From Rubrivivax sp. (GTDB lineage Bacteria > Pseudomonadota > Gammaproteobacteria > Burkholderiales > Burkholderiaceae_C), in contig JALHPY010000005.1 of assembly GCA_022842305.1 (NCBI GenBank), positions 1 to 64,000 of the forward strand: DNA of 64,000 nucleotides, written 5' to 3'. Both the position numbers and the translations under genes were made by a program. A model generated the notes under the pieces. It ran no database searches and had not been told where the DNA came from. It saw nothing but the letters and a program-made list of their open reading frames with translations. Each line of letters starts with the position of its first letter. Position 1 is the first letter of the stretch. Of the stretch, positions 1 through 64,000 are shown piece after piece.

Positions 1-3000
1 AGCCCGCCGCCGCAGGCCCGGCACCGCCGCGCGCCGACGCTGCTGCGCGAGGTGCGGCCCGGCCACCACGCCATCGAACCCACGCACCTGCTGGCCAACG
101 GCCGCTACAGCGTGGCGCTGCGCGCCAACGGCGCCGGGCTCAGCCGCCTGAAGGGCAGCGACCTGACGCGCTGGCGCGACGACGCGCTGCGCGATGAAGG
201 CGGCAGCTTCTTCTGGCTGCGCCGCGAAGGCGCCGGGCCCGGGGCAGCGCCGGTGTCGCTGACCCAGCACCCCGCGCCCTGCCCGCAGGCCGAATACCGC
301 AGCGTCTTCCACGCCGATCGCGTGGTCTTCGAAACGCTGTGGCCCGACCTGCATGCGCGCATCACGGTCTGGGTCAGCCCCGAGGACGACATCGAGTTCC
401 GCCAGGTCGAGCTCATGAACACCGGCGCGCAGACGCTGCAGCTGGAGCTGGTCTCGGCCTTCGAGGTGGCGCTGGCCGACGCCCGCGCCGACGAGGCCCA
501 CCCCGCCTTCGGCAAGCTGTTCGTGCGGGCGCACTGCCAGGCGGCGCAGCAGGCGCTGCTGTTCGAGCGCCGCCCGCGCCTGGCTGGCGAGAACGCGCTG
601 CACCTGGCGCACTTCCTGGCCGAAAGCACGCCGGCCGCCAGCGCGCTGTCGTACCAGGTCGACCGCCAGCAGTGGTTGGGGCGCAGCCGCGCCGCGCACG
701 CGCCGCGCGGCGCGCTTCAGCCCTGGCCCACCGGCGGCGCCGACCGCGTGCCGCTGGACACCGGGCTCGACCCGGTGTGCGCGCTGGCGGTGCGCCTGTT
801 CATCGCCCCCGGCGCGCAGGCGCGGCTGAGCTTCGCCACCGCGGCCTCGGCGCACGAGCCCACGCTGCAGGCGGTGCTGGACAAGTACCGTCAGCCCAGC
901 CACGTGGAGCGCGCATCGCTGATGTCGGCCACGCTGGCCGGCATCCGCCTGCGCGGCCTGGGCATGGAGGCCGAGACCTTCACCACGCTGCAGTCGCTGA
1001 CCACGGCGCTGATGCTCAGCCTGACGCGCCCGCCGGCCAGCCCCGCGCCGTTGTGCGACCGCCGCCTGCTGTGGCGCTTCGGCCTGTCGGGTGACCGGCC
1101 GCTGGTGCTGGTGTCCGCAGGTGCGCCGCGCGGCCTGGGCCTGGTGCGCGCGCTGAGCCAGGCGCTGGGCCTGTGGGCCTGGGGCGGCGTGGTCTGCGAC
1201 CTGGTGGTGGTCAACGCCGAGCCGGCCTCGTACCTGATGCCGCTGCAGCGCGATCTGGCGGCGCTGCGCGACCGCCATGACCTGGACGCGGGCGGCGGCG
1301 TCGGCACCGGCGGCACCGGTATCGCCGCAGCCGCCAGCGGCTGGCACCTGCTGCGCGCCGAGGACCTGTCGGCCGACGAACTGGGCACGCTGCAGACCCT
1401 GGCGCGCGTGCGCCTGCACGCCGACGGACGCCCGCTGGCCCACCACCTGGACGAATGGGCGGCCACGCACGAGCAGGCGCTGCAGGCGCGCCAGGCCGCG
1501 TCGCAGGTGGCGCTGGCCGCCGCGCCGCACCTGGCCCACGAGGTGCCCGCGCCGCAGGGCCGCTTTGCCGCTGAACCCGCGGGCGAATTCCATTTCGACA
1601 GCGGCAGCCTGCTGCGCCCGGTGCGGCCCTGGATCAACGTGCTGGCCAATGCCGACTTCGGCTGCCATGTCTCCGAGACCGGCGCCGGCACGGCCTGGGC
1701 GCTGAACAGCCGGCTCAACCAGCTCACGGCCTGGTCCAACGACCCGGTGGCCGACCCGCCCTCGCAATGGCTGCTGGTGCAGGACCGGCGCACGCGCGAG
1801 GTCTGGAACGTGGCACCCGCGGCCTGGGGCGCGGCCGGCGCGCCGGGCGAGCCGGCGCCGCCGTACCGCGTGCGCCACGGCCAGGGCTACACGCGCATCA
1901 CGCACCGCCGCGGCGAGCTCGAGATCAGCGCCTGCTGGTGCGTCGATGCCGAGACCTCGGTGCGGCAGCTGCAGCTGCGCATCGTCAACCACGGCACGCG
2001 ACCGCGCACGCTGCGCCTGGTGGGCCTGTGCGAATGGATGCTGGGCGCGCAGCGCAGCGACCGTGCCAGCGTCGACACCGCGCTGCACCGCTCGCGCGGC
2101 GCGCTGTTGCATCGGCCGGTGCTGCTGGCCACGCAGCGCGAAATGGCCGCCGGCTTCGGCGGCGGCACCGCCTTCCTGGCCTGGGCCAGCGCCGCCCCTG
2201 GCCACGACGAGGCCGAGCCCGACGCCGGCGACGACGACTGGACCTGCGACCGGCGCGAGTTCTTCGACGCCCGCGGCCGACTGGTGCTGCCCGACCACCT
2301 GGGCCGGCAGCAGGGCGGGGGCCTGGACCCCTGCGCCGCGGTGGGGCTGACGCTGGAGCTGCCCGCCGGCGCCGCCACCGAACGCGTGCTGCTGCTGGGC
2401 TGGGGCGCCAGCCCCGGGCGCGCGCTGCAGCTGGCCACGCAGGCCCAGGCCGTGCCCGCGCACCAGCGGCTGCAGACCGTGCGCGCCGGCTGGGACCAGC
2501 TGCTGGCGGCCACCACCGTGAAGACGCCCGACCCGCTGTTCGACGCGCTGGTCAACCGCTGGCTGCTGTACCAGACGCTGGCGTGCCGCCTGTGGGCCAA
2601 GGCCGGCTTCTACCAGGCCGGCGGCGCCACCGGCTTTCGCGACCAGCTGCAGGACTGCATGGCCCTGGCCTGGGCCGCGCCCACGCTGTTGCGCCAGCAG
2701 ATCCTGCGCTGTGCCGCGCGCCAGTACGCCGAGGGTGACGTGCAGCACTGGTGGCACGCGCCCCAGGGCGCCGGCGTGCGCACGCACTTTTCGGACGACC
2801 TGCTGTGGCTGCCGCACGCACTGTCGCACTACCTGCGCAGCAGCGGCGACGAAGGCGTGCTCGACGAGCTGCTGCCCTTCATCGAGGGCCCGCCCATCCC
2901 CGACGGCGCCGAAGACCTGTACGGCACGCCCAGCGTGGGCACGGAGCTGGCCAGCGTCTACGAGCACGCGGCGCGCACCGTGGACCGCAGCCTGCGCGTG

Positions 3001-4065
3001 GGCGTGCACGGCCTGCCGCTGATGGGCAGCGGCGACTGGAACGACGGCATGAACCGCGTCGGCCACCAGGGCCGCGGCGAATCGGTGTGGCTGGCCTGGT
3101 TCCTGTGCCGCGTGGTGGCCGACTTCGGCCCGGTGGCGCGCCGCCGCGGCCAGGCCGAGCGCGCGCAGCGCTGGGACGACGCGGCCCAGGGCTGGCGCGA
3201 GGCGCTGGACGGCCCGGGCTGGGACGGCCAGTGGTATGCCCGCGCCTTCTTCGACGACGGCCAGGCCCTGGGCTCGCAGGCCGCCACCGAGGCGCGCGTG
3301 GACCTGGTGGCCCAGTCCTGGTCGGTGCTGGGCGACGGCGCGCCCAGCCCCGTTCGGGCGCAGCGCCAGACGCTGGCGCTGGACGCGGTGCAGGCGCTGC
3401 TGGTGGATCCGGCGGCCGGGCTCATCCGCCTGCTGCACCCGCCGCTGCAGCACGCGCAGCCCAGTGCCGGTTACATCCAGGCCTATCCGCCCGGGGTGCG
3501 CGAGAACGGCGGCCAGTATTCGCATGCCGGCGTGTGGGCGCTGATGGCCTTGTCGGCCTGGGCGCACACGCAGGGCGACCCGGCGCCGGCGCTGGACCGC
3601 GCCTGGCAGTACTGGCAGTACCTGAGCCCGGCGCACCGCGCCGCCCATCCGACCCAGGGCCCGGCCTACGGGGCCGAGCCCTACGTGATGGCCGGCGACG
3701 TGTACAGCGCGCCGCCCTGGGCGGGGCGCGGCGGCTGGAGCTGGTACACCGGCAGCGCCGCCTGGATGCACCGCGCCGCGGTCGAATCGGTGTTCGGGCT
3801 GGATCTGGGGCCGCAGCGGCTGCGCCTGCAGCCGGGCCTGCCCGGGCACTGGCCCCGGGCCGAGATCACGCTGCGGCGCGCCGGGCAGGAACTGAACTTC
3901 CTGCTGCTGCGCCTGCCCGCGGCCGAAGCACTGCAGGCGGCGGCGCCCTGGGGCGCCGGGGTCCGCGTGCAACTGCTGCTGCCGGGCCAGGACTTGAACT
4001 GGCCGGGGCTGTCGTCACCGGCCTACTTCGTGGTGCCGCTGCTGGCGCCGGCCCCCGCCGCCTGA
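1..4065 (+). CDS. ndvB: Cyclic beta-1,2-glucan synthase, C-terminal part (5' end outside window)
   Basis: The reading frame is open from base 1 with no stop upstream, so only the last ~1354 codons of a much longer protein (family members are about 2700-2900 residues) are present; the GTG at 52 is not a credible start. The NG-RYSV and LTRWRDD blocks near nt 97-180 are typical of the glycoside-phosphorylase N-domain. A GH94 catalytic core follows, with GSGDWNDGMN at about nt 3028-3057, whose Asp is the expected general acid. In NdvB the membrane glycosyltransferase part polymerises UDP-glucose and the GH94 part trims chain length to make periplasmic cyclic glucans. Family assignment is sure; cyclic product is inferred from homologues. 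Confidence 0.9.
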   Translation, partial: SPPPQARHRRAPTLLREVRPGHHAIEPTHLLANGRYSVALRANGAGLSRLKGSDLTRWRDDALRDEGGSFFWLRREGAGPGAAPVSLTQHPAPCPQAEYRSVFHADRVVFETLWPDLHARITVWVSPEDDIEFRQVELMNTGAQTLQLELVSAFEVALADARADEAHPAFGKLFVRAHCQAAQQALLFERRPRLAGENALHLAHFLAESTPAASALSYQVDRQQWLGRSRAAHAPRGALQPWPTGGADRVPLDTGLDPVCALAVRLFIAPGAQARLSFATAASAHEPTLQAVLDKYRQPSHVERASLMSATLAGIRLRGLGMEAETFTTLQSLTTALMLSLTRPPASPAPLCDRRLLWRFGLSGDRPLVLVSAGAPRGLGLVRALSQALGLWAWGGVVCDLVVVNAEPASYLMPLQRDLAALRDRHDLDAGGGVGTGGTGIAAAASGWHLLRAEDLSADELGTLQTLARVRLHADGRPLAHHLDEWAATHEQALQARQAASQVALAAAPHLAHEVPAPQGRFAAEPAGEFHFDSGSLLRPVRPWINVLANADFGCHVSETGAGTAWALNSRLNQLTAWSNDPVADPPSQWLLVQDRRTREVWNVAPAAWGAAGAPGEPAPPYRVRHGQGYTRITHRRGELEISACWCVDAETSVRQLQLRIVNHGTRPRTLRLVGLCEWMLGAQRSDRASVDTALHRSRGALLHRPVLLATQREMAAGFGGGTAFLAWASAAPGHDEAEPDAGDDDWTCDRREFFDARGRLVLPDHLGRQQGGGLDPCAAVGLTLELPAGAATERVLLLGWGASPGRALQLATQAQAVPAHQRLQTVRAGWDQLLAATTVKTPDPLFDALVNRWLLYQTLACRLWAKAGFYQAGGATGFRDQLQDCMALAWAAPTLLRQQILRCAARQYAEGDVQHWWHAPQGAGVRTHFSDDLLWLPHALSHYLRSSGDEGVLDELLPFIEGPPIPDGAEDLYGTPSVGTELASVYEHAARTVDRSLRVGVHGLPLMGSGDWNDGMNRVGHQGRGESVWLAWFLCRVVADFGPVARRRGQAERAQRWDDAAQGWREALDGPGWDGQWYARAFFDDGQALGSQAATEARVDLVAQSWSVLGDGAPSPVRAQRQTLALDAVQALLVDPAAGLIRLLHPPLQHAQPSAGYIQAYPPGVRENGGQYSHAGVWALMALSAWAHTQGDPAPALDRAWQYWQYLSPAHRAAHPTQGPAYGAEPYVMAGDVYSAPPWAGRGGWSWYTGSAAWMHRAAVESVFGLDLGPQRLRLQPGLPGHWPRAEITLRRAGQELNFLLLRLPAAEALQAAAPWGAGVRVQLLLPGQDLNWPGLSSPAYFVVPLLAPAPAA

Positions 4066-4094
4066 GGCGCCGGGCCGGCCCAGGCTCCTAGGGC

Positions 4095-5090
4095 TCAGCG
4101 CGGCGTGACGGTGCCGTTCTCGTCGGACAGCACGATCTCGACGCGGCGGTTCATCTGGCGTCCGCCCGCGCTGTCGTTGCCGGCCACCGGGTAGGACTCG
4201 CCGTAGCCGCTGGAGATCAGCTGGTTGCGGTCCACGCCCATGCCGATCAGCGCTGAGAGCACGGCGTCGGCGCGGCGGCCCGACAAGGCCATGTTGGTGC
4301 TGTCGCTGCCGGTGCTGTCGGTGTAGCCCTCGATCGCCGCCTTGCGCTGCGGGTATTCCTTGAGGAAGCCGCTCAGGCGCTCGATGCTGCGCATGCCGCC
4401 CGACTTGAGCTGAGCCTGGTTGGTGTCGAACAGCACGTCGCCGATGGTGATGACCATGCCGCGCTCGGTCTTCTTGGCGTTCAGGTCGCGCAGCTGCGCT
4501 TCGAGCGCGGCGTTGCGGCGTTGGGCTTCATCGGCCTGCTGCTGCGACGCGGCGGCGGCCTGCATCGATTCGTTGGCCTGCTGCTGCGAGGCGTCGGCGC
4601 GCTGCTGCGAGGCATTGGCCTGCTGCTGCGCCGAACGGGCCTGCTGCTGCGAGGCCGCCGACTGGCGCTGCGAGGCGGCCGCGTCCTGCGTGGCCAGGGC
4701 GGCGTTGCGGGTGGCGGCGTCGGCTTCCCGCGTACGGGCTTCCAGGCGCAGGCGGTCACGCACCGCGCTGGCTTCGGCCACCGCGGCCTCGGCGTCCTTG
4801 CGGCCGGCGGCTTCGGTGGCCAGGGCCACGCGCTGGCGCGCCAGGTAGGCCAGTTGCGTGACCTTGGTGCTGTCTTCGTCGCGGGCAAAGGCCTCGTTGG
4901 CGCGGGCCAGGGCTTCACCGGCCTGGCGCAGTTCGGCCGGGGCCAGCACCTGCATCTGGCTGCTGGCCTGGGCGTCGCGGTATTCGCTGCGCGCCTGGTC
5001 GAGCATGGTGTTGTTGGCGGGCATGGAGCCGCAGGCGGCCAGCGTGGCGGCGGCCAGCAGGGTGAGGGTGTACAGGCGGATCGGGTTCAT
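4095..5090 (-). CDS. OmpA-family lipoprotein with DUF4398 region and Q-rich coiled coil
   Basis: A 331-residue envelope protein. The start at 5090 is chosen because it puts a signal peptide (MNPIRLYTLTLLAA) directly before the lipobox LAAC; an upstream ATG at 5123 would add 11 non-signal residues. Order: lipoprotein signal, DUF4398-like helical region, a long Ala/Gln-rich repeat segment (ASQQQA motifs) expected to form a coiled coil, then an OmpA peptidoglycan-binding domain ending in GRQMNRRVEIVL. It probably tethers the outer membrane to peptidoglycan. It lies 48 bp downstream of another DUF4398 lipoprotein gene on the same strand, likely one operon. Function beyond cell-wall attachment is not known. 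Confidence 0.85.
   Translation of the reverse strand: MNPIRLYTLTLLAAATLAACGSMPANNTMLDQARSEYRDAQASSQMQVLAPAELRQAGEALARANEAFARDEDSTKVTQLAYLARQRVALATEAAGRKDAEAAVAEASAVRDRLRLEARTREADAATRNAALATQDAAASQRQSAASQQQARSAQQQANASQQRADASQQQANESMQAAAASQQQADEAQRRNAALEAQLRDLNAKKTERGMVITIGDVLFDTNQAQLKSGGMRSIERLSGFLKEYPQRKAAIEGYTDSTGSDSTNMALSGRRADAVLSALIGMGVDRNQLISSGYGESYPVAGNDSAGGRQMNRRVEIVLSDENGTVTPR
4532..4680 (-). repeat. Degenerate 21-24 bp coding repeats (ASQQQA-type heptads)
   Basis: On the + strand the unit gcctgctgctgcgaggc recurs about seven times with changes, encoding repeated A-S-Q-Q-Q-A-x blocks in the OmpA lipoprotein. Repeat period is a multiple of three, so copy-number change would lengthen or shorten the coiled coil without breaking the frame. 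Confidence 0.7.
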
Positions 5091-5137
5091 GGGGGCTTTC
5101 TGTTCGGGTGTGAAGGGGCGCATGCGGAGGGGCGCGT

Positions 5138-5542
5138 TCAGGGCTTCTTGCGCGACATCTCTTCGCTCAGTGCGCGGTCGGCCTGCTGCATGGCATCGGC
5201 CGACTTGCGCGCCTTGGCCGATTCGGCCTTGGCTTCGGCCAGCTGCGCGTCCAGCTGCACCTGCTGGGCCAGCGCCAGGGCGGTGTCGTGGTCCTTGGCG
5301 GCCAGGGCCGAGTTGGCGCGGCTCATCTTCTCGCGCGCCTTGGCCATGTCGACTGGCGCGAACTCGGCAGCGCCGGCGCCCACGGCATGGGCCAGTGCGG
5401 CATTGGCCACGGCCATCTGCGCAGTGGGCGGCGGGGAGGGGGTGGCACAGGCGGCCAGCACGAGGGCGCTGGCCAGCAACGAGCTGCGCAGCAGGGCCGG
5501 GGTCCAGGCGCGGCTCGGCGCGGTGTGGCGGGTGAGGTTCAT
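5138..5542 (-). CDS. DUF4398 lipoprotein
   Basis: A 134-residue protein with a signal peptide and lipobox (VLAAC-A), followed by a helical DUF4398-type region rich in Ala, Lys and Gln (for example DMAKAREKMSRANSALAAKD). It is the first gene of a two-gene leftward operon with the OmpA/DUF4398 lipoprotein, whose N-terminal helical part resembles it. Role unknown; the pairing suggests two components of one envelope-stabilising unit. The start is the only one giving a signal sequence. Confidence 0.75.
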   Translation of the reverse strand: MNLTRHTAPSRAWTPALLRSSLLASALVLAACATPSPPPTAQMAVANAALAHAVGAGAAEFAPVDMAKAREKMSRANSALAAKDHDTALALAQQVQLDAQLAEAKAESAKARKSADAMQQADRALSEEMSRKKP

Positions 5543-5763
5543 CGGGTGTCCTGTCAGGAAGGCGGGGGCGCGTTCGGTGGGCGTTCGATCACGCCGTCAC
5601 CCACGTGCCCTTGGGCTAGGGTGACGCCAAAGGAGGGCCCGGGTCAGTGCGCTGGCGCACTTTCGCGCCAAAAGGGGTGTCCGCCTACAACGCGGAGCGC
5701 ACTCGGCCTATCGGCAGCACGGGCGCTGCTGCCTAGAGTGGGGGCACACCACGGAGAACCCTT

Positions 5764-6078
5764 ATGAATACCCGCAACTCTCTTTCCCTCATCTTCGCCG
5801 CCCTGGTGCTCGCCACCGCTTCGGGATGCGCCGTCACGCGCGGCCAGGAAACCGTCGGCGCCTATGTCGACGACACCGCCATCACCACGTCGGTGAAGGC
5901 GCGCTTCCTGGACAACAGGTCGGTCGACGGCACTTCCATCAGTGTCGAGACGCTCAACGGCACCGTGATGCTCTCGGGCTTCGCCAAGAACGCCAACGAG
6001 AAGGCCATGGCCGAGACGCTGGCCTGGAAGGCCAACGGCGTGAAGGCCGTGAAGAACGAGATCGCCATCCGCCCCTGA
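5764..6078 (+). CDS. BON-domain lipoprotein (OsmY-like)
   Basis: A 104-residue protein with a lipoprotein signal (LVLATASGC) and one BON domain covering about residues 35-103 (TTSVKARFLDN...SISVETLNGTVMLSGF). BON domains bind membrane surfaces and occur in osmotic or envelope-stress proteins. A good ribosome site (ggagaaccctt) precedes the ATG. It is followed after 37 bp by a CsbD-family gene, a common pairing in stress-response gene sets of Burkholderiales. Confidence 0.85.
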   Translation: MNTRNSLSLIFAALVLATASGCAVTRGQETVGAYVDDTAITTSVKARFLDNRSVDGTSISVETLNGTVMLSGFAKNANEKAMAETLAWKANGVKAVKNEIAIRP

Positions 6079-6115
6079 GCCCGGGCGCCCATCCAACCCA
6101 ACATAAGGAGATCAC

Positions 6116-6349
6116 ATGAACTGGGACCTTATCGAAGGTAACTGGAAGCAGGCCGTCGGCCACGTGAAGGAACAGTGGGGCAAGCTCACCGACGACGACA
6201 TCGATGTCGTGGCCGGCCGTCGCGACCAGCTGGCCGGCAAGCTGCAGGAGCGTTACGGCCTGGCCAAGGACGACGCCGAGAAGCAGATCGCCGAATGGCA
6301 ACGCAAGGCCACCGACGGTTGGTTCAAGTCCGACAAGGTCAAGAGCTAG
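6116..6349 (+). CDS. CsbD-family stress protein
   Basis: A 77-residue hydrophilic protein starting MNWDLIEGNWKQ and containing the CsbD-like core (GKLTDDDIDVVAGRRDQLAGKL). CsbD proteins are induced by general stress in several bacteria, but their molecular function is unknown. Strong ribosome site (aaggagatcac). It sits between a BON lipoprotein gene and a small membrane protein gene that begins 3 bp after its stop, suggesting one transcript. Confidence 0.9.
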   Translation: MNWDLIEGNWKQAVGHVKEQWGKLTDDDIDVVAGRRDQLAGKLQERYGLAKDDAEKQIAEWQRKATDGWFKSDKVKS

Positions 6350-6352
6350 GCC

Positions 6353-6559
6353 ATGTCGCCCGCCCTGCGCTGGGCCAGCGTGCTGGCAGTGGTGGCACTG
6401 CTGGCCCTGTTGCTGAGCTTTGACCGCGTGGTGCGGCAGGGGGTGGTCGACGGGGGCTTGCGCCGGGCCGCCGCGTTGGAGCGTTCCAACGCGGTCTGGC
6501 GCTGCAACGTCCTGGCGGACCGCCAGGCCCGCGCCAATTGCCGCAGCGCGTTGTCCTGA
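6353..6559 (+). CDS. Small single-pass membrane protein, unknown
   Basis: A 68-residue ORF starting 3 bp after the csbD-like stop. It has one N-terminal transmembrane segment (about residues 8-22, ALLALLLSF) and a basic, extracytoplasmic or cytoplasmic tail with two Cys (WRCNV and ANCRS). Not recognised as a named family. The tight coupling to the upstream gene and high G+C third positions support it being translated. Confidence 0.55.
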   Translation: MSPALRWASVLAVVALLALLLSFDRVVRQGVVDGGLRRAAALERSNAVWRCNVLADRQARANCRSALS

Positions 6560-6622
6560 CAGACGCGCGCCCCCCGGTTGCCGGCCCGTTGCTCGGCCGG
6601 CTTTTGCCTGTAGGAGCGAATC

Positions 6623-7039
6623 ATGAAGATCATCGAGCGCATCACCCCGACCCGAGCCGCTGCGGCGATCCTGGTCCTGTTCGGTACGCTGGCCAGCACG
6701 GCCGCGCCCGTGACCCCTGCCAGCGAAGCGCAGGCACTGTTCCGCAGCGAGATGGCTGCGTGCACCAGCGGGGCCTCGCAGCAGAGCCGTCAGGTTTGCG
6801 TGCAGGAGGCCAAGGCGGCCCGTGCGCAGAACCTGCGTGGCGGGCTGGCCGACCGCAACCCGAGCTACGAGCGCAACAACGCCCAGCGCTGCGACGCGTT
6901 GGCCGGCGCCGAGAAGCTGGCCTGCACCCAGCGCATGCAGGGCGCCGGCACCACCAGCGGCAGTGCTGCCACCGGCGGCATCTACCGCGAGCTGGTGACG
7001 CGCAGCGACGAGGCCCCGAAGCCGACTAAAGCCGACTGA
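6623..7039 (+). CDS. Secreted protein of unknown function
   Basis: A 138-residue protein with a Sec-type signal peptide (AAAAILVLFGTLASTAAP) and four Cys in the mature part (AACTSG, RQVCVQE, AQRCDAL, KLACTQR), which could form two disulfides in the periplasm. A good ribosome site (taggagcgaatc) precedes the ATG. It closes the small-stress-protein run that begins with the BON gene. No named family recognised. Confidence 0.65.
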   Translation: MKIIERITPTRAAAAILVLFGTLASTAAPVTPASEAQALFRSEMAACTSGASQQSRQVCVQEAKAARAQNLRGGLADRNPSYERNNAQRCDALAGAEKLACTQRMQGAGTTSGSAATGGIYRELVTRSDEAPKPTKAD

Positions 7040-7060
7040 CGCCGACTGAGGCAGCCGCGC

Positions 7061-7762
7061 TCAGCGCGCGGCGTCCAGCCCTTGGGCCCACAGCACCAGG
7101 GCGGCGTCGAAGATGGCCGGCCCGGCCCAGCTGTCGCCGTCGGCCGCCAGCCGCGCCCAGGCCAGGGTGTCGTGGGGGCCGCCGGGGTCCTGCAGCAGCG
7201 CACGCTCGGCCATTAGCCAGGCGTGCAGCCGCGCGTACAGCGGGCGGTGGTGCAGGTGAATCCAGGCCAGTCCCACCAGATCGGCATAGGCCTCTTCGCG
7301 CCGCACCGCCTGCCGTTCCTCGTGTCTTGCCCGTTGCTGCAGGTTCATCACCGTGCTGACGGGGCGCGTGTGGCCGTCCGGCAGCGCGTGCCAGGCGCCG
7401 CCGACGTGGCGGCGGCAATGGGCCAGCTCGTGCGCGGCCATCAGCTCCAGCGTGGCATCCAGCAGCTCGGGTTCGATGCGCGCCAGCGTGGCCTGCACCT
7501 CGGGGTTGCCGCGCATCGAGAACACGAACTTGCAGCGCCCGCCGATGTAGGCCATCGCGATGGGTGGCAGGTCGGGCGCGGCCTGGGGTTGCACCACCAC
7601 GTCCAGGGGCAGCCCGCTGTCGCGGGCGAACAGCAGCACCGGCCAGACACCTTCGAGCCAGCGCTTCTCTTCGGCCGTCAGGCCGCCGGCGGCTTGGGCC
7701 ACGGCCGTGAGGGCGCCGAGCAGCAGCCCGATCATGGCCTTGCCGAATCGCCGCCCGTTCAT
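7061..7762 (-). CDS. Secreted putative metallopeptidase-like protein with HELAH motif
   Basis: A 233-residue protein. The start at 7762 is chosen because it begins a signal peptide (GLLLGALTAVAQAA). The mature part contains AAHELAHCRRH, a HExxH-type zinc signature in which the second His is displaced by one (HELAH-x3-H), and a downstream EEAYADLVGLAW that could supply the third ligand (E..AD). These features resemble zinc metallopeptidases, but no catalytic family can be named from sequence alone. Convergent with the preceding secreted-protein gene (22 bp apart). Confidence 0.65.
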   Translation of the reverse strand: MNGRRFGKAMIGLLLGALTAVAQAAGGLTAEEKRWLEGVWPVLLFARDSGLPLDVVVQPQAAPDLPPIAMAYIGGRCKFVFSMRGNPEVQATLARIEPELLDATLELMAAHELAHCRRHVGGAWHALPDGHTRPVSTVMNLQQRARHEERQAVRREEAYADLVGLAWIHLHHRPLYARLHAWLMAERALLQDPGGPHDTLAWARLAADGDSWAGPAIFDAALVLWAQGLDAAR

Positions 7763-7886
7763 GGCGGCAGTGTCGTCTATTCGGGCGCGCAACCCCGCCC
7801 GACCGCGCGCACGCTGGCGCGCAGCGTGCATTGCTGCGTGGGATCAGGATCCCGGAACCCTGGGGTGACGGGTCAGGCGGGTTGGC

Positions 7887-8630
7887 TCAGGCGCGCGGTG
7901 CTCCCAGTTGGTTGACGGTGATGGTCGGACCGGGCGGGCCCATCAGCTGGACCTGGTGCTCCTGGCCGCGAAAGGTGTAGGTCACGTTCCAGTAGGCCGG
8001 CGCTGCCGACGCAGGGGTGCTGACACAGCGCTGCAGCTCGCGCCCGGCGCCGACCTGGTGGCCCAGGATGCCGCCGATCACCGCCGCGTGGATGGCGTCG
8101 GGCGCGCGCGCTTCGCTGCGGTTCTGGGGCACCCGCTCGCGTTCCATCCAGCAGCGCTGCGCGGGTGCGCCGAACACGGCGCGTGCCGTGCGCACCGGCG
8201 CCTCGAACAGGCGTTCGTCGCCGCGGCGGCGGAAGTCGCCCACGACCGCCGGCGTGGGGGCGTAGTGCTGGTCGTTCAACCGGGCGCGGCGGTCGACGTC
8301 ACGCACCGAGGACACGCGGTCGTTCAGGCCCATGGCCACCAGCGACGGGTACTGGCCCGGCCGCAGCACGGTGCAGCGGCCCTCGAAGCGCGAGTCCTCG
8401 CAGATCATCCAGCGGTCGGTGGTGACCACCGCCGACGACGCGCGGTCGTTGAAGCCGCGGCGCTGCAGATCGGCCACCGGGATGGTGGTGGTGTAGCTGC
8501 GGCCGCGAAAGCCTTCGTGCTCGTAGAAGGTGACCTGGGCCAGGCTGGGCGGCGCTGCGGCCAGGCCGGCCAGGCCGGCCAGGCCGAGTGCCAGGGCCTG
8601 CCACAGCGGCCGGGCGTGGGGTCTGCGCAT
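7887..8630 (-). CDS. Beta/gamma-crystallin-like secreted protein with glycine-zipper segment
   Basis: A 247-residue protein with a signal peptide containing a repeated LAGLAGLA stretch. The mature N-terminal part has the crystallin pattern: VTFYEHEGFRGRSYTT and ICEDSRFEGRCTVLRPG, two Greek-key halves with FxG repeats and the NDRASSA/NDRVSSV segments that in microbial members bind calcium. The C-terminal half carries a glycine-zipper block (AAVIGGILGHQVGAG) like the 17 kDa-antigen family, which inserts in outer membranes. The combination is common in Burkholderiales; function uncertain. Confidence 0.8.
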   Translation of the reverse strand: MRRPHARPLWQALALGLAGLAGLAAAPPSLAQVTFYEHEGFRGRSYTTTIPVADLQRRGFNDRASSAVVTTDRWMICEDSRFEGRCTVLRPGQYPSLVAMGLNDRVSSVRDVDRRARLNDQHYAPTPAVVGDFRRRGDERLFEAPVRTARAVFGAPAQRCWMERERVPQNRSEARAPDAIHAAVIGGILGHQVGAGRELQRCVSTPASAAPAYWNVTYTFRGQEHQVQLMGPPGPTITVNQLGAPRA

Positions 8631-8746
8631 GATGATCTCCAGAAGGGGCTGCGGCGACCGGACAAGCGCGGGTCACGTCGGCGCGTTCAGCCTAGTGCGG
8701 CGGGCCTGGCCTGTCGGTGCGGCGGCGCACGCTGCGCACGGCGCCG

Positions 8747-9966
8747 CTATTCGTGGCGCAGCGCCTCGATCGGGTCCATCTGCGCCGCGCGGCGCGCCGG
8801 GAAGTAGCCGAAGAGCACGCCGATGGCGGCCGAGAACAGCAGCGACAGCAGGTTGATCGTCGGGTCGAAGGCATAGGGCACGGCCATGTACAGCGACAAC
8901 CCCCACGAGGCCACGGTGGCGATGGCGATGCCGACCACACCGCCCAGCGCCGACAGCACCACCGCTTCGATCAGGAACTGCAGCAGCACCTCGCCTTCGA
9001 GCGCGCCCACGGCCAGGCGCAGGCCGATCTCGCGCGTGCGCTCGGTCACGCTCACCAGCATGATGTTCATGATGCCGATGCCGCCCACCAGCAGGCTGAC
9101 CGCGGCCACCGCGCCCAGCAGCGTGGTCAGCACACCCATGGTGCTGGACAGCGTTTCGGCCAGCTGCTGGGTGTCGAAGATGTTGAAGTTGTCGGCGTCC
9201 TCGTCGGCCAGCCTGCGGCGTTCGCGCAGCAGCTGGCGCAGGCTGGCCTTGAGCCGCGTGCCGTCGCTGCCGTCTTCCATGGCCACCGACAGCGTGCTCA
9301 CCTTGCGGTTGCCGGTGACGCGGCGCTGCAGCGTCACCAGCGGCAGCACCACGGTGTCGTCCTGGTCGCCCATGCCGCTCTGGCCCTTGGCCGCCAGGAT
9401 GCCGACGACCTCGCACGAGAACTGGCGGATGCGCAGCTGCTCGCCCAGACCCTGGCTGCCGGCAGCGCCGCCGAAGATCTCGCGCCGCACGGTCTCGCCG
9501 ACGATGCACACGGCGGCGCCGGCCTGTTGTTCGTCTTCAGCGAATAGGCGGCCCTGCTGCAGTTTCCAGTTGCCGGTCTCGAACCAGGCGTTGGTGCTGC
9601 CGACCACGCTGGTGGACCAGTTGCGGCCATTGCCCACCACCGTGGCGCTGGCGCGGCCCTGCGGCGCCACCGCGGCCACGCCGCCGATCTGCGCGGCAAT
9701 GGCCTCGGCATCGGCCTCGGTGAATTGGGGCACGCCGCCCCCGCCGCCGCCGCCGCCGCCCGGGCCGCGCTGGCCGGGCATCACCAGCAGCAGGTTGGTG
9801 CCCAGGCTGGAGATCTGGTTGCGGATGGCCTGGCTGGCGCCGTTGCCCAGCGTGACCATGGTGATGACCGCGCTCACGCCGATGACGATGCCCAGGATGG
9901 TGAGGAATGAGCGCAGCACGTTGCGCCGCACCGAGCGCAGGGCCAGCATGAATACGCTGTAGAGCA

Positions 9967-9967
<1 letters not shown>
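8747..9967 (-). CDS. MacB-type ABC exporter permease
   Basis: A 406-residue permease with the MacB/FtsX layout: an N-terminal transmembrane helix (RSFLTILGIVIGVSAVITMV), a large periplasmic domain (about residues 50-280), and three C-terminal helices ending in GYFPARRAAQMDPIEALRHE, the typical C-terminus of this family. A run of about ten Gly after residue 70 is unusual. The ATPase is a separate protein here, whose stop overlaps this start (ATGA). With the adaptor and outer-membrane gene upstream it forms a tripartite efflux system; the substrate cannot be told. Confidence 0.9.
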
Positions 9968-10709
<742 letters not shown>

Positions 10710-10713
<4 letters not shown>

Positions 10714-12026
10714 GGGGCGGCGCTCTTCTGGTCGGTGATGACGCGCATGCCGGCCTTGAGCGCGCCGCCGGTGATCTCGGTCATGCGGCCGTCGCTGATG
10801 CCCGGCGTCACGGCCACCGCGGCCGGCTTGCCGTCGTCGCCCAGCACCCACACCTGGCGCGCCGCGGCGGTGCTGTTGCCGTCGGCGGACTGGCGGCGCT
10901 GCGGGCGCTGCGGGCTGACCATCAGGTTGGCGCCGAAGCCCTTGTTCGCGGCCGGGGCCGCGCTGCCGGGCACGAAGCGCAGCGCTGCGTTGGGCACGAG
11001 CAGCACGTCCTGGCGCTCGGTGGCGGTGATGGTGGCGGTGGCCGTCATGCCCGGGCGCAGGCTCAGGTCAGCGTTGGCCACGTCCAGGTAGGTGAGGTAG
11101 GTGACCACGTTGTCGGTGATGGTCGAGCCGAAGCCCACGCGCGTGACCTTGGCTGGGAACGGCCGCCCCGGATAGGCGCTGACCGTGAAGCTGGCGGCCT
11201 GGCCCACGCTGACCGCGCTCACGTCGGCCTCGTCCACGTAGACCCACAGGCGCAGCTGGCGCAGGTCGTCGGCCACGGTGAACAGCGTCACCGCCTGCAG
11301 CGAAGCGGCCACCGCGTTGCCGGGTTCGACGCTGCGCGTGAGCACCGTGCCGTCCGCCGGGGCGACGATCGAGGCCTTGCCCAGGTTGATGCGCTCGGTG
11401 GACAGCGCGGCCTGGGCGTCGGCCACGTTGGCGCCGGCGCTGGCGCGGTCGGCCAGGGCGCGCGCCAACGTGGCGCGGCCGCCGTCGAGTTCGGCGCGCG
11501 AAGGCACCTGGCCGCCCGACAGCCGGAACACCTCTTCCAGCCGCGCCTGCGCCGCCTGCGCTTCCTGCACCGTGGCCGCGGCCTGCGCTGCGCGGCCCTG
11601 GGCCGCCGCCACACCGGCCTGGGCGCGCTGCACCTGGTCACGCAGCTTGGCGGTGTCCAGCACCACCAGCACCTGCCCCTTGCGGATGCGGTCGTTGACG
11701 TCGACATTCACCTTGAGCACCGTGCCCGAGAGTTCGCTGCCGATGCCGGTGCTGCGCGTGGGTTGCAGCGTGCCATTGGCAGTCACTTTGAGCGTCAGGT
11801 TGCCGCGCGTTGCCGGTTGGGTGGTGTACACCGGCGCGGCCTGCGCGGCGCGGCTGGCCCACCACCACCAGCCCAGGCCGCCCGCAACCAGCAGCAGCGC
11901 AGCGCCGACCCACCACAGCGACCGGCGGTACCAGGCGCGCGCCGCGGGCTCGTCCAGCAAGGCCGCCAGTTCGGTGTTGGCGGCGGGCTGCGCCAGGGTG
12001 CTGGGGGCGGGGCGGGTGTCGTTCAT
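10710..12026 (-). CDS. Periplasmic adaptor (MacA/HlyD family) of ABC efflux system
   Basis: A 438-residue membrane-fusion protein. The start at 12026 overlaps the stop of the outer-membrane channel gene (ATGA). An N-terminal membrane anchor (SLWWVGAALLLVAGGLGWWW, about residues 35-54) is followed by a lipoyl half (GSELSGTVLKVNVDVNDRIRKGQVL), a helical hairpin, the second lipoyl half (ASIVAPADGTVLTRSVEPGN) and a beta-barrel/membrane-proximal region. MacA-like rather than RND-like because its partner is an ABC ATPase and permease. Confidence 0.9.
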
Positions 12027-13465
12027 CGCGCGGGCGGGCCGGGAAGGGTGGAAGGGGGCGCCGGGCGGGCGTTGGCTGGCGCGTTTGCGGGCCAGCCGCC
12101 GCCCAGGGCCTTGAACAGGCGCACCTGGTCGCTGGCCGCGTCGGCCTCGGCGCCGGCCAGGTTGTCCTGCGTACCGAGCTGGTTGCGCTGGGTCTCGAGC
12201 ACGGTCTGGAAATCCACCAGCCCGCTGGAATAGCGCTGGCGTGCCAGGGTGGCGGCGTTGGTGGCCGCGTCGCTGGCCTGGCGCAGGCGGGTGGCGCGTT
12301 CGTGGTTTCCTTGCAGCGCCACCAGCGTGTCCTCGACCTCCTGCAGCGCTGCGAGCACGGTGCCGCGGTAGGCCGCGCGCGCCTGCTCCAGCCCCGCCTG
12401 CTGGGCGTCGAGCTGGGCGCTGGCGGCGCCGCCATCCCACAGCGGCCAGTTCACGCGGGCGAGCAGCGATGTGACGAGGTTGGCACCATTGCCCAGGGCC
12501 CCCAGCGTGGCCGCGTTGGAGCCCAGCGACCCGCCCAGGCTGAAGCTGGGGTAGCGCGCCGCATCGGCCTGGGCCACCTGGCCCTGTGCCGCCAGCACCT
12601 GCTGGGCGGCGGCGCGCACGTCGGGGCGCTGGTCCAGGGTCGCGGCAGGCGGGTCGGGCAGCGGGTCGGCGGCCGCGCGCGGCACCGGTCGGGGCGCCGA
12701 CAGCTCGGCATTCAGCGCGGCCGGCGGACGGCCGGTGAGCACCGCCAGCGCGTGCACCGACTGTGCGATGCGCGCCTGCAGCGCCGGGCGCGCCGCGCCC
12801 AGCTGTTCCAGCGCGGCGCGGGCCTGTTCAGATTCCAGCGTGCTCAGCAGGCCGGCCTGGACCCGCCAGCCGGTGATCTGCAGCGTCTGCGACTGGCTGG
12901 ACAGGTTGGCATCGGCGATGGCCAGGCGCGCCTGGGCGCTGCGCAGCGCGATGTAGTTCAGCGCCACCTCGGCGGCCAGCGACACCTGCACATCACCCAG
13001 CTGCGCCGCGCTGGCCTTGGCCGCGGCTTCGCTGCTGGCCAGCCGGGCGCGCGCGCCACCGAACAGGTCCAGCTCCCAGCGGGCATCGAGCCCGGCCTGG
13101 AAGCTGTCGCCGCTGGCGTGGCCGCCGCGCGTGCCGGTCTGGGCCGAGGCCGAGGTGGCGATCTGCGGCCACAGCGCGGCGCCGGCGACGGCGCTGGTCG
13201 CACGCGCCTGGCGCAGCGCGGCCTGTGCACCCAGCACGCCGGTGTTGGCCTGCAGCGCATCGGTCACCAGCTGCGTGAGCAGGCGGTCATCGAAGCGCTG
13301 CCACCACTGCGCCAGCCCCATGGCCACGCCGGGCGCCGCGGCCCTTGACCAGGCCGCCGGCACGTCGGCAGGCAGGGGCGCGCCGTCCCCGGGCGGCACT
13401 GCGGCACAGCCGCACAGGACCAGCAGGCCGGCCACGAGCCCCGCACGGGTGGCGCCGGCCTTCAT
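12023..13465 (-). CDS. NodT-family outer-membrane efflux lipoprotein (TolC-like)
   Basis: A 480-residue outer-membrane channel with a lipoprotein signal (LVLCGCAAVPP) and two repeated OEP domains rich in Ala/Gln helices (for example LRSAQARLAIADANL and ALQEVEDTLVALQGN). NodT-type proteins are usually encoded after RND pumps; here it starts a four-gene operon with an ABC-type adaptor, ATPase and permease, all joined by 4 bp overlaps. It begins 1 bp after the stop of the OmpA-type porin gene, so the porin may be co-transcribed. Confidence 0.92.
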   Translation of the reverse strand: MKAGATRAGLVAGLLVLCGCAAVPPGDGAPLPADVPAAWSRAAAPGVAMGLAQWWQRFDDRLLTQLVTDALQANTGVLGAQAALRQARATSAVAGAALWPQIATSASAQTGTRGGHASGDSFQAGLDARWELDLFGGARARLASSEAAAKASAAQLGDVQVSLAAEVALNYIALRSAQARLAIADANLSSQSQTLQITGWRVQAGLLSTLESEQARAALEQLGAARPALQARIAQSVHALAVLTGRPPAALNAELSAPRPVPRAAADPLPDPPAATLDQRPDVRAAAQQVLAAQGQVAQADAARYPSFSLGGSLGSNAATLGALGNGANLVTSLLARVNWPLWDGGAASAQLDAQQAGLEQARAAYRGTVLAALQEVEDTLVALQGNHERATRLRQASDAATNAATLARQRYSSGLVDFQTVLETQRNQLGTQDNLAGAEADAASDQVRLFKALGGGWPANAPANARPAPPSTLPGPPAR

Positions 13466-13466
13466 C

Positions 13467-14636
13467 TCATCGTGTTGCGTTGACCTCGATCTCGACGCGG
13501 CGGTCGGGCTGCAGGCAGGCGATCACCGGCGTGCTCATCGGGCCCTTGCAGTCGTCGGGCAGGGTCACGGGCTCGGACTCGCTCATGCCCTCGGTGCTGA
13601 TGCGGGCCGGGTCCACCCGACCCGAACTCACCAGGTAGCTCTTCACCGCCTCGGCGCGCGCCAGCGACAGCGTCTGGTTGTAGGCGGTGCTGCCCAGCCG
13701 GTCGGCATGGCCTTGCACGCGGATGCTGTCGTAGCGGGTGCCTTCCAGCTGGCCGGCAAACAGGTCCAGCGCGGACCTGCCGGCGGGCTGCAACTCGGCG
13801 CGGTCGAATGCAAAGAAGGATTCGGCCGAGTAGCTGACACGTTGGCTCTGCGGCGGCGCAAAGGCCACCAGCGGCGTGGCCGGCGCCAGCGCTTCCACCG
13901 CAACCGGCGGCGGCGGCGGGGTCACCGGCGCGGCGGCCTGCACCTCCGCCACATAGGCCGGGGCGGCGGCGCGGCGCATCGGGGCTTCGCTGCGGCCGAA
14001 CGGGAACACCAGGCCCACTGTGTACATGGCCACCTGGGTGTGGTTGCCGGAGGCGTCGCTCACGCGGAAGCTCTCGACCTCGGCGCGGCCGATGACCGAG
14101 CGGTTGAACTCGTACTGCAGGCCCAGGCCGATCTTGGCATTGGCCTCGCGCTGCGACGGGCGCGTGTCGGTCACCGTGACGGCGCCGCTGGGGGTGAGGT
14201 TGCCCAGCGTGGTGGCGCGCTGGATGCCCACGCGGCCCAGGGCCGAGAACTTCTCGGTGATGGGCAGCGTGCCCACGACACCGAGGTTGAAACCCTTGGC
14301 GCGGTAGTCGCCATTGAGCGTGCCGGCCGGCGTGGTGTGGGCGGTGAAGCCGAATTCGCCCATGTGGAAGTAGCCCAGTTCGACACCAACATAACGGTTG
14401 AACTGATAGCCACCGAAGACCTTGTAGCTCGACGAGCGCGGGCGGCGATCGATCGAGTCGACGGTGAGGCCGCTGCCCTGCAGTGTTTCGCGGATGCGGG
14501 CGTCGTCGATGCGGGCACGGGCCTGGCCGATGCCGAAGCCGCCGTAGTAATAGCCGTCTTGTGCGTGGGCCGGTGAGGCCAGCACGCTGGCCAGCACGGC
14601 CAGTGTGAAGAGGCTGAGTTTGTGGACCGATGTCAT
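13467..14636 (-). CDS. OmpA-family outer-membrane protein
   Basis: A 389-residue protein: signal peptide ending SPAHA-Q, an OmpA-like beta-barrel (about residues 28-230, ending in MYTVGLVFPFG), a Pro-rich linker (VTPPPPPVAVEA), then an OmpA C-terminal domain (FAFDRAELQPAGRSALDL; DRRVEIEVNATR) that binds peptidoglycan. The pair of Cys (DDCKG and IACLQ) near the end is as in many OmpA proteins. First gene of the leftward run that continues into the efflux operon 1 bp downstream. Confidence 0.9.
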   Translation of the reverse strand: MTSVHKLSLFTLAVLASVLASPAHAQDGYYYGGFGIGQARARIDDARIRETLQGSGLTVDSIDRRPRSSSYKVFGGYQFNRYVGVELGYFHMGEFGFTAHTTPAGTLNGDYRAKGFNLGVVGTLPITEKFSALGRVGIQRATTLGNLTPSGAVTVTDTRPSQREANAKIGLGLQYEFNRSVIGRAEVESFRVSDASGNHTQVAMYTVGLVFPFGRSEAPMRRAAAPAYVAEVQAAAPVTPPPPPVAVEALAPATPLVAFAPPQSQRVSYSAESFFAFDRAELQPAGRSALDLFAGQLEGTRYDSIRVQGHADRLGSTAYNQTLSLARAEAVKSYLVSSGRVDPARISTEGMSESEPVTLPDDCKGPMSTPVIACLQPDRRVEIEVNATR

Positions 14637-14925
14637 GGTGGACCTTCTGGGTTGAGTGAACGTTGCAACGGCCGGCGCGTTGGGCCTTGCCGGGCGGCGC
14701 GCACTGTCTGCAATAGCGGTTTGTAGGCCTGCAGTGCGCCGCCATCTGTACGCTGGCGAACCAGCGGCCCCAAGCGTTGCGTGGACGCACGGTCCACCGT
14801 ATGCCAGCGCACAGACCCAGGTTGCAGCGCGCCCTTACCTTGCCAACGTCGATGTCCCGGCCGGTCGCGCAAGCGTGGTGGCCGCCCTTCGACGCCGCCC
14901 TCTCAACACCACTGAAAGCGATCCC

Positions 14926-15543
14926 ATGAAAAGAATCCCCCTGGCCTGCTTGATGGCCCTCATTCCACTGGTCGCATCGGCCAACATCATTCCCACCGGC
15001 ACCACCATCACGGGTGCAAGCCCAGGCCCCTACACCTGGACGTACGCGCTGACGCTGTCGAGCGATCAGGACGCGGAGGAAGGCCCGCTGCCGGCGGACC
15101 TGACGGTGCCGCACGAGAACCTCGAGTTCGGCTCCTTCCTGACCATCTATGACTTCGCCGGCTATGTCGCAAATTCCTGCGTCGGACCCCTGGGCTGGAC
15201 CTGCCTGACCCAGAGCACCGGCTACACGCCCGATGACGTGCTGCCGAGCGACAACCCCGCCATCACCAACCTGACCTGGGTCTACACCAACGGCCCGACG
15301 CTGACAGGGGCTCCGGCGGGCTTGGAGCTGGGCGCCTTCAGCGCGCAGTCGATCTACAACCAGACCGTCTTCGTCAGCTACACGGCGCGCGGCGTCAAGA
15401 ACAACGGCACTTCGGCCGGCACCATCGCCGACAACGTGGGCACCACGCGCGGCCCCACCAACCCCGTGCCCGAGCCGGCATCGCTGGCCCTGGCCGGGCT
15501 GGCGCTGGCACTGGTGAGCGGCTTTCGTTCGAAGCAGCGTTGA
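14926..15543 (+). CDS. PEP-CTERM sorting-domain protein
   Basis: A 205-residue secreted protein. The ATG at 14926 begins a signal peptide (MKRIPLACLMALIPLVASA). The C-terminus has the full PEP-CTERM tripartite signal: VPEPASLALAGLALALVSG followed by a basic tail FRSKQR. Such proteins are sorted by an exosortase (XrtA/EpsH type), which is not in this window. The middle part (residues 20-175) has no recognised domain. A strong intrinsic terminator follows. Confidence 0.88.
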   Translation: MKRIPLACLMALIPLVASANIIPTGTTITGASPGPYTWTYALTLSSDQDAEEGPLPADLTVPHENLEFGSFLTIYDFAGYVANSCVGPLGWTCLTQSTGYTPDDVLPSDNPAITNLTWVYTNGPTLTGAPAGLELGAFSAQSIYNQTVFVSYTARGVKNNGTSAGTIADNVGTTRGPTNPVPEPASLALAGLALALVSGFRSKQR

Positions 15544-15551
15544 AGCAGGGT

Positions 15552-15608
15552 CGCCAGCGCGAGCTGGCGGTGAAAGTGAGCGGGGCCCGGTAAACCGGGC
15601 CCCGTTTG
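15552..15608 (+). terminator. Tandem hairpins, rho-independent terminator of the PEP-CTERM gene
   Basis: A 7 bp hairpin (CGCCAGC-gcga-GCTGGCG, 15552-15569) is followed by a perfect 10 bp stem CGGGGCCCGG-taaa-CCGGGCCCCG (15581-15604) and a short T tract. Placed 8-37 bp after the PEP-CTERM stop. Confidence 0.75.
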
Positions 15609-15627
15609 CCGTGTGCGCTGCGGCCGA

Positions 15628-15927
15628 TCAGGAAGCGATCAAGTGCAGGGCGGGTGCAGCCGGGCCGCGAGGCTGCAGCGGATGCAGATGCTCGAGCATG
15701 ACCTGATGGCTGACGCGCAGGAAGACGAACTGGGCACTGAAGCGGTGGCCCGAGCGGGCGTTGCTGAGGAAGTGCAGGCCCAACGCGGGCGCGGCGCCGT
15801 GCAGTTCGTCGCCGACGGCGAGCATGGCGCCGTTCGCAACGCGCGCAAGGTGGTGCTTGTCGTAGCCGTCGCACAGGCCCAGCCAATGTGCCGTGGGATC
15901 GATGTCAAGTACGAGGTAGCGGCACAT
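15628..15927 (-). CDS. Small hypothetical protein
   Basis: A 99-residue ORF starting MCRYLVLDIDPTAHWLGLCDG with a purine-rich ribosome site (ccggagatccc). Third codon positions are almost all G/C, as in neighbouring genes, and the composition is that of a soluble globular protein rich in His. A longer frame on the other strand (15613-16164) is a less protein-like Arg-rich sequence and is taken as the shadow. Not recognised. Confidence 0.55.
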   Translation of the reverse strand: MCRYLVLDIDPTAHWLGLCDGYDKHHLARVANGAMLAVGDELHGAAPALGLHFLSNARSGHRFSAQFVFLRVSHQVMLEHLHPLQPRGPAAPALHLIAS

Positions 15928-16091
15928 GGGATCTCCGGCTCGGGCGGCATGGCCATTGCGCGTCGGCGAACTGCCGAACGGCAGTGCCAGGGCCTGATGC
16001 GCAGACTAGGGCGGCCGCAACCGGCAGTCTGTGCGCTACGGCACCGTAAGCGCCTGATGGCCGGCCGGCCGCCGCGGGCCGGCCGCCGCGT

Positions 16092-16250
16092 TCAGATGCG
16101 ACCCAACAGAAACAGCACCAACACCACCACCAGCACCAGGCCCAGGGCGCCGCTGGGCCCATAGCCCCAGCCCCGGCTGTGCGGCCAGGCCGGCACGGCA
16201 CCCAGCAGCATGAGCACCAGCAAAATCAGCAGAATGGTTCCCAGGGACAT
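16092..16250 (-). CDS. DUF3309 small membrane protein
   Basis: A 52-residue protein, MSLGTILLILLVLMLLGAVP then a WPHSRGWGYGPSG segment and a second hydrophobic helix (LVLVVVLVLFLLGRI). This two-helix arrangement with the central GWGYGPSG motif is the DUF3309 signature. The ATG at 16250 has a good ribosome site (gaggagttggcc). Function unknown; family members are common in Proteobacteria near stress genes. Confidence 0.85.
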   Translation of the reverse strand: MSLGTILLILLVLMLLGAVPAWPHSRGWGYGPSGALGLVLVVVLVLFLLGRI

Positions 16251-16395
16251 GGCCAACTCCTCATAGTGATGGCGAATTGCCACCCCGACCAGCGTAGACA
16301 CGGGCCGGGCGGCATTCGGTGCGTTGGCGTACGGACTGGTCCCGGTGCGCACGCCAAAGTGAGCGCTGCGACGACCACCGTCGGAGGAGCCTTAC

Positions 16396-17154
16396 ATGAA
16401 TGCCGACATTCAGCTGCAGCAGGACGTGCTGGGTGAACTCGGGCGCGAGCTCGGGCCGGCGGCGTCCGGCATCGGCGTCGAAGTGGACGCGGGCGTGGTC
16501 ACCCTGCAGGGACAGGTCGGCAGCGCGCAGCTGCGCTGGAACGCCGAGGGTGCCGCGTTGCGGGTGGCCGGCATGGTGGCGCTGGTGATCAATATCCGGG
16601 TGATGCAGTCGCCGGCGGTACCGCGTGCCGACGCCGACATCGCGCGGGCGGCGGGCAAGCTGCTGGAATGGCTGGCGCGGCTGCCACCCGGGCAGGTGAC
16701 GGTGCGGGTCGACAAGGGTTGGGTCACGCTGCTGGGGCAGCTGGATTGGAACTATCAGCGCCGCGCGGCAACCGAGGCCGTGCAGGACCTGCAGGGCGTG
16801 GTCGGTGTTCACAACCGGATTGCGCTGCGGCCGCGGCTGAGCCCCGCGGCGGTAAGGATCGACATCGAGGCCGCGCTCGTGCGCCAGGCCGAGGCCACGG
16901 GCCACCGGCTCAGGGTCGGGATCGACGGCGGCGACATCACGCTCAGTGGCAGCGTGGCCAGCCGCAGCGAGCACGAGCAGGCGCTGGAGTCGGTTCAGAG
17001 CATGCCGGGCGTGCGGCGCGTGCTGGATCGCATCACCGTGAGCCCGGGCCCGCTGCAGGCCGCCACCGGCTGGGGGCGCAGGGCCGCACTGGCCGACCGC
17101 GTCTTCAGGGCGCCCCTGCTGGACCGGCCCACCCGGCCGATGACGTTCAGGTAG
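16396..17154 (+). CDS. Triple BON-domain protein
   Basis: A 252-residue cytoplasmic or peripheral protein without a signal peptide, made of three BON repeats: about residues 3-75 (GVEVDAGVVTLQGQVGS), 78-145 (VTVRVDKGWVTLLGQLDW) and 150-215 (LRVGIDGGDITLSGSVAS). Similar proteins in Proteobacteria lack signal peptides and are linked to osmotic or general stress. Divergent from the DUF3309 gene, 146 bp apart. A ribosome site (ggaggagccttac) precedes the ATG. Confidence 0.85.
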   Translation: MNADIQLQQDVLGELGRELGPAASGIGVEVDAGVVTLQGQVGSAQLRWNAEGAALRVAGMVALVINIRVMQSPAVPRADADIARAAGKLLEWLARLPPGQVTVRVDKGWVTLLGQLDWNYQRRAATEAVQDLQGVVGVHNRIALRPRLSPAAVRIDIEAALVRQAEATGHRLRVGIDGGDITLSGSVASRSEHEQALESVQSMPGVRRVLDRITVSPGPLQAATGWGRRAALADRVFRAPLLDRPTRPMTFR

Positions 17155-17201
17155 AGCGCCAGCGTCGGGTGCGGGCGGCGCGCAGCCCCGGCACCGGTCG
17201 A

Positions 17202-17624
17202 TCAGCTCCAACGCGCCAGGCAGCGCCTGAGCGTGTCGGCGGTGCAGGGCTTGGTCAGCACATCGTCCAGGCCCAGGCGCTGCAGCTCATCCCTTTCGGA
17301 CGGCATGTCGAGCAGGCTGTAGGCGACGATGGTCAGCCGTTGTGCCGGCCTCTCCTGCTCGAGCTGGCGGATGCGCGCAGTCGCCTGCAGGCCGTCCATC
17401 ACCGGCATCATGATGTCCATCAGCACCAGGTCGAAGGGTTGGCGGCGTATCCATTGCACCGCCTCCTCGCCATTGCTGGCAAACCGGGCCGCATGCCCCA
17501 GGCGGGCCAGCACGCGGGCCAGGTAGAGCCGGCTGCCCTCGCTGTCGTCTGCAGCCAGGATGCGCAGCGGGGTGGCAGCCGCTCGGCCGGTGGGTTCGAG
17601 GGGTGCAGTGTCGGCGCTGTTCAT
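17202..17624 (-). CDS. Stand-alone response-regulator receiver protein
   Basis: A 140-residue protein (start at 17624; an in-frame ATG 18 codons upstream is possible) consisting only of a CheY-like receiver domain: acidic pair in LAADDSEGS, phosphoacceptor Asp in DLVLMDIMMPVMDG, and the conserved Lys in DDVLTKPC. There is no output domain, so it would act in a phosphorelay or on a partner protein. No kinase is adjacent; the nearest is the hybrid kinase at 25.8 kb. Confidence 0.85.
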   Translation of the reverse strand: MNSADTAPLEPTGRAAATPLRILAADDSEGSRLYLARVLARLGHAARFASNGEEAVQWIRRQPFDLVLMDIMMPVMDGLQATARIRQLEQERPAQRLTIVAYSLLDMPSERDELQRLGLDDVLTKPCTADTLRRCLARWS

Positions 17625-17728
17625 GCGGCGCAGCATGTGCCCGGGCAGGGCGCTTGATCGGTGCGGCGCCGCGCACAAGCTGCAGTTGGGGCCTCGGCCC
17701 GCTTGACCGGCCCCCAGCGTGCCCAGCC

Positions 17729-18112
17729 TCAGCGTCCGCCGCGGCCACGGCCCCGGTCGTCGTCGTCGCGGCCCCGCTTGCCGTCGTCACGGCCGCGGTG
17801 CCCGTCGCGGTCGCGTCCCTCACCGCGGTCCCGGTAGCGGATCTCGCGCGGGTAATGGCTGCGCGGCAGTTCCACCCAGGGCCCCGAGCGTGATTGCGCA
17901 TAGCGCCAGCGGTTGTTGTCGTAGAAATAGGTGTAGCCACCCTGGCTGTAATAGGGGTCGCTGCCCAGTTCGACGACCAGCGGCAGCGCTGGCACGGCAA
18001 TGCCGATGCCGATGCCGACGCTGGCTTCGGGGCGGTGGCCCGGGGGGCCCACGACGCAGGCACTCAGCAGCCATGCGGCGAGGGGCAGTAAGGCAAGTCC
18101 TGACTTGTTCAT
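17729..18112 (-). CDS. Small lipoprotein with Arg/Asp-rich tail
   Basis: A 127-residue protein with a lipoprotein signal and lipobox (LLSAC-V), a core with aromatic residues (GGYTYFYDNNRWRYAQS, typical of YXWXXXX-type envelope lipoproteins), and a low-complexity tail of alternating Arg, Asp and Gly (RDRDGHRGRDDGK). The ATG at 18112 has a ribosome site (gaaggaaccgc). Function unknown. Confidence 0.7.
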   Translation of the reverse strand: MNKSGLALLPLAAWLLSACVVGPPGHRPEASVGIGIGIAVPALPLVVELGSDPYYSQGGYTYFYDNNRWRYAQSRSGPWVELPRSHYPREIRYRDRGEGRDRDGHRGRDDGKRGRDDDDRGRGRGGR

Positions 18113-18274
18113 GCGGTTCCTTCTTCGCCGGCAACGAGCGGCCGACGGTGCCCAGCATGATCGCTTGGTTGCGCGATATCGGTTCGATGACGAACACACG
18201 GGCCGCGCGGGGCGCGGCGCCTGCGTGCCCGCAGCCATGCCCCGGTGGCCCGGTGGCCCGGCACACAAGCCGGG

Positions 18275-19228
18275 CTAATGGGGTGCGTCCGCGGCGCTGG
18301 CGCAAGCTCGGATCGGGCAAAGCGAGGCCAGGGTTGCCAGCGGCGCAGGCTGGATGCGCTCGACGCGGACATCGACGTCCATGCCCAGATAGGCCGACTT
18401 GCTGCCGAACCAGCTGCCGGCCACGGGCGCCGCCTGCGCCGGATGCCGGGCCACGCCGACACGGATGTGTTGCGTGCCGCCCAGCAGGTTGTTGGTGGGG
18501 TCGAAGGGCACCCACCCCGCCCCCGGCAGATAGGCCTGCAGCCAGGCGTGCGTCGAACCAGAACCCACCACGGCGGGCCCCGAACCCTCGAGCGAGGCGT
18601 CGTACAGATAGCCCGAGACGAAGCGCGCCGCGATGCCGAGCCGGCGTATGGCTTCCATCATCAGCAGCGCAAAGTCGCGGCAGCTGCCGCTGCCGAGTGC
18701 CAGCGTGACCAGGGGTGCCTGCGTGCCTTCTTCGTGTCGTATCTGGTAGCGCAGCGTGTCGCGGATGTGGCGGTTCATCCGCACCAGGACGTCGCGGGTG
18801 CCGCTCGTGCCCTGGCTGTGCACGAACTGGCGCGCCCAGGCGGTCAGCACGCCCTCGGGATCTTCATGGTGCGGCCTGAGAAAGGCTTGCAGATCGAGCT
18901 GCTCGTCGACCCCATAGACCAGGGGGAACAGGCGCGCCGAAGCCGCCACGGGCAGCTCCAGGTTGTTGGTGTGCGCGTGCTCGATCGTGAAGGTGGCGAC
19001 GATTTCCAGTCGGGCAGCGCAAGCCAGGGGCTGCACCAGGGCCACCGAGTTGGAGTTCGGGTCCTGGATCAGCCGAATGGCCGCCGGCGGGTCAGTGCGC
19101 AGGTCGGTGGCAAGCACCCGCTGGTCATGGCTGTCGCGCGGACGGAACAGCACGCGGTGTTCGCCGAAGCGCACGGGTTCGCTGTAACGGTAGACCGTGC
19201 GGTGGGTGATCTCGTAGAGGACGGGCAT
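18275..19228 (-). CDS. Transglutaminase-like protein
   Basis: A 317-residue protein with the N-terminal bacterial transglutaminase-like region (YEITHRTVYRYSEPV) and a transglutaminase core: catalytic Cys in LGSGSCRDFALLMMEA, His in GSTHAWLQAYLPGAGW and Asp in VPFDPTNN, forming the Cys-His-Asp triad. The start at 19228 is where the conserved N-terminus begins. Bacterial members are often peptidases or amidases rather than cross-linking enzymes. No partner genes of the known circular-ATP-grasp clusters are adjacent here. Confidence 0.88.
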   Translation of the reverse strand: MPVLYEITHRTVYRYSEPVRFGEHRVLFRPRDSHDQRVLATDLRTDPPAAIRLIQDPNSNSVALVQPLACAARLEIVATFTIEHAHTNNLELPVAASARLFPLVYGVDEQLDLQAFLRPHHEDPEGVLTAWARQFVHSQGTSGTRDVLVRMNRHIRDTLRYQIRHEEGTQAPLVTLALGSGSCRDFALLMMEAIRRLGIAARFVSGYLYDASLEGSGPAVVGSGSTHAWLQAYLPGAGWVPFDPTNNLLGGTQHIRVGVARHPAQAAPVAGSWFGSKSAYLGMDVDVRVERIQPAPLATLASLCPIRACASAADAPH

Positions 19229-19352
19229 GATCTCTTCTGAAGCGGTGCCGGCCTTGGCCGTGCGGCGCCAATCTCGCACAGGCAGCATCGCGGGACTGTG
19301 CGGCTGCGAACGCTGGCTCCGGCCGTGATGGCCCGGAGCATGGGCAACAGGC

Positions 19353-20312
19353 TCAGGCCGCCGCGGCCGGCGGGCGTGTCGGTGTGGCCGCCGCCGCTGC
19401 CTGCGCCGCGGGCGCGCGCAGCGAGCCGTGTCGACGCGCGAACGCACAGGTGAACTCGGCACCCAGCAAGAAGACCTGGGCCGAGTAGTACAGCCACAGC
19501 AGCAGCACCACCAGCGCTGCCGCCGCACCAAAGACCGATGCCACGCCGCTGCGTCCGATGTACTGCCCGATCAGCGCCTTGCCCACGGTGAAGAGCAGCG
19601 CAGTGATGACGGCGCCGATCCAGACGTCGCGCCAGGCCACGGGCACGCGCGGCATCCACTTGTAGATCATCGCAAACACCGCGGTGACAAAGGCCAGGCT
19701 GAGGCCGAAGTTCACGCTGTCGGCCACCAGGGCCAGCTCACCGAACCAGGGCGCCCACCACTTGCCCAGAGCAGCCATGGCGGCGCTGAAGACCAGCGAC
19801 ACCGTGAGCAGGAAGCCCACCCCCAGCACCATGCCCAGCGACAGCATGCGCGTGCGCAGCAAGCGCCACAGGCCGCTGCCATCGGTGCGCGCGGGCGCGC
19901 GCCAGATGCGATCCATCGCATCCTGCAACTCGGCAAACACGGTGGTGGCACCCACCAGCAGCGCCAGCAGGCCGAAGAGCGTGCCCAGCACACCCGAGCG
20001 CGGCTGGTTCAGGCTCTCGAGCACCAGGTTGATGATCTGCGCGCTGTCGGCGCCGATGGTCTGCGACAGCTGCGCAAAGATCTCGCCGCGGGCCGCGGCT
20101 TCGCCGAACAGCAGCCCGGCCACCGAGATCACGATCAGCAGCAGTGGCGCGATCGAGAACAGCGTGTAGAAGGCCAGCGCGGCGCCCATGCTCGGGGCAT
20201 AGTCGTCCACCCAGGCTGAGCCGGTGGCCGCCAGCAGCCGCCAGAAGCTCCGCGCCACGCCGGGCTCGGGCGGCTCCTGGGGGGCGGGCCGGGCCGGCCC
20301 CGGATCGGTCAT
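19353..20312 (-). CDS. YihY/UPF0761-type membrane protein
   Basis: A 319-residue membrane protein with about six transmembrane segments (for example MGAALAFYTLFSIAPLLLIV and VLGTLFGLLALLVGATTVF), the YihY/BrkB-family pattern. The DAMDRIW motif after the third helix is conserved in the family. Function remains uncertain in spite of the old name 'ribonuclease BN'. The ATG overlaps the stop of a possible 29-codon upstream ORF (ATGA), suggesting coupled translation. Confidence 0.88.
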   Translation of the reverse strand: MTDPGPARPAPQEPPEPGVARSFWRLLAATGSAWVDDYAPSMGAALAFYTLFSIAPLLLIVISVAGLLFGEAAARGEIFAQLSQTIGADSAQIINLVLESLNQPRSGVLGTLFGLLALLVGATTVFAELQDAMDRIWRAPARTDGSGLWRLLRTRMLSLGMVLGVGFLLTVSLVFSAAMAALGKWWAPWFGELALVADSVNFGLSLAFVTAVFAMIYKWMPRVPVAWRDVWIGAVITALLFTVGKALIGQYIGRSGVASVFGAAAALVVLLLWLYYSAQVFLLGAEFTCAFARRHGSLRAPAAQAAAAATPTRPPAAAA

Positions 20313-20398
20313 GCCCTGCCGCTGGCGCTGCTGTCGAACGGGGGCACGCCGATGGCCCAGGTGCCGAAGCTCTGGCGCGGGGCGTCGTCGGGTGGCAT
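20309..20398 (-). CDS. Possible 29-residue ORF coupled to the YihY-type gene
   Basis: On the minus strand an ATG at 20398 with a good ribosome site (gaaggaacagc) opens a frame of 29 codons (begins MPPDDAPRQSFGTWAIG) whose TGA overlaps the downstream ATG. The YihY-type gene itself has no clear ribosome site of its own, so this ORF could deliver ribosomes to it. Whether the peptide has a function is unknown; conservation would decide. Confidence 0.4.
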   Translation of the reverse strand: MPPDDAPRQSFGTWAIGVPPFDSSASGRA

Positions 20399-20532
20399 GC
20401 TGTTCCTTCAGGGCGGGGGGGCAGGGCGGGTAGGCGGGGCGGCCCGCAGGCCGCTCCATCGACCCCGTCAAGCTAAGGGCCGGCTTGGGCGGGGTCTGTG
20501 CGCTGGCATACAGGGCCCGGCCGTCGCCGCGG

Positions 20533-21894
20533 CTAGCGTGCGCCGCGGCGCCTGCGCCGGTAGCGCGCCATCAGCGGCGTCACCGAGATCCCGTGCACGA
20601 CGATCGAGCTCACCACCACGGCCATTGTCAGCGCCACCAGGGTGTTGACGTGCTCGGCCGGCAGGCCGTGGTTGATGGCATAACTCAAGTAATAGATGGA
20701 GCCGATGCCGCGGATGCCGAACCAGGCGATCAGCCTGCGCTGCGACGGCGAAATGCGCGAGCCGGCCAGCGCCGCAGCCACCGACAGCGGGCGCACCACC
20801 AGCAGCGTCAGGGGCACGAACCACAGCGCCGCGGGCGACCAGGGAACGGCCCACAGCAGCAGGCCCACGACCACCACGCCGGCCATCTCGCCGATGCGGT
20901 CGAGTTGTTCATTGAAGCTCAGCACCGCGTGCGCCATGTAGGCCGAGGCGTGGCGCGGGTCGGTGGCCATCTGCTCGGCCTGCGTCGGCAGGGGGTTCTG
21001 GAGGGCCTGCTCCACCCGGTCGGCCACCGCGGCTTCGGCGCGCTCGCCCGGCGCGATGCCCAGCGCGGCCGCGGCGGCAACCGAGGCGTGCCGGGCCGAG
21101 CGGCGCAGTGCCAGTCCGGCGGCAAACACCGCCAGGAAGCCGTAGGCCTGGGCGTGCACCGCCAGGCCGTAGGCCACGCCGATGAGGCCCAGGGCCAGGA
21201 AGTTCTCGTAGCCGGTGGCCTCGTGGTGGCGGTGGCGCAGGTAGAGCACCAGGCGGCCCAGGCCGGTGCCCAGGGCCGCGCCGATGGCGATGCCGGCGCC
21301 GGTGGCCCACAGCACGTCCACTGCCAGCCAGCGCCAGCCCAGCGTGCCCAGTTCGTGCGCGCCCAGCAGGCCCAGGCCCAGCATCACCACCGGGAAGGCC
21401 GTGCCGTCGTTGAGCCCGCCCTCGCCGGTGAGGGCAAAGCGCAACTGGTCACGGTCGGCGGGGTCGTCGAGCTGCACTTCGGTGGCCAGCACCGGGTCGG
21501 TGGGCGCCAGGATGCCGCCCAGCAGCACCGCCGCGCCGAGCGGCAGGCCCAGAAGCGCCACGCCGGCCACGCTGATCAGCGCCACGGTGGCCACCATCGA
21601 GCCCAGCGCCAGCCGCAGCGTCGGAAACCAGCGCTTGTCGCTCAGGTCCAGGCTCATCTTCATGCCTGACGTGAACAGCGACAGCAACACGATGACCTCG
21701 GTCAGGTGTTCCAGCAGCACCGCATGGTCGGCCAGTCTGGGGGCGGCCAGCGCCAACCCCAGCGGCCCCACCGCCAGCCCTGCCAGCAGGTACAGCATGG
21801 CGGTGCTGATGGGCAGGCGCGACAGCATCGAGCCACTGATCACCATGAGCAGCAGCAGCGCGCCGCCCACCGTGAGCCAGAGTGCGAATGTCAT
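20533..21894 (-). CDS. CPA-family cation/proton antiporter
   Basis: A 453-residue integral membrane protein with about 12 hydrophobic segments. The motif GGILAPTDPVLATEV contains the paired TDP residues of the CPA1 ion-binding site, and GEGGLNDGTAFPVVM matches the conserved ND region. GIRGIGSIYYLSYA near the C-terminus is also typical. It exchanges Na+ or K+ for protons; which ion is not evident. Start at 21894 places the first helix at residue 3. No regulatory NAD-binding domain. Confidence 0.9.
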   Translation of the reverse strand: MTFALWLTVGGALLLLMVISGSMLSRLPISTAMLYLLAGLAVGPLGLALAAPRLADHAVLLEHLTEVIVLLSLFTSGMKMSLDLSDKRWFPTLRLALGSMVATVALISVAGVALLGLPLGAAVLLGGILAPTDPVLATEVQLDDPADRDQLRFALTGEGGLNDGTAFPVVMLGLGLLGAHELGTLGWRWLAVDVLWATGAGIAIGAALGTGLGRLVLYLRHRHHEATGYENFLALGLIGVAYGLAVHAQAYGFLAVFAAGLALRRSARHASVAAAAALGIAPGERAEAAVADRVEQALQNPLPTQAEQMATDPRHASAYMAHAVLSFNEQLDRIGEMAGVVVVGLLLWAVPWSPAALWFVPLTLLVVRPLSVAAALAGSRISPSQRRLIAWFGIRGIGSIYYLSYAINHGLPAEHVNTLVALTMAVVVSSIVVHGISVTPLMARYRRRRRGAR

Positions 21895-22084
21895 CGAACA
21901 GCATACGCGGGCTGGGTCGGAGGGTCCGTGTGCTGGCGCGCCTTCCCCCTGCGACGAGTCCTTCGCCGTGGCCACCCGGCGCCATTCGGCCGCGCTGATG
22001 GTGCCGGGCAAGCGGACGGCCGTGCCGGCGCCGCAGGCAGCGCGCTGAAGCGGCCCTGCAGGCCGCCCGCCCGTCTGCCGGGCC

Positions 22085-22684
22085 TTACACCAGGCGCAGC
22101 TGCCTGATGTCCAAGGCGAACGGGCCCGCCTGGCGCTCAGCGATCATCAGCCCCACCTGGCGGATGCGCGCCGGGTCCAGGGGCGGCGCGCCGGCCACCG
22201 CGCGGCCGCGGAAGCTGGCGCGGAAGGCCGCAAGCGCCAGCTGCAGCGTATGCCAGCCGCCCTGCGCGGGCTCGAAGCCTGCCTGGTAGTTGAGGCTGTC
22301 GAAGCCGTCGTCGGTGAACAGGCTGAGCTTGTAGCGCTTGGGCTCGGCGCGCAGGTCGATCAGGCAGACTGCGGCGCCGGGCAGGCCGCGTGCGCCGGGG
22401 CTGCTTCGCACCGATGCGAATCCGCCGCCCCGGTCCAGCGACACCTGGCCTTCGAAGACGGCGTGGCCCGCGGGGTCGTGACGCAAGCGGCTGCGCGAGA
22501 CGCCGCCCATCACGCGGTCATCGATGGGCGCCCATGCGTCCACGGCCGCGGGGTCCGTGAAGTCGAACAGCACGATGGGCTTTGCAGGCAGGGTCACCGC
22601 TGCATTGTCATTGCACGGCCTTGTTGCCGCGCAAGCGGGTGGGGTTGGGGGGGTGGATTCGATGCCGGCCGCTCGACCAGGCAT
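22085..22684 (-). CDS. CIA30-like domain protein
   Basis: A protein of up to 199 residues whose core (from about residue 35) matches the CIA30/NADH:ubiquinone oxidoreductase intermediate-associated fold: LFDFTDPAAVDAWAPIDDRVMGGVSRSRL, FASVRSSP and the C-terminal VGLMIAERQAGPFALDIRQL. The first ~29 residues look non-conserved and a GTG at about 22597 is an alternative start. In bacteria this domain is a galactose-binding-like fold of unknown role; no complex I genes are nearby. Confidence 0.75.
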   Translation of the reverse strand: MPGRAAGIESTPPTPPACAATRPCNDNAAVTLPAKPIVLFDFTDPAAVDAWAPIDDRVMGGVSRSRLRHDPAGHAVFEGQVSLDRGGGFASVRSSPGARGLPGAAVCLIDLRAEPKRYKLSLFTDDGFDSLNYQAGFEPAQGGWHTLQLALAAFRASFRGRAVAGAPPLDPARIRQVGLMIAERQAGPFALDIRQLRLV

Positions 22685-22749
22685 TGAGCCTTCTCAACGC
22701 AGGCGCCTGGCGAGCGCGCAACCTCGTCGTGCTTGCAAAGGAGCCCCTC

Positions 22750-23958
22750 ATGAAGACCATCGTTTCGTTGGGCATCAGCGCCGCGCTGCTGGGCGCAGGT
22801 TCGCTGGCCACCGCCGCCGAGATCGACGTGATGACGCAGAACCAGTACCTGGGCGCAGACCTCGCGCCCGCACTGGCAGCGGCCACCGCCAGCCCGTTCA
22901 ACCCCGACGCCTTCAATGCTGCCGTGGTCGACGTGCTGAAGAAGATCGCCGCCAACCGACCCGCTGACCGCGCCCGCGCGCTGGCCGGACAGATCGCACA
23001 GCGCATGCCCGACGTGGTGGGGCTGCAGGAGGCCTACAAGTTTGCCTGCCTGCCGTACCCGGACGTGCCGGAGGTGCAGGGCATGGGCTGCAGCGACCCC
23101 GCCATCAAGATGGCGTTCACCGATCACCTGGTCGGTATCGAGGCCGCGCTGCAGGGCCAGTACAGCGTGGTGGGGCGGGTGACCAATCTGCAGATTGCCG
23201 CCATCCCGTTCACCATCAACGGCTTCCCGGCCATCCTGGCGTTTGCCGATCGCGATGCCATCATGGTCCGCAAGGGTCTGAGCGCAGCGCCCGTGGATCT
23301 GGCGCCCACCGGCACCTGCGCCAAGCCGTCGGACCAGGGCTGCAACTTCCAGACCGCGCCGGGGCCCATGGCCACGCCCATCGGTGAGATTGCCATCGAG
23401 CGCGGCTTCCTGGCGGTCGATGTCAAGGTCCGGGGTCGTGACTACCGGGTGTTCAACACCCACCTGGAGCAGCGGCTGCTGGCGCCCAGCCTGCCCGAGA
23501 CCCGCCTGCTGCAAGTGGGGCAGGCCTACGAACTGCTGGGCGCGGCTCTGGCCACCTGGGATGGCAGCAAGACGGTGATCGTGATCGGCGACATCAACTC
23601 GGCGCCGGGCGACACCATCCCGGTGCCGCCCTATCCGGCCGTGCTGCCCTGGGCACCGAGCCTGCCGGTGCTGCCGCCCTACGAGGTCTTCGTCGGCAAC
23701 GGCTTCACCGATGCCTGGACGCTGCGGCATGGCCAGGAGCCGGGCTTCACCTGCTGCCAGGCCGAGGATCTGATGAACCACCGCTCGGCGCTGTACGAGC
23801 GCATCGACATGATCTTCTCGCTGCAGCGCCCGGCCCATGTGCGCCAGATGAAGCTGATAGGCGACGGCCCGCAGGACAGGATCCGCCAGCCGCGCGGCCT
23901 GCCGTGGCTCTGGCCTTCCGACCACGCCGCGCTTGCGGCCGTGTTGCACTTTGACTGA
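22750..23958 (+). CDS. Secreted endonuclease/exonuclease/phosphatase-family protein
   Basis: A 402-residue protein with a signal peptide (MKTIVSLGISAALLGAGSLATAA). The EEP fold signatures are present: metal-binding Glu in VVGLQEAYK, NTHLEQ, the GDINSAPGD motif and the terminal His of PSDHAALAAV. The family includes DNases, sphingomyelinases and inositol phosphatases; the substrate cannot be told. The ribosome site (aaggagcccctc) supports this start. Convergent with the phosphatase gene downstream, separated by a run of nine G. Confidence 0.85.
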   Translation: MKTIVSLGISAALLGAGSLATAAEIDVMTQNQYLGADLAPALAAATASPFNPDAFNAAVVDVLKKIAANRPADRARALAGQIAQRMPDVVGLQEAYKFACLPYPDVPEVQGMGCSDPAIKMAFTDHLVGIEAALQGQYSVVGRVTNLQIAAIPFTINGFPAILAFADRDAIMVRKGLSAAPVDLAPTGTCAKPSDQGCNFQTAPGPMATPIGEIAIERGFLAVDVKVRGRDYRVFNTHLEQRLLAPSLPETRLLQVGQAYELLGAALATWDGSKTVIVIGDINSAPGDTIPVPPYPAVLPWAPSLPVLPPYEVFVGNGFTDAWTLRHGQEPGFTCCQAEDLMNHRSALYERIDMIFSLQRPAHVRQMKLIGDGPQDRIRQPRGLPWLWPSDHAALAAVLHFD

Positions 23959-24008
23959 AGGCTGTTCTGGGGCGCCAGTGGCGGGTGCTCGGGGGGGGGT
24001 GGCCGGGG

Positions 24009-24617
24009 TCAGACGCCCAGGCCCGTGACCCTGACGATCACCCGCGGCGCGCCCTCGTCGCCCAGCCCCAGCAGCGCGCCTTCACCCGAGCCGGCGCCTT
24101 CGCCCAGCAGGGCGCTGAAGACGAACTGGTGGGTCACCCACACCTCGAAGCCGGCGCCTCGCTTCACCACGGTGGCGAGGCCTTCGCGCAGCTGCGCCAG
24201 CGCCTGCGCGTTGACGGCTTCATTGCCCGCACGCGGCGAGCCGAGCGCAGACCAGGGCTCGACCCGGTCGCCGAAGGCCAGCCGGGCAGTTTCGAGACAG
24301 CGGCACCACGGGCTGCTGCGCACCTGCGTGGGCCGCCACTGGCGTGCGGCGAACCAGGCCCCGATCTGCCGGGCCTGGCGGCGGCCTTCGTCGCTCAGGT
24401 TGCGCTGCGTCGTGCAGTCGCCCAGCCTGAAGCCCGGCGGATCGAAGGTGCCGGGCGCCAGTGCATGGCGCAACATCAGCACGCCGCCCGTCGCCTGGGC
24501 GCTGCGCAGGGCCTGCTGCAGCGCATCGTCGGGGTTGGCCCACGCTGGCAGCGCGAGTGCCGCGCTGCACGCCAGCAGCAGGCGTCGGTTCAGCAGCGGG
24601 GCGGCGCTGTCGGCCAT
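24009..24617 (-). CDS. Secreted histidine-phosphatase-superfamily protein
   Basis: A 202-residue protein. The signal peptide (LLLACSAALALPAWA) supports the start at 24617. The catalytic RH pair lies in GVLMLRHALAPG, a conserved Arg in SSPWCRCLETARLAFG, and the second catalytic His in WVTHQFVFSALLG, the SixA/PGAM-like pattern. It lies 7 bp downstream of a DUF6152 gene and is likely co-transcribed with it and the membrane protein upstream. Substrate unknown. Confidence 0.82.
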   Translation of the reverse strand: MADSAAPLLNRRLLLACSAALALPAWANPDDALQQALRSAQATGGVLMLRHALAPGTFDPPGFRLGDCTTQRNLSDEGRRQARQIGAWFAARQWRPTQVRSSPWCRCLETARLAFGDRVEPWSALGSPRAGNEAVNAQALAQLREGLATVVKRGAGFEVWVTHQFVFSALLGEGAGSGEGALLGLGDEGAPRVIVRVTGLGV

Positions 24618-24624
24618 GGGCCCC

Positions 24625-25092
24625 TCATGCCGGCGACGAACGCAGGCCGTAGACCTTGCCGGCGGCAAACAGGTATTCCACGCGCAGGATGGGCTGACCC
24701 TTCTCGCCGGCAAAGGTGAAGCCCAGCATGGCCAGGGTGTCGCCCGCCTTGATCTCGGGCACGCCCCAGGCCTGCATGCGCGACAGCGGCGCCAGCTCGA
24801 TCTCCCAGCGCCGGTCGGTGCGCGTCGGCAACTGCGCTGCCTTCAGCAGCCCCGGCCCGTCCACCGGGGCGGCTTGCGCCGGCAGGCTGCGCGTGGCCAG
24901 GTCGGCCGGCAGCTTCAGGCCTTGGTCGGGCAGGATCAGACTCAGCTCGACATGCGGGTTGCGCCAGGCCACCTGGGCGACCTTGCCTTCCAGGTAGATC
25001 GGGCGGGCCTGGTCGAAACTGCTCCAGCCATGGTGGGCCCAGGCGGGCAGGCTGGCGCACAGCGGCAGGGCGATGAAGATGCGTCGTTGCAT
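24625..25092 (-). CDS. DUF6152-type periplasmic protein
   Basis: A 155-residue protein with a signal peptide (ALPLCASLPAWA) and the DUF6152-like start of the mature chain (HHGWSSFDQARPIYLEGKV) with a terminal His pair that could bind metal (inference). The mid part (VAWRNPHVELSL) is also typical. It is the middle gene of a leftward three-gene unit with a four-helix membrane protein upstream and a histidine phosphatase downstream. Confidence 0.75.
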   Translation of the reverse strand: MQRRIFIALPLCASLPAWAHHGWSSFDQARPIYLEGKVAQVAWRNPHVELSLILPDQGLKLPADLATRSLPAQAAPVDGPGLLKAAQLPTRTDRRWEIELAPLSRMQAWGVPEIKAGDTLAMLGFTFAGEKGQPILRVEYLFAAGKVYGLRSSPA

Positions 25093-25110
25093 GGGGGGAT
25101 CCTCCAGGCG

Positions 25111-25560
25111 TCAAAGGTAGGCGATCCAGCGGCCGCTGGCGATGGCACCCAACCATAGCCCCGTCGAGAGCACGGTCTGCGCGCGGGCCAAACGGTCGCA
25201 ACGCGCCAGGCTGCCACGCGCGTGGAACCAGGCTGCGTTCAGGCCCGCCAGCAGCACCAGCGCCAGCTTGGCCAGGAATGCGCGGTTGGCCATCAGCTCC
25301 GCCGGCTGGCTGGCGAACATCAACAGCCCGCTGCAGACGATCAGCCCGAAGCCGGCCAGCGTGACCGGCAGCGCCAGCCTGGCCAGCGGCCGCAGCGGCA
25401 GCTCTGGCGCCAGGCCCCACACGCGCAGCTCCAGCAGCACCAGGCTGCCCAGCAACAGCGCGATGCCCGTGATGTGCAGCACCTCGAGCGCCGGGTAGGC
25501 GATGGGGTGCGAGGCCACCCACGGCAGACCCCATCCTTCGCCAAGTACCGCACTCTGCAT
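25111..25560 (-). CDS. Four-helix membrane protein (DUF6644/DUF2214-like)
   Basis: A 149-residue membrane protein with four predicted helices ([75 protein letters not shown]) and His in the first and third helices (LHITG, WFHARG), an arrangement seen in small heme- or copper-related membrane proteins. It is usually encoded next to DUF6152 genes, as here. Function unknown. Confidence 0.75.
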
Positions 25561-25767
25561 CGCGGCAGGCTAGCAGATCGAGATCGCGCGCGGCAGCGGG
25601 CGGCTCGACCGCGCGCGAACGTCGGCCGTCAGGACGGCCATCTCTGGGGCGGTGGTGCCGACATTGCAGGGGAAGATGAACGGCGGCAATGCCAGAATCT
25701 GCGCACAGCGGTTGCGTGCCGCAACCCATGGCCTGTGATCGTGCGACCGCAGGGAGGAGTTCACGAC

Positions 25768-28686
25768 TTGGACGAAGCGCACAGCGACCCGGAAGTCGAT
25801 GCCGAACTGCGGGCGGATGCGGCGAGTTTTCGCCACATGGCAGAGAACATGCCGGGCGCGCTGTTTCGCTACCGGATGCACGCCGACGGCCGCCACGCGG
25901 TGCAGTACATCAGCCCGCGCTGCGTCGATCTCTGGGAAGTGTCGGCCGAACGGATCGTCGATGACGTCACGCTGCTGTGGGGCATGGTCCATGCCGAAGA
26001 CCTGCCGGGCCTGCAGACCTCGGTCATGCGCTCGGCCCAGACCTTGGAGCCCTGGCGCTGCGAGTGGCGCATCACCACCCCTTCGGGTCGGCGCAAGTGG
26101 TTGCAGGGCATGGGGCAGCCGCGGCGGCAGCCGGACGGCAGCACGCTCTGGGACAGTCTGATCCTCGACATCACCGAGCGCAAGCAGGCCGACGATTCGC
26201 TGCGCCAGAGCGAGCTGCGGCTGCGTCAGGTGCTGGCGGTGGCGGGCTCGGGGCTGTGGGAATGGCAGATCGACACCGGCCGCGTGATCCACAACCCGCG
26301 CTGGTGCGAAATGCTGGGCCTGGGCGAAGAGCGGCTCGAGCACACGATCGCCGAGTTCGCACCGCTGATCCATGCCGAAGACCGTGCGGCAGCAATGGCG
26401 CGCGTGCAGGGCTGCCTGGCTGGACAGGGCCCGTATTTCAGTGAACACCGCATGTGCACTGGCGACGGCAGCGTCATCTGGGTCGAGGATCGCGGCGATG
26501 TCGTCGCGCGCGATGCGGGGGGCGCTCCGCTGCGCATGCTCGGCAGCGTGATCGACATCACGGCGCGCCGCCGCGCCGAGTCGGCACTGGTGCGCAACGA
26601 ACAGCGGCTGCAGGCCTTGCTGGACAACATCAGTTGCGGGGTCATCGTCCACGGGCCGGACGCCTGCATCGTCGATGCCAACCTGGCCGCCTGCCGGATG
26701 ACGGGCCTGACGCTGGACCAGATGCTCGGCAGGGCACCCATCGACCCCTACTGGTGCTTTCTGGAGGAAGACGGTTCCGTGATGCAGCTGGCGCGCTTCC
26801 CGGTATCGCAGGTGCTGGCAAGTGACGCGCCCATAAACAAGTTGGTGGTGGGCCTGAACCGCCCCGACCTGCCGCGCCCCGTGTGGGCACTGGTCGACGC
26901 CTACCCCTTTCGTGACGAACAGGGGCAGATCAACCAGATCGTCGTCACCTTCGCCGAGATCACCGAACTCAAGTTGGCCGAGGACGGCGCGCTGCGCCTG
27001 AACCGCTCGCTGCGGGTGCTCGGCAGCGGCAATGTCAGCCTGGCCGACGTGCGTGATGAAGCCAGGTACCTCGACCGCGTGTGCGCAGCGGTGGTCCCGG
27101 CGGGTGACTTCCTGCTGTCGTGCGCCATCTTCGCGAACCGGGACGACGCGAAGTCAGCACGCATCGTGGCCCGTGCCGGCCCCGCGGTCGGCTACCTGCA
27201 GGAGATACAGCTTTCCTGGGACGCCGGGCTGCCGACCGGGCGGGGCCCGTTCGGCAACGCCATCCGCACCGGGCGCACGCAGGTGAATCAGGATTGGCGC
27301 AGCGACGCGGCGATGGCGCCCTGGCGCGACCAAGCGGCGCGTCACGGTTTCCAGTCGAGCATTGCGCTGCCCCTGACGGCCGGCGGCGAAGTGATCGGCG
27401 TCCTGTCGCTGTATGCGGCCGAGGTGGGCGCGTTCAACCCCGAGCAGGTGCCGCCGCTGGAAGAACTGGCGCGCAACGTCTCGATGGCCATCGAGAGTCT
27501 GCGTACGCGTGAACAGCGCGATATGGCCGAAGTGGCCAACCGGGCCAAGAGCGAGTTCCTGGCCAACATGAGCCATGAGATCCGCACGCCGCTGAACGCC
27601 ATCGTCGGCCTGAACTACCTGCTGCGGCGCGACGGCGTCACGCCCGAACAGGCAGGCAGGCTGGACCGGATCGACGGTGCCAGCAAGCACCTGCTGGCCC
27701 TCATCAACGACATCCTGGACCTTTCCAAGATCGAGGCGGGCCAGGTACAGCTCGAGGCCTCGAACTTTCATCTGTCGGCCGTGCTCGACGCGGTCGGATC
27801 GATCATTGCCGAGTCGGCGCGGGCCAAGGGCCTGACGGTCGAGATCGATGCCGATGCCGTGCCCATGTGGTTGCGCGGCGACCCGACGCGCCTGCGGCAG
27901 GCGCTGCTCAACTTTGCCGGCAATGCCGTCAAGTTCACGCCACAGGGCTCGATCGCGCTGCGCGCCAAGTTGCTGCAAGACATGGGCCATGAACTGCTGG
28001 TGCGCTTCTCGGTGCAAGACACGGGCATCGGCATCGCACCTGAGAGCATCCCGCGCCTGTTCCGGGCCTTCGAGCAGGCCGACGCATCGATCACCCGCAA
28101 GTTCGGCGGCACCGGTCTGGGGTTGGCCATCACCCGGCGGCTGACCGAATTGATGGGCGGCGACTGCGGCGTCGAGAGCCAGCCCGGCGTCGGCAGCACC
28201 TTCTGGTTCACCGCCCACTTGCAGCGCGGCCACGGTGTGCTGCCCGCGGCGGATCCCCTGGGATTGGCCAGTGCCGAGGCGCTGCTGCGCCAGCGCCACC
28301 GCGGCGCACGGGTTCTGGTGGCCGAGGACAACGAGGTCAACCAAGAGGTGCTGCTGGCCATGCTGCACGGTGTCGGGCTCAACGCCGAACTCGCGGCCAA
28401 CGGCCGCGAGGCGGTGGCGCTGGCCCGGGCCGGCGGCTACGGCCTGGCCCTGATGGACATGCAGATGCCCGTGATGGGCGGGTTGGAAGCCACGCGCGCC
28501 ATCCGCGCGCTGCCCGGCTGGTCAGGACGACCGATCCTGGCCCTGACGGCCAATGCCTTCGATGAGGATCGTCAGGCCTGCAAGGCGGCCGGGATGGACG
28601 ACTTCATCGTCAAGCCCGTGGACGTGAAGGCCCTCTATGCCACTCTGCTCCATTGGCTGGACCACGGCGACGCGCAGGCCCGCTGA
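25768..28686 (+). CDS. PAS/GAF hybrid sensor histidine kinase with receiver
   Basis: A cytoplasmic hybrid kinase of 972 residues if it starts at the TTG at 25768, favoured by the ribosome site gggaggag 8 bp before it; GTG codons at 25735 and 25741 are alternatives. Order: three PAS domains (the first two end in [11 protein letters not shown] and [11 protein letters not shown]), a GAF domain ([18 protein letters not shown]), HisKA with the phospho-His in [15 protein letters not shown], HATPase ([15 protein letters not shown]), and a receiver with Asp in [12 protein letters not shown]. No membrane segment, so it senses an internal signal. No cognate regulator is adjacent. Confidence 0.9.
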
Positions 28687-28734
28687 CGGGCAAGCAGGCT
28701 GACGCTCCGGTGGCACGGGGCCGCTGCAGGCAGC

Positions 28735-30654
28735 TCAGGCCGCAACGGCCTTGCGCTTGCGCCGGGGCGGCGCCGCATCCTGCAAGGGCAGGTTCCAGGC
28801 CTTCAACGCGCGCAGCAGCGGCCGCTTCTTGGACTGGTGCGCCTGCATGCGCTGCAGGATGTCGTCCAGCGTGTGGATGGCGTCGGTGATGTGCGGGCCC
28901 TTGTTCAGCATCACGCATTCGGCGCGGCCGCCCATGGCGGCGTCGGTGATCTCGGCACGCGAGGGCAGCCCGGTCTTGGCCAGGGTCTCCAGCACCTGGG
29001 TGGCCCAGACCACCGGCATGTGCGCGGCCTCTGCCGCCCACAGGATCTGCTCCTGCACCTCGGCCATGCGCTCGTAGCCGCATTCCACCGCCAGGTCGCC
29101 GCGCGCGATCATCACGCCGGCGGCAGGGCTGGCCATGGCCGCCAGCAGCATCTCGGGCAGACGCTCGAAGCCGCGCCGGGTCTCGATCTTGAGCATCAGC
29201 GCCAGGTGGCCCGCCTTCAGCGTCTTCAGGCGCGCCTGCAGCGTGCGCACGTCGGCGGCCGACTGCGCGAACGACAGGCCCACGATGTCGGCCGCGCGCG
29301 CCGCCACGGCCAGGTCTTCCAGGTCCTTGGCCGTCAGCGCCGGCAGGTCCAGCCGGGTGTCGGGCAGGTTGATGCCCTTGTCGGCCGCCAGGTGCTCGCC
29401 GCCGACGCGGGCCTCGCTGATCTGCACCACCACGCGCTTGGCGCCGCCGCGCAGCACATGGCCACCGATGCGGCCGTCGTCGAACCAGATGCGCTGGCCC
29501 TTGCGCACGCGGGGCAGGGCTTCGGGCAGGGTGCAGGCGATGGTGGCGGGCAGCGCGCGCTGGCCGCGGCTGGCGGCGATAACGCCGTGGCCCAGCCCGT
29601 CCACCACCAGGTGCAGCAGGTCGCCGCGCGCGAGCTGGATCTCGGCGGCCTCGACCGGCAGCTCGGTCAGCTGCGCCTGCTGCATCTTGCCGTCGGGTGC
29701 CGGGCTGTTGAGCGGGGTCTCGGTGGTCAGGTAGGTGGTGCGCGTGCATTCCAGCAGCACGCCATCGCCCTGGCGTTCGGTCACCGTCAGCTGCCGGCGC
29801 GAGCCGCGGGCGTCGGTCAGCGCGATGCGCTGCCCGGGCAGCCGGGCGGCCAGCCAGTCGGCCGGCACCGCCAGCGTCACCTCGGCACCGGCCACCTCCA
29901 GCGCCGACCCGGCCGGGCGCAGACCCAGGCGCGCGGGTGCGGTGCGCCGCCCGTAGGCATCGCGCCGGGGCTTGAGCTTGACGACACCGGCCGCCCCCGA
30001 AATGGGGCCGGTGCGCAGCTTGGGCCCCGCCAGGTCCATCAGCACCCGCAGCGGGCGGCCGGCCTGCTGCGCGGCACGGCGCACGCGCTCGGACATGGCC
30101 AGCCACTCGGCCGGGCCATCGTGGGCGCAGTTGATGCGCGCGATGTCCATGCCGGCGTCCACCAGGCCGCGCACCAGATCGTCGTCGTGTGCGGCCGTGC
30201 TGGGCAGGGTGACCATGATGCGCGTGCTGCGCCCCGGCGGCGGCGGCCCGAACAAGGCCTGCGCGTGCTCGGCCAGCAGCACGGTGCCGCGGCCGAAGCC
30301 TGCGGGTTCGTCTTCGGACAAGGGCGTCCAGGGCAGCGCGTCCAGGCGGTGCAGCAGGCCCAGCACCTTGTCCAGGTTGGCCAGCACATGCGTTTCGGCG
30401 CGACCCAGCGACGACACGCCGATGCGCGCCAGCCGCTCCTGCAGGCCGCGCAGGTCGACCTTGCGCATGGCCAGGAAGTGCGCCAGGTTGGCCGCGCTGG
30501 CCCGGCGCGCCGGTGCGATGTGCGCCAGCCAGGGCTCGATCTCGCGCTCACGCGCCAGCATGCTGGCGCGCAGGGCCCACAACTGCTTGATCAGGGCCGG
30601 GCCGGCGATCTCGCCCCAGGCGCCCGGGACTTCGTTCTTCTTGCTGGGTTTCAT
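28735..30654 (-). CDS. Long pyruvate-kinase-like protein
   Basis: A 639-residue protein, well above the ~480 of ordinary pyruvate kinase. Residues 1-150 are an extra helical region; the PK barrel follows: AGMDIARINCAHDG, LMDLAGPKLRTG, ALMLKIETRRGFE, GVMIARGDLAVECG, WATQVLETL and PSRAEITDAAMGG. There is a large B-domain insertion, the usual LSGET segment reads LNKGPH, and the protein ends soon after, so the C-terminal allosteric domain is missing. Catalytic Lys and Glu of the active site are kept, so it may be active; true substrate uncertain. Confidence 0.85.
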   Translation of the reverse strand: MKPSKKNEVPGAWGEIAGPALIKQLWALRASMLAREREIEPWLAHIAPARRASAANLAHFLAMRKVDLRGLQERLARIGVSSLGRAETHVLANLDKVLGLLHRLDALPWTPLSEDEPAGFGRGTVLLAEHAQALFGPPPPGRSTRIMVTLPSTAAHDDDLVRGLVDAGMDIARINCAHDGPAEWLAMSERVRRAAQQAGRPLRVLMDLAGPKLRTGPISGAAGVVKLKPRRDAYGRRTAPARLGLRPAGSALEVAGAEVTLAVPADWLAARLPGQRIALTDARGSRRQLTVTERQGDGVLLECTRTTYLTTETPLNSPAPDGKMQQAQLTELPVEAAEIQLARGDLLHLVVDGLGHGVIAASRGQRALPATIACTLPEALPRVRKGQRIWFDDGRIGGHVLRGGAKRVVVQISEARVGGEHLAADKGINLPDTRLDLPALTAKDLEDLAVAARAADIVGLSFAQSAADVRTLQARLKTLKAGHLALMLKIETRRGFERLPEMLLAAMASPAAGVMIARGDLAVECGYERMAEVQEQILWAAEAAHMPVVWATQVLETLAKTGLPSRAEITDAAMGGRAECVMLNKGPHITDAIHTLDDILQRMQAHQSKKRPLLRALKAWNLPLQDAAPPRRKRKAVAA

Positions 30655-30889
30655 CTGAGCGGTTCCGGTGGGCAGTGTCGGGCAGCCCTGTGGCGCTGGT
30701 GTGACAGAAGCCGGTGTGTCTGCGGCGGTGCCGCGGCATCTGCGGACCCGATCATGCCGCGCCTGGATCTGCACCCGCCGCTCGAGCGACCCTGTCACCC
30801 GAAATTCATCGCCCGTGGCCACACTCGACGGTTTGCCGCGCCCTGCACCGGGTGCAGCGTCATCCACCTACTCGAAGAAAGCCCATCCC

Positions 30890-32593
30890 ATGACGCACCA
30901 GGCCGGCCGCCGTGATTTCATCGTCAGGCTCGGATCCATGGCCACCGCGCTGGCCGGCGGGGTTGCGTTGTCGGGCTGCGGCGGCGACGACGAAGAGCCC
31001 GCCTTCCAGTACGGCGTGGCCAGTGGCGACCCGCTGGCCGACCGCGTGATCCTGTGGACCCACGCCCGCTACCCCAGCAGCGCCGACCCCGTGGTGCTGC
31101 GCTGGCAGGTGGCCGAAGACGCCGGCTTCGCGCGCATCGTGGCCTCGGGCACGGTCAGCGCCAGCGCGGCCACGGGCCATACCGCCAAGGCCGATGCCAC
31201 CGGCCTGGCGCCGGGCCGCGAATACTTCTACCGCTTCAGCGCGGGCGGCACACGCTCGGCGGTGGGCAGCACGCGCACGCTGCCGGCCAACGCCACCGAG
31301 GTGAAGCTGGCGGTGCTGAGCTGCTCCAACTACCCGGCAGGGTTCTTCAACGTCTATGCCGAGGTGGCGCGCAGCGACGCGCAGTTCGCCCTGCACCTGG
31401 GCGACTACATCTACGAATACGATGCGGCCGGCTTTGCCTCCGCCGGCGCGGCCGCGCTGGGCCGCAGCTCGCAGCCGGCGCACGAGCTGTTGACGCTGGA
31501 CGACTACCGCGCGCGCCACGCGCAGTACAAGTCCGACGCCGACAGCAAGACCCTGCACGCGCGCATGCCGATGATCGCCGTGTGGGACGACCACGAGGTG
31601 GCCAACGATGCCTTCAAGGACGGCGCCGAGAACCATGATGCCGCTTCTGAGGGCAGCTGGGCCGCGCGCAGGGCCGCGGCGCTGCAGGCCTATCACGAGT
31701 GGATGCCCATCCGCAGCGGCGCTGACCTCGGGCGCATCTACCGCAGCTTCGATTTCGGTGGCCTGCTCAGCCTGCACATGCTGGACACGCGGCTGCTGGG
31801 GCGCGACGCGCAGATCGACATCGCCGCGCTGGCCGGCTTGGCCGGCCCCGCCGCGCAGGCCGCCGCCACGGCCGCGTTCTCTTCCCCCACACGCCAGCTG
31901 CTGGGCAGCGAACAGGCGGCCTGGCTCACGGCGCAGATGGCCGCCAGCACCGCCACCTGGCAGGTGCTGGGCCAGCAGGTGCTGACGGCGCGCATGGAGT
32001 TCCCGGTGTCGGTGCTGGCGGCGCTGAACACCAGCGACACCTCGCCCGCGGCGCAGGCCGCCGGGGCGGCCGCGGTGAACGACTACCTCACGGCCAAGGC
32101 CACGCCGGCGGGCCTGCGCACGCCCGCCCAGGCGGCGTTGATGAACCCGGCCCAGAACCCGCTGCTGGGCTACAACCTCGACGCCTGGGATGGCTACCTG
32201 GCCGCCCGCGAAACCCTGCTCGGCACTGCTCTGCAGCTGGGCAAGAAGCTGGTCACCCTGGCCGGCGACACGCACAACGCCTGGCACGCCGACCTCAGCC
32301 TCAAGGGTCTGGCCAACCCGGCGCTGGCCGGTGTGAAGGTGGGCGAAGAGTTCGCCACCAGCAGCGTCAGCTCGCCCGGGTTGGAGTCCTTTCTGGCGCT
32401 GCCCAGCGCCCAGGTCAAGGCCATCTTCGAAGGCGTGGTGGACGACCTGCACTGGATGGACCCGTCGCAGCGCGGCTACCTCAAGATGAGCTTCACGCCC
32501 ACCCAGGCGCGCGGCGACTGGTTCTTCGTCGACACCATCACCCGCCGCAGCTACACCGCCAGCCTGGGCCGCACGGCGGTCTACACCGGCTGA
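30890..32593 (+). CDS. phoD: Alkaline phosphatase D family protein (PhoD-like)
   Basis: A 567-residue exported phosphatase/phosphodiesterase. The start at 30890 gives a Tat signal (GRRDFIVRLGS) that ends in a lipobox-like LSGC. Metal-binding motifs of PhoD are in order: LSCSNYPAGFFNVYAE, HLGDYIYEYD, WDDHEVANDAF and LAGDTHNAWHADL. It would release phosphate from organophosphates at the cell surface using Ca/Fe. Its stop overlaps the start of the TRAP TatT-like gene (TGATG), so the two are translationally coupled. Confidence 0.92.
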   Translation: MTHQAGRRDFIVRLGSMATALAGGVALSGCGGDDEEPAFQYGVASGDPLADRVILWTHARYPSSADPVVLRWQVAEDAGFARIVASGTVSASAATGHTAKADATGLAPGREYFYRFSAGGTRSAVGSTRTLPANATEVKLAVLSCSNYPAGFFNVYAEVARSDAQFALHLGDYIYEYDAAGFASAGAAALGRSSQPAHELLTLDDYRARHAQYKSDADSKTLHARMPMIAVWDDHEVANDAFKDGAENHDAASEGSWAARRAAALQAYHEWMPIRSGADLGRIYRSFDFGGLLSLHMLDTRLLGRDAQIDIAALAGLAGPAAQAAATAAFSSPTRQLLGSEQAAWLTAQMAASTATWQVLGQQVLTARMEFPVSVLAALNTSDTSPAAQAAGAAAVNDYLTAKATPAGLRTPAQAALMNPAQNPLLGYNLDAWDGYLAARETLLGTALQLGKKLVTLAGDTHNAWHADLSLKGLANPALAGVKVGEEFATSSVSSPGLESFLALPSAQVKAIFEGVVDDLHWMDPSQRGYLKMSFTPTQARGDWFFVDTITRRSYTASLGRTAVYTG

Positions 32594-33474
32594 TGCCCGC
32601 TGTTGCGCTGCGCAGCGCCCTCATGGCGCTGACGCTGATGCTCGCGGCCTGTTCGCCGCAATCGATGCTGCTGCGCGGCGTGGCCGACCAGCTGGCCGCG
32701 CAGGGTGGCGCGGCCGAAGACGACCTGGTGCTGGCGCGCGAGGCCAGCGCCTTCTACCTGAAGCTGTCCGAGTCCGTGCTGGCGCAGCAGCCCGGGCATC
32801 TGCCGCTGGCGGCGGCCGTGGCCGGCGGCTTCACGCAGTACGCCTACAGCTTTGTCGCCTTCGAGGCCGACAAGCTCGAAGCCACCGACGCCCGCGCGGC
32901 CCAACGCCTGCGCGCCCGCGCCGCCCGCCTGTACGCACGCGCCCTGCGCCACGCGATGCGCGGGCTGGAAGCCGCACAGCCCGGTTTCGCGCTGGCGCTG
33001 GCCAAGGCCGACCCCGCCAACCCGCCGCGCCTGGCGCCCGAGCACGTGGCGCTGGCCTACTGGGGGGCTGCTGCCTGGGGCGGCTTCATCTCGCTGTCCA
33101 AGGACCGGCCCGACGTGGTGGCCGACCTGCCGCAGGCGCAGCGCCTGGCGCGCCTGGCCTGGGAAGCCACGCCCGACCACGGCGACGGCGCGCTGGCCAG
33201 CCTGATGGGCAGCTTCGAGGCCGCGCGGCCTGGCGGCTCGGCGCCGCAGGCGCGCGCCTTCTTCGAGCAGGCCATCGCTGCCGGTGCCGGCCGCAGCGCC
33301 GGGCCCTACCTGGCGCAGGCCGAGGCGCTGGCGCTGCCGGCCGGTGACCGAGCGGCCTTCGAGGCCCTGCTGCGCCAAGCCATCGCCGCCAGCCAGGCGC
33401 AGCCCGACCTGGCCAACCTGGCGCTGCTTGAGCGCGCGCAGTGGCTGCTGGACAGTGCCGACGACCGCTTCTGA
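32593..33474 (+). CDS. TRAP-associated TatT-like lipoprotein
   Basis: A 293-residue lipoprotein (lipobox LMLAAC-S) made of helical TPR-like repeats, matching the TRAP-associated T component (TatT) first described in Treponema, which forms a pored trimer that docks the solute receptor. Typical blocks are GGFTQYAYSFVAFEAD and LAYWGAAAWGGFISLSKD. It is followed by DctP and DctQM genes, as expected, and preceded by an overlapping phoD. Confidence 0.88.
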   Translation: MPAVALRSALMALTLMLAACSPQSMLLRGVADQLAAQGGAAEDDLVLAREASAFYLKLSESVLAQQPGHLPLAAAVAGGFTQYAYSFVAFEADKLEATDARAAQRLRARAARLYARALRHAMRGLEAAQPGFALALAKADPANPPRLAPEHVALAYWGAAAWGGFISLSKDRPDVVADLPQAQRLARLAWEATPDHGDGALASLMGSFEAARPGGSAPQARAFFEQAIAAGAGRSAGPYLAQAEALALPAGDRAAFEALLRQAIAASQAQPDLANLALLERAQWLLDSADDRF

Positions 33475-33500
33475 TCCGATCAACTGGAACCCTGCCTGCC

Positions 33501-34511
33501 ATGAACCGACTTGTTGCCCTCTTCGCCACCCTGGCCCTGCTGCTGGCGCTGCCCGCCGCGGCCCAGCCCACGGTGCAGCTGCGCATCGCCTCGCTGGTGC
33601 CCAAGAATTCGCTCTACCACCAGGAACTGCTGCAACTGGGCGAGGCCTGGCGCGCGGCCCAGGGCGGCGGTGCGCGCTTCGTCGTGTTCACCGACGGCAG
33701 CCAGGGCGGCGAGGCCGAACAGGCGCGCCGCATGCGCATCGGGCAACTGCAGGGCGCGCTGCTGTCGGTGGTGGGGCTGCGTGAGATCGAGCCTTCCATC
33801 GCCGCGCTGCAAAGCCTGCCGCTGCTGTTTCGCAGCTGGGAAGAAGTGGACTACGTGCGCGAGAAGATGCGTCCGGCCATGGAGAAGAAGTTTCTCGACA
33901 AGGGCTTCGTCGTGGTGGGCTGGGGTGATGCCGGCTGGGTGCGCTTCTTCTCGCGCACGGCGGCCTTCCGGCCCGACGACTACAAGGGCATGAAGTTCTT
34001 CGCCTGGGGCTCCGAGCCCGAGCAGCAGACCATCATGAAGAGCCTGGGCTACACGCCGGTGCCGCTGGAGACCGGCGACATCCTGCCGGCCATACAGACC
34101 GGCATGATCAACGTGGTGCCGTCGACGCCGTACTTCGCGCTGGCCAGCCAGGTCTACAACTCGGCGCCGCACATGCTGGAGATCAACTGGGCGCCCATCG
34201 TCGGCGCGCTGGTGCTCACGCGTAAGGCCTGGGAGGGCATGACGCCGGCTGCGCAGGCTGCAGTGCGCACGGCGGGTGAGAAAGCCGGCGTGGCCATGCG
34301 CGGCAAGGCGCGCATGGAAGTCGACGAGGCCGTGGACGCCATGAAGAAGCGCGGTTTGATCGTCAACCGCCCCACACCGGCGCAATTGCGCGAGTGGCAG
34401 GAACTGGCCGACCGCCTGTACCCGCGCATCCGCGGCAGCATGGTGCCGGCCGAGACCTTCGACGAGGTCTTCGCGCACCTCAAGGCCTATCGCGACGGCG
34501 CGGGGCGCTAG
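33501..34511 (+). CDS. dctP: TRAP transporter solute receptor (DctP family)
   Basis: A 336-residue periplasmic binding protein with a signal peptide (LFATLALLLALPAAAQ) and DctP-family core (LRIASLVPKNSLYHQE; GMKFFAWGSEPEQQTIMKSLGYTPVPLETGDILPAIQTG is the ligand-binding hinge region at about residues 170-208). The ligand is usually a carboxylate or sulfonate, but TatT-linked receptors may bind other, more hydrophobic solutes. Encoded between the TatT lipoprotein and the fused membrane subunit. Confidence 0.9.
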   Translation: MNRLVALFATLALLLALPAAAQPTVQLRIASLVPKNSLYHQELLQLGEAWRAAQGGGARFVVFTDGSQGGEAEQARRMRIGQLQGALLSVVGLREIEPSIAALQSLPLLFRSWEEVDYVREKMRPAMEKKFLDKGFVVVGWGDAGWVRFFSRTAAFRPDDYKGMKFFAWGSEPEQQTIMKSLGYTPVPLETGDILPAIQTGMINVVPSTPYFALASQVYNSAPHMLEINWAPIVGALVLTRKAWEGMTPAAQAAVRTAGEKAGVAMRGKARMEVDEAVDAMKKRGLIVNRPTPAQLREWQELADRLYPRIRGSMVPAETFDEVFAHLKAYRDGAGR

Positions 34512-34515
34512 GCGC

Positions 34516-36378
34516 GTGAGCGCGGTCCTGCCGTCCTCCGCACTGCGCCAGCCATGGGGCCGGCTGCAGACCTTGTTGCGCCTGGACGAAGGCTTGGCGG
34601 CCGCGGCGCTGGCGCTGATGGTGCTGATACCCCTGCTCGAGATTGCGCTGCGCCCACTGCTGGGCCAGGGCGTGCAGAACGCCCCGGTGCTGGTGCAGCA
34701 CCTGGGCCTGCTGCTGGCCATGTTCGGCGCCGTCGCGGCCGAACGCCACGGCCACCTGACCACGCTGGGCAGCAGCCTGGCGCTGCTGGGTCCGGCGCGC
34801 TGGCAGATCGGCGTGCAGGCCTTTGCCAAGGGCTCTGCGGCCTTCGTCTGCGGGCTGCTGGCGCTGGCCAGCTGGCGCTTCGTGCAAAGCGAAATGGGCG
34901 GTGCGCACGCGCTGGCCTACGGCGTGCCGGTGTGGTGGGTGCAGAGCGTGCTGCCGCTGGGCTTTGTGCTGCTGGGCCTGCGCCTGGGTTCGCGCTGCGG
35001 CCACTCCATTGCTGCGCGCACCGTCTGGGCACTGCTGCTGCCCGCGCTGGGCTGGCTGCTGGCGGCGCGCTTCGACGGTGCCACGCTGCCGCTGCTGCCG
35101 GCCGTGCTGGCCTTGGTGGTGGCCCTGCTGGCCGGCGCGCCCATCTTCGCGGTGCTGGGCGGGCTGGCGCTGGCGCTGTTCTGGTCCGACGCGCTGCCGC
35201 TGGCATCGGTGCCGCTGTCGCACTACGCCATCACCGTCAACCCTTCGCTGCCGGCGCTGCCGTTGTTCACGCTGGCCGGCCTGGTGTTCGCGCGCACTGG
35301 CGCGGCGCAGCGCCTGAGTACGCTGTTCCTGGCCTTGTTCGGCGGCGCGCTGCGCGGCACGGTACTGGCGTCGGCGCTGCTGTGCTCTGCCTTCACGGCG
35401 TTCACCGGCGGCAGCGGTGTCACCATCCTGGCGCTGGGCGGGCTGCTGCTGCCGCTGCTGCTGAAGGCCGGCTGCGACGAGCAGCGCGGCATCGGCCTGG
35501 TCACCAGTGCCAGCGCCCTGGGCGTGCTGCTGGCGCCTTCGGTGCCGCTGATCATGGTGGCGGTGATCGCGCGCGTGCCCATCGGCGAGATGTTCCTGGC
35601 CGGGTTGCTGCCGGCGCTGGTGATGGTGGCCAGCCTGCTGGTCTTCGGCGGCTTTCTGCGCCGCCCCACCGGCCTGTCCGCGCAGCTCGTGCCGCCCGCG
35701 CGCCCCGACCTGGTCGCTGCGCGCGCGGCCGCCTGGGCCGCCAAGTGGGAGATCCTGGCGCCCGTGGTGGCCATCGGCTCGCTGATCAGCGGCCTGGCCA
35801 CGCCCACCGAAAGCGCCGCGCTCACGGCCGCCTATGCCGTGGCCACCCAGGCCCTGGCGCACCGTGAACTGGGCTGGCGCCTGCTGGGCCGTTGCCTGGT
35901 GAACACGGCGCAGTTGATCGGCGGGATCATGCTGATCCTGGGCATGGCGCTGGCGCTGACCAACTACCTGGTGGATGCCGGCGTGCCCGACGCGGCCATC
36001 GAATGGGTGCAGGGCGTGGTGCCCAACCGCTTCGTCTTCCTGCTGGCGCTGTGCGTGTTCCTGTGCCTGGCGGCGGCGATGATGGAGATCTTTGCCGCCA
36101 TCGTGGTGCTGGTGCCGCTGCTGCTGCCGCTGGCCGTCAGCTACGGCATAGACCCGGTGCACTTCGGCATCATCTTCCTGGCGGCCATGGAGCTGGGCTT
36201 TCTGTGCCCGCCGGCCGGCATGAACATCTACTTCGCGTCGGCCATGTTCGGCAAGTCCATCCGCCAGGTGGCGGTGTCGGTGCTGCCCGCGGTGCTGGCC
36301 ATCTTCATCGGCACGGTGCTCATCGCCTGGCTGCCGCTGCTGTCCACCGCGCTGCCGTCGCTGCTGCGCCAGCCCTGA
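34516..36378 (+). CDS. dctM: Fused TRAP transporter membrane protein (DctQ-DctM)
   Basis: A 620-residue membrane protein starting at a GTG 4 bp after the dctP stop. The N-terminal ~190 residues form four helices of the small DctQ subunit (ALMVLIPLLEIALRPLLGQG) and the rest the large DctM channel (FTLAGLVFARTGAAQRLS; PSVPLIMVAVIARVPIGEMF; FLCPPAGMNIYFA). Fusion of the two subunits is common in TatT-linked TRAP systems. It uses ion gradients to import the solute held by DctP. Confidence 0.92.
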   Translation: MSAVLPSSALRQPWGRLQTLLRLDEGLAAAALALMVLIPLLEIALRPLLGQGVQNAPVLVQHLGLLLAMFGAVAAERHGHLTTLGSSLALLGPARWQIGVQAFAKGSAAFVCGLLALASWRFVQSEMGGAHALAYGVPVWWVQSVLPLGFVLLGLRLGSRCGHSIAARTVWALLLPALGWLLAARFDGATLPLLPAVLALVVALLAGAPIFAVLGGLALALFWSDALPLASVPLSHYAITVNPSLPALPLFTLAGLVFARTGAAQRLSTLFLALFGGALRGTVLASALLCSAFTAFTGGSGVTILALGGLLLPLLLKAGCDEQRGIGLVTSASALGVLLAPSVPLIMVAVIARVPIGEMFLAGLLPALVMVASLLVFGGFLRRPTGLSAQLVPPARPDLVAARAAAWAAKWEILAPVVAIGSLISGLATPTESAALTAAYAVATQALAHRELGWRLLGRCLVNTAQLIGGIMLILGMALALTNYLVDAGVPDAAIEWVQGVVPNRFVFLLALCVFLCLAAAMMEIFAAIVVLVPLLLPLAVSYGIDPVHFGIIFLAAMELGFLCPPAGMNIYFASAMFGKSIRQVAVSVLPAVLAIFIGTVLIAWLPLLSTALPSLLRQP

Positions 36379-36442
36379 GGGCCGTCAGCGGCATCGACGC
36401 CCGCTGCCGGACGGCACACGCCGGCCCGTGGCTGGCGCTGGC

Positions 36443-36481
36443 TTGACAAACCGCTATATTTGGATGATGCTAGAAATAGCG
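36443..36481 (+). promoter_or_regulatory. Candidate arsR promoter and ArsR operator
   Basis: A perfect -35 hexamer TTGACA (36443-36448) precedes an inverted repeat CGCTAT (36452-36457) ... ATAGCG (36476-36481) extended imperfectly inward (CGCTATATTT/AGAAATAGCG). The repeat covers the space where the -10 element must lie, the position expected for ArsR repression. No perfect -10 is seen (best at 36466). It is 27 bp upstream of the arsR start and lies in locally A+T-rich sequence. Confidence 0.5.
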
Positions 36482-36507
36482 ATACAGACCGACGGAAGGA
36501 CCCGCGC

Positions 36508-36846
36508 ATGACCGACTCCCCCGACGCCACCGCCCGCTTTGCCGACATGCTGTCGGCCATGGGCACCGAGCCGCGGCTGCGCATCGTGCGCCTGCTGCTG
36601 AGCGCGCATCCCGAAGGCCTGGTGGTGGGGGATATCGCCGCCGAACTGCAGATCGGCGGCTCGACCCTGTCGCACCACCTCGACAAGCTCAAGAGCGAAG
36701 GCCTGGTCAAGGTGCGGCGTGAAGGCACCTTCCTCTGGTATTCGGCCAACACGCAGGCGCTGCAGGAACTGCTGGCCTTTCTTTACGCCGAGTGCTGCAC
36801 GCGCAACAAGGCGATCGAACCGCAGACCATCGTCTGCTGCCCCTGA
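36508..36846 (+). CDS. arsR: ArsR-family arsenite-responsive repressor
   Basis: A 112-residue winged-helix repressor. The ATG at 36508 is preferred to one at 36460 because of its ribosome site (ggaagga) and because the operator lies between. HTH core is VVGDIAAELQIGGSTLSHHLDKLKSEGLV. Cys96-Cys97 (AECCTRN) and Cys110-Cys111 (IVCCP) are at the C-terminus, resembling the Acidithiobacillus-type ArsR whose As(III) site uses a vicinal C-terminal Cys pair plus a third Cys, not the E. coli CVC site in the DNA-binding helix. First gene of the ars operon. Confidence 0.92.
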   Translation: MTDSPDATARFADMLSAMGTEPRLRIVRLLLSAHPEGLVVGDIAAELQIGGSTLSHHLDKLKSEGLVKVRREGTFLWYSANTQALQELLAFLYAECCTRNKAIEPQTIVCCP

Positions 36847-36863
36847 ACCCCGGAGACGAGAAC

Positions 36864-37745
36864 ATGAGCACCGAAATCGATGTCAAGCAGGTCGTCAAGG
36901 CCCGCTACGGCGAAGCCGCCAGCCAGGTGGCGCAGGGCGGCGCAGGCTGCTGCGGCAGCGCATCGCAGGCGCTGGGCGGCTGCGAGCCCATCACCGCCAA
37001 CCTGTACGACGCACTGCAGGCCGTGGAGCTGCCCGAGCAAGCCCTGCTGGCCTCGCTGGGCTGCGGCAACCCCACCGCGCTGGCCGAACTGAAGCCGGGC
37101 GAGACGGTGCTGGACCTGGGTTCTGGCGGCGGCATCGACGTGCTGCTGTCGGCCCGGCGCGTGGGCCCCACCGGCATGGCCTTCGGCCTGGACATGACCG
37201 ATGAAATGCTGGCACTGGCCGAAGACAACAAGCGCCAGAGCGGCCTGGCCAACGTGCACTTCCTGAAGGGCGAGATCGAGCACATCCCGCTGCCCGACCG
37301 CTCGGTCGACGTGATCATCTCCAACTGCGTCATCAACCTCTCGGCCGACAAGGACCGCGTGCTGAAAGAAGCCTTCCGCGTGCTCAAGCCGGGTGGTCGC
37401 TTTGCGGTCAGCGACGTGGTGGTGCGCGGCGAGGTGCCGCCCGAGATCCGCCGCAACATGGCGCTGTGGGTGGGCTGCGTGGCCGGTGCCCTGTCGGACC
37501 AGGACTACCTGCACAAGCTGGCCGCGGCCGGCTTCGAGAACGCCGCCATCGAGGTGACGCGCGTCTACCAGGCCGCGGATGCAGAGCAGTTCCTGGCCGG
37601 GCAGGCGGGTGACCTGGCGCAACTGGCGCAGCAAGTGGATGGCAAGTTCGCCAGCGGCTTCATCCGCGCGACCAAGCCGCTGGCCGCCGCTGCCACGGTG
37701 CCGGCGCCGGCCGCCAGCTGCTGCGCACCCCGCTGCTGCAGCTGA
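36864..37745 (+). CDS. arsM: Arsenite S-adenosylmethionine methyltransferase
   Basis: A 293-residue cytoplasmic enzyme that methylates As(III) to mono-, di- and trimethyl species. The SAM motif is TVLDLGSGGGIDVLL. The three conserved As(III)-binding Cys are Cys67 (LGCGNP), Cys155 (ISNCVINL) and Cys205 (WVGCVAG). An extra CC pair lies at residues 29-30 and the C-terminus ends in CCAPRCCS, a Cys-rich tail with two more pairs. It starts 18 bp after arsR with a ribosome site (cggagacgagaac). Confidence 0.95.
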   Translation: MSTEIDVKQVVKARYGEAASQVAQGGAGCCGSASQALGGCEPITANLYDALQAVELPEQALLASLGCGNPTALAELKPGETVLDLGSGGGIDVLLSARRVGPTGMAFGLDMTDEMLALAEDNKRQSGLANVHFLKGEIEHIPLPDRSVDVIISNCVINLSADKDRVLKEAFRVLKPGGRFAVSDVVVRGEVPPEIRRNMALWVGCVAGALSDQDYLHKLAAAGFENAAIEVTRVYQAADAEQFLAGQAGDLAQLAQQVDGKFASGFIRATKPLAAAATVPAPAASCCAPRCCS

Positions 37746-37786
37746 TCAGCCTGGCCTTCGGCTAATCCCTGGCCTGCCCACACCGC

Positions 37787-38296
37787 ATGAAGCGCATCCA
37801 CGTCCTGGTGCTCTGCACCCACAACTCGGCCCGCAGCGTGCTGGCCGAGGCCATGCTGGGCCACTGGGCACGCAAGCTCGGGCGCGATGTCCAGGCCCAC
37901 AGCGCCGGCAGCGCGCCCAGCGGCCGCATCAATCCGTTTGCGCTGGAGGCGCTGGCCAACGCGGGCATAGCGACTGCAGGCTTCCGCAGCAAGCGCTGGG
38001 ACGAGTTCAGCGGCGCAGGCGCGCCGCCGCTGTCCATCGTGATCACGGTCTGCGACAGCGCGGCGGCCGAGAGCTGCCCGGTCTTCTTCGGCGGCACGGG
38101 CGGCCCGCCCGTCAAGGTGCACTGGGGCTACCCCGACCCGTCCAACGCCGAAGGCGGCGATGCCGGCAAGCGCCGCGCCTTCGAGTTGACGCGCCAGGCC
38201 ATCGGCTACCGCATGCTGCAGTTGCTCAGCGCACCGATAGAAACCATGGATCGGGCTACGCTGCACGCGGCACTCACGGCCATCGGCCAGAGCTGA
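37787..38296 (+). CDS. arsC: Arsenate reductase, low-molecular-weight phosphatase type
   Basis: A 169-residue cytoplasmic reductase that converts As(V) to As(III). The phosphatase loop is C10-THNSA-R16, and the redox pair is Cys89 and Cys97 (ITVCDSAAAESCPVFF), spaced as in thioredoxin-coupled ArsC of Gram-positive bacteria (Cys10, 82, 89 there), so thioredoxin should be the reductant. Placed between arsM and acr3 (42 and 10 bp gaps), its product As(III) is then exported or methylated. Confidence 0.93.
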   Translation: MKRIHVLVLCTHNSARSVLAEAMLGHWARKLGRDVQAHSAGSAPSGRINPFALEALANAGIATAGFRSKRWDEFSGAGAPPLSIVITVCDSAAAESCPVFFGGTGGPPVKVHWGYPDPSNAEGGDAGKRRAFELTRQAIGYRMLQLLSAPIETMDRATLHAALTAIGQS

Positions 38297-38306
38297 CATC
38301 ACTGCC

Positions 38307-39398
38307 ATGAACACCCAGGTCCTGCCAAAGCCCGCCGACACCCCGGCGCCCCTGAACACCTTCGAGCGCTACCTCACCCTGTGGGTCTTTCTGTGCATCG
38401 TCGCCGGCATCGTGCTGGGCCAGTTGCTGCCCGGCCCCATACAGGCCATAGGCCGCATGGAGTTTGCGCAGGTCAACCTGCCGGTGGGCCTGCTGATCTG
38501 GGTGATGATCATCCCGATGCTGCTGAAGGTGGACTTCGGCGCGCTGGCCCAGGTCAGGGCGCACTGGCGCGGCATCGGCGTCACGCTGTTCATCAACTGG
38601 GCCGTCAAGCCCTTCTCGATGGCCTTGCTGGCCTGGATCTTCATCCGCCAGCTGTTCGCGCCCTGGCTGCCGGCCGACCAGATCGACAGCTACATCGCCG
38701 GCCTCATCCTGCTGGCCGCCGCGCCCTGCACGGCGATGGTGTTCGTGTGGAGCCGTCTGACCCACGGCGACCCGCTGTTCACGCTGTCGCAGGTGGCGCT
38801 CAACGACAGCATCATGGTGTTCGCCTTCGCGCCCATCGTCGCCTTGCTGCTGGGCCTGTCGTCCATCATCGTGCCCTGGGACACGCTGCTCACGTCGGTG
38901 GGCCTGTACATCGTGATCCCGGTGGTCATTGCGCAGATCTGGCGCAGGTCGCTGCTGCGGCGGGGGCAGGCGGCCTTCGACCGCGCGATGGCGCAGATCG
39001 GCCCCTGGTCGGTGGCGGCCCTGCTGGCCACGCTGGTGCTGCTGTTCGGCTTTCAGGGCCAGGCCATCCTGGCGCAGCCGCTGATCATTGCCCTGCTGGC
39101 CGTGCCCATCCTGATCCAGGTGTTCTTCAACTCGGGCCTGGCCTATTGGCTGAACCGCCGCGTGGGCGAATCGCACAACGTGGCCTGCCCGTCGGCGCTG
39201 ATCGGTGCCAGCAACTTCTTCGAACTGGCGGTGGCCGCGGCCATCAGCCTGTTCGGCTTTCAGTCGGGCGCAGCGCTGGCCACTGTGGTGGGCGTGCTGA
39301 TCGAAGTGCCGGTGATGCTGCTGGTGGTGCGCATGGTCAACGCCACCAAGCCCTGGTACGAACGCGGCGCCGCCGTCAGGGCGCGCCATCCATCATGA
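38307..39398 (+). CDS. acr3: ACR3-family arsenite efflux permease
   Basis: A 363-residue inner-membrane protein with about ten transmembrane helices. The family-defining segment LAAAPCTAMVFVWS holds the functionally essential Cys (Cys141 here), and CPSALIGASNFFELAVAAAISLFG is the conserved ninth-helix region. It exports As(III) from the cytoplasm, alone or energised by ArsA. Although sometimes labelled arsB, it is of the ACR3 rather than ArsB family. Followed by arsD after 13 bp. Confidence 0.94.
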   Translation: MNTQVLPKPADTPAPLNTFERYLTLWVFLCIVAGIVLGQLLPGPIQAIGRMEFAQVNLPVGLLIWVMIIPMLLKVDFGALAQVRAHWRGIGVTLFINWAVKPFSMALLAWIFIRQLFAPWLPADQIDSYIAGLILLAAAPCTAMVFVWSRLTHGDPLFTLSQVALNDSIMVFAFAPIVALLLGLSSIIVPWDTLLTSVGLYIVIPVVIAQIWRRSLLRRGQAAFDRAMAQIGPWSVAALLATLVLLFGFQGQAILAQPLIIALLAVPILIQVFFNSGLAYWLNRRVGESHNVACPSALIGASNFFELAVAAAISLFGFQSGAALATVVGVLIEVPVMLLVVRMVNATKPWYERGAAVRARHPS

Positions 39399-39411
39399 AC
39401 GGAGCCAAGAC

Positions 39412-39831
39412 ATGACATCGATCCAGGTATTCGACCCCGCGCTGTGCTGCAGCACCGGCGTGTGCGGTGTAGAGGTCGACCAGGCGCTGGTCAGCTTTGC
39501 GGCCGACGTGGACTGGGCCCGGGCCCAGGGCGCGACCATCGAGCGCTTCAACCTGGCGCAGCAGCCGATGGCCTTTGCCGACAACGCGGCGGTCAATGCG
39601 GCGCTGCAGCGCAGCGGTGAATCCGCCTTGCCCCTGCTGGTGCGCGACGGGCAGGTGCTGCTGTCGGGGCGTTATCCCGCGCGCGGCCAGTTGGCAGGGT
39701 GGCTGGGGCTGACGACCGCCAGCGCCAGGCTGTCTGCCATCGCCGTGGCCGCGGCACCTGCCCCGGCCTGCTGCAGCCCGTCTGTGGCTGCAACGTCCAT
39801 CCCGGAACCCGGCGGCTCCAAGTGTTGCTGA
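39412..39831 (+). CDS. arsD: Arsenite metallochaperone ArsD
   Basis: A 139-residue protein with the thioredoxin-like ArsD fold. The conserved As(III)-binding triad is present: Cys12, Cys13 and Cys18 (ALCCSTGVCG). Additional Cys pairs occur in the tail (PACCSP and the terminal KCC). It hands As(III) to ArsA and, as a weak repressor, can limit operon expression. Immediately upstream of arsA, as usual. Confidence 0.94.
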   Translation: MTSIQVFDPALCCSTGVCGVEVDQALVSFAADVDWARAQGATIERFNLAQQPMAFADNAAVNAALQRSGESALPLLVRDGQVLLSGRYPARGQLAGWLGLTTASARLSAIAVAAAPAPACCSPSVAATSIPEPGGSKCC

Positions 39832-39863
39832 CGGGTCAGGCGCCGGCCCCCGCAGCGCCGCCG

Positions 39864-41642
39864 ATGAAGTTCCTGGATCACCCGCCGCGCTTCCTGTTCT
39901 TCACCGGCAAGGGCGGCGTCGGCAAGACGTCCATCGCCTGTGCCACGGCCATCAAGCTGGCCGAAGGCGGGGCGCGCGTGCTGCTGGTCAGCACCGACCC
40001 GGCATCCAACGTGGGGCAGGTGTTCGGCGTGCGCATCGGCAACCACGTCACCCCGCTCACGGCCGTGCCCAGACTGTCGGCGCTGGAGATCGACCCCCAG
40101 GCCGCCGCCCAGGCCTACCGTGACCGCATCGTCGGCCCGGTGCGCGGCGTGCTGCCCGACAGCGTGGTCAAAAGCATCGAAGAGCAGCTCTCGGGGGCCT
40201 GCACCACCGAGATCGCGGCCTTCGACGAGTTCACCGAACTGCTGACCGACCCCGCGCTGCTGGCCGCGTACGAGCACATCGTCTTCGACACCGCGCCCAC
40301 CGGCCACACCATCCGCCTGCTGCAGCTGCCCGGGGCCTGGAGCGGCTTCCTCGAGGCCGGCAAGGGCGATGCATCCTGCCTGGGCCCGCTGGCCGGGCTG
40401 GACAAGCAGCGCGCGCAGTACAAGGCCGCGGTGGATGCGCTGGCCGACCCCCGGCGCACGCTGCTGGTGCTGGTGGCGCGCGCCCAGGCCGCCACGCTGC
40501 GCGAAGTGGCGCGCACCCATGCCGAGCTGGCCGCCATCGGCCTGACGCAGCAGACCCTGGTGATCAACGGCGTGCTGCCGCAGCGCGAGGCGGCGCAGGA
40601 CCCCCTGGCAGCAGCCATTCTTCAACGCGAACAGGCCGCCCTGGCCGCCATGCCGGAGGCGTTGCGGGCCTTGCCCATGGACCAGGTTCCGCTCAAGGCC
40701 TTCAACCTGGTGGGCCTGGACGCCTTGCACCAGTTGCTGGACCCCGCGGACAGCCCGGCCGCGGCCAGCGACGAAGAGCCGCCCCCGCTGCTTGCGCCCA
40801 CCCTGGCATCGCTGATAGACGACATCGCGGCCGACGGCCATGGCCTGGTGATGCTGATGGGCAAGGGCGGCGTCGGCAAGACCACGCTGGCGGCAGCCGT
40901 GGCCGTGGCGCTGGCCCAGCGCGGCTCGCCCGTGCACCTGACCACCTCGGACCCCGCGGCCCACCTCAGCGAAACGCTGATGGGCGCACAGCAGAACCTG
41001 GTGGTGAGCCGCATCGACCCGCACGTGGAGACCGAGCGCTACCGCCAGCACGTGATGAAAACCAAGGGCGCGCAGCTCGACGCGCAGGGCAAGGCGCTGC
41101 TGGAGGAAGACCTGCGTTCGCCCTGCACCGAAGAGATTGCCGTGTTCCAGGCCTTCTCGCGCATCATCCGCGAAGCCGGGCGCAAGTTCGTGGTGATGGA
41201 CACCGCGCCCACCGGGCACACCCTGCTGCTGCTGGATGCCACCGGCGCCTACGACCGCGACATCCAGCGTCAGATGGGCGGCAAGGGCCTGCACTTCACG
41301 ACGCCGATGATGCAGCTGCAGGACCCCAAGCAGACCAAGGTGCTGCTGGTGACCCTGGCCGAGACCACGCCGGTGCTGGAAGCCGCCAACCTGCAGGCCG
41401 ACCTGCGCCGCGCCGGCATCGAGCCCTGGGCCTGGGTGGTGAACAACAGCGTGGCGGCGGCGCGGCCGCATTCGCCCCTGCTGCGCCAGCGCGCGCGCAA
41501 TGAACGGGCCGAGATCGCCGCCGTGGCAACCGTGCACAGCCAACGCCATGCGGTCGTGCCCTTGCTGCAGGAAGAGCCCATCGGCGCTGCGCGGTTGCTG
41601 GCGATGGCGGTCGCGGGCAGCGCTGCCCCTGTCGCTGCCTGA
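39864..41642 (+). CDS. arsA: Arsenite-transporting ATPase ArsA
   Basis: A 592-residue ATPase of two homologous halves. P-loops are GKGGVGKT at residues 15-22 and about 333-340; the DTAPTGHT signal-transduction motifs start at residues 142 and 446. The three As(III)-binding Cys are at 113, 172 and 421, essentially as in E. coli ArsA (113, 172, 422). It pairs with ACR3 here instead of ArsB, which is known in other ars operons. An upstream TTG at 39825 overlapping arsD is a possible alternative start. Confidence 0.94.
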   Translation: MKFLDHPPRFLFFTGKGGVGKTSIACATAIKLAEGGARVLLVSTDPASNVGQVFGVRIGNHVTPLTAVPRLSALEIDPQAAAQAYRDRIVGPVRGVLPDSVVKSIEEQLSGACTTEIAAFDEFTELLTDPALLAAYEHIVFDTAPTGHTIRLLQLPGAWSGFLEAGKGDASCLGPLAGLDKQRAQYKAAVDALADPRRTLLVLVARAQAATLREVARTHAELAAIGLTQQTLVINGVLPQREAAQDPLAAAILQREQAALAAMPEALRALPMDQVPLKAFNLVGLDALHQLLDPADSPAAASDEEPPPLLAPTLASLIDDIAADGHGLVMLMGKGGVGKTTLAAAVAVALAQRGSPVHLTTSDPAAHLSETLMGAQQNLVVSRIDPHVETERYRQHVMKTKGAQLDAQGKALLEEDLRSPCTEEIAVFQAFSRIIREAGRKFVVMDTAPTGHTLLLLDATGAYDRDIQRQMGGKGLHFTTPMMQLQDPKQTKVLLVTLAETTPVLEAANLQADLRRAGIEPWAWVVNNSVAAARPHSPLLRQRARNERAEIAAVATVHSQRHAVVPLLQEEPIGAARLLAMAVAGSAAPVAA

Positions 41643-41648
41643 ACCTTC

Positions 41649-42251
41649 ATGAACCCAGCCTCGCCCACGTCGCCCGCGCCCTTTGCCTGCGTGACCAGTG
41701 CCTGGCAGGCCCACGAGGCCGAGTTGCGCAGCTTCCTGCGCAAGCGCCTGGCCGAACCCGCCGCGGCAGACGATGTCCTGCAGGAAATCTTCGTCAAGGC
41801 CCTGCGCGCGGGTCAGGACTTCTGCAGGCTGGACAACCCGCGCGCCTGGCTGTTCCAGGTGGCTCGCAATGCGCTCGTGGACCGGCTGCGTGCATCGCGC
41901 CCTACCGAACCCCTGGAGGATCACGAAGAGCATCTGGCAGCGCCACAGGCCGATGGCGTGGCGCCGGTGGACGCCCTGACCGACTGCCTGTCCCGGGTGC
42001 TGGCCGAGCTGAGCCTCGACGACGCCGACGTGCTGCGTCGGTGTGATATCGAAGGGACGACCCAGCGCGCCTACGCCGAGCTGCGCGGCCTGGGCCTGCC
42101 TGCCGTCAAATCGCGTCTGCTGCGGGCCCGGCAACGCCTGCGCGAACGCATGGCGCAGGTCTGTCGCGTTCGCTTCGACCCGGTGGACGGCCGGGTGTGC
42201 GGGCACGACGGGCGGGCCGACGGGCCTGGGAACCCATCCAAGCAGGACTAG
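41649..42251 (+). CDS. sigZ: SigZ-type ECF sigma factor
   Basis: A 200-residue ECF sigma factor: region 2 (FLRKRLAEPAAADDVLQEIFVK ... LFQVARNALVDRLR) and region 4 (LPAVKSRLLRARQRLRERMAQVC), with a C-terminal tail holding two Cys (MAQVCRVRF and GRVCGHD), as in SigZ relatives. It begins 6 bp after arsA, so it is co-transcribed with the arsenic operon. Whether the arsenite-induced factor reads promoters elsewhere in the island is not known. No anti-sigma gene is adjacent. Confidence 0.85.
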   Translation: MNPASPTSPAPFACVTSAWQAHEAELRSFLRKRLAEPAAADDVLQEIFVKALRAGQDFCRLDNPRAWLFQVARNALVDRLRASRPTEPLEDHEEHLAAPQADGVAPVDALTDCLSRVLAELSLDDADVLRRCDIEGTTQRAYAELRGLGLPAVKSRLLRARQRLRERMAQVCRVRFDPVDGRVCGHDGRADGPGNPSKQD

Positions 42252-42339
42252 CGGTGCTCTTCCTGCAGATTCAACGCGGTGGCGCGAGGTAGCGAAGGCC
42301 GCGGTGTCACGGCGGGTCGCCCCGCAAGCAGGTCAGCAC

Positions 42340-42368
42340 AGGCGGCCGGTGGACCCTGCCGGCCGCCT
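42340..42368. terminator. Strong hairpin after the arsR-sigZ operon
   Basis: A perfect 10 bp stem, AGGCGGCCGG (42340-42349) and CCGGCCGCCT (42359-42368), with a 9 nt loop, 89 bp after the sigZ stop. No T tract follows on either strand. It could end or protect the ars mRNA. Confidence 0.5.
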
Positions 42369-42378
42369 GACGCATGCA

Positions 42379-42396
42379 GGGGCACCGAAGTGCCCC
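42379..42396. terminator. Hairpin between convergent sigZ and PEP-CTERM genes
   Basis: A perfect 7 bp stem GGGGCAC-cgaa-GTGCCCC with a stable tetraloop, 9 bp beyond the PEP-CTERM stop on the minus strand. No T tract on either side; a bidirectional terminator or mRNA end structure is likely. Confidence 0.5.
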
Positions 42397-42404
42397 GGGT
42401 CATG

Positions 42405-43028
42405 TCAACTCGGACGACGACGAATGGTTGACAGCCCGAGAAGGGCCAGGCCGACGAGGGCCAGGGTGGCAGGCTCCGGCACTTGCGTGATGAACGGAGG
42501 ACCCTGCTGCGTGAAGGAGCAGTTCACCGACAAGCCCCCACCGCCCGACTGGTTGCAGTTGAGCAGCATGCCATCGGCGGCAGAGAAGCCGTTGGGGCCG
42601 GTAACCGTCCCCATGAAGCTCAAGTTCAGAAAGTCAGGACCCGCGCTGCCAGCCGTGACGGATGTGAACAGGGCCGTGTACAAGCCCTCCGAGCCACTGG
42701 CGCCTTCATTGCCAGTGGTGAACGTCTTGGTCAGGTCAATGGCGGTGGTCGAGCCGATGCTGTAGTTGATGACGGTTTGGGACAGGAAGACGGGCATCCC
42801 CAGAAACGAACCGGCGTCGTCCGTGAAGGGGGGCGTGTTGCCCACGGTGTTTGTCGCGTACGTCGCATTGCCGAAATTGAGCGCGGTGGAAGTCCCGAGC
42901 GAGCTGCCCACGTAGGTGAAGGTACCGCTGGGGACGAAGCCGAAATTCACCTGCGTGGCGGCAGCCTGTGCCGCGCCAGCAGATACGAGTGCAGCCGCGA
43001 CGGCTGCGTACAGTAGGACCTTTTTCAT
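42405..43028 (-). CDS. PEP-CTERM sorting-domain protein inside the arsenic island
   Basis: A 207-residue secreted protein: signal peptide (LLYAAVAAALVSAGAAQAA), a Thr/Ser/Gly/Asn-rich body with little charge, and the C-terminal signal VPEPATLALVGLALLGLSTI followed by RRRPS. Good ribosome site (agaaggaagatgtt). It interrupts the arsenic genes and is convergent with sigZ. The body has no recognised domain; its exosortase is encoded elsewhere. Confidence 0.88.
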   Translation of the reverse strand: MKKVLLYAAVAAALVSAGAAQAAATQVNFGFVPSGTFTYVGSSLGTSTALNFGNATYATNTVGNTPPFTDDAGSFLGMPVFLSQTVINYSIGSTTAIDLTKTFTTGNEGASGSEGLYTALFTSVTAGSAGPDFLNLSFMGTVTGPNGFSAADGMLLNCNQSGGGGLSVNCSFTQQGPPFITQVPEPATLALVGLALLGLSTIRRRPS

Positions 43029-43725
43029 AACATCTTCCTTCTAAATGAAAGTTTGATTGAAGCGCCAGGCGGCTGCCTGAAAAGGCAACTTGCCGGCACA
43101 CCAATTACCCGCAAGTCTGATGCCAGTTTCAAAATTTGATGACTGGCAACGACTTAGCGAAAGCCTGCGCAAGGCGGCCAATGCGAGTGTCAAATTATTC
43201 GAGTAAGCGAATGTTTCCATTGGCTTCGGGCGCCCGCTAATGCTGAAAAACAGGAATCTCCATTAGCTGTCTGTCTGTACGAAAGCAGACATAAGCGAGG
43301 GGTCGGACATCGCCCCGCGCGCCATTGCCGCATTGCCGTCTGCCTTTGTTCAAGGGAGAACTTGCGCCAATGCACGAGAGATTGGAGTGCCAGTTGAGAG
43401 CTGCTGCGGGCCTGATGAGCGAGCCTGACGCGCCCCAACAAGGTGGCAGGCGCCCAAGGCAAGCTGGACAGCATGTCAGGGGTGAACCGGCCGCAACGCG
43501 CAAGCAGTTCGTAGAGGCAGAACCCGCGATGGTCAGCACGCCGTTGGCACACTGATGCGGTACCGCCATTCTTCGCATGGCAGGGTCGCCAATGCGAATT
43601 GCGCGACGATCCGCCTTGCCGCGCTCTCATGGCTCCACAGTTCGCATGAACTGTCCGCCATCAACCGCCGCGAGTTTTCTCGAAATGTCGCTGGCCGGAA
43701 ATTCACATGTCGCGATCGATCATTC

Positions 43726-43742
43726 GCCTAATCCTATTAGGC
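43726..43742. repeat. Perfect inverted repeat GCCTAAT-cct-ATTAGGC
   Basis: A 7 bp perfect arm with a 3 nt centre in the A+T-rich non-coding stretch, about 90 bp upstream of the candidate permease-operon promoter. Could be an operator, a remnant attachment or a small hairpin; nothing in the sequence decides. Confidence 0.5.
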
Positions 43743-43831
43743 ACTGGCACTGAAGTGTTGGTTGAGGCTGGGCCTGTCCACCTTCATAAGCTCAGGGTCG
43801 AGTCTAGTGTCAGCTTCTAATGCGACACGTT

Positions 43832-43860
43832 TGACTCATGAGCTTGCGCACCTTATCTGG
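43832..43860 (+). promoter_or_regulatory. Possible sigma-70 promoter for the permease operon
   Basis: TTGACT (43832-43837), a 17 bp spacer, and TATCTG (43855-43860), preceded by a GTGTC ... GACAC dyad at 43808-43829. It would give a leader of about 275 bp before the permease ATG, long but without another credible gene. Confidence 0.35.
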
Positions 43861-44141
43861 ATCGATAACGCTACCCTGAACACATTCTGGAATGACTGAT
43901 GGCGCGGATCATGCCGAGCCGGTGTCTTTTGCTCTGTTCGGTAACCCACATTGTCAGTCTCACTAGAACGGAAAGCGGGGGGCGATGGGGTCGGCGCATG
44001 GTGATGCCAGCGGGCATGGATGGAGCCGCTTGCTCGAAGCCCGCGCGAACCGACAGCGGGCCGCGGAACCCTGCCAAGACGACGCACCCGGTCCTGCATC
44101 CTTTTCGACCCTTCTTCGTCTCCACCAGCAGAGGTGAAGAA

Positions 44142-45194
44142 ATGGCCGAAGCGAGCCTGTCCCAACGCACGCTGCAACTGCCCCGGCTCTACCCACGAGG
44201 CTTTCTGCTCGTGGCCGCGGTGGCGTGGTGGCTGCTGTACCAGGCGCTGGCCCCGGCTTCCGAGGCGTTGGTGGCCGCGCTGCCGGTGGACCGCGCCAGC
44301 CACCTGGGGGGTGCGCTGCAGTTCTTCCTGTACGACACGCCCAAGGTGTTGCTGCTGCTGACCCTGGTGGTGTTCGTGATGGGCATGGTGAACTCGTACT
44401 TCACCCCCGAGCGCACCCGTGCCCTGCTGGCGGGCAGGTCCGAAGGCGTGGCCAACGTCATGGCCGCCAGCCTGGGCATCGTCACGCCGTTCTGTTCTTG
44501 CTCGGCCGTGCCGCTGTTCATCGGCTTTGTGCAGGCCGGTGTGCCCCTGGGCGTGACGTTCTCGTTCCTGATCTCGGCACCGATGGTCAACGAGGTGGCG
44601 CTGGCGCTGCTGTTCGGCCTGTTCGGCTGGAAGATCGCCGCGCTGTACCTGGGCCTGGGCCTGACGGTGGCCATCGTCGCCGGTTGGGTCATCGGCCGGC
44701 TGAAGATGGAAGCCCACCTGGAGGACTGGGTGCGCGACATGCCCCGGGTGGCCGCTGCGGCCGGCGAGAGCGGCCTGACGCTGCAGGAACGCATGCAAGC
44801 GGGCTTCGCCAGCGTGCGCGAGATCGTCGGCAAGGTCTGGCCCTACATCCTGGTGGGCATCGCCATCGGCGCGGCCATCCACGGCTGGGTGCCGCAGGAC
44901 TTCATGGCCTCGTTCATGGGCAAGGACGCCTGGTGGTCGGTGCCGCTGGCGGTGCTGTTGGGTGTGCCCATGTACACCAACGCCGCGGGCGTGATCCCCA
45001 TCGTGCAGGCACTGCTGGCCAAGGGCGCGGCGCTGGGCACCGTGCTGGCCTTCATGATGAGCGTGATCGCGCTCTCGCTGCCCGAGATGATCATCCTGCG
45101 CAAGGTGCTCAAGCTGCGCCTGATCGCCACCTTCGTGGGTGTCGTGGCCACCGGCATCCTGATCGTGGGCTTCGTGTTCAACGCGGTGCTGTAA
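44142..45194 (+). CDS. arsP: Permease of the ArsP/UPF0718 (DUF318) family
   Basis: A 350-residue membrane protein with about eight helices. The hallmark TPFCSCSAVPLFIGF (Cys118 and Cys120) and the matching second-half region GVPMYTNAAGVIPIVQALL are present. ArsP members export trivalent organoarsenicals such as methylarsenite, which would suit an ArsM producer; other UPF0718 permeases have unknown substrates, so the arsenic assignment rests on context. The start at 44142 begins the conserved chain and has a ribosome site (agaggtgaaga). Confidence 0.75.
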   Translation: MAEASLSQRTLQLPRLYPRGFLLVAAVAWWLLYQALAPASEALVAALPVDRASHLGGALQFFLYDTPKVLLLLTLVVFVMGMVNSYFTPERTRALLAGRSEGVANVMAASLGIVTPFCSCSAVPLFIGFVQAGVPLGVTFSFLISAPMVNEVALALLFGLFGWKIAALYLGLGLTVAIVAGWVIGRLKMEAHLEDWVRDMPRVAAAAGESGLTLQERMQAGFASVREIVGKVWPYILVGIAIGAAIHGWVPQDFMASFMGKDAWWSVPLAVLLGVPMYTNAAGVIPIVQALLAKGAALGTVLAFMMSVIALSLPEMIILRKVLKLRLIATFVGVVATGILIVGFVFNAVL

Positions 45195-45239
45195 CGCGCA
45201 ACGCCAGTCTTCCACTTCAAGCCATTTCAAGGAGAGAAC

Positions 45240-45473
45240 ATGGACATCAAGGTACTGGGCACCGGTTGTGCCAACTGCAAGACGACGATGGCGCTGATCG
45301 AACAGCTGGCGCAGGCCAAGGGCGTGCCCGTGACGCTGAGCAAGGTCGAAGAGCTGCGCGAGATCATGGGCTATGGCGTGATGAGCACGCCCGGCGTCGT
45401 CATCGATGGCAAGGTGGTGCACGCCGGTGGCGTGCCCAGCCGCGACAAGATCGAGAAGTGGCTGGCCGCCTGA
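45240..45473 (+). CDS. Mini-thioredoxin (redox-active disulfide protein type)
   Basis: A 77-residue thioredoxin-fold protein with the active pair Cys10-x2-Cys13 (GTGCANCKTT) and the cis-Pro loop GVMSTPGVVIDG. These very small thioredoxins are usually encoded right after UPF0718 permeases, as here (46 bp gap, ribosome site aaggagagaac). It may reduce a permease Cys or carry a thiol-bound metalloid; not tested for this family as far as I know. Confidence 0.88.
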   Translation: MDIKVLGTGCANCKTTMALIEQLAQAKGVPVTLSKVEELREIMGYGVMSTPGVVIDGKVVHAGGVPSRDKIEKWLAA

Positions 45474-45501
45474 ACCCCACACCCGCAACCAGGAACGCCC
45501 C

Positions 45502-45915
45502 ATGAACGCCCGTGTCGAACTGCCCGCCGCCCGCGAGGTCTGCCCCACCACCACCCGCCGCCTGATCGGCGAAGGCGCCTTGCTGGTGGACGTGCGCGAA
45601 CTGGATGAAGTGGCCCGGGTCGCCTTCGATGTACCGGGTGTGCTGTTCATGCCCATGTCCGAGCTGGAGCAGTGCTACGCCGAACTGCCGCGCGACCGGC
45701 AACTGGTGCTGGTGTGCGCCGTGGGCGAACGCAGCCTGAAGGCCACCTACTTTCTGATGTACCACGGCTACACGCAGGTCGCCAACATGCAAGGCGGCAT
45801 CATGAAGTGGGCGCGCAAAGGCTTCCCCATCAAGGGCCAGGCGCCGGCTGAGGTGCCGGCCACCGGTGGCTGCTGCAGCAGCGCGGCGCCTGGCAAGAAC
45901 TCCTGCTGCGGATGA
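45502..45915 (+). CDS. Rhodanese-like protein with Cys-rich tail
   Basis: A 137-residue single-domain rhodanese. The active-site loop is Cys72-AVGERS, with the conserved DVRE at residues 30-33 and a GGIMKWARKGFP end typical of the fold. The tail adds two vicinal Cys pairs (GGCCSS at 124-125 and SCCG at 135-136), which are absent from ordinary rhodaneses. The start at 45502 begins MNARVELP just after the mini-thioredoxin (29 bp). It could handle sulfane sulfur or bind As(III) through the tail (inference). Confidence 0.85.
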   Translation: MNARVELPAAREVCPTTTRRLIGEGALLVDVRELDEVARVAFDVPGVLFMPMSELEQCYAELPRDRQLVLVCAVGERSLKATYFLMYHGYTQVANMQGGIMKWARKGFPIKGQAPAEVPATGGCCSSAAPGKNSCCG

Positions 45916-45922
45916 GCTTGCC

Positions 45923-46399
45923 ATGCCGAAGAACCGCACGCTGGTCTGGATCGCCGCCGGCACCTTGAGCTTGGGCGCGGGCCTGAGCGTGGCGCTGGTC
46001 ACCCTGTCAACGCCGCTGGCGCCGCAGATCAGCGACCGGGCCACGGGGTCCCCAGGCGTGAACGGCGTGAGTGGCACCGACGCCGTGCAGACCGCACTGC
46101 GGGCCGGCAAGCCCACGTTGGTCGAGTTCGGCGCCAACGCGTGTGCAGCCTGCCGCGAGATGAAGCTCATCCTCAAAGACTTGCGGCAGACCGACGGCGA
46201 GCGCATCACCATCGTCGAGGTCGACCTGATGGCCCGGAAAGAGGCCGACTACATCTGGCGCTACCGCATCCAGCTCATGCCCACGCAGGTGTTCTTCGAC
46301 GCGCAGGGCCGCGAGACCAGCCGTCACATGGGCAAGATCTCGGCCGAGGACATCCTGGCTCGCCTGCAGGTCCCGGCCTGGACAGGTGGCCCGCAATGA
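45923..46399 (+). CDS. Membrane-anchored thioredoxin-like protein
   Basis: A 158-residue protein with an N-terminal anchor or signal (LVWIAAGTLSLGAGLSVALVTL) and a thioredoxin domain. The active-site pair is Cys74-AA-Cys77 (ANACAACREM) and the cis-Pro loop is RIQLMPTQVFFD. It lies on the periplasmic side if the anchor orientation is typical. Its stop overlaps the start of the CcdA-like gene (ATGA), so the pair likely passes electrons from cytoplasmic thioredoxin via CcdA to this protein. Confidence 0.85.
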   Translation: MPKNRTLVWIAAGTLSLGAGLSVALVTLSTPLAPQISDRATGSPGVNGVSGTDAVQTALRAGKPTLVEFGANACAACREMKLILKDLRQTDGERITIVEVDLMARKEADYIWRYRIQLMPTQVFFDAQGRETSRHMGKISAEDILARLQVPAWTGGPQ

Positions 46400-47097
46400 C
46401 CGGCGCCGAGGGCCTGGTGGCTGCCTTCGTGGGCGGCGTGCTGACCTCCGCCTCACCCTGCGTGCTGGCCGCCGTGCCCGTGGCCGTGGGCTACGTGGGG
46501 GGGCAGGCCGTCACGCCGCGTCGCGCCGGGTTCCTGGCCCTGGCCTTCGTGGCCGGCATGAACATCGCGCTGCTGGCCATGGGCCTGCTGGCCGCGCGTC
46601 TGGGGTTGCTGCTGGGTGCGCTGCCGGGGCCGTGGTCGGTGGCGGTGGGCGTGCTCGTCATCGTCGCGGCGCTGTGGTTGTGGCGTTCGCAGGCGGCGGT
46701 CTGCGGCATCCGGCTGCCGGCGGCCCTGCAGCAGCGCCTGGCCAGGGCCGGCGTCTGGGGCGCCCTGGTGCTGGGGGCCTTGATCGGCACCGTGATGAGC
46801 CCCTGCGCCACGCCGGCATTGGCCGCGGCGCTGGCGCTGGCGGGCTCTGGCAGTGCCTTCGGCGCTTCGATGTGGTGGGGCGCAGCGCTGCTGCTGGCCT
46901 ATGGCATCGGACACAGCGCCCTGCTGCTGGTGGCCGGCGCCATGCCGGGTGCGGCCACGGCCCTGATGCAGCGCTTTGCCTCGGCGCAGCCCTGGCTGCC
47001 GGGCCGGCGTGTCTTTGCCGCGCTGCTGGCCGTGGCCGGGCTGTGGTGGGTGGCGCAGGGTCTGGTGCCCGAATGGACCGCCGCGCTGACGGCATGA
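46396..47097 (+). CDS. CcdA/DsbD-type thiol-disulfide transporter
   Basis: A 233-residue membrane protein with about six helices and the two conserved Cys of the DsbD-beta/CcdA family: Cys22 (LTSASPCVLAAVP) and about Cys137 (GTVMSPCATPALA). It carries reducing equivalents across the inner membrane. Translationally coupled to the membrane-anchored thioredoxin upstream (ATGA overlap), which is its probable partner. Confidence 0.88.
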   Translation: MTGAEGLVAAFVGGVLTSASPCVLAAVPVAVGYVGGQAVTPRRAGFLALAFVAGMNIALLAMGLLAARLGLLLGALPGPWSVAVGVLVIVAALWLWRSQAAVCGIRLPAALQQRLARAGVWGALVLGALIGTVMSPCATPALAAALALAGSGSAFGASMWWGAALLLAYGIGHSALLLVAGAMPGAATALMQRFASAQPWLPGRRVFAALLAVAGLWWVAQGLVPEWTAALTA

Positions 47098-47146
47098 CAG
47101 TTGGTGACGCGGCCCTGGCTACGCATGGGCTGAGAATGCCCCTGCC

Positions 47147-48058
47147 ATGAGCGCCGGTCACGACCACAGCCACACCCCCGCGAACTTCAACGCGGCCTTC
47201 GGCATCGGCATCGCGCTGAACCTGGCCTTCGTCGCCATCGAGGCCTTCTACGGCTGGAAGGTCAACTCGCTGGCGTTGCTGGCGGATGCCGGCCACAACC
47301 TCAGCGACGTCATCGGCCTGGTGCTGGCCTGGGGCGGCGCCCTGGCCGGCCGGCTGCGCCCCGACGCGCGCCACACCTACGGCTGGAAGCGCGCCAGCAT
47401 CCTGGCCGCCTTCATCAACGCGCTGCTGCTGCTGGTGGCCATGGGCTCGCTGGCCTGGGAAGCGCTGCACCGGCTGCATTCTCCGCAGGCCATCGAAGGC
47501 GTGACCATCATGGTGGTGGCCGGCATCGGCATCTTCGTCAACACCGCCACGGCGCTGCTCTTCATGCGCGGCAGCCGGTCAGACCTGAACATCCGCGGCG
47601 CCTTCCTGCACATGGCGGCCGACGCGCTGGTCTCGGCCGGCGTGGTGGTGGCCGGCGGCCTGGCGCTGTGGTTTGGATGGACCTGGCTCGATCCGGTGGT
47701 CAGCCTGCTCATCGCTGCCGTCATCGTGGTCGGCACCTGGAGCCTGTTCAGGCAGTCGCTGCACCTGCTGTTCGACGGCGTGCCCGACAGTGTGGACCTG
47801 CCCGCGGTGCAGGCACTGCTGGCCGGCCTGCCGGGCGTGGCGCAGGTGACCGACCTGCACGTGTGGGCCATGGGCACCCGCGAGACCGCGCTCACCGCGC
47901 ACCTGGTGATGCCTGGGGGCGGCGGTGACGACGACTTCCTGCGCCATGCCACCGACGAACTGCACCAGCACTTCGAGATCCGCCACGTGACGCTGCAGAT
48001 CACGCGCGTGCCGCTGGGCAACGGCTGCGCGCCGGTGGCCACCGTCGGACGCAGTTAA
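47147..48058 (+). CDS. Cation diffusion facilitator (CzcD/ZitB-like)
   Basis: A 303-residue CDF exporter. Six helices, a His-rich N-terminus (HDHSH), the metal-site residues in LLADAGHNLSDVIG (helix 2) and FLHMAADALVSAG (helix 5), both HxxxD, and a cytoplasmic C-terminal domain (DLHVWAMG, LHQHFEIRHVTLQI) are typical of Zn2+/Cd2+/Co2+ exporters that use the proton gradient. It ends the permease-thioredoxin-rhodanese gene run, 50 bp after the CcdA-like gene. Confidence 0.92.
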   Translation: MSAGHDHSHTPANFNAAFGIGIALNLAFVAIEAFYGWKVNSLALLADAGHNLSDVIGLVLAWGGALAGRLRPDARHTYGWKRASILAAFINALLLLVAMGSLAWEALHRLHSPQAIEGVTIMVVAGIGIFVNTATALLFMRGSRSDLNIRGAFLHMAADALVSAGVVVAGGLALWFGWTWLDPVVSLLIAAVIVVGTWSLFRQSLHLLFDGVPDSVDLPAVQALLAGLPGVAQVTDLHVWAMGTRETALTAHLVMPGGGGDDDFLRHATDELHQHFEIRHVTLQITRVPLGNGCAPVATVGRS

Positions 48059-48092
48059 GATTCTTTGGCTGCATCGAGCAGAGGGATGCACC

Positions 48093-48353
48093 TTGAAACT
48101 CGCCTTGATCTTCACCGGCCTGGCCTTGTGCAGCACGCAGGCCGCGGCCCAGGCTGTGGCCGCCAAGGGACCTGCGCCAGCCGCCAGCGCGCCCCGCGCA
48201 GCGGCCCAGCAGGCAGGCGTGGAGCGTCTGAAGGGCCACGACCCGGCACAGCGCCAGAAGCGCGCCTTGCTCGACAAGCCGCAGCCGCTGACATCGTCAC
48301 GCTCCGAAGCCACGCCAGGTTTCCCGGCCCTGGGTCTTTGCGACGGCTCGTAG
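48093..48353 (+). CDS. Small secreted protein with TTG start
   Basis: An 86-residue ORF beginning at a TTG (48093) with a ribosome site (gaggga, 6 bp before it). It encodes a signal peptide (LALIFTGLALCSTQAAAQA) and a short Ala/Pro/Gln-rich chain with no recognised domain. Convergent with arxR. The clear signal sequence supports a real gene, but no homologue is recognised. Confidence 0.5.
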   Translation: MKLALIFTGLALCSTQAAAQAVAAKGPAPAASAPRAAAQQAGVERLKGHDPAQRQKRALLDKPQPLTSSRSEATPGFPALGLCDGS

Positions 48354-48402
48354 CCGCAGGCGGTGCCACCCCGGGGCGCCCATGGCGGGCCGCGGACCCG
48401 GC

Positions 48403-49758
48403 CTATTCGGCCTCCTGCCCCTTTGACGGGATCTGCAGCCGTTTCATCTTCTCCCACAGGTTCTTGCGGCTGATGCCCAGGTAGGCCGCGGTCTGCGCGA
48501 TCTGACCCTGGCAGCGCTGCAGCGCCTGCTGGATGTAGCCGCGTTCGCATTCGCGGATGTACTGGTCCAGCGTGCCGGCGGCCTGGGCCTGTGCCAGTTC
48601 GCCTTGCGGCCAGTTGTCGAACAAGGCATCGGGCTCGATGGCGGCGGCACCGCTCAGGATGCAGGCGCGTTCGATGCTGTGGCGCAGCTCGCGCAGGTTG
48701 CCGGGCCAGGGGTAGACCTGCAGCGCATGCTCGGCCTCGGCCGAGAGCGTGCGCCGTTCGCCGCCGTGCGCCACCGTGAACTCATCGAGGAACTGGCGCG
48801 CGAACCAGGCGATGTCCTGCGGCCGCTCGCGCAGCAGCGGGATGCGCAGGTGGATGACGTTGATGCGGTAGTACAGGTCTTCGCGAAACGTGCCGGCCTC
48901 GACGCGTGCGCGCAGGTCCTGGTTGGTGGCGCAGATCAGGCGCGCTTCCACCGCGATCGGTGCCTCGCCGCCCACGCGCACGATGCGCCGCTCCTGGATG
49001 GCGCGCAGCAGCTTCACCTGCATGGCCAGCGGCATGTCGCCGATCTCGTCCAGGAACAGCGTGCCGCCCTGGGCCTGCTCGAACACGCCCTTGCGCTGCT
49101 TGATGGCCCCGGTGAAGGCGCCCTTCTCGTGGCCGAACAGCTCGGCCTCGATCAGCGTCTCGGTGATGGCACCGCAGTTCACCGCCACGAAGGGCTGCTC
49201 CTGCCCCTTGGCGGCCAGGCCGTGCAGCTGCAGCGCCACGCGCTCCTTGCCCACGCCCGATTCGCCGGTGATCAGCACCGTGGCGGCATGCTCGGCCAGG
49301 CGCGGCAGCATGGCCGTGATCTTCTGCATGGCCGGCGACACGCCCAGCTGCAGGCCTTGCGCGCAGCGGCCACCCGGCGTGCGGTTGCGGCACAGCTGGC
49401 GCACCTTGAGCACCAGCTCGTCCAGGTCGAAGGGCTTGGTGATGTAGTCGGCGGCGCCGGCCTTCAGCAGCGCCACCGCGCGCTCGATCGAGCCCTGGCC
49501 GGTGATGAAGATGAAGGGCGGCAGCTCCAGCCCGGCGTCGTGCAGGCGCGCGTACAGCACCTCGCCGCTGAAGTCGGGCAGGCGGATGTCGCTGATCACC
49601 ACGTCGTAGCCCTTGCGCACTATGGCGCGGTGGGCCTCGGTGGCGCTGCGGTGCCAGTCGAGGTCGAAGTCCTCGAGCCGGAAGCGGTCGACCAGCGACT
49701 CGCCCATGATCTCGTCGTCTTCAACCAGACACAAGCGCGCTTTGGACTTGGGGTTCAT
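48403..49758 (-). CDS. arxR: Sigma-54-dependent response regulator ArxR
   Basis: A 451-residue NtrC-type activator. Receiver with phospho-Asp57 (VVISDIRLP); AAA+ domain with Walker A GESGVGKE, the sigma-54 contact loop GAFTGA within ELFGHEKGAFTGAIKQ, and Walker B TLFLDEIGD; C-terminal Fis-type HTH (AQTAAYLGISRKNLWEKMKR). Its gene overlaps the arxS 3' end by 38 bp. In known arx loci arxXSR lies divergently next to arxB2AB1CD, as here, so it most likely switches on the arxB2 promoter when ArxS is activated. Confidence 0.92.
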   Translation of the reverse strand: MNPKSKARLCLVEDDEIMGESLVDRFRLEDFDLDWHRSATEAHRAIVRKGYDVVISDIRLPDFSGEVLYARLHDAGLELPPFIFITGQGSIERAVALLKAGAADYITKPFDLDELVLKVRQLCRNRTPGGRCAQGLQLGVSPAMQKITAMLPRLAEHAATVLITGESGVGKERVALQLHGLAAKGQEQPFVAVNCGAITETLIEAELFGHEKGAFTGAIKQRKGVFEQAQGGTLFLDEIGDMPLAMQVKLLRAIQERRIVRVGGEAPIAVEARLICATNQDLRARVEAGTFREDLYYRINVIHLRIPLLRERPQDIAWFARQFLDEFTVAHGGERRTLSAEAEHALQVYPWPGNLRELRHSIERACILSGAAAIEPDALFDNWPQGELAQAQAAGTLDQYIRECERGYIQQALQRCQGQIAQTAAYLGISRKNLWEKMKRLQIPSKGQEAE

Positions 49759-51211
49759 CGCTTCTCTTCAGGGGCAGTTCGACGCTGAACACGGTGTGTC
49801 CGGGTTCGCTGCTGGCGCGGATGCTGCCGCCCAGCTGTTGCACGATCTGGTAGGTGACCCACAGGCCCAGGCCGTGGCCTTCGCGGCTGAGCAGCGAGAA
49901 GGGCTCGAACAGGTACTGCAGCTTGTCGGCGGGGATGTGCTCGCCCTCGTTGCTGACCACGATGCTCAGGCGCTGATCCTGCAACGCCGTGTGGCATTGC
50001 ACCCGGCCGCCCTGGCCCACGGCGTGTACCGCGTTGAGCAGCAGGTTGATGAGGATCTGCCGCGTCGGCGTGGACGGCAGCGGCAGCGGCGCGTCTATGC
50101 CGTTGTGCCAGTTCAGCTGCACCGCCTTGGCCTGCGCATCGGCCAGCACCAGCGTGCGCGTGTCCTCGACGTCCTGGTGGGTGAGGGCGTGGCTTTCGAC
50201 GCGCGCCTCGACCAGCAGTGCGGCCACGGTCTCGCGGATCTGGTGCAGGCCGCGCTCGATCAGCGACATCGTTCGGGTGCTCAGCGGGTCGCTGCTGCCA
50301 TGGCGCTTGAAGGTGCTGATGGCATTGAGCATGCCGCCCAGCGGATTGTTGATCTCGTGCGCGATGCCGGCGGTCAGGCGGCCGATGGCGGCCAGGCGGT
50401 CCGACGCGATCATCTGCCGCTCGAGCACCTCCTTTTCGCGCAGCCCGGCCAGCATGCGCTGGAACTCCAGCCCCAGGCGGCCGATCTCGTCGCGGCCGCG
50501 GTAGCGGGGCACGTAGTCCAGCTTGCCCGGCAACCGCGGGCCGACCTGGCCCATGGCGCCGGCCAGGTCTACCAGCGGCTGCGCGACGAGCCGCCCGAAC
50601 CACCAGCCGGCGGGCAGCAGCAGCGCCAGCACGCCGGCCGTGACCAGGGCCGCGCGCTGCGCCAGCGCGATGAAGCGCGGCTTGAACACCGCGCCTGAGT
50701 AGCCCATCACCAGCGTGCCCAGTTCGACCCCGTCGGACAGGATGGGCAGCACGATGTACAGCTTGCCCGAGGCCCCCGCCACCAGGGCGGTCGGCTCACC
50801 ACCGTGCGCGTCGGCCACGGCCTTCTGCACGCTGGCGTAGTCGGGGTCTATGCGAGCCGGGTCGGCCAGCATGGGGTATTCGGTGGGCCGGGTCGAGACA
50901 TAGATCATGTGCTCGGCATCCAGCAGCATCACCACCTCGGCCGCCTGCGCTGCGGCATCGCCGCCGGCGCTGTGGTACGGCGCGCTGATGATCTCGTAGG
51001 CGCGCCAGGCGTCGTCGTGCACGATGGGTTCGACCAGCGTCTTGGCCAGCACGCGGGCCACGCCCGCCGAATGCCCGATCAGGTCGCGCCGCAGTTCGTC
51101 GCGCTCGCTCAGCACCAGCGCCGCCGTCAGCAGCACGGCCGTGATGAGCACCAGCAGCGTGATGCGCAGCGGCGTCTTGTAGACGAGGCTGAGGTCGCGC
51201 AGCCAGTTCAC
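49721..51211 (-). CDS. arxS: Sensor histidine kinase ArxS
   Basis: A 496-residue membrane kinase starting at a GTG (51211) that overlaps the arxX stop (GTGA). Two helices (about residues 14-34 and 188-206) bracket a periplasmic sensor of ~150 residues; then a HAMP-like linker, HisKA with phospho-His285 (IAHEINNPLGGML), and a HATPase domain (GHGLGLWVTYQIVQQLGG). The sensor part has no Cys, so arsenite is more likely sensed through ArxX. Confidence 0.92.
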   Translation of the reverse strand: MNWLRDLSLVYKTPLRITLLVLITAVLLTAALVLSERDELRRDLIGHSAGVARVLAKTLVEPIVHDDAWRAYEIISAPYHSAGGDAAAQAAEVVMLLDAEHMIYVSTRPTEYPMLADPARIDPDYASVQKAVADAHGGEPTALVAGASGKLYIVLPILSDGVELGTLVMGYSGAVFKPRFIALAQRAALVTAGVLALLLPAGWWFGRLVAQPLVDLAGAMGQVGPRLPGKLDYVPRYRGRDEIGRLGLEFQRMLAGLREKEVLERQMIASDRLAAIGRLTAGIAHEINNPLGGMLNAISTFKRHGSSDPLSTRTMSLIERGLHQIRETVAALLVEARVESHALTHQDVEDTRTLVLADAQAKAVQLNWHNGIDAPLPLPSTPTRQILINLLLNAVHAVGQGGRVQCHTALQDQRLSIVVSNEGEHIPADKLQYLFEPFSLLSREGHGLGLWVTYQIVQQLGGSIRASSEPGHTVFSVELPLKRSDEPQVQSALVSG

Positions 51212-52065
51212 GCGCCATCCACCAGGCGCGACATCGCCTGCACCCCGTCGTACAGCGCCGGGCTGCCGGCCGTGAAGCCATCGATGTTGAGTCGCCCCAG
51301 CAGCGCCCGGCCTTCGGCATCGGCGCCCATGCCCATCAGCACCGACTGCATGGCCGCGAAGTCGCCGCCGCTGACGCCCGTGCGCGCCACGAAGGGCGGA
51401 AAGCCGAAGGGCGGCGACTGCTCGGCGATGCGCGTGCGCGCGGTCAGCTCGGGGTGCAACTGGGCCAGCGTGTCCCACACATAGCCGTCCACCGCGCCGC
51501 CCTGGGCCAGGCCCACGCCCACCGCGTCGACCACCTTGCGGTGGCCCCAGGTGAAGAAGCTGCGCGCAAAGAAGGCGGTGGGTGACTCGCGCAGGCGCAT
51601 CAGCGAATGCACCGGGAACAGCCAGCCGGAGTTGGAGTCGGGGTCGGAGAACGCGAAGACCTTGGCACGCAGGTCGAGGATGGAACTTCTGACCTTGTCG
51701 CCTGCCGGCACGATCAGGTACGAGCGGTACAGCGGCTCGCCGCGGTACAGCGGCACCGCCAGCAGCTTCATGCTGCGGCGGTTGCGCACGAAGGGGTAGC
51801 CGCAGAGCCAGGCAAAGTCCAGCTGCCCCTGCTGCAGCAGCGCCACCACGTCGCGGTAGCTGCCGCGCTGCACAAACTGCACCGGCCGCTGCAGGCGCTG
51901 CTGCAGGTAGCTGCGCCAGAGGTTGACGAAGGCCACCTGGTTGTCCAGGAACACTGGCGTCAGCCCCACGCGCAGCGGCGCCACCGGGTCATCGGCACGC
52001 ACGTTGGCAGACCACGACAAGGGCAGCGTGCTGGCCAGGAAGGCTCTTCGGGTGGGCAGGCTCAT
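51208..52065 (-). CDS. arxX: Periplasmic arsenite-sensing binding protein ArxX
   Basis: A 285-residue protein of the phosphonate/phosphate-binding (PhnD-like) family, with a Tat-type signal (TRRAFLAST). The start at 52065 gives this signal; an upstream ATG at 52137 lacks one. Only one Cys occurs in the whole chain (Cys88, FAWLCGYPFV), in a position similar to the Cys of AioX that binds As(III) in aerobic arsenite-oxidase regulation. It should bind arsenite and signal to ArxS. First gene of the regulatory operon. Confidence 0.9.
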   Translation of the reverse strand: MSLPTRRAFLASTLPLSWSANVRADDPVAPLRVGLTPVFLDNQVAFVNLWRSYLQQRLQRPVQFVQRGSYRDVVALLQQGQLDFAWLCGYPFVRNRRSMKLLAVPLYRGEPLYRSYLIVPAGDKVRSSILDLRAKVFAFSDPDSNSGWLFPVHSLMRLRESPTAFFARSFFTWGHRKVVDAVGVGLAQGGAVDGYVWDTLAQLHPELTARTRIAEQSPPFGFPPFVARTGVSGGDFAAMQSVLMGMGADAEGRALLGRLNIDGFTAGSPALYDGVQAMSRLVDGA

Positions 52066-52184
52066 CGCGGGGGCCGGGCGGCCGCAGGGCTTTCGCCCGG
52101 TGCCTGAAATTCTAGAAGTCGACCCCGGCACGCGCACTGCGCAACGACCCTCGGATGACGGCGCTGCGCAGCCTACGGCGTGAT

Positions 52185-52234
52185 GTCACCGTTCGGTAAC
52201 CGGTTGCGCCGCAGCAAAGTTACGGCTGCGTAAC
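52185..52234. promoter_or_regulatory. Two 16 bp inverted repeats, candidate ArxR binding sites
   Basis: Site 1, 52185-52200, GTCACC-gttc-GGTAAC; site 2, 52219-52234, GTTACG-gctg-CGTAAC (perfect). Both fit GTTAC-S-N4-S-GTAAC with one mismatch in site 1. Centres are 34 bp apart, about three helical turns. They lie about 70 and 100 bp upstream of the expected arxB2 start of transcription, where enhancer sites of sigma-54 activators usually lie. Confidence 0.5.
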
Positions 52235-52269
52235 CCCTCACCGACAGGTCTGCCCGTACTGCCCAGGTG

Positions 52270-52283
52270 GGCTAAGGGATTGC
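52270..52283 (+). promoter_or_regulatory. Candidate sigma-54 (-24/-12) promoter of arxB2
   Basis: GGC (52270-52272), a 7 bp spacer and TTGC (52280-52283) match the GGC-N7-TTGC core of sigma-54 promoters. Transcription would start near 52295, leaving a leader of about 23 bases before the arxB2 ATG at 52318. Fits with ArxR being a sigma-54 activator. Confidence 0.5.
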
Positions 52284-52317
52284 CCCAGATGGCCTGCTTC
52301 CTGCGGATAGACAGGGC

Positions 52318-53490
52318 ATGGCCCAGCCCGCGACCCTCAGCACCCACGATGCCCCGGCAACGTCGGCAGCGGCGCGGGGCGCGCGCTTCGAAGCGCTGGC
52401 CCCGCGTGCCGCAGTGTCCATCCGGCGCAGCGCCTGCCTGCGGCTGCGCCTGGCCTCGGCCACCTGTGGCGCCTGCGCGGACGTGTGCCCCACGCAGGCC
52501 CTGAGCGCCGGAGAGCAGCAGTTCGAGCTGAGCGGCAACTGCACCGGCTGCGGCCGCTGCCAGACGGTCTGCCCGAGTTCGGCGCTGGCGGTGGAAGGCT
52601 TCGACGACGCCCCGGTCACGGCCGCGCCGGGCGCGTTGACGATCGAGTGCTGGCGCACCCCCGCAGGCAGCGGCATGCTGCGCCTGCCCTGCCTGGGCGG
52701 CCTGACCGCGGCGCGGCTGCTGAGCCTGTGCGCCGCCAACCCCGAGACCCGCGTGCAGCTGGTCGACCGCGGCTGGTGCGGCGCCTGCGCCAGCGGCGGC
52801 AGCGGCACACACCCGGCACGCGCCGTGGTCGAGCGCGCAGCCGCCTGGCTGGCCGAAGCCGGTGTGCCCGCTGCGCTGCGACCCGCCTTCGTGGCACCGG
52901 CCACGGCAGGCCCCGCCACCGCTGCCATGGACCCCATGCAGCAGCAAGGCCGCGCCCGGCGCGGCTTCTTCGCTGCGCTGGCACAACCGGTGCGCGCGCC
53001 GCAGCCCAGTGTTTGCCTGCCCGCGCACAGCGAAGCCGCGAGCCAGCGCCAGCAAGGCCTGGCGGCGCTGCAAGCCCTGGTGGCGCGGCATGGCGGGCGC
53101 ATGCCGGCCGCGCTGTACCCCCGCCTGCAGGCCGGCCCGTCCTGCCAGGGCCACCGCGTGTGCGCTGCCGCCTGCCCCACCGGTGCCCTGGTGCGTTGGC
53201 GCGACGACGCCCACCAGCGCATGGGCATAGCCTTTGACAACGAGCACTGCATCGCCTGCGGCCACTGCGTCGAAGTCTGCCCCGAGCAGGCGCTTCAGCT
53301 GCAGCTGGGCGGTGGCGCCGCCGGCGCAGGCCGCCGCGCGCTCAGCACTTTCGAGCAACGCGCCTGCCCCGACTGCGGCACGCGCTTCGCATCCCGTGCA
53401 GAAGAAGAACACACGCAGTGCCCGCGCTGCCGCAAGTCGGCCGTGCTGGCGCGCTCTGCATTCCAGACCTTGTTCGGCGCAAGAACCTAA
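52318..53490 (+). CDS. arxB2: Iron-sulfur protein ArxB2 of the arsenite oxidase locus
   Basis: A 390-residue cytoplasmic ferredoxin-type protein. Cys sets: 40-x9-50-x2-53-x3-57 (CGACADVCP), 75-x2-78-x2-81-x3-85 (CTGCGRCQTVCP), a later CIACGHCVEVCP set with a preceding CAAACP, and a C-terminal zinc-ribbon-like pair CPDC ... CPRC. It holds several [4Fe-4S] clusters. The homologous gene opens known arx operons; its exact job (electron transfer or maturation) is not established. Confidence 0.88.
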   Translation: MAQPATLSTHDAPATSAAARGARFEALAPRAAVSIRRSACLRLRLASATCGACADVCPTQALSAGEQQFELSGNCTGCGRCQTVCPSSALAVEGFDDAPVTAAPGALTIECWRTPAGSGMLRLPCLGGLTAARLLSLCAANPETRVQLVDRGWCGACASGGSGTHPARAVVERAAAWLAEAGVPAALRPAFVAPATAGPATAAMDPMQQQGRARRGFFAALAQPVRAPQPSVCLPAHSEAASQRQQGLAALQALVARHGGRMPAALYPRLQAGPSCQGHRVCAAACPTGALVRWRDDAHQRMGIAFDNEHCIACGHCVEVCPEQALQLQLGGGAAGAGRRALSTFEQRACPDCGTRFASRAEEEHTQCPRCRKSAVLARSAFQTLFGART

Positions 53491-53531
53491 AGCCCGGGGA
53501 CCGGGCCGATACCACCCCAAGAGGAGCATCG

Positions 53532-56036
53532 ATGAGCATTCTGAAAACGATCACGACACGGCGGCGCTTCGTCCAGGCCAGCGGCGCGGCCGGCGCCGCG
53601 GTGGGCGTCGGGCACCTGACCGGCCTGACCACCTCGTCGCAGGCACAGACCACGGCGCCCGCCGCTGCGCCCGCGGCTGCGGCCGGTGACGGCAAGACCG
53701 TCGTCACCAAGAGCATCTGCGCGCAGTGCCCGGCGCGCTGCGGCATCGATGTCTACACCACCAATGGCCACGTGCATTCGATCTACGGCGCCGCCAACCA
53801 CCCCATCGCCAACGGCAAGGGCTGCCCGAAGATGCACCTGGGCACCTACATCCTCTACGACCCGGACCGCTTCAAGGGCCCGATGAAGCGCACCAACCCG
53901 CAGAAGGGGCGCGACCAGGACCCGAAGTTCGTACCCATCAAGTGGGACGAGGCCCTGCAGATCGTGGCCGACCGTCTGAACACCCTGCGCGACAAGGGTG
54001 AGTCGCACCGCTTCGCGCTGTTCTACGGGCGTGGCTGGGGGGCCTCTTGTGCCGGCCTGCAGGGCACCTTCGGCAAGCTCTACGGCTCGCCCAACGTCGC
54101 CATCGGCCATGCGTCGATCTGCGCCACCGGTTCCCAGGCTGCCAAGTCGGCGGTGGACGGAAACGGCTCCTACAACTCGTACGACTACAAGAACGCCAAC
54201 AACCTGCTGATGTTCGGCTGCAACTTCCTCGAAGCCTTCCGCCCCTACAACAACAACCTGCAGGTCTGGGGCCACATCCGCGGCGAGAAGACCGTCAAGA
54301 CGCGCGTCACCTATGTCGACGTTCACATGAACACGACCGCCGCCGCGGCGGACCGCGCGCTGTTGCTGAAGCCGGGCACCGACGGTGCGCTGGCGTTGTC
54401 GATTGCCCATGTCATCCTGACCAACGGCCTGTGGGACAGGGACTTCGTCGGCAACTTCAAGGACGGCGTCAACCAGTTCAAGGCGGGCGCCACCATCGAC
54501 CCGGCCGCGTTCACCGAGAAGTGGACCAAGGGCCTGATCGAGTGGTGGAACACCGAGCTCAAGGACCGCACCCCCAAGTGGGCCGAAGGCGTGACCACCA
54601 TTCCCGCCGGGCAGATCATCGACACCGCGATGGAGTTCGGCAAGACGCGGCCGTCGATAGCGCTCATGGAGCGCGGCGCCCACACCCACAGCAACGGCAT
54701 CTACAACGCCATGGCGATCCATTCGCTCAACGCGCTGGTGGGGTCGATGTTTGCCGAAGGCGGGCTGGGCTACCAGCAGGGCCCGTCTTATGGCGACAGG
54801 CCCGTGAAGGATGGCGACTACATGGACGACTATGCCAAGTCGCCCGACCGCAAGAAGCCGCGCATCGACCTTGCCGGCCACGAGGATGGCTACCTGATGG
54901 CCGGCACCATGATCCAGGAAGCGGGGCAGAACCACAACGCCGGCAAGCCCTACAAGCTCGACACGGCGATGTTCTATTACACCAACCCGGTGATGTCGTG
55001 CCCGGACACCAAGTCCTGGGAAGAGGCGCTCAAGACCATGTACGTCATCGACACCTCGCCCTTCCCCGGCGAGACGGCGTGGATGGCCGACCTGATCCTG
55101 CCCGACCACACCTACCTCGAACGCCTGCAGGACGCGCCGACCTACCCGTTCCAGGGCTACCCGATGACGCAGTTGCGCACGCCGGCTGTCAAGCCGGTGC
55201 ACGACACCAAGTACTACGGCGACGTGCTGATCGAGATTGGCAAGCGCATCAAGGGGCCGATGGGCGAGTACTACAAGGCGCTCAACAACACCGAGAACGT
55301 GCTGCGCCACCTGGCCAAGGGCTTCGAGGCCGACCCCGGCGACAACGGCGTCAAGGACTTCGACAGCTGGAAGAAGGAAGGCGTCTGGTTCAAGAAGCCC
55401 TACGCCTACCGCCAGATCCGCGGCGCGTTCTTCAAGTGGGACAAGGCCGCCCAGTCCTACAGCGTGCCGATGAGCGATGAGGAAGTGAAGAAGGACCTGC
55501 TCAAGACCGACTCGGGCAAGTTCGAGTTCGCGTCCTCCAAGCTGCTGGGCAAGAAGGCCTGGATCCTGGCCAAGGTGCCCGGCCGCAACCCGGACAAGAT
55601 GCACCTCCCGCACTGGGAGGAGCCCAAGTACACCGGTGGCGGCGACGTCCACTACATCACGCCCAAGACCGCTATGCACGCCGAAGGCCGCGGCGCCAAC
55701 CTGCCGCATGCGATCGCGCTCAACCAGCCGACCGCCGGCGGCCGCAAGCAGAACTTCATCGAGATCCATCCCAGCTATGCCAAGGGCAAGGGCATCTCGA
55801 ATGGCGACCGGGTGAAGATCAAGTCAGCCGTGGGCGAGGCCTTCGCCGTGGCGCGGATCTCCGAACTGACCCGGCCCGATGTGGTGGTGATCCCCTTCGG
55901 CCAGGGCCGCTGGGCGATGGGCCGCTGGGCCAAGGACCGCGGAACCCATACCGACCAGGTGATCGCGCAGCAGTCCGATCGCATCTCGGGCATGGCCAAC
56001 TTCTACTCGGCCAAGGTCACGGTCGAAAAAGCATAA
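53532..56036 (+). CDS. arxA: Anaerobic arsenite oxidase catalytic subunit ArxA
   Basis: A periplasmic molybdopterin enzyme of 834 residues. Start at 53532 has a ribosome site (aagaggagcatcg) and a Tat signal (TTRRRFVQASGAAG). The [4Fe-4S] motif is Cys63-x2-Cys66-x3-Cys70-x27-Cys98. GRGWG at 166-170 matches the ArxA motif, where ArrA has RGRY. HASIC (193-197) probably gives the Mo-ligand Cys197. It oxidises As(III) to As(V), passing electrons to ArxB1/ArxC. Some ArxA also act as arsenate reductases in vitro, so direction in vivo is inferred from the family. Confidence 0.94.
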   Translation: MSILKTITTRRRFVQASGAAGAAVGVGHLTGLTTSSQAQTTAPAAAPAAAAGDGKTVVTKSICAQCPARCGIDVYTTNGHVHSIYGAANHPIANGKGCPKMHLGTYILYDPDRFKGPMKRTNPQKGRDQDPKFVPIKWDEALQIVADRLNTLRDKGESHRFALFYGRGWGASCAGLQGTFGKLYGSPNVAIGHASICATGSQAAKSAVDGNGSYNSYDYKNANNLLMFGCNFLEAFRPYNNNLQVWGHIRGEKTVKTRVTYVDVHMNTTAAAADRALLLKPGTDGALALSIAHVILTNGLWDRDFVGNFKDGVNQFKAGATIDPAAFTEKWTKGLIEWWNTELKDRTPKWAEGVTTIPAGQIIDTAMEFGKTRPSIALMERGAHTHSNGIYNAMAIHSLNALVGSMFAEGGLGYQQGPSYGDRPVKDGDYMDDYAKSPDRKKPRIDLAGHEDGYLMAGTMIQEAGQNHNAGKPYKLDTAMFYYTNPVMSCPDTKSWEEALKTMYVIDTSPFPGETAWMADLILPDHTYLERLQDAPTYPFQGYPMTQLRTPAVKPVHDTKYYGDVLIEIGKRIKGPMGEYYKALNNTENVLRHLAKGFEADPGDNGVKDFDSWKKEGVWFKKPYAYRQIRGAFFKWDKAAQSYSVPMSDEEVKKDLLKTDSGKFEFASSKLLGKKAWILAKVPGRNPDKMHLPHWEEPKYTGGGDVHYITPKTAMHAEGRGANLPHAIALNQPTAGGRKQNFIEIHPSYAKGKGISNGDRVKIKSAVGEAFAVARISELTRPDVVVIPFGQGRWAMGRWAKDRGTHTDQVIAQQSDRISGMANFYSAKVTVEKA

Positions 56037-56048
56037 GGAGACACGAAC

Positions 56049-56807
56049 ATGGCTAAGTGGGGAATGGTCATCGACCTCGAGAAGTGCACCGGCTGTCAGG
56101 CCTGCAGCACGGCCTGCCAGATGGAAAACAACCGTCTGCCCGGCGAGAACTACCAGGACGTCCTGTTCTACACCGAGGGCAAGCAGCCTTCGCCGACGCT
56201 GGCCTGGTTCCCGCGGCCGTGCATGCAGTGCGAGGAACCCTCGTGCATGCACGTCTGCCCGACCAAGGCGACCTACAAGACCGAAGACGGCGTGGTGCTG
56301 ATCGACTGGAACAAGTGCATCGGCTGCAAGTACTGCATGATCGCCTGCCCCTACGGCGTGCGCTTCTACACCGACGAGAAGCCGCTGGTCGAGCCCAACC
56401 TCAAGACGGTGTTCAAGGGCGAGGGCGACCTGTCCTGGAACCCGCCCTTCAAGGGCCCGCAGCAGGACAACAGCAAGGGCATCGGCATCCAGCCCAGCGG
56501 CGTGGTCTCGAAGTGCACCTTCTGCTACCACAAGGTGAGCAAGGCGCCCAAGGGCACGCCCGATCTGGACGAGAGCGATCCCGCGCTGGTGGAATTCGTT
56601 CCGGCCTGCGTGCGCACCTGCGCCCCCAAGGCCCGCTACTTCGGCGACCTGGACAACCCCAGCAGCCATGTCAACCAGCTGATCTCGGCCAAGAAGGGCA
56701 CGCGGCTGCTCGACCACACCGGCAACAAGCCGCAGGTGTACTACCTGACGGGCGCCGGTGCCGCCGGCGGTGCGATTCCGTCCAACCGTTCCGACAAGAA
56801 GGCCTGA
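56049..56807 (+). CDS. arxB1: Arsenite oxidase iron-sulfur subunit ArxB1
   Basis: A 252-residue DmsB/NrfC-type electron-transfer subunit without its own signal; it would be exported with ArxA through Tat. Four Cys sets: 13-x2-16-x2-19-x3-23 (CTGCQACSTAC), CMQCEEPSCMHVC, CIGCKYCMIAC and CTFCYH with CVRTC, for four [4Fe-4S] clusters. Starts 12 bp after arxA with a ribosome site (taaggagacacgaac). Confidence 0.93.
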   Translation: MAKWGMVIDLEKCTGCQACSTACQMENNRLPGENYQDVLFYTEGKQPSPTLAWFPRPCMQCEEPSCMHVCPTKATYKTEDGVVLIDWNKCIGCKYCMIACPYGVRFYTDEKPLVEPNLKTVFKGEGDLSWNPPFKGPQQDNSKGIGIQPSGVVSKCTFCYHKVSKAPKGTPDLDESDPALVEFVPACVRTCAPKARYFGDLDNPSSHVNQLISAKKGTRLLDHTGNKPQVYYLTGAGAAGGAIPSNRSDKKA

Positions 56808-56816
56808 GGAGGCAAC

Positions 56817-57944
56817 ATGACAACCCAAGCGCACATGAGCGGCACCGTCGGCCTGTTCTCGATGGTCGGCGTGGCGGGGCTGATCGCCACCTTCGGCTTC
56901 GTCCTGTACAGCCTGATGTCGCAGGGCCACGGCTCCTTCAACAGCGGCAGCGACGGCATCACCTGGGGCTTGCCGGTGGTCAACTACATCTACTTCGTGC
57001 TGATATCGGCCGGATTGACGATGTTCGCCTCGCTGGCGCTCACCTTTGGCAGCAAGGCGTTCTATCCCATCGCCAAGCGCTGCGTGTGGCTGTCGCTGGT
57101 GGGGCTGGCTGCCGGCTTCGCCTCGCTGGCGATGGAGATCGGCCACCCGTTCCGGATGCTGTGGGCCATCCCGCTGAGCTTCCAGATCCTGTCGCCGCTG
57201 AACTGGATGGGTGTGTTCTACATCGTGTTCGGCATCTTCGGCGTGCTGAAGTTCATCCGCCTGCACAACGAGGACTGGGACAGCGCCACCAGCAAGAAGG
57301 TGGGTGCCGTCGCCCTGGTGGCCGAACTGTTTGCTGCCTGCACGCTGGCCATGGCCTTCGGCGCGCTGGCCATGCGGCCGATGTGGTTCAGCCCGCTGGT
57401 GCCGGTGTACTTTCTGCTGACGGCGCTGTGCTCGGGCGGCGCGGTGGCGCTGCTGACCTGCTACCTGACCTACGGCAACGAGCAGGCCATGCCGGAAGGC
57501 GTGCGCAGGCTGGTCAACGGCCTGCTGCCCACGATCCTTGCCGCCGTGCTGGGCGTGACCATCATCATCGGTGCCTACCAGACCTTCATCGGCCTGTGGA
57601 GCAACGCCGACGGTCTGCAGGTGTGGGACCACATCGTCTCGACGCCCTGGTTCTGGATCGAGGTGGCCTCGATGCTGGGCGCGCTGTACCTGCTGCTGCA
57701 GCGCAAGGCGCTGATGGTGGCCGCTGGCCTGATCCTGCTGGGCATGTTCATCCACCGCTACGAGTTCGTCATTGGCGGCCAGATGGTGCCGCTGATGAAG
57801 GGCTCCTGGGTGCCCAGCCTGATCCCGTACACGCCATCGCTGACCGAGTGGGCGCTGACCGCCATGTCCTTCAGCATCGTGGCGGCGGGCTGGGCCCTGG
57901 GCGAGCAGTTCCTCAAGCTCGGCGCCACGCCCAAGGAGTCTTGA
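56817..57944 (+). CDS. arxC: Membrane anchor and quinone-interacting subunit ArxC
   Basis: A 375-residue NrfD/PsrC-family membrane protein with about nine helices (for example GLPVVNYIYFVLISAGLTMF; LLPTILAAVLGVTIIIGAYQTF; WIEVASMLGALYLLLQR). It anchors ArxAB1 to the periplasmic face and passes electrons to the quinone pool. It starts 9 bp after arxB1 with a ribosome site (tgaggaggcaac). The family is shared with PsrC, NrfD and TtrC; context decides the assignment. Confidence 0.92.
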   Translation: MTTQAHMSGTVGLFSMVGVAGLIATFGFVLYSLMSQGHGSFNSGSDGITWGLPVVNYIYFVLISAGLTMFASLALTFGSKAFYPIAKRCVWLSLVGLAAGFASLAMEIGHPFRMLWAIPLSFQILSPLNWMGVFYIVFGIFGVLKFIRLHNEDWDSATSKKVGAVALVAELFAACTLAMAFGALAMRPMWFSPLVPVYFLLTALCSGGAVALLTCYLTYGNEQAMPEGVRRLVNGLLPTILAAVLGVTIIIGAYQTFIGLWSNADGLQVWDHIVSTPWFWIEVASMLGALYLLLQRKALMVAAGLILLGMFIHRYEFVIGGQMVPLMKGSWVPSLIPYTPSLTEWALTAMSFSIVAAGWALGEQFLKLGATPKES

Positions 57945-58017
57945 CAGGCGCAGCGATCGAAGCAGGCGACCGGCCTGCGGTGCCCTCGGGCGCAGCAGGC
58001 CGGCCTTCGGTCAACCA

Positions 58018-58044
58018 GTGGGGTGGCGCGGCGCGTCACCCCAC
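58018..58044. other. 12 bp stem-loop between arxC and arxD
   Basis: GTGGGGTGGCGC (58018-58029), loop GGC, GCGTCACCCCAC (58033-58044): a 12 bp stem with one G-T wobble. No T tract follows. It sits in the 121 bp arxC-arxD gap, so it may stabilise the structural-gene mRNA or lower chaperone expression rather than end transcription. Confidence 0.6.
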
Positions 58045-58065
58045 GCCCTTATCAGATCGGCGACC

Positions 58066-58926
58066 ATGACCATGGATGCACGCAACGCGCAGTTCGACAC
58101 CGCAAGGGCCGACTTCTACCAATGCCTTGCCCGCGCCTTTCTGCCACCCATGGAAGCGGCGCACGCGCGCGCCATCCTGGGCGGCGACCTGAGCAGCGAC
58201 CTGGCCGATCTCGATGAGGAGCTCGGCTACGGCCTGGCGCGGGAGATCGCGCAGCTGCAATCCGAGCTGGATGCCATCGGCGATCCACAGACCCTGCTGG
58301 TGCTCTACAGCCAGCTCTTCCTGGCCCCGCCGGTGCCGGCGCGCATCAACGCCGGCATGTATCTCGACGGCGCCATGAACGGCGGCAGTGTCATGGCCAT
58401 GGAAGCGGACTACCGGGCCTGCGGTGTCGAGCGCGACCAGGCCTTTCACGATCTGCCGGACCATGTCTCGATGCAGCTCGAGTTTGTCGCCCTGCTGTAT
58501 TCGGCCCAGGCGCAACGTTTCAGCGGGGAGGCAGCCGCCGAGCCCTTGCCGGTGGACCCGGGGCACTTCCTGCACCGCTTCGCGTTGCAGTGGCTGGGGT
58601 CCTTCTGCGCCGACATGGCGCGCGCTGCGGCCACGCGGGAACTGCCGGCCAACCCCTACCTGCCGCTGGCGCAACTGCTGCACGAAGCCGCGCTGCGCGA
58701 TGCGCTGGCGCCCGAGCAGGACCCCAAGGCCGAGCGCAAGCGCAATGCCATCGAACAGGCCCGCGCCAAGTACGCTGCCCGCGGCATCAGCGCCGAGGAC
58801 ATGGACGTGATCAAGCGCAAGCTGCAGGAGCGCGGCCTGGCGACCGACCACTTGTCGGTGCCGGTGGACGAGCGCGACGGCGCGATGGGTCTGGCCAAGA
58901 AGAGCCTGCCCACGGCGCGCCGTTGA
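58066..58926 (+). CDS. arxD: TorD-family maturation chaperone ArxD
   Basis: A 286-residue all-helical chaperone (TorD/DmsD family): FYQCLARAFLPPMEA, LLVLYSQLFLAPPVPARINAG, EADYRACGV, LPDHVSMQLEFVALL are the typical pattern. It binds the ArxA Tat signal and helps Mo cofactor insertion. The start at 58066 fits the conserved N-terminus. A C-terminal extension of ~70 charged residues (RKRNAIEQARAKYAARG onward) is longer than in classic TorD. Confidence 0.9.
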   Translation: MTMDARNAQFDTARADFYQCLARAFLPPMEAAHARAILGGDLSSDLADLDEELGYGLAREIAQLQSELDAIGDPQTLLVLYSQLFLAPPVPARINAGMYLDGAMNGGSVMAMEADYRACGVERDQAFHDLPDHVSMQLEFVALLYSAQAQRFSGEAAAEPLPVDPGHFLHRFALQWLGSFCADMARAAATRELPANPYLPLAQLLHEAALRDALAPEQDPKAERKRNAIEQARAKYAARGISAEDMDVIKRKLQERGLATDHLSVPVDERDGAMGLAKKSLPTARR

Positions 58927-58990
58927 TCGGGGCATGAGGCTGTTGCGGTGGGTGCTGCCGGTGGCGCCTTGCCTGTAGGAGAAGTTCACC

Positions 58991-59692
58991 ATGAATGCAC
59001 TTGCCGCACGCCGCATCGAAGCCGCGCCGCCGCCGGCCGAAGGATCGGACCTGGCCGACCTGGCGCTGACGCTGATGAGCACGCGCCACAACGTGTCCCC
59101 CAAGCGCCTGGCCGCGCCGGCGCCAAGCGAGGCGCAACTGCAAACGCTGCTGGCCGCCGCCGCGGCCGCGCCCGACCATGGCGAGATCACGCCCTGGCGC
59201 TTCATCCTCGTGCCGGTGCAGCAGCGCCCGCGCCTGGCCGAAGCCTTTGCCCAGGCGCTGCTGGACCGCGACCCGCAGGCCACGGCCGATCAGGTCGAGG
59301 CGGCGCGCGAGAAGGCGCACCGCGCGCCGATGCTGCTGCTGGCCATCGCCCGCCTGGGCCCCTGCGAGCCCGACATCCAGCCGCTGGAGCGCATGGTGTC
59401 CATGGGCGCGGCCATCCAGAACCTGCTGCTGGCGGCGCACGCACTGGGCTTCGGCGCCGGGCTGACCAGCGGCCAGGCCATGACATCGCACCGCCTGGCC
59501 CTGCTGTGCGAGCTGGACAACGGCGAGGTGCCGGTGTGCTGCATCAACATCGGCACGGCCACGCAGCGCAAGCCGCCGCGGCGGCTGAGGCCGCTGCCGG
59601 CCCGGGTCTTCAGCGTGCTGGGACCGTCTGTCGATCCAGCCACGAGCCTGGAACGCCCTGAGATCGGCGACGCGGAGCGCGCCGATCTGTAG
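58991..59692 (+). CDS. Nitroreductase-family protein
   Basis: A 233-residue FMN-dependent nitroreductase-like protein (PF00881 fold): STRHNVSPKRL near residue 30-40, SEAQLQTLLAAAAAAPDHGEITPWRFI for the FMN site, and MGAAIQNLLLAAHALGFGAG, the hallmark helix. Closest to the YdjA-like single-domain type. The ribosome site (taggagaagttcacc) is clear. It lies 64 bp after arxD on the same strand; a link to arsenic metabolism is not shown. Confidence 0.85.
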   Translation: MNALAARRIEAAPPPAEGSDLADLALTLMSTRHNVSPKRLAAPAPSEAQLQTLLAAAAAAPDHGEITPWRFILVPVQQRPRLAEAFAQALLDRDPQATADQVEAAREKAHRAPMLLLAIARLGPCEPDIQPLERMVSMGAAIQNLLLAAHALGFGAGLTSGQAMTSHRLALLCELDNGEVPVCCINIGTATQRKPPRRLRPLPARVFSVLGPSVDPATSLERPEIGDAERADL

Positions 59693-59904
59693 CGCCGGCC
59701 GGTGTAGGGGGCGGGGTCAAGGCTCTTCAACCCTGGTCGAGGGCTGCGGACCTGCCGGCGAAGGCGCATGGGATGGACGCCCCGGCGGCGCACTCGAAAC
59801 AAGAAGTTGCCGAGTGGTAGGATGAGGTAACCACCAAGAAGCTCGTCTGCCGGGCCTTTGGCCTGGTGGCCGCAGCGAATCCGTCTTACCCGAGGGGTTC
59901 CCCA

Positions 59905-60132
59905 ATGCCACAAGTTCTTCCCGCACGCTCCAGCTTTGCGGCCACCGTGGACCAGGTCATGCCGCGCCTGGGTTTGGCCTTCCTGGTGGACGACGACAAG
60001 CGCGAATGGGCCGTGACCAAGAGCACGGCCGGCCCCGGGTTCGAGTCGCTGGAGTGCGGCCGGCGGGTGCTGCTGACCGTGGAAGACCACGATCAGTTCT
60101 GCCTGGTCAGCAGTTACGGCGACCTGTCCTGA
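59905..60132 (+). CDS. Small hypothetical protein
   Basis: A 75-residue soluble protein starting MPQVLPARSSFAATVDQV with a ribosome site (gaggggttcccca); an in-frame ATG 13 codons upstream is less likely. Contents resemble a small beta-barrel (alternating hydrophobic strands AFLVDDDKREWAVTK ... RRVLLTVEDH), but no family is recognised. The 210 bp before it contain no other feature I can support. Convergent with the following lipoprotein gene. Confidence 0.6.
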   Translation: MPQVLPARSSFAATVDQVMPRLGLAFLVDDDKREWAVTKSTAGPGFESLECGRRVLLTVEDHDQFCLVSSYGDLS

Positions 60133-60148
60133 CAGGACCGCCGGCGCA

Positions 60149-61798
60149 TCAGAAGCCCAGGTTGATCTGCAGCACCGTGCTGGTGCCGCTGATCTCATGA
60201 CCCACGATCAGCAGCGGCTTGCCGTTGGGTGACTGCGCCGCGGGGATCAGCGTCAGGCCTTCGGGGCCGCGGTCGCCGGTGGCGGCGGTGCGCGGGTTGA
60301 AGTAGGTCGCGAAGACCGGCGCAGCCGGGTTGCTGACGTCGTAGACCGCCACGCCACCCACGCGCTCCAGGCCGATGAAGGCGTAGTGCTTGGCGCCGAA
60401 GCGGCCCACCACCACGCCTTCGGGCTCAGGGCCCTTGGACGCGCTGCGGCCGTCCAGCGTGTTGTTGTCGTGGCTGGCGTTGAAGTTGGCATTGGGCAGC
60501 GCCAGCGTCAGTTGCTCGAGCGCGTCGCCTGAGTCGTAGACGCGGGCCAGGTCGGTGTTCCAGATCGTGAACGAGCGCGCGCCGAAGCTGTAGAGCTCGG
60601 TGCACTGGCCCGCGCCGTTCTTGCCGTCACTGCCGCCGTTGGGCGTGGCGGTGATGCGCAGCCGGCCCAGGTTGGAATCGAGGATCAGGTTGGCCGCGTC
60701 GGCAAACACCGCAGGGTCCAGGCCGGCCGTGCAGTGCGCGCGCACCCGGGTCTCTTCGTTGAAGCCGGGCCAGTCGGCACGCGCGTCGCCTTCGTTGGCG
60801 GTGATCAGGTAGCTCTGGCCGCCGACCGTGTAGCGCGCAATGGCGTCGGGCAGGTACAGGCCCTTCACCGGTTGCACCGCGATCTTGATGGCCGGCGTGC
60901 CGGTGTTGGTGTTGCTGCCGCCGTCTTCGTCGCTGGCGTCCAGGCCCATGCCCGCCAGGCTGTGGTCCTTGAAGCCCAGGGGCTTGATCGATGTCACAGT
61001 GGCGCTGGCCACGTCGACCACGGCCACGGCGTTGTTCTCCTGCAGCGTGACCCAGGCCGTGCGGCCGTCTTCGCTGAGGGCGATGTACTCGGGCTCCAGG
61101 TCTTGCGCGGCGCTGGCGCCGGGGCCGAAGATGCGCACGCCCTGGGTGCGCAGCGCGGCCTCTTGCCCGTTGAAGGCGCGGAAGTCGGCGGTGGCCACCG
61201 TGGGTGTGCCGCCGCGGTTGACGCTGATCACGCTGACCGAGCCTTCGGGGTCCGCCGAATCGGCCAGGCCGTAGCTGTTGGGCTCGCCCTCGTTGGCCAC
61301 CAGCAGGCGGCTGCCATCGGGCGTGAACACCAGCATGTCGGGCAGGGCGCCCACGGTCACGCTGTTCAGCAGGCGCAGGTCGGCGGCGTTGTAGAAGGCC
61401 ACCGTGCCGGGGCTGGTCTTGGGGGCGGCCTCGATGGCCAGCGCCACCAGGCCGTCGTGCACGGCCACGCTGTTGACGCCGGCGCCCAGCGCGCTCACGT
61501 CCAGGGTGGTCAGCTTCACGGGGGCGGTGGGCGTGCTCAGGTCCAGCACGTCCACGGTGCCGTTGGCGCCGTTGACGACGAACAGCCGCTTGCTCGCGGC
61601 GTCGTACGCGGTGATCTCGGCGGCACCCGTTGCGGCGCCGTCGAAGCCGCCGATCTTTTCCAGCCCCAGCGTGCGTGGCGTGGGCTCGATGGCGACAACG
61701 GCGTCGTCGTCGTCACCGCCGCAGGCGGACAGGGCCGCAACGGCCAGCAGGGCGCTGGCAAGGAGGGCGGGCATCAGGTGCTGGTGCTTCAGTTTCAT
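60149..61798 (-). CDS. Choice-of-anchor-I-type lipoprotein, beta-propeller
   Basis: A 549-residue secreted protein with a lipobox (VAALSAC-G followed by GGDDDD) and a seven-bladed-propeller-like sequence with repeated strand blocks (RLFVVNGANGTVDVLDLS; AWVTLQENNAVAVVDVASA; YAFIGLERVGGVAVYDVS). It matches the choice-of-anchor-I / alkaline-phosphatase-like propeller family; GPEPEGVVVGRFG and PEGLTLIPA are typical. Start at 61798 begins the signal peptide. Function unknown, probably cell-surface. Confidence 0.82.
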   Translation of the reverse strand: MKLKHQHLMPALLASALLAVAALSACGGDDDDAVVAIEPTPRTLGLEKIGGFDGAATGAAEITAYDAASKRLFVVNGANGTVDVLDLSTPTAPVKLTTLDVSALGAGVNSVAVHDGLVALAIEAAPKTSPGTVAFYNAADLRLLNSVTVGALPDMLVFTPDGSRLLVANEGEPNSYGLADSADPEGSVSVISVNRGGTPTVATADFRAFNGQEAALRTQGVRIFGPGASAAQDLEPEYIALSEDGRTAWVTLQENNAVAVVDVASATVTSIKPLGFKDHSLAGMGLDASDEDGGSNTNTGTPAIKIAVQPVKGLYLPDAIARYTVGGQSYLITANEGDARADWPGFNEETRVRAHCTAGLDPAVFADAANLILDSNLGRLRITATPNGGSDGKNGAGQCTELYSFGARSFTIWNTDLARVYDSGDALEQLTLALPNANFNASHDNNTLDGRSASKGPEPEGVVVGRFGAKHYAFIGLERVGGVAVYDVSNPAAPVFATYFNPRTAATGDRGPEGLTLIPAAQSPNGKPLLIVGHEISGTSTVLQINLGF

Positions 61799-61982
61799 GT
61801 CGGGCGGCCTCGCGCGGGGGTTGGGCAAACGGCGGATATTGGCCGCGCTTGGTGACGGCGCCGTGACAAGCCGCTGGCTGAAGGGCTGCGCGGCGATATG
61901 GTCTGTGCAACGCCAAGCGGCGTCACCGCGCTGTCACTCCCGCTTCGTCGCCGCGTCACGTGCGGCGCCGACCATGCAGGGC

Positions 61983-62825
61983 ATGAACACGACCCTGTCC
62001 CTCCCGTCCCCCCAGCACCGCATCGAGCCCCCCTGCACGGGCCGGCCACCAGTGCTGCCGGCAGGGTCTGCCGGCCCGGTGGTCAAGGCGCCGCCGCTGG
62101 AAGCCGTCTGGGCCCGCCACGCCGACGAGGTGCAAGCCGCGCAGCGCCTGCGCTTTCGCGTCTTCACCCAGGAGATGGGCGCTCGGCTGCGTCCGCCGCC
62201 GGGCACGCCCGAGGGCGTGGACGCCGATCTGTTTGACGCGCACTGCGAGCACCTGCTGGTGCGCACCGTGGAGACCGCCGACCAGGCCTCTGAAGTGGTG
62301 GGCACCTACCGCGTGCTCACCCCCGCCGCGGCCAAGCGCCTGGGCGGCCTGTACAGCGACACCGAGTTCGACCTGGTGCGCCTGGCGCGCCTGCGCCCGC
62401 GCCTGGCCGAACTGGGCCGCTCGTGCACCGCGCCCGCGTGGCGCCAGGGCGGCGTGATCATGATGCTGTGGTCGTCACTGGGCGGCTTCATGCACCGCAA
62501 CGGCATCGAGTTCATCACCGGCTGCGCCAGCGTCTCGGTGCGCGACGGCGGCCGACAGGCGGCCGACCTGTGGCACACCCTGAAGCAGGATCACCTGGCC
62601 TCGCCCGACGACCAGGTACGGCCGCGCCTGCCGCTGCCCGTGGACGAGCTGGCCACCGGCCGCACGGCCGAGCCGCCCGCGTTGATCAAGGGTTACCTCA
62701 AGTGCGGCGGCAAGCTGCTAGGCCCGCCCGCCTGGGACCCCGATTTCGGCACCGCCGACCTGCCCATGCTGCTGCGCCTGTCGGACCTGCCCGGCTCCTA
62801 CCGCAGGCGCTTCGTCGGCAACTGA
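61983..62825 (+). CDS. OlsB-like N-acyltransferase
   Basis: A 280-residue enzyme of the GNAT-type family of L-ornithine N-alpha-acyltransferases (OlsB), which starts ornithine-lipid synthesis by attaching a 3-hydroxyacyl chain from ACP. Motifs: RLRFRVFTQEMGA, VGTYRVLTP, ELGRSCTAPAWRQGGVIMML, FITGCASVSV and PALIKGYLKCGGKLLG. OlsA is not adjacent. Related proteins act on other substrates, so the product is inferred. Its last 28 bp overlap the convergent hydrolase gene. Confidence 0.82.
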   Translation: MNTTLSLPSPQHRIEPPCTGRPPVLPAGSAGPVVKAPPLEAVWARHADEVQAAQRLRFRVFTQEMGARLRPPPGTPEGVDADLFDAHCEHLLVRTVETADQASEVVGTYRVLTPAAAKRLGGLYSDTEFDLVRLARLRPRLAELGRSCTAPAWRQGGVIMMLWSSLGGFMHRNGIEFITGCASVSVRDGGRQAADLWHTLKQDHLASPDDQVRPRLPLPVDELATGRTAEPPALIKGYLKCGGKLLGPPAWDPDFGTADLPMLLRLSDLPGSYRRRFVGN

Positions 62826-63565
62826 GTTGCCGACCAGGCGGCGACCTGCTGCGCCAGCCAGGGCCCGTCGTCCAGCGGCAGGTCGTGGCCTGCGTTCGGG
62901 TGGCTGATCAGCTCGGCGCCCCATGCGCTGGCGATGAGGCTTGAGCACTCGGGGCTGACCAGCGCATCGCCCAGGCTGCGGGCCAGCAGCACCGGCAGCG
63001 CGGGCGGCGGGCCGCTCCATCGGTAGCGCGCGGCCGCCAGCAGCTGGCGCAGCGCGTTGGCGCGGCTGACTGGCCGCGATTCGCGCACGGCCTGCCAGCA
63101 GGCCAGCACGTGTGTGTGTCGTTCGGGGCTGCTGCTGGTCAGGTGCAGGATGGCGGCTTCGGCGCCTTGATCGCTGGCCAGCAGCCGCAGCAGCTGCGGC
63201 CACAGTTGCACGCGCAAACGCCGCCCCGGCGGGCTGTAGGGCCGCATGCTGGTGTTGACCAGCACCAGGGCCGCCAGCTCCTGTGGCCAGGCGCGGCTCC
63301 AGGCGGCGGCCACCATGCCGCCCAGCGACAGCCCCAGCAAAGCATACGGCGCCTGGGCGTTCGCTTCGGCCAGTTGCTCGCGGCAGGCTTGCACCATGTG
63401 CTCCACGCGCAGTGGGCAGGTCTGATGGCGCAGCTGGCCGGCGCCCGGCAGGTCCACGGTGACCACGCGCGTGCCCGGCATGCTCTGCGCCAGCGTCTGC
63501 GCAAAGTCGCCCCAATGCGCCTGTTCGCGCGTCAGGCCGCGCAGCAGCACCCAGGTCTTCACCAC
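62798..63565 (-). CDS. Alpha/beta-hydrolase
   Basis: A 255-residue alpha/beta hydrolase. The nucleophile elbow is GLSLGGMVAAAW (Ser near residue 79), the acid lies in the LARSLGDALVSPECS region and the catalytic His in HPNAGHDLPLDD. The start codon is GTG (63565) placed 4 bp after the stop of the upstream gene, or the next codon. Substrate unknown. Its 3' end overlaps the OlsB-like gene on the opposite strand. Confidence 0.85.
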   Translation of the reverse strand: MVKTWVLLRGLTREQAHWGDFAQTLAQSMPGTRVVTVDLPGAGQLRHQTCPLRVEHMVQACREQLAEANAQAPYALLGLSLGGMVAAAWSRAWPQELAALVLVNTSMRPYSPPGRRLRVQLWPQLLRLLASDQGAEAAILHLTSSSPERHTHVLACWQAVRESRPVSRANALRQLLAAARYRWSGPPPALPVLLARSLGDALVSPECSSLIASAWGAELISHPNAGHDLPLDDGPWLAQQVAAWSATQLPTKRLR

Positions 63566-63569
63566 ATCG

Positions 63570-64000
63570 TCACCATGCGCGCGGCCCGTACCAGTGGGCC
63601 AGCGCCTGGCGCTGCAAGGCCTCGCGCTGCTCGGGCGCGGGCAGCCAGCGTGCGTGGCTCATCGCGGCGCGCATCACAAAATCCAGCAGCGCCATGTGCC
63701 GGCGCAGCACGCGCTGCTGGCGGTGCGCGATCAACGGGTTGAAGATGCCGTGGCGGCTGAACAGCTGGCGCGGGTTCTTCTTGACCCACAGCCACGAGCC
63801 CATCTCCAGCGTCAGCGGCAGAAAGACGCGGCCGGGCTCTGCCAGTGAAACCTGGTGCAGGTGGTCCCACAGGTCGCCGTGCGTCAGGTATTGGCGGCTC
63901 TGCGGCTCGAAGACATAACGGTGATGCAGCAGGGTGCCGTCCAGCAGCGCGCGGAAGGCCTGCAGCTCGGGCAGCTGGGCGATCGGCCGGGCCGTGTGCG
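63570..64000 (-). CDS. Unidentified protein, C-terminal part (5' end outside window)
   Basis: An open frame runs leftward from the window edge for ~143 codons without a start in sight. The chain has RALLDGTLLHHRYVFEP, LTHGDLWDHLHQVSLAEPG and ALLDFVMRAAMSHARW; several His are near charged residues, but no family is recognised with confidence. It stops 4 bp before the hydrolase start, so the two are likely co-transcribed. Confidence 0.7.
   Translation of the reverse strand, partial: HTARPIAQLPELQAFRALLDGTLLHHRYVFEPQSRQYLTHGDLWDHLHQVSLAEPGRVFLPLTLEMGSWLWVKKNPRQLFSRHGIFNPLIAHRQQRVLRRHMALLDFVMRAAMSHARWLPAPEQREALQRQALAHWYGPRAW

Follow-up and report, generated by a model that had tools for sequence, protein, structure and literature searches.

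A complete arx locus closing an arsenic island in a Rubrivivax genome, with a predicted arsenite-sensing regulatory set

Results

The window, i.e. the whole 64,000-nucleotide stretch of Rubrivivax sp. DNA analysed here (assembly GCA_022842305.1, contig JALHPY010000005.1), carries at 48403-58926 eight arx genes, all of them (8/8) open and intact and in the order and orientation of known arx loci. The genes arxXSR diverge from arxB2-A-B1-C-D with a control region common to both arms, and the locus closes a run of arsenic genes that begins at 36460:

36460-41642, plus strand: arsR, arsM, arsC, acr3, arsD (39412-39801) and arsA, arsenic resistance genes of the same island (NCBIfam; Pfam ArsD)
43899-48058, plus strand: permease, thioredoxin, rhodanese, thioredoxin, DsbD/CcdA-type and CDF transporter genes, like a module on plasmid pORIO3
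48403-49758, minus strand: arxR, 451 aa, NtrC-type response regulator, GAFTGA loop at residue 213 (Pfam Response_reg, Sigma54_activat, HTH_8)
49721-51211, minus strand: arxS, 496 aa, membrane-bound sensor histidine kinase whose GTG start overlaps the arxX stop (Pfam HAMP, HisKA, HATPase_c; H-box)
51208-52065, minus strand: arxX, 285 aa, predicted periplasmic arsenite-binding sensor, phosphonate-type binding protein by Pfam (AioX match, pocket residues)
52185-52200, no strand: palindrome GTCACCGTTCGGTAAC, 16 bp, predicted ArxR site 1 (sequence pattern)
52219-52234, no strand: palindrome GTTACGGCTGCGTAAC, 16 bp, predicted ArxR site 2, 34 bp from site 1 (sequence pattern)
52290-52304, plus strand: sigma-54-like -24/-12 element TGGCCTGCTTCCTGC (compared with the consensus by eye)
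52318-53490, plus strand: arxB2, 390 aa, polyferredoxin (Pfam Fer4 families; homologues 5' of arxA in related loci)
53532-56036, plus strand: arxA, 834 aa, molybdopterin catalytic subunit (Pfam molybdopterin oxidoreductase, motifs, tree)
56049-56807, plus strand: arxB1 (arxB), 252 aa, 4Fe-4S electron-transfer subunit (Pfam 4Fe-4S; homologues in related loci)
56817-57944, plus strand: arxC, 375 aa, NrfD-type membrane subunit, predicted to be quinone-reactive (Pfam NrfD, 1.9e-23)
58066-58926, plus strand: arxD, 286 aa, TorD-like chaperone (Pfam Nitrate_red_del)
58991-59692, plus strand: nitroreductase-family gene 3' of arxD (Pfam Nitroreductase)

Start codons were refined for arxX (52065, ATG), arxS (51211, GTG) and arxD (58066, ATG), and in Pfam scans of the eight gene products each domain match fits the expected role. 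The complete eight-gene locus in known order that an earlier note had described is thus borne out by open frames, order, strands and Pfam roles, while the frame of 48403-58926 that it had drawn holds the eight genes but is too narrow, because the arsenic genes run from 36460. Chance cannot account for such an arrangement, and the locus, complete, intact and with the usual gene arrangement, exemplifies an already known system.

The catalytic subunit carries an RR (twin-arginine) leader, read by eye as MSILKTITTRRRFVQ, an exact C-x2-C-x3-C-x27-C cluster motif beginning at residue 63, and GRGWG at residues 166-170, where ArrA has RGRY. In the alignment, its C197 matches a cysteine of the ArrA structure 6cz7 that we take to be the Mo ligand. 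Twin-arginine leader, 4Fe-4S motif and XGRGWG motif, all present here, are the stated features of ArxA (PMC6549141), and the traits listed in the earlier note (Tat signal, cluster motif, GRGWG instead of RGRY) could be read from the sequence. In a tree of 42 rows, ArxA stands among the GRGWG proteins, of which 25/25 lie on one side of a branch with SH-aLRT 100, apart from all 12 of 12 ArrA-type proteins including 6cz7; PhsA and Thermus PsrA fall outside the joint ArxA and ArrA branch. Named references were the ArxA of Sulfuricella denitrificans skB26, ArrA 6cz7, 2vpw (N-terminal part only) and E. coli PhsA; the rows do not include the type proteins of MLHE-1 and PHS-1, nor 11 loci left out of the tree (the locus's own copy, partial pieces and second pieces of the same genes). 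The 834-residue protein lies outside the nine-row skB26 clade and is not of the long-insertion kind (group 3 in PMC6549141). The phylogeny suggested earlier as a check therefore groups the enzyme with GRGWG proteins rather than with ArrA or PsrA/PhsA and, together with the motifs, supports its reading as ArxA type.

The nearest curated model (NCBIfam ArrA, 438.9 bits) and the nearest solved structure (ArrA 6cz7) would favour a respiratory arsenate reductase, or an enzyme working mainly in that direction. We consider this very improbable, since the score lies far under the ArrA cut-off of 1600, GRGWG replaces RGRY, the tree split is clean, the regulator is of the sigma-54 type and the sensor ArxX is closer to AioX than to ArrX; membership in ArrA was rejected on motif, score and tree. 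Even more remote is an enzyme of the polysulfide/thiosulfate reductase type that borrowed its oxyanion sensor. In its favour are the common superfamily, an ArxC of NrfD type as in PsrC, and a PhsA model score of 262.1 bits. However, the PhsA cut-off is 694, PhsA and PsrA branch outside as described, and the genes next to it include an AioX-like sensor and the ars set; PsrA/PhsA membership was likewise rejected on motif, model scores and the tree. The AioA model TIGR02693 gave 25.3 bits, below its cut-off of 359.05. The assignment to ArxA leaves the catalytic direction unfixed by sequence, because enzymes of the ArxA type are able to act as arsenate reductases in vitro.

The three-gene sensor system claimed earlier is intact in arxX, arxS and arxR. 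Among solved structures, ArxX matches AioX 6esk best (E 1.4e-63), followed by ArrX (1.3e-34), with PtxB, HtxB and PhnD weaker, and the arsenite-pocket residues of AioX, as listed in a section of PMC5908839, are kept in 7/7 cases (Y88, C106, Y131, S161, S163, H192, D210). The same source, in the part consulted, gives a Kd of 311 nM for arsenite binding by ArxX of strain MLHE-1, and it reports a sigma-54 promoter and an ArxR site in the shared arx region. Sequence matches to both, a sigma-54-like element and predicted ArxR sites, occur in the shared region here.

The sigma-54 consensus is TGGCACG-N4-TTGC; a similar pattern is present in 10 of 18 related control regions and absent from 8. The element found here puts the transcription start approximately at the ATG annotated for arxB2, whose true start may therefore lie further inside the gene. 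Of 20 related loci that have arxXSR, 14 show palindromes near the promoter, compared with 0 of 3 readable loci lacking these three genes; L010, which begins inside arxB2, was counted neither for palindromes nor for lack of arxXSR. In the other six loci with arxXSR, the 450 bp upstream are free of strict palindromes; one of these loci has two just outside this stretch. For the control regions of 18 related loci (L072 and L073 fall outside this count), 9,280 strand-bases yielded 42 strand-hits (21 sites), compared with 22 strand-hits in the other 506,002 strand-bases of the same loci; strict sites elsewhere in the related loci number 11, some within genes. Genome-wide, single palindromes are unspecific (20 sites versus 19 for a reversed control pattern) and thus unusable as marker of an ArxR regulon; among the sites listed, the pair at 52185-52234 is the sole conspicuous one.

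Enzyme core and regulators differ in their trees. The A+B1 tree pairs this locus with the Rhodocyclales locus L009 at support 100, whereas X+S+R reject this pair (p-AU 1.4e-4, an optimistic value because the pair was named after the ArxA tree had been seen). A grouping with L064 and L065 is rejected by A+B1 (p-AU 2.4e-71) but not by X+S+R (0.285); L071, a copy of L055, was left out of this test. The discord is shallow, because X+S+R still unite this locus with L009 and L058 (support 91), and standing alone it could stem from unequal rates. Identity to L009 at four-fold sites is 0.65 for arxA, 0.63 for arxR and 0.52 for arxB2, with 0.42-0.46 expected from composition, and being much alike across genes it neither supports nor excludes an exchange of the arxA-B1 core.

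Among the ars genes, the NCBIfam models for ArsR-type regulator, arsenite methyltransferase, acr3 and ArsA are above cut-off and the ArsC model is below its own. Homologues of the nitroreductase gene (35-36%) adjoin arxD in two related loci, L059 and L126. An empty site was sought in genus mates via the flanking choice-of-anchor gene and TRAP transporter. In the stretches read, the former occurs in four loci (L116-L119), in two of them with the acetyltransferase, and TAtT-DctP-DctQM in five (L120-L124). Beside these flank genes in L116-L124 no ars or arx genes of this locus were found, one weak rhodanese match in L116 excepted, and the two flanking blocks were joined in no genome examined in this search. 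Judged from these flanks, the island was likely inserted between the two blocks.

The host assembly (324 contigs, 97% complete, 3% contaminated) contains narG as two unjoined pieces at contig ends, the larger above the model cut-off, and a form II RuBisCO above cut-off with 'Form II RubisCO' as best solved match. A RuBisCO-like protein had been considered since the control Bacillus subtilis also matched Pfam; later searches settled form II. No Photo_RC match was found in the genome, and among 14 control genomes only Synechococcus matched. None of the molybdopterin oxidoreductases found in the genome matched the AioA model at the limits used.

Discussion

Our data make it very probable that this is a working arx locus with the sensing, regulation and anoxic arsenite oxidation proposed here; it probably enables the cell to sense and oxidize arsenite without oxygen. 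When expressed, periplasmic ArxX would bind arsenite via its conserved cysteine and activate the kinase ArxS, which would phosphorylate ArxR; ArxR on the paired palindromes would then let the sigma-54 promoter drive arxB2-A-B1-C-D. ArxD would aid the loading of the molybdenum cofactor, and Tat-exported ArxA would convert As(III) to As(V), passing electrons via ArxB1 and ArxC to quinone and, in this host, most likely on to the nitrate reductase NarG, while the adjoining ars genes would expel and methylate arsenic that enters the cell. In this regard, sections of two 2019 papers (PMC6549141, PMC6683785) call ArxR control of arx undemonstrated, and the conserved palindrome pair offers a concrete handle for its direct test.

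Nitrate rather than light is the likely electron partner, because narG and form II RuBisCO are present and no reaction centre was found; hence, light, named earlier as an option, is unlikely here, and phototrophic use of arx was rejected. Given the fragmentation and contamination of the assembly, narG or RuBisCO might derive from a different organism. It might also be that the intact locus serves anoxic arsenite detoxification and not energy gain, which is compatible with an arsenite oxidase and to which we give somewhat less than an even chance. The adjoining arsR-arsM-arsC-acr3-arsD-arsA set and a section on the heterotroph Azoarcus sp. in PMC6683785 speak for it; however, form II RuBisCO and narG would permit chemolithoautotrophic growth, and ArxC is of the quinone-linked type.

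As a tentative proposal, arx loci may be modular, with a shared operator layout (a sigma-54 promoter preceded by two GTTAC-N6-GTAAC-type palindromes at a spacing of 32-45 bp) that would let a slowly changing arxA-B1 core swap between loci with different sensor-regulator histories.

The locus leaves the understanding of arsenite oxidation unchanged. It adds, for a large betaproteobacterial family, a complete arx locus within an arsenic island, in a host assembly that includes genes for nitrate reductase and form II RuBisCO and in which no photosystem was found. The Burkholderiales host proposed earlier is supported by an order shared with genome G1000, whose ArxA is identical to that of skB26; this order we take to be Burkholderiales as named by GTDB. 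The supposed rarity of arx in this order was overstated: of 399 genomes sampled from the order, 14 have GRGWG homologues, as do 3 of 81 genomes of the genus, and clusters from Betaproteobacteria were published in 2019, with six cultured strains and seven MAGs (PMC6549141). Of 24 related loci, 17 contain all eight genes by Blast, and 15 of these share the arrangement seen here; L055 and L071, both among the 15, are copies of one plasmid.

Regarding known systems, aioXSR control of aioBA, as described in parts of PMC3834237 and PMC6011840, likewise combines binding protein, kinase and sigma-54 activator, with two tandem palindrome-like repeats 100-200 nt upstream comparable to the pair found here; its target, however, is the AioBA oxidase, only distantly related to ArxA. 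Plasmid pORIO3 of Cereibacter azotoformans ORIO (L054) shares all eight genes, adjoining arsA/ACR3/arsC and the permease-thioredoxin-rhodanese-thioredoxin-CcdA-CDF module, there after arxD, but has arxXSR upstream on the same strand, no palindrome found, and a 63% identical ArxA. Plasmid pSCD of skB26 (PMC6549141) has the same eight genes in divergent order and one control-region palindrome, whereas its ArxA has a long insertion (938 aa for the annotated gene, judged by its coordinates, versus 834 here) and forms a separate, supported subclade. The closest ArxA (86%) belongs to the groundwater Rhodocyclales MAG JACRIY010000067 (L009), with ArxB1 at 91% and the same order; however, its regulators and ArxB2 are much less alike (R 56%, S 47%, B2 33%), and the 22 kb examined there have no match to the ars genes of this island. 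Finally, Azoarcus sp. CIB, which is not among the rows of the tree and is compared by its published description in a section of PMC6683785, is a betaproteobacterium grown with nitrate that likewise has eight genes in two divergent operons, with arx and ars in one genomic island, as here.

Gene content and phylogeny of the arx locus

The region 48403-58926 is a complete, ordinary arx locus within an arsenic island, and the identification made in the earlier note holds. All eight genes are intact and stand in the order given there, with arxR, arxS and arxX leftward and arxB2-A-B1-C-D rightward; refined starts were obtained for arxX (52065), for arxS (51211, a GTG that overlaps the stop codon of arxX) and for arxD (58066). 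The features noticed before in the 834-residue ArxA were also recovered, namely the exact C-x2-C-x3-C-x27-C motif from residue 63, GRGWG at residue 166 and an RR leader, the latter judged by eye. Pfam scans gave the expected domain make-up for each arx protein. No NCBIfam model reached its cut-off among the best models (at most 25) listed for each protein; the best of those listed for ArxA was ArrA with 438.9 bits versus 1600 required, and the AioA model obtained 25.3 bits with 359 required.

Homologues were collected from three genome draws, three named contigs, four plasmid records and two solved structures. In the ArxA tree (42 rows, quick search, SH-aLRT support only) all 25 GRGWG proteins, including those of the window and of Sulfuricella denitrificans skB26, group together with a branch support of 100, in line with the assignment to ArxA, and all 12 (R/K)GRY proteins, including the solved ArrA 6cz7, occupy a separate branch, again with support 100. 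A further five rows fall into neither group: PhsA, the N-terminal part of Thermus PsrA, the loci L018 and L057, and L006, a PhsA/PsrA-like protein of the window's own genome. A long-branch warning applies to these outsiders and leaves the ArxA/ArrA split unaffected. The closest rows to the window ArxA are L009 from a groundwater Rhodocyclales MAG (86%) and then L019 from a genome of the window's family (77-79%).

The putative sensor ArxX matched AioX best (6esk, E 1.4e-63), followed by ArrX (1.3e-34) and then phosphite/phosphonate binders. All seven AioX pocket residues listed in the accessible part of PMC5908839 are identical in ArxX, including Cys106, which is linked there to arsenite in the AioX pocket. 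However, the pocket alone is no proof of the ArxX ligand, because according to the same portion of that paper ArrX conserves these residues and yet binds arsenate. The ranking of AioX before ArrX is the better argument and would point to arsenite, as far as sequence matches can tell.

Arrangement and history in related loci

Among 24 related loci compared by Blast (E up to 1e-8), 17 contain all eight arx genes, and 15 of these share the window's arrangement, L055 and L071 among the 15 being copies of one plasmid. On the Cereibacter plasmid pORIO3 (L054) arxXSR lies on the same strand as the structural genes, and in L073 arxB2 sits downstream. Within the same Blast limit, arxB2 was not found in L072 and arxXSR was not found in L067, L076 and L077; in L010, L062 and L063 a contig end truncates the locus.

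The catalytic and regulatory parts gave different trees. With arxA+arxB1 (22 rows) the window pairs with L009 at support 100. The arxX+arxS+arxR data set (19 rows) rejects this pair (p-AU 1.4e-4), joins the window to L009+L058 with support 91, and does not reject a grouping of the window with L064+L065 (p-AU 0.285). Four-fold sites give no separation between exchange and unequal rates as the explanation. Different phylogenies of arx regulators and catalytic subunits have already been reported, as stated in the accessible part of PMC5908839.

Frequency of arx and the host genome

The earlier note had regarded arx loci as rarely described in Burkholderiales, a claim that does not hold. GRGWG homologues occur in 14 of 399 genomes of the order, 6 of 399 of the family and 3 of 81 of the genus, and the motif was read in 4 of 369 genomes of the class draw, plus one partial match without the motif region; the window's own genome is counted in every draw. 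Moreover, six cultured strains and seven MAGs of Betaproteobacteria with arx appear in the accessible part of PMC6549141. At the same limit, (R/K)GRY homologues were found in 4 more genomes of the order draw, 5 more of the family and 7 more of the genus. In one genus mate (G1174, locus L125) about 3 kb separate an ArrA-type RGRY gene (3937-6528) from a full arx locus (from 9455 on); hence, the genes for reducing arsenate and for oxidising arsenite may belong to a single island. Another genome, G395, carries ArrA-type and ArxA-type genes on different contigs.

The host assembly comprises 324 contigs. It contains NarG as two pieces, each at the end of a contig (L005 and a place on contig C79), the larger one over the model cut-off. 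A RuBisCO large subunit was found with 'Form II RubisCO' as best solved match and an NCBIfam RuBisCO model over cut-off; a reaction-centre gene was not found in the host genome. Thirteen places encode molybdopterin oxidoreductases; the AioA model gave no match to any that were scanned (limits E 1e-40 / 1e-60), and for L129 and L130 there was no match to any model at E 1e-60.

The surrounding arsenic island

The arx locus forms the right end of a run of arsenic genes, whose arsR-to-arsA part lies outside the coordinates of the earlier note:

36460-41642: arsR, arsM, arsC, acr3, arsD, arsA, left of arx
41649-43028: sigma-70-family (ECF-like) factor and PEP-CTERM protein, inside the island
43899-48058: permease, thioredoxin, rhodanese, thioredoxin, DsbD/CcdA-type and CDF genes

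The arsM (arsenite methyltransferase), acr3 and arsA products exceed their NCBIfam cut-offs, and arsC is below its cut-off. A permease-to-CDF module similar to the window's is placed after arxD on pORIO3; its permease, thioredoxins, rhodanese and CDF matched those of the window, whereas its CcdA gene was assigned from the annotation alone. The TRAP transporter block of the left flank recurs in genus mates (five loci read), and so does the choice-of-anchor gene of the right flank (four loci read, two of them with the acetyltransferase), each without the window's ars/arx genes beside it. An empty site was not found in the genus-mate loci read.

Control region

The arxX-arxB2 gap of 252 bp contains three predicted elements:

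52185: palindrome GTCACCGTTCGGTAAC, predicted ArxR site 1
52219: palindrome GTTACGGCTGCGTAAC, predicted ArxR site 2
52290: sigma-54-like element TGGCCTGCTTCCTGC

From the sigma-54-like site, a pattern also found in 10 of 18 related control regions, transcription would begin on the annotated arxB2 ATG (52318) or directly beside it; hence, the true arxB2 start may be further in. The palindrome pattern GTNACSNNNNSGTNAC occurs three times in the window versus 0.07 expected, the third time at 61852. In 18 related loci (64 strand-hits in 515,282 strand-bases), the looser GT.AC-N6-GT.AC gave 42 strand-hits in the control regions, which make up 9,280 strand-bases, and 22 in the remaining 506,002. Because this pattern reads the same on both strands, the 42 correspond to 21 sites.

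In 14 of 20 arxXSR loci, L055 and L071 being one plasmid, the 450 bp preceding the first structural gene contain at least one palindrome of a stricter pattern. Within this distance it is absent in L054, L058, L063, L070 and L073, and L072 has two just past the limit; eleven strict sites, these two included, lie elsewhere in the 20 loci. In four of the 20 (L055, L068, L071 and L074, one plasmid twice) the first structural gene itself carries an extra strict palindrome, about 300 bp into its sequence. A narrow literature search including the accessible part of PMC6549141 found no description of an arx palindrome pair, and novelty is not claimed.

None of the three loci without detected arxXSR and with readable upstream sequence (L067, L076 and L077) has a strict palindrome. 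This is parallel to aio, for which the accessible part of PMC3834237 likewise reports missing palindromes where the regulators are absent. Two-site spacing is 32 to 45 bp in eight related loci and 34 bp in the window, and by analogy the palindrome pair of the window appears to fit the known design.
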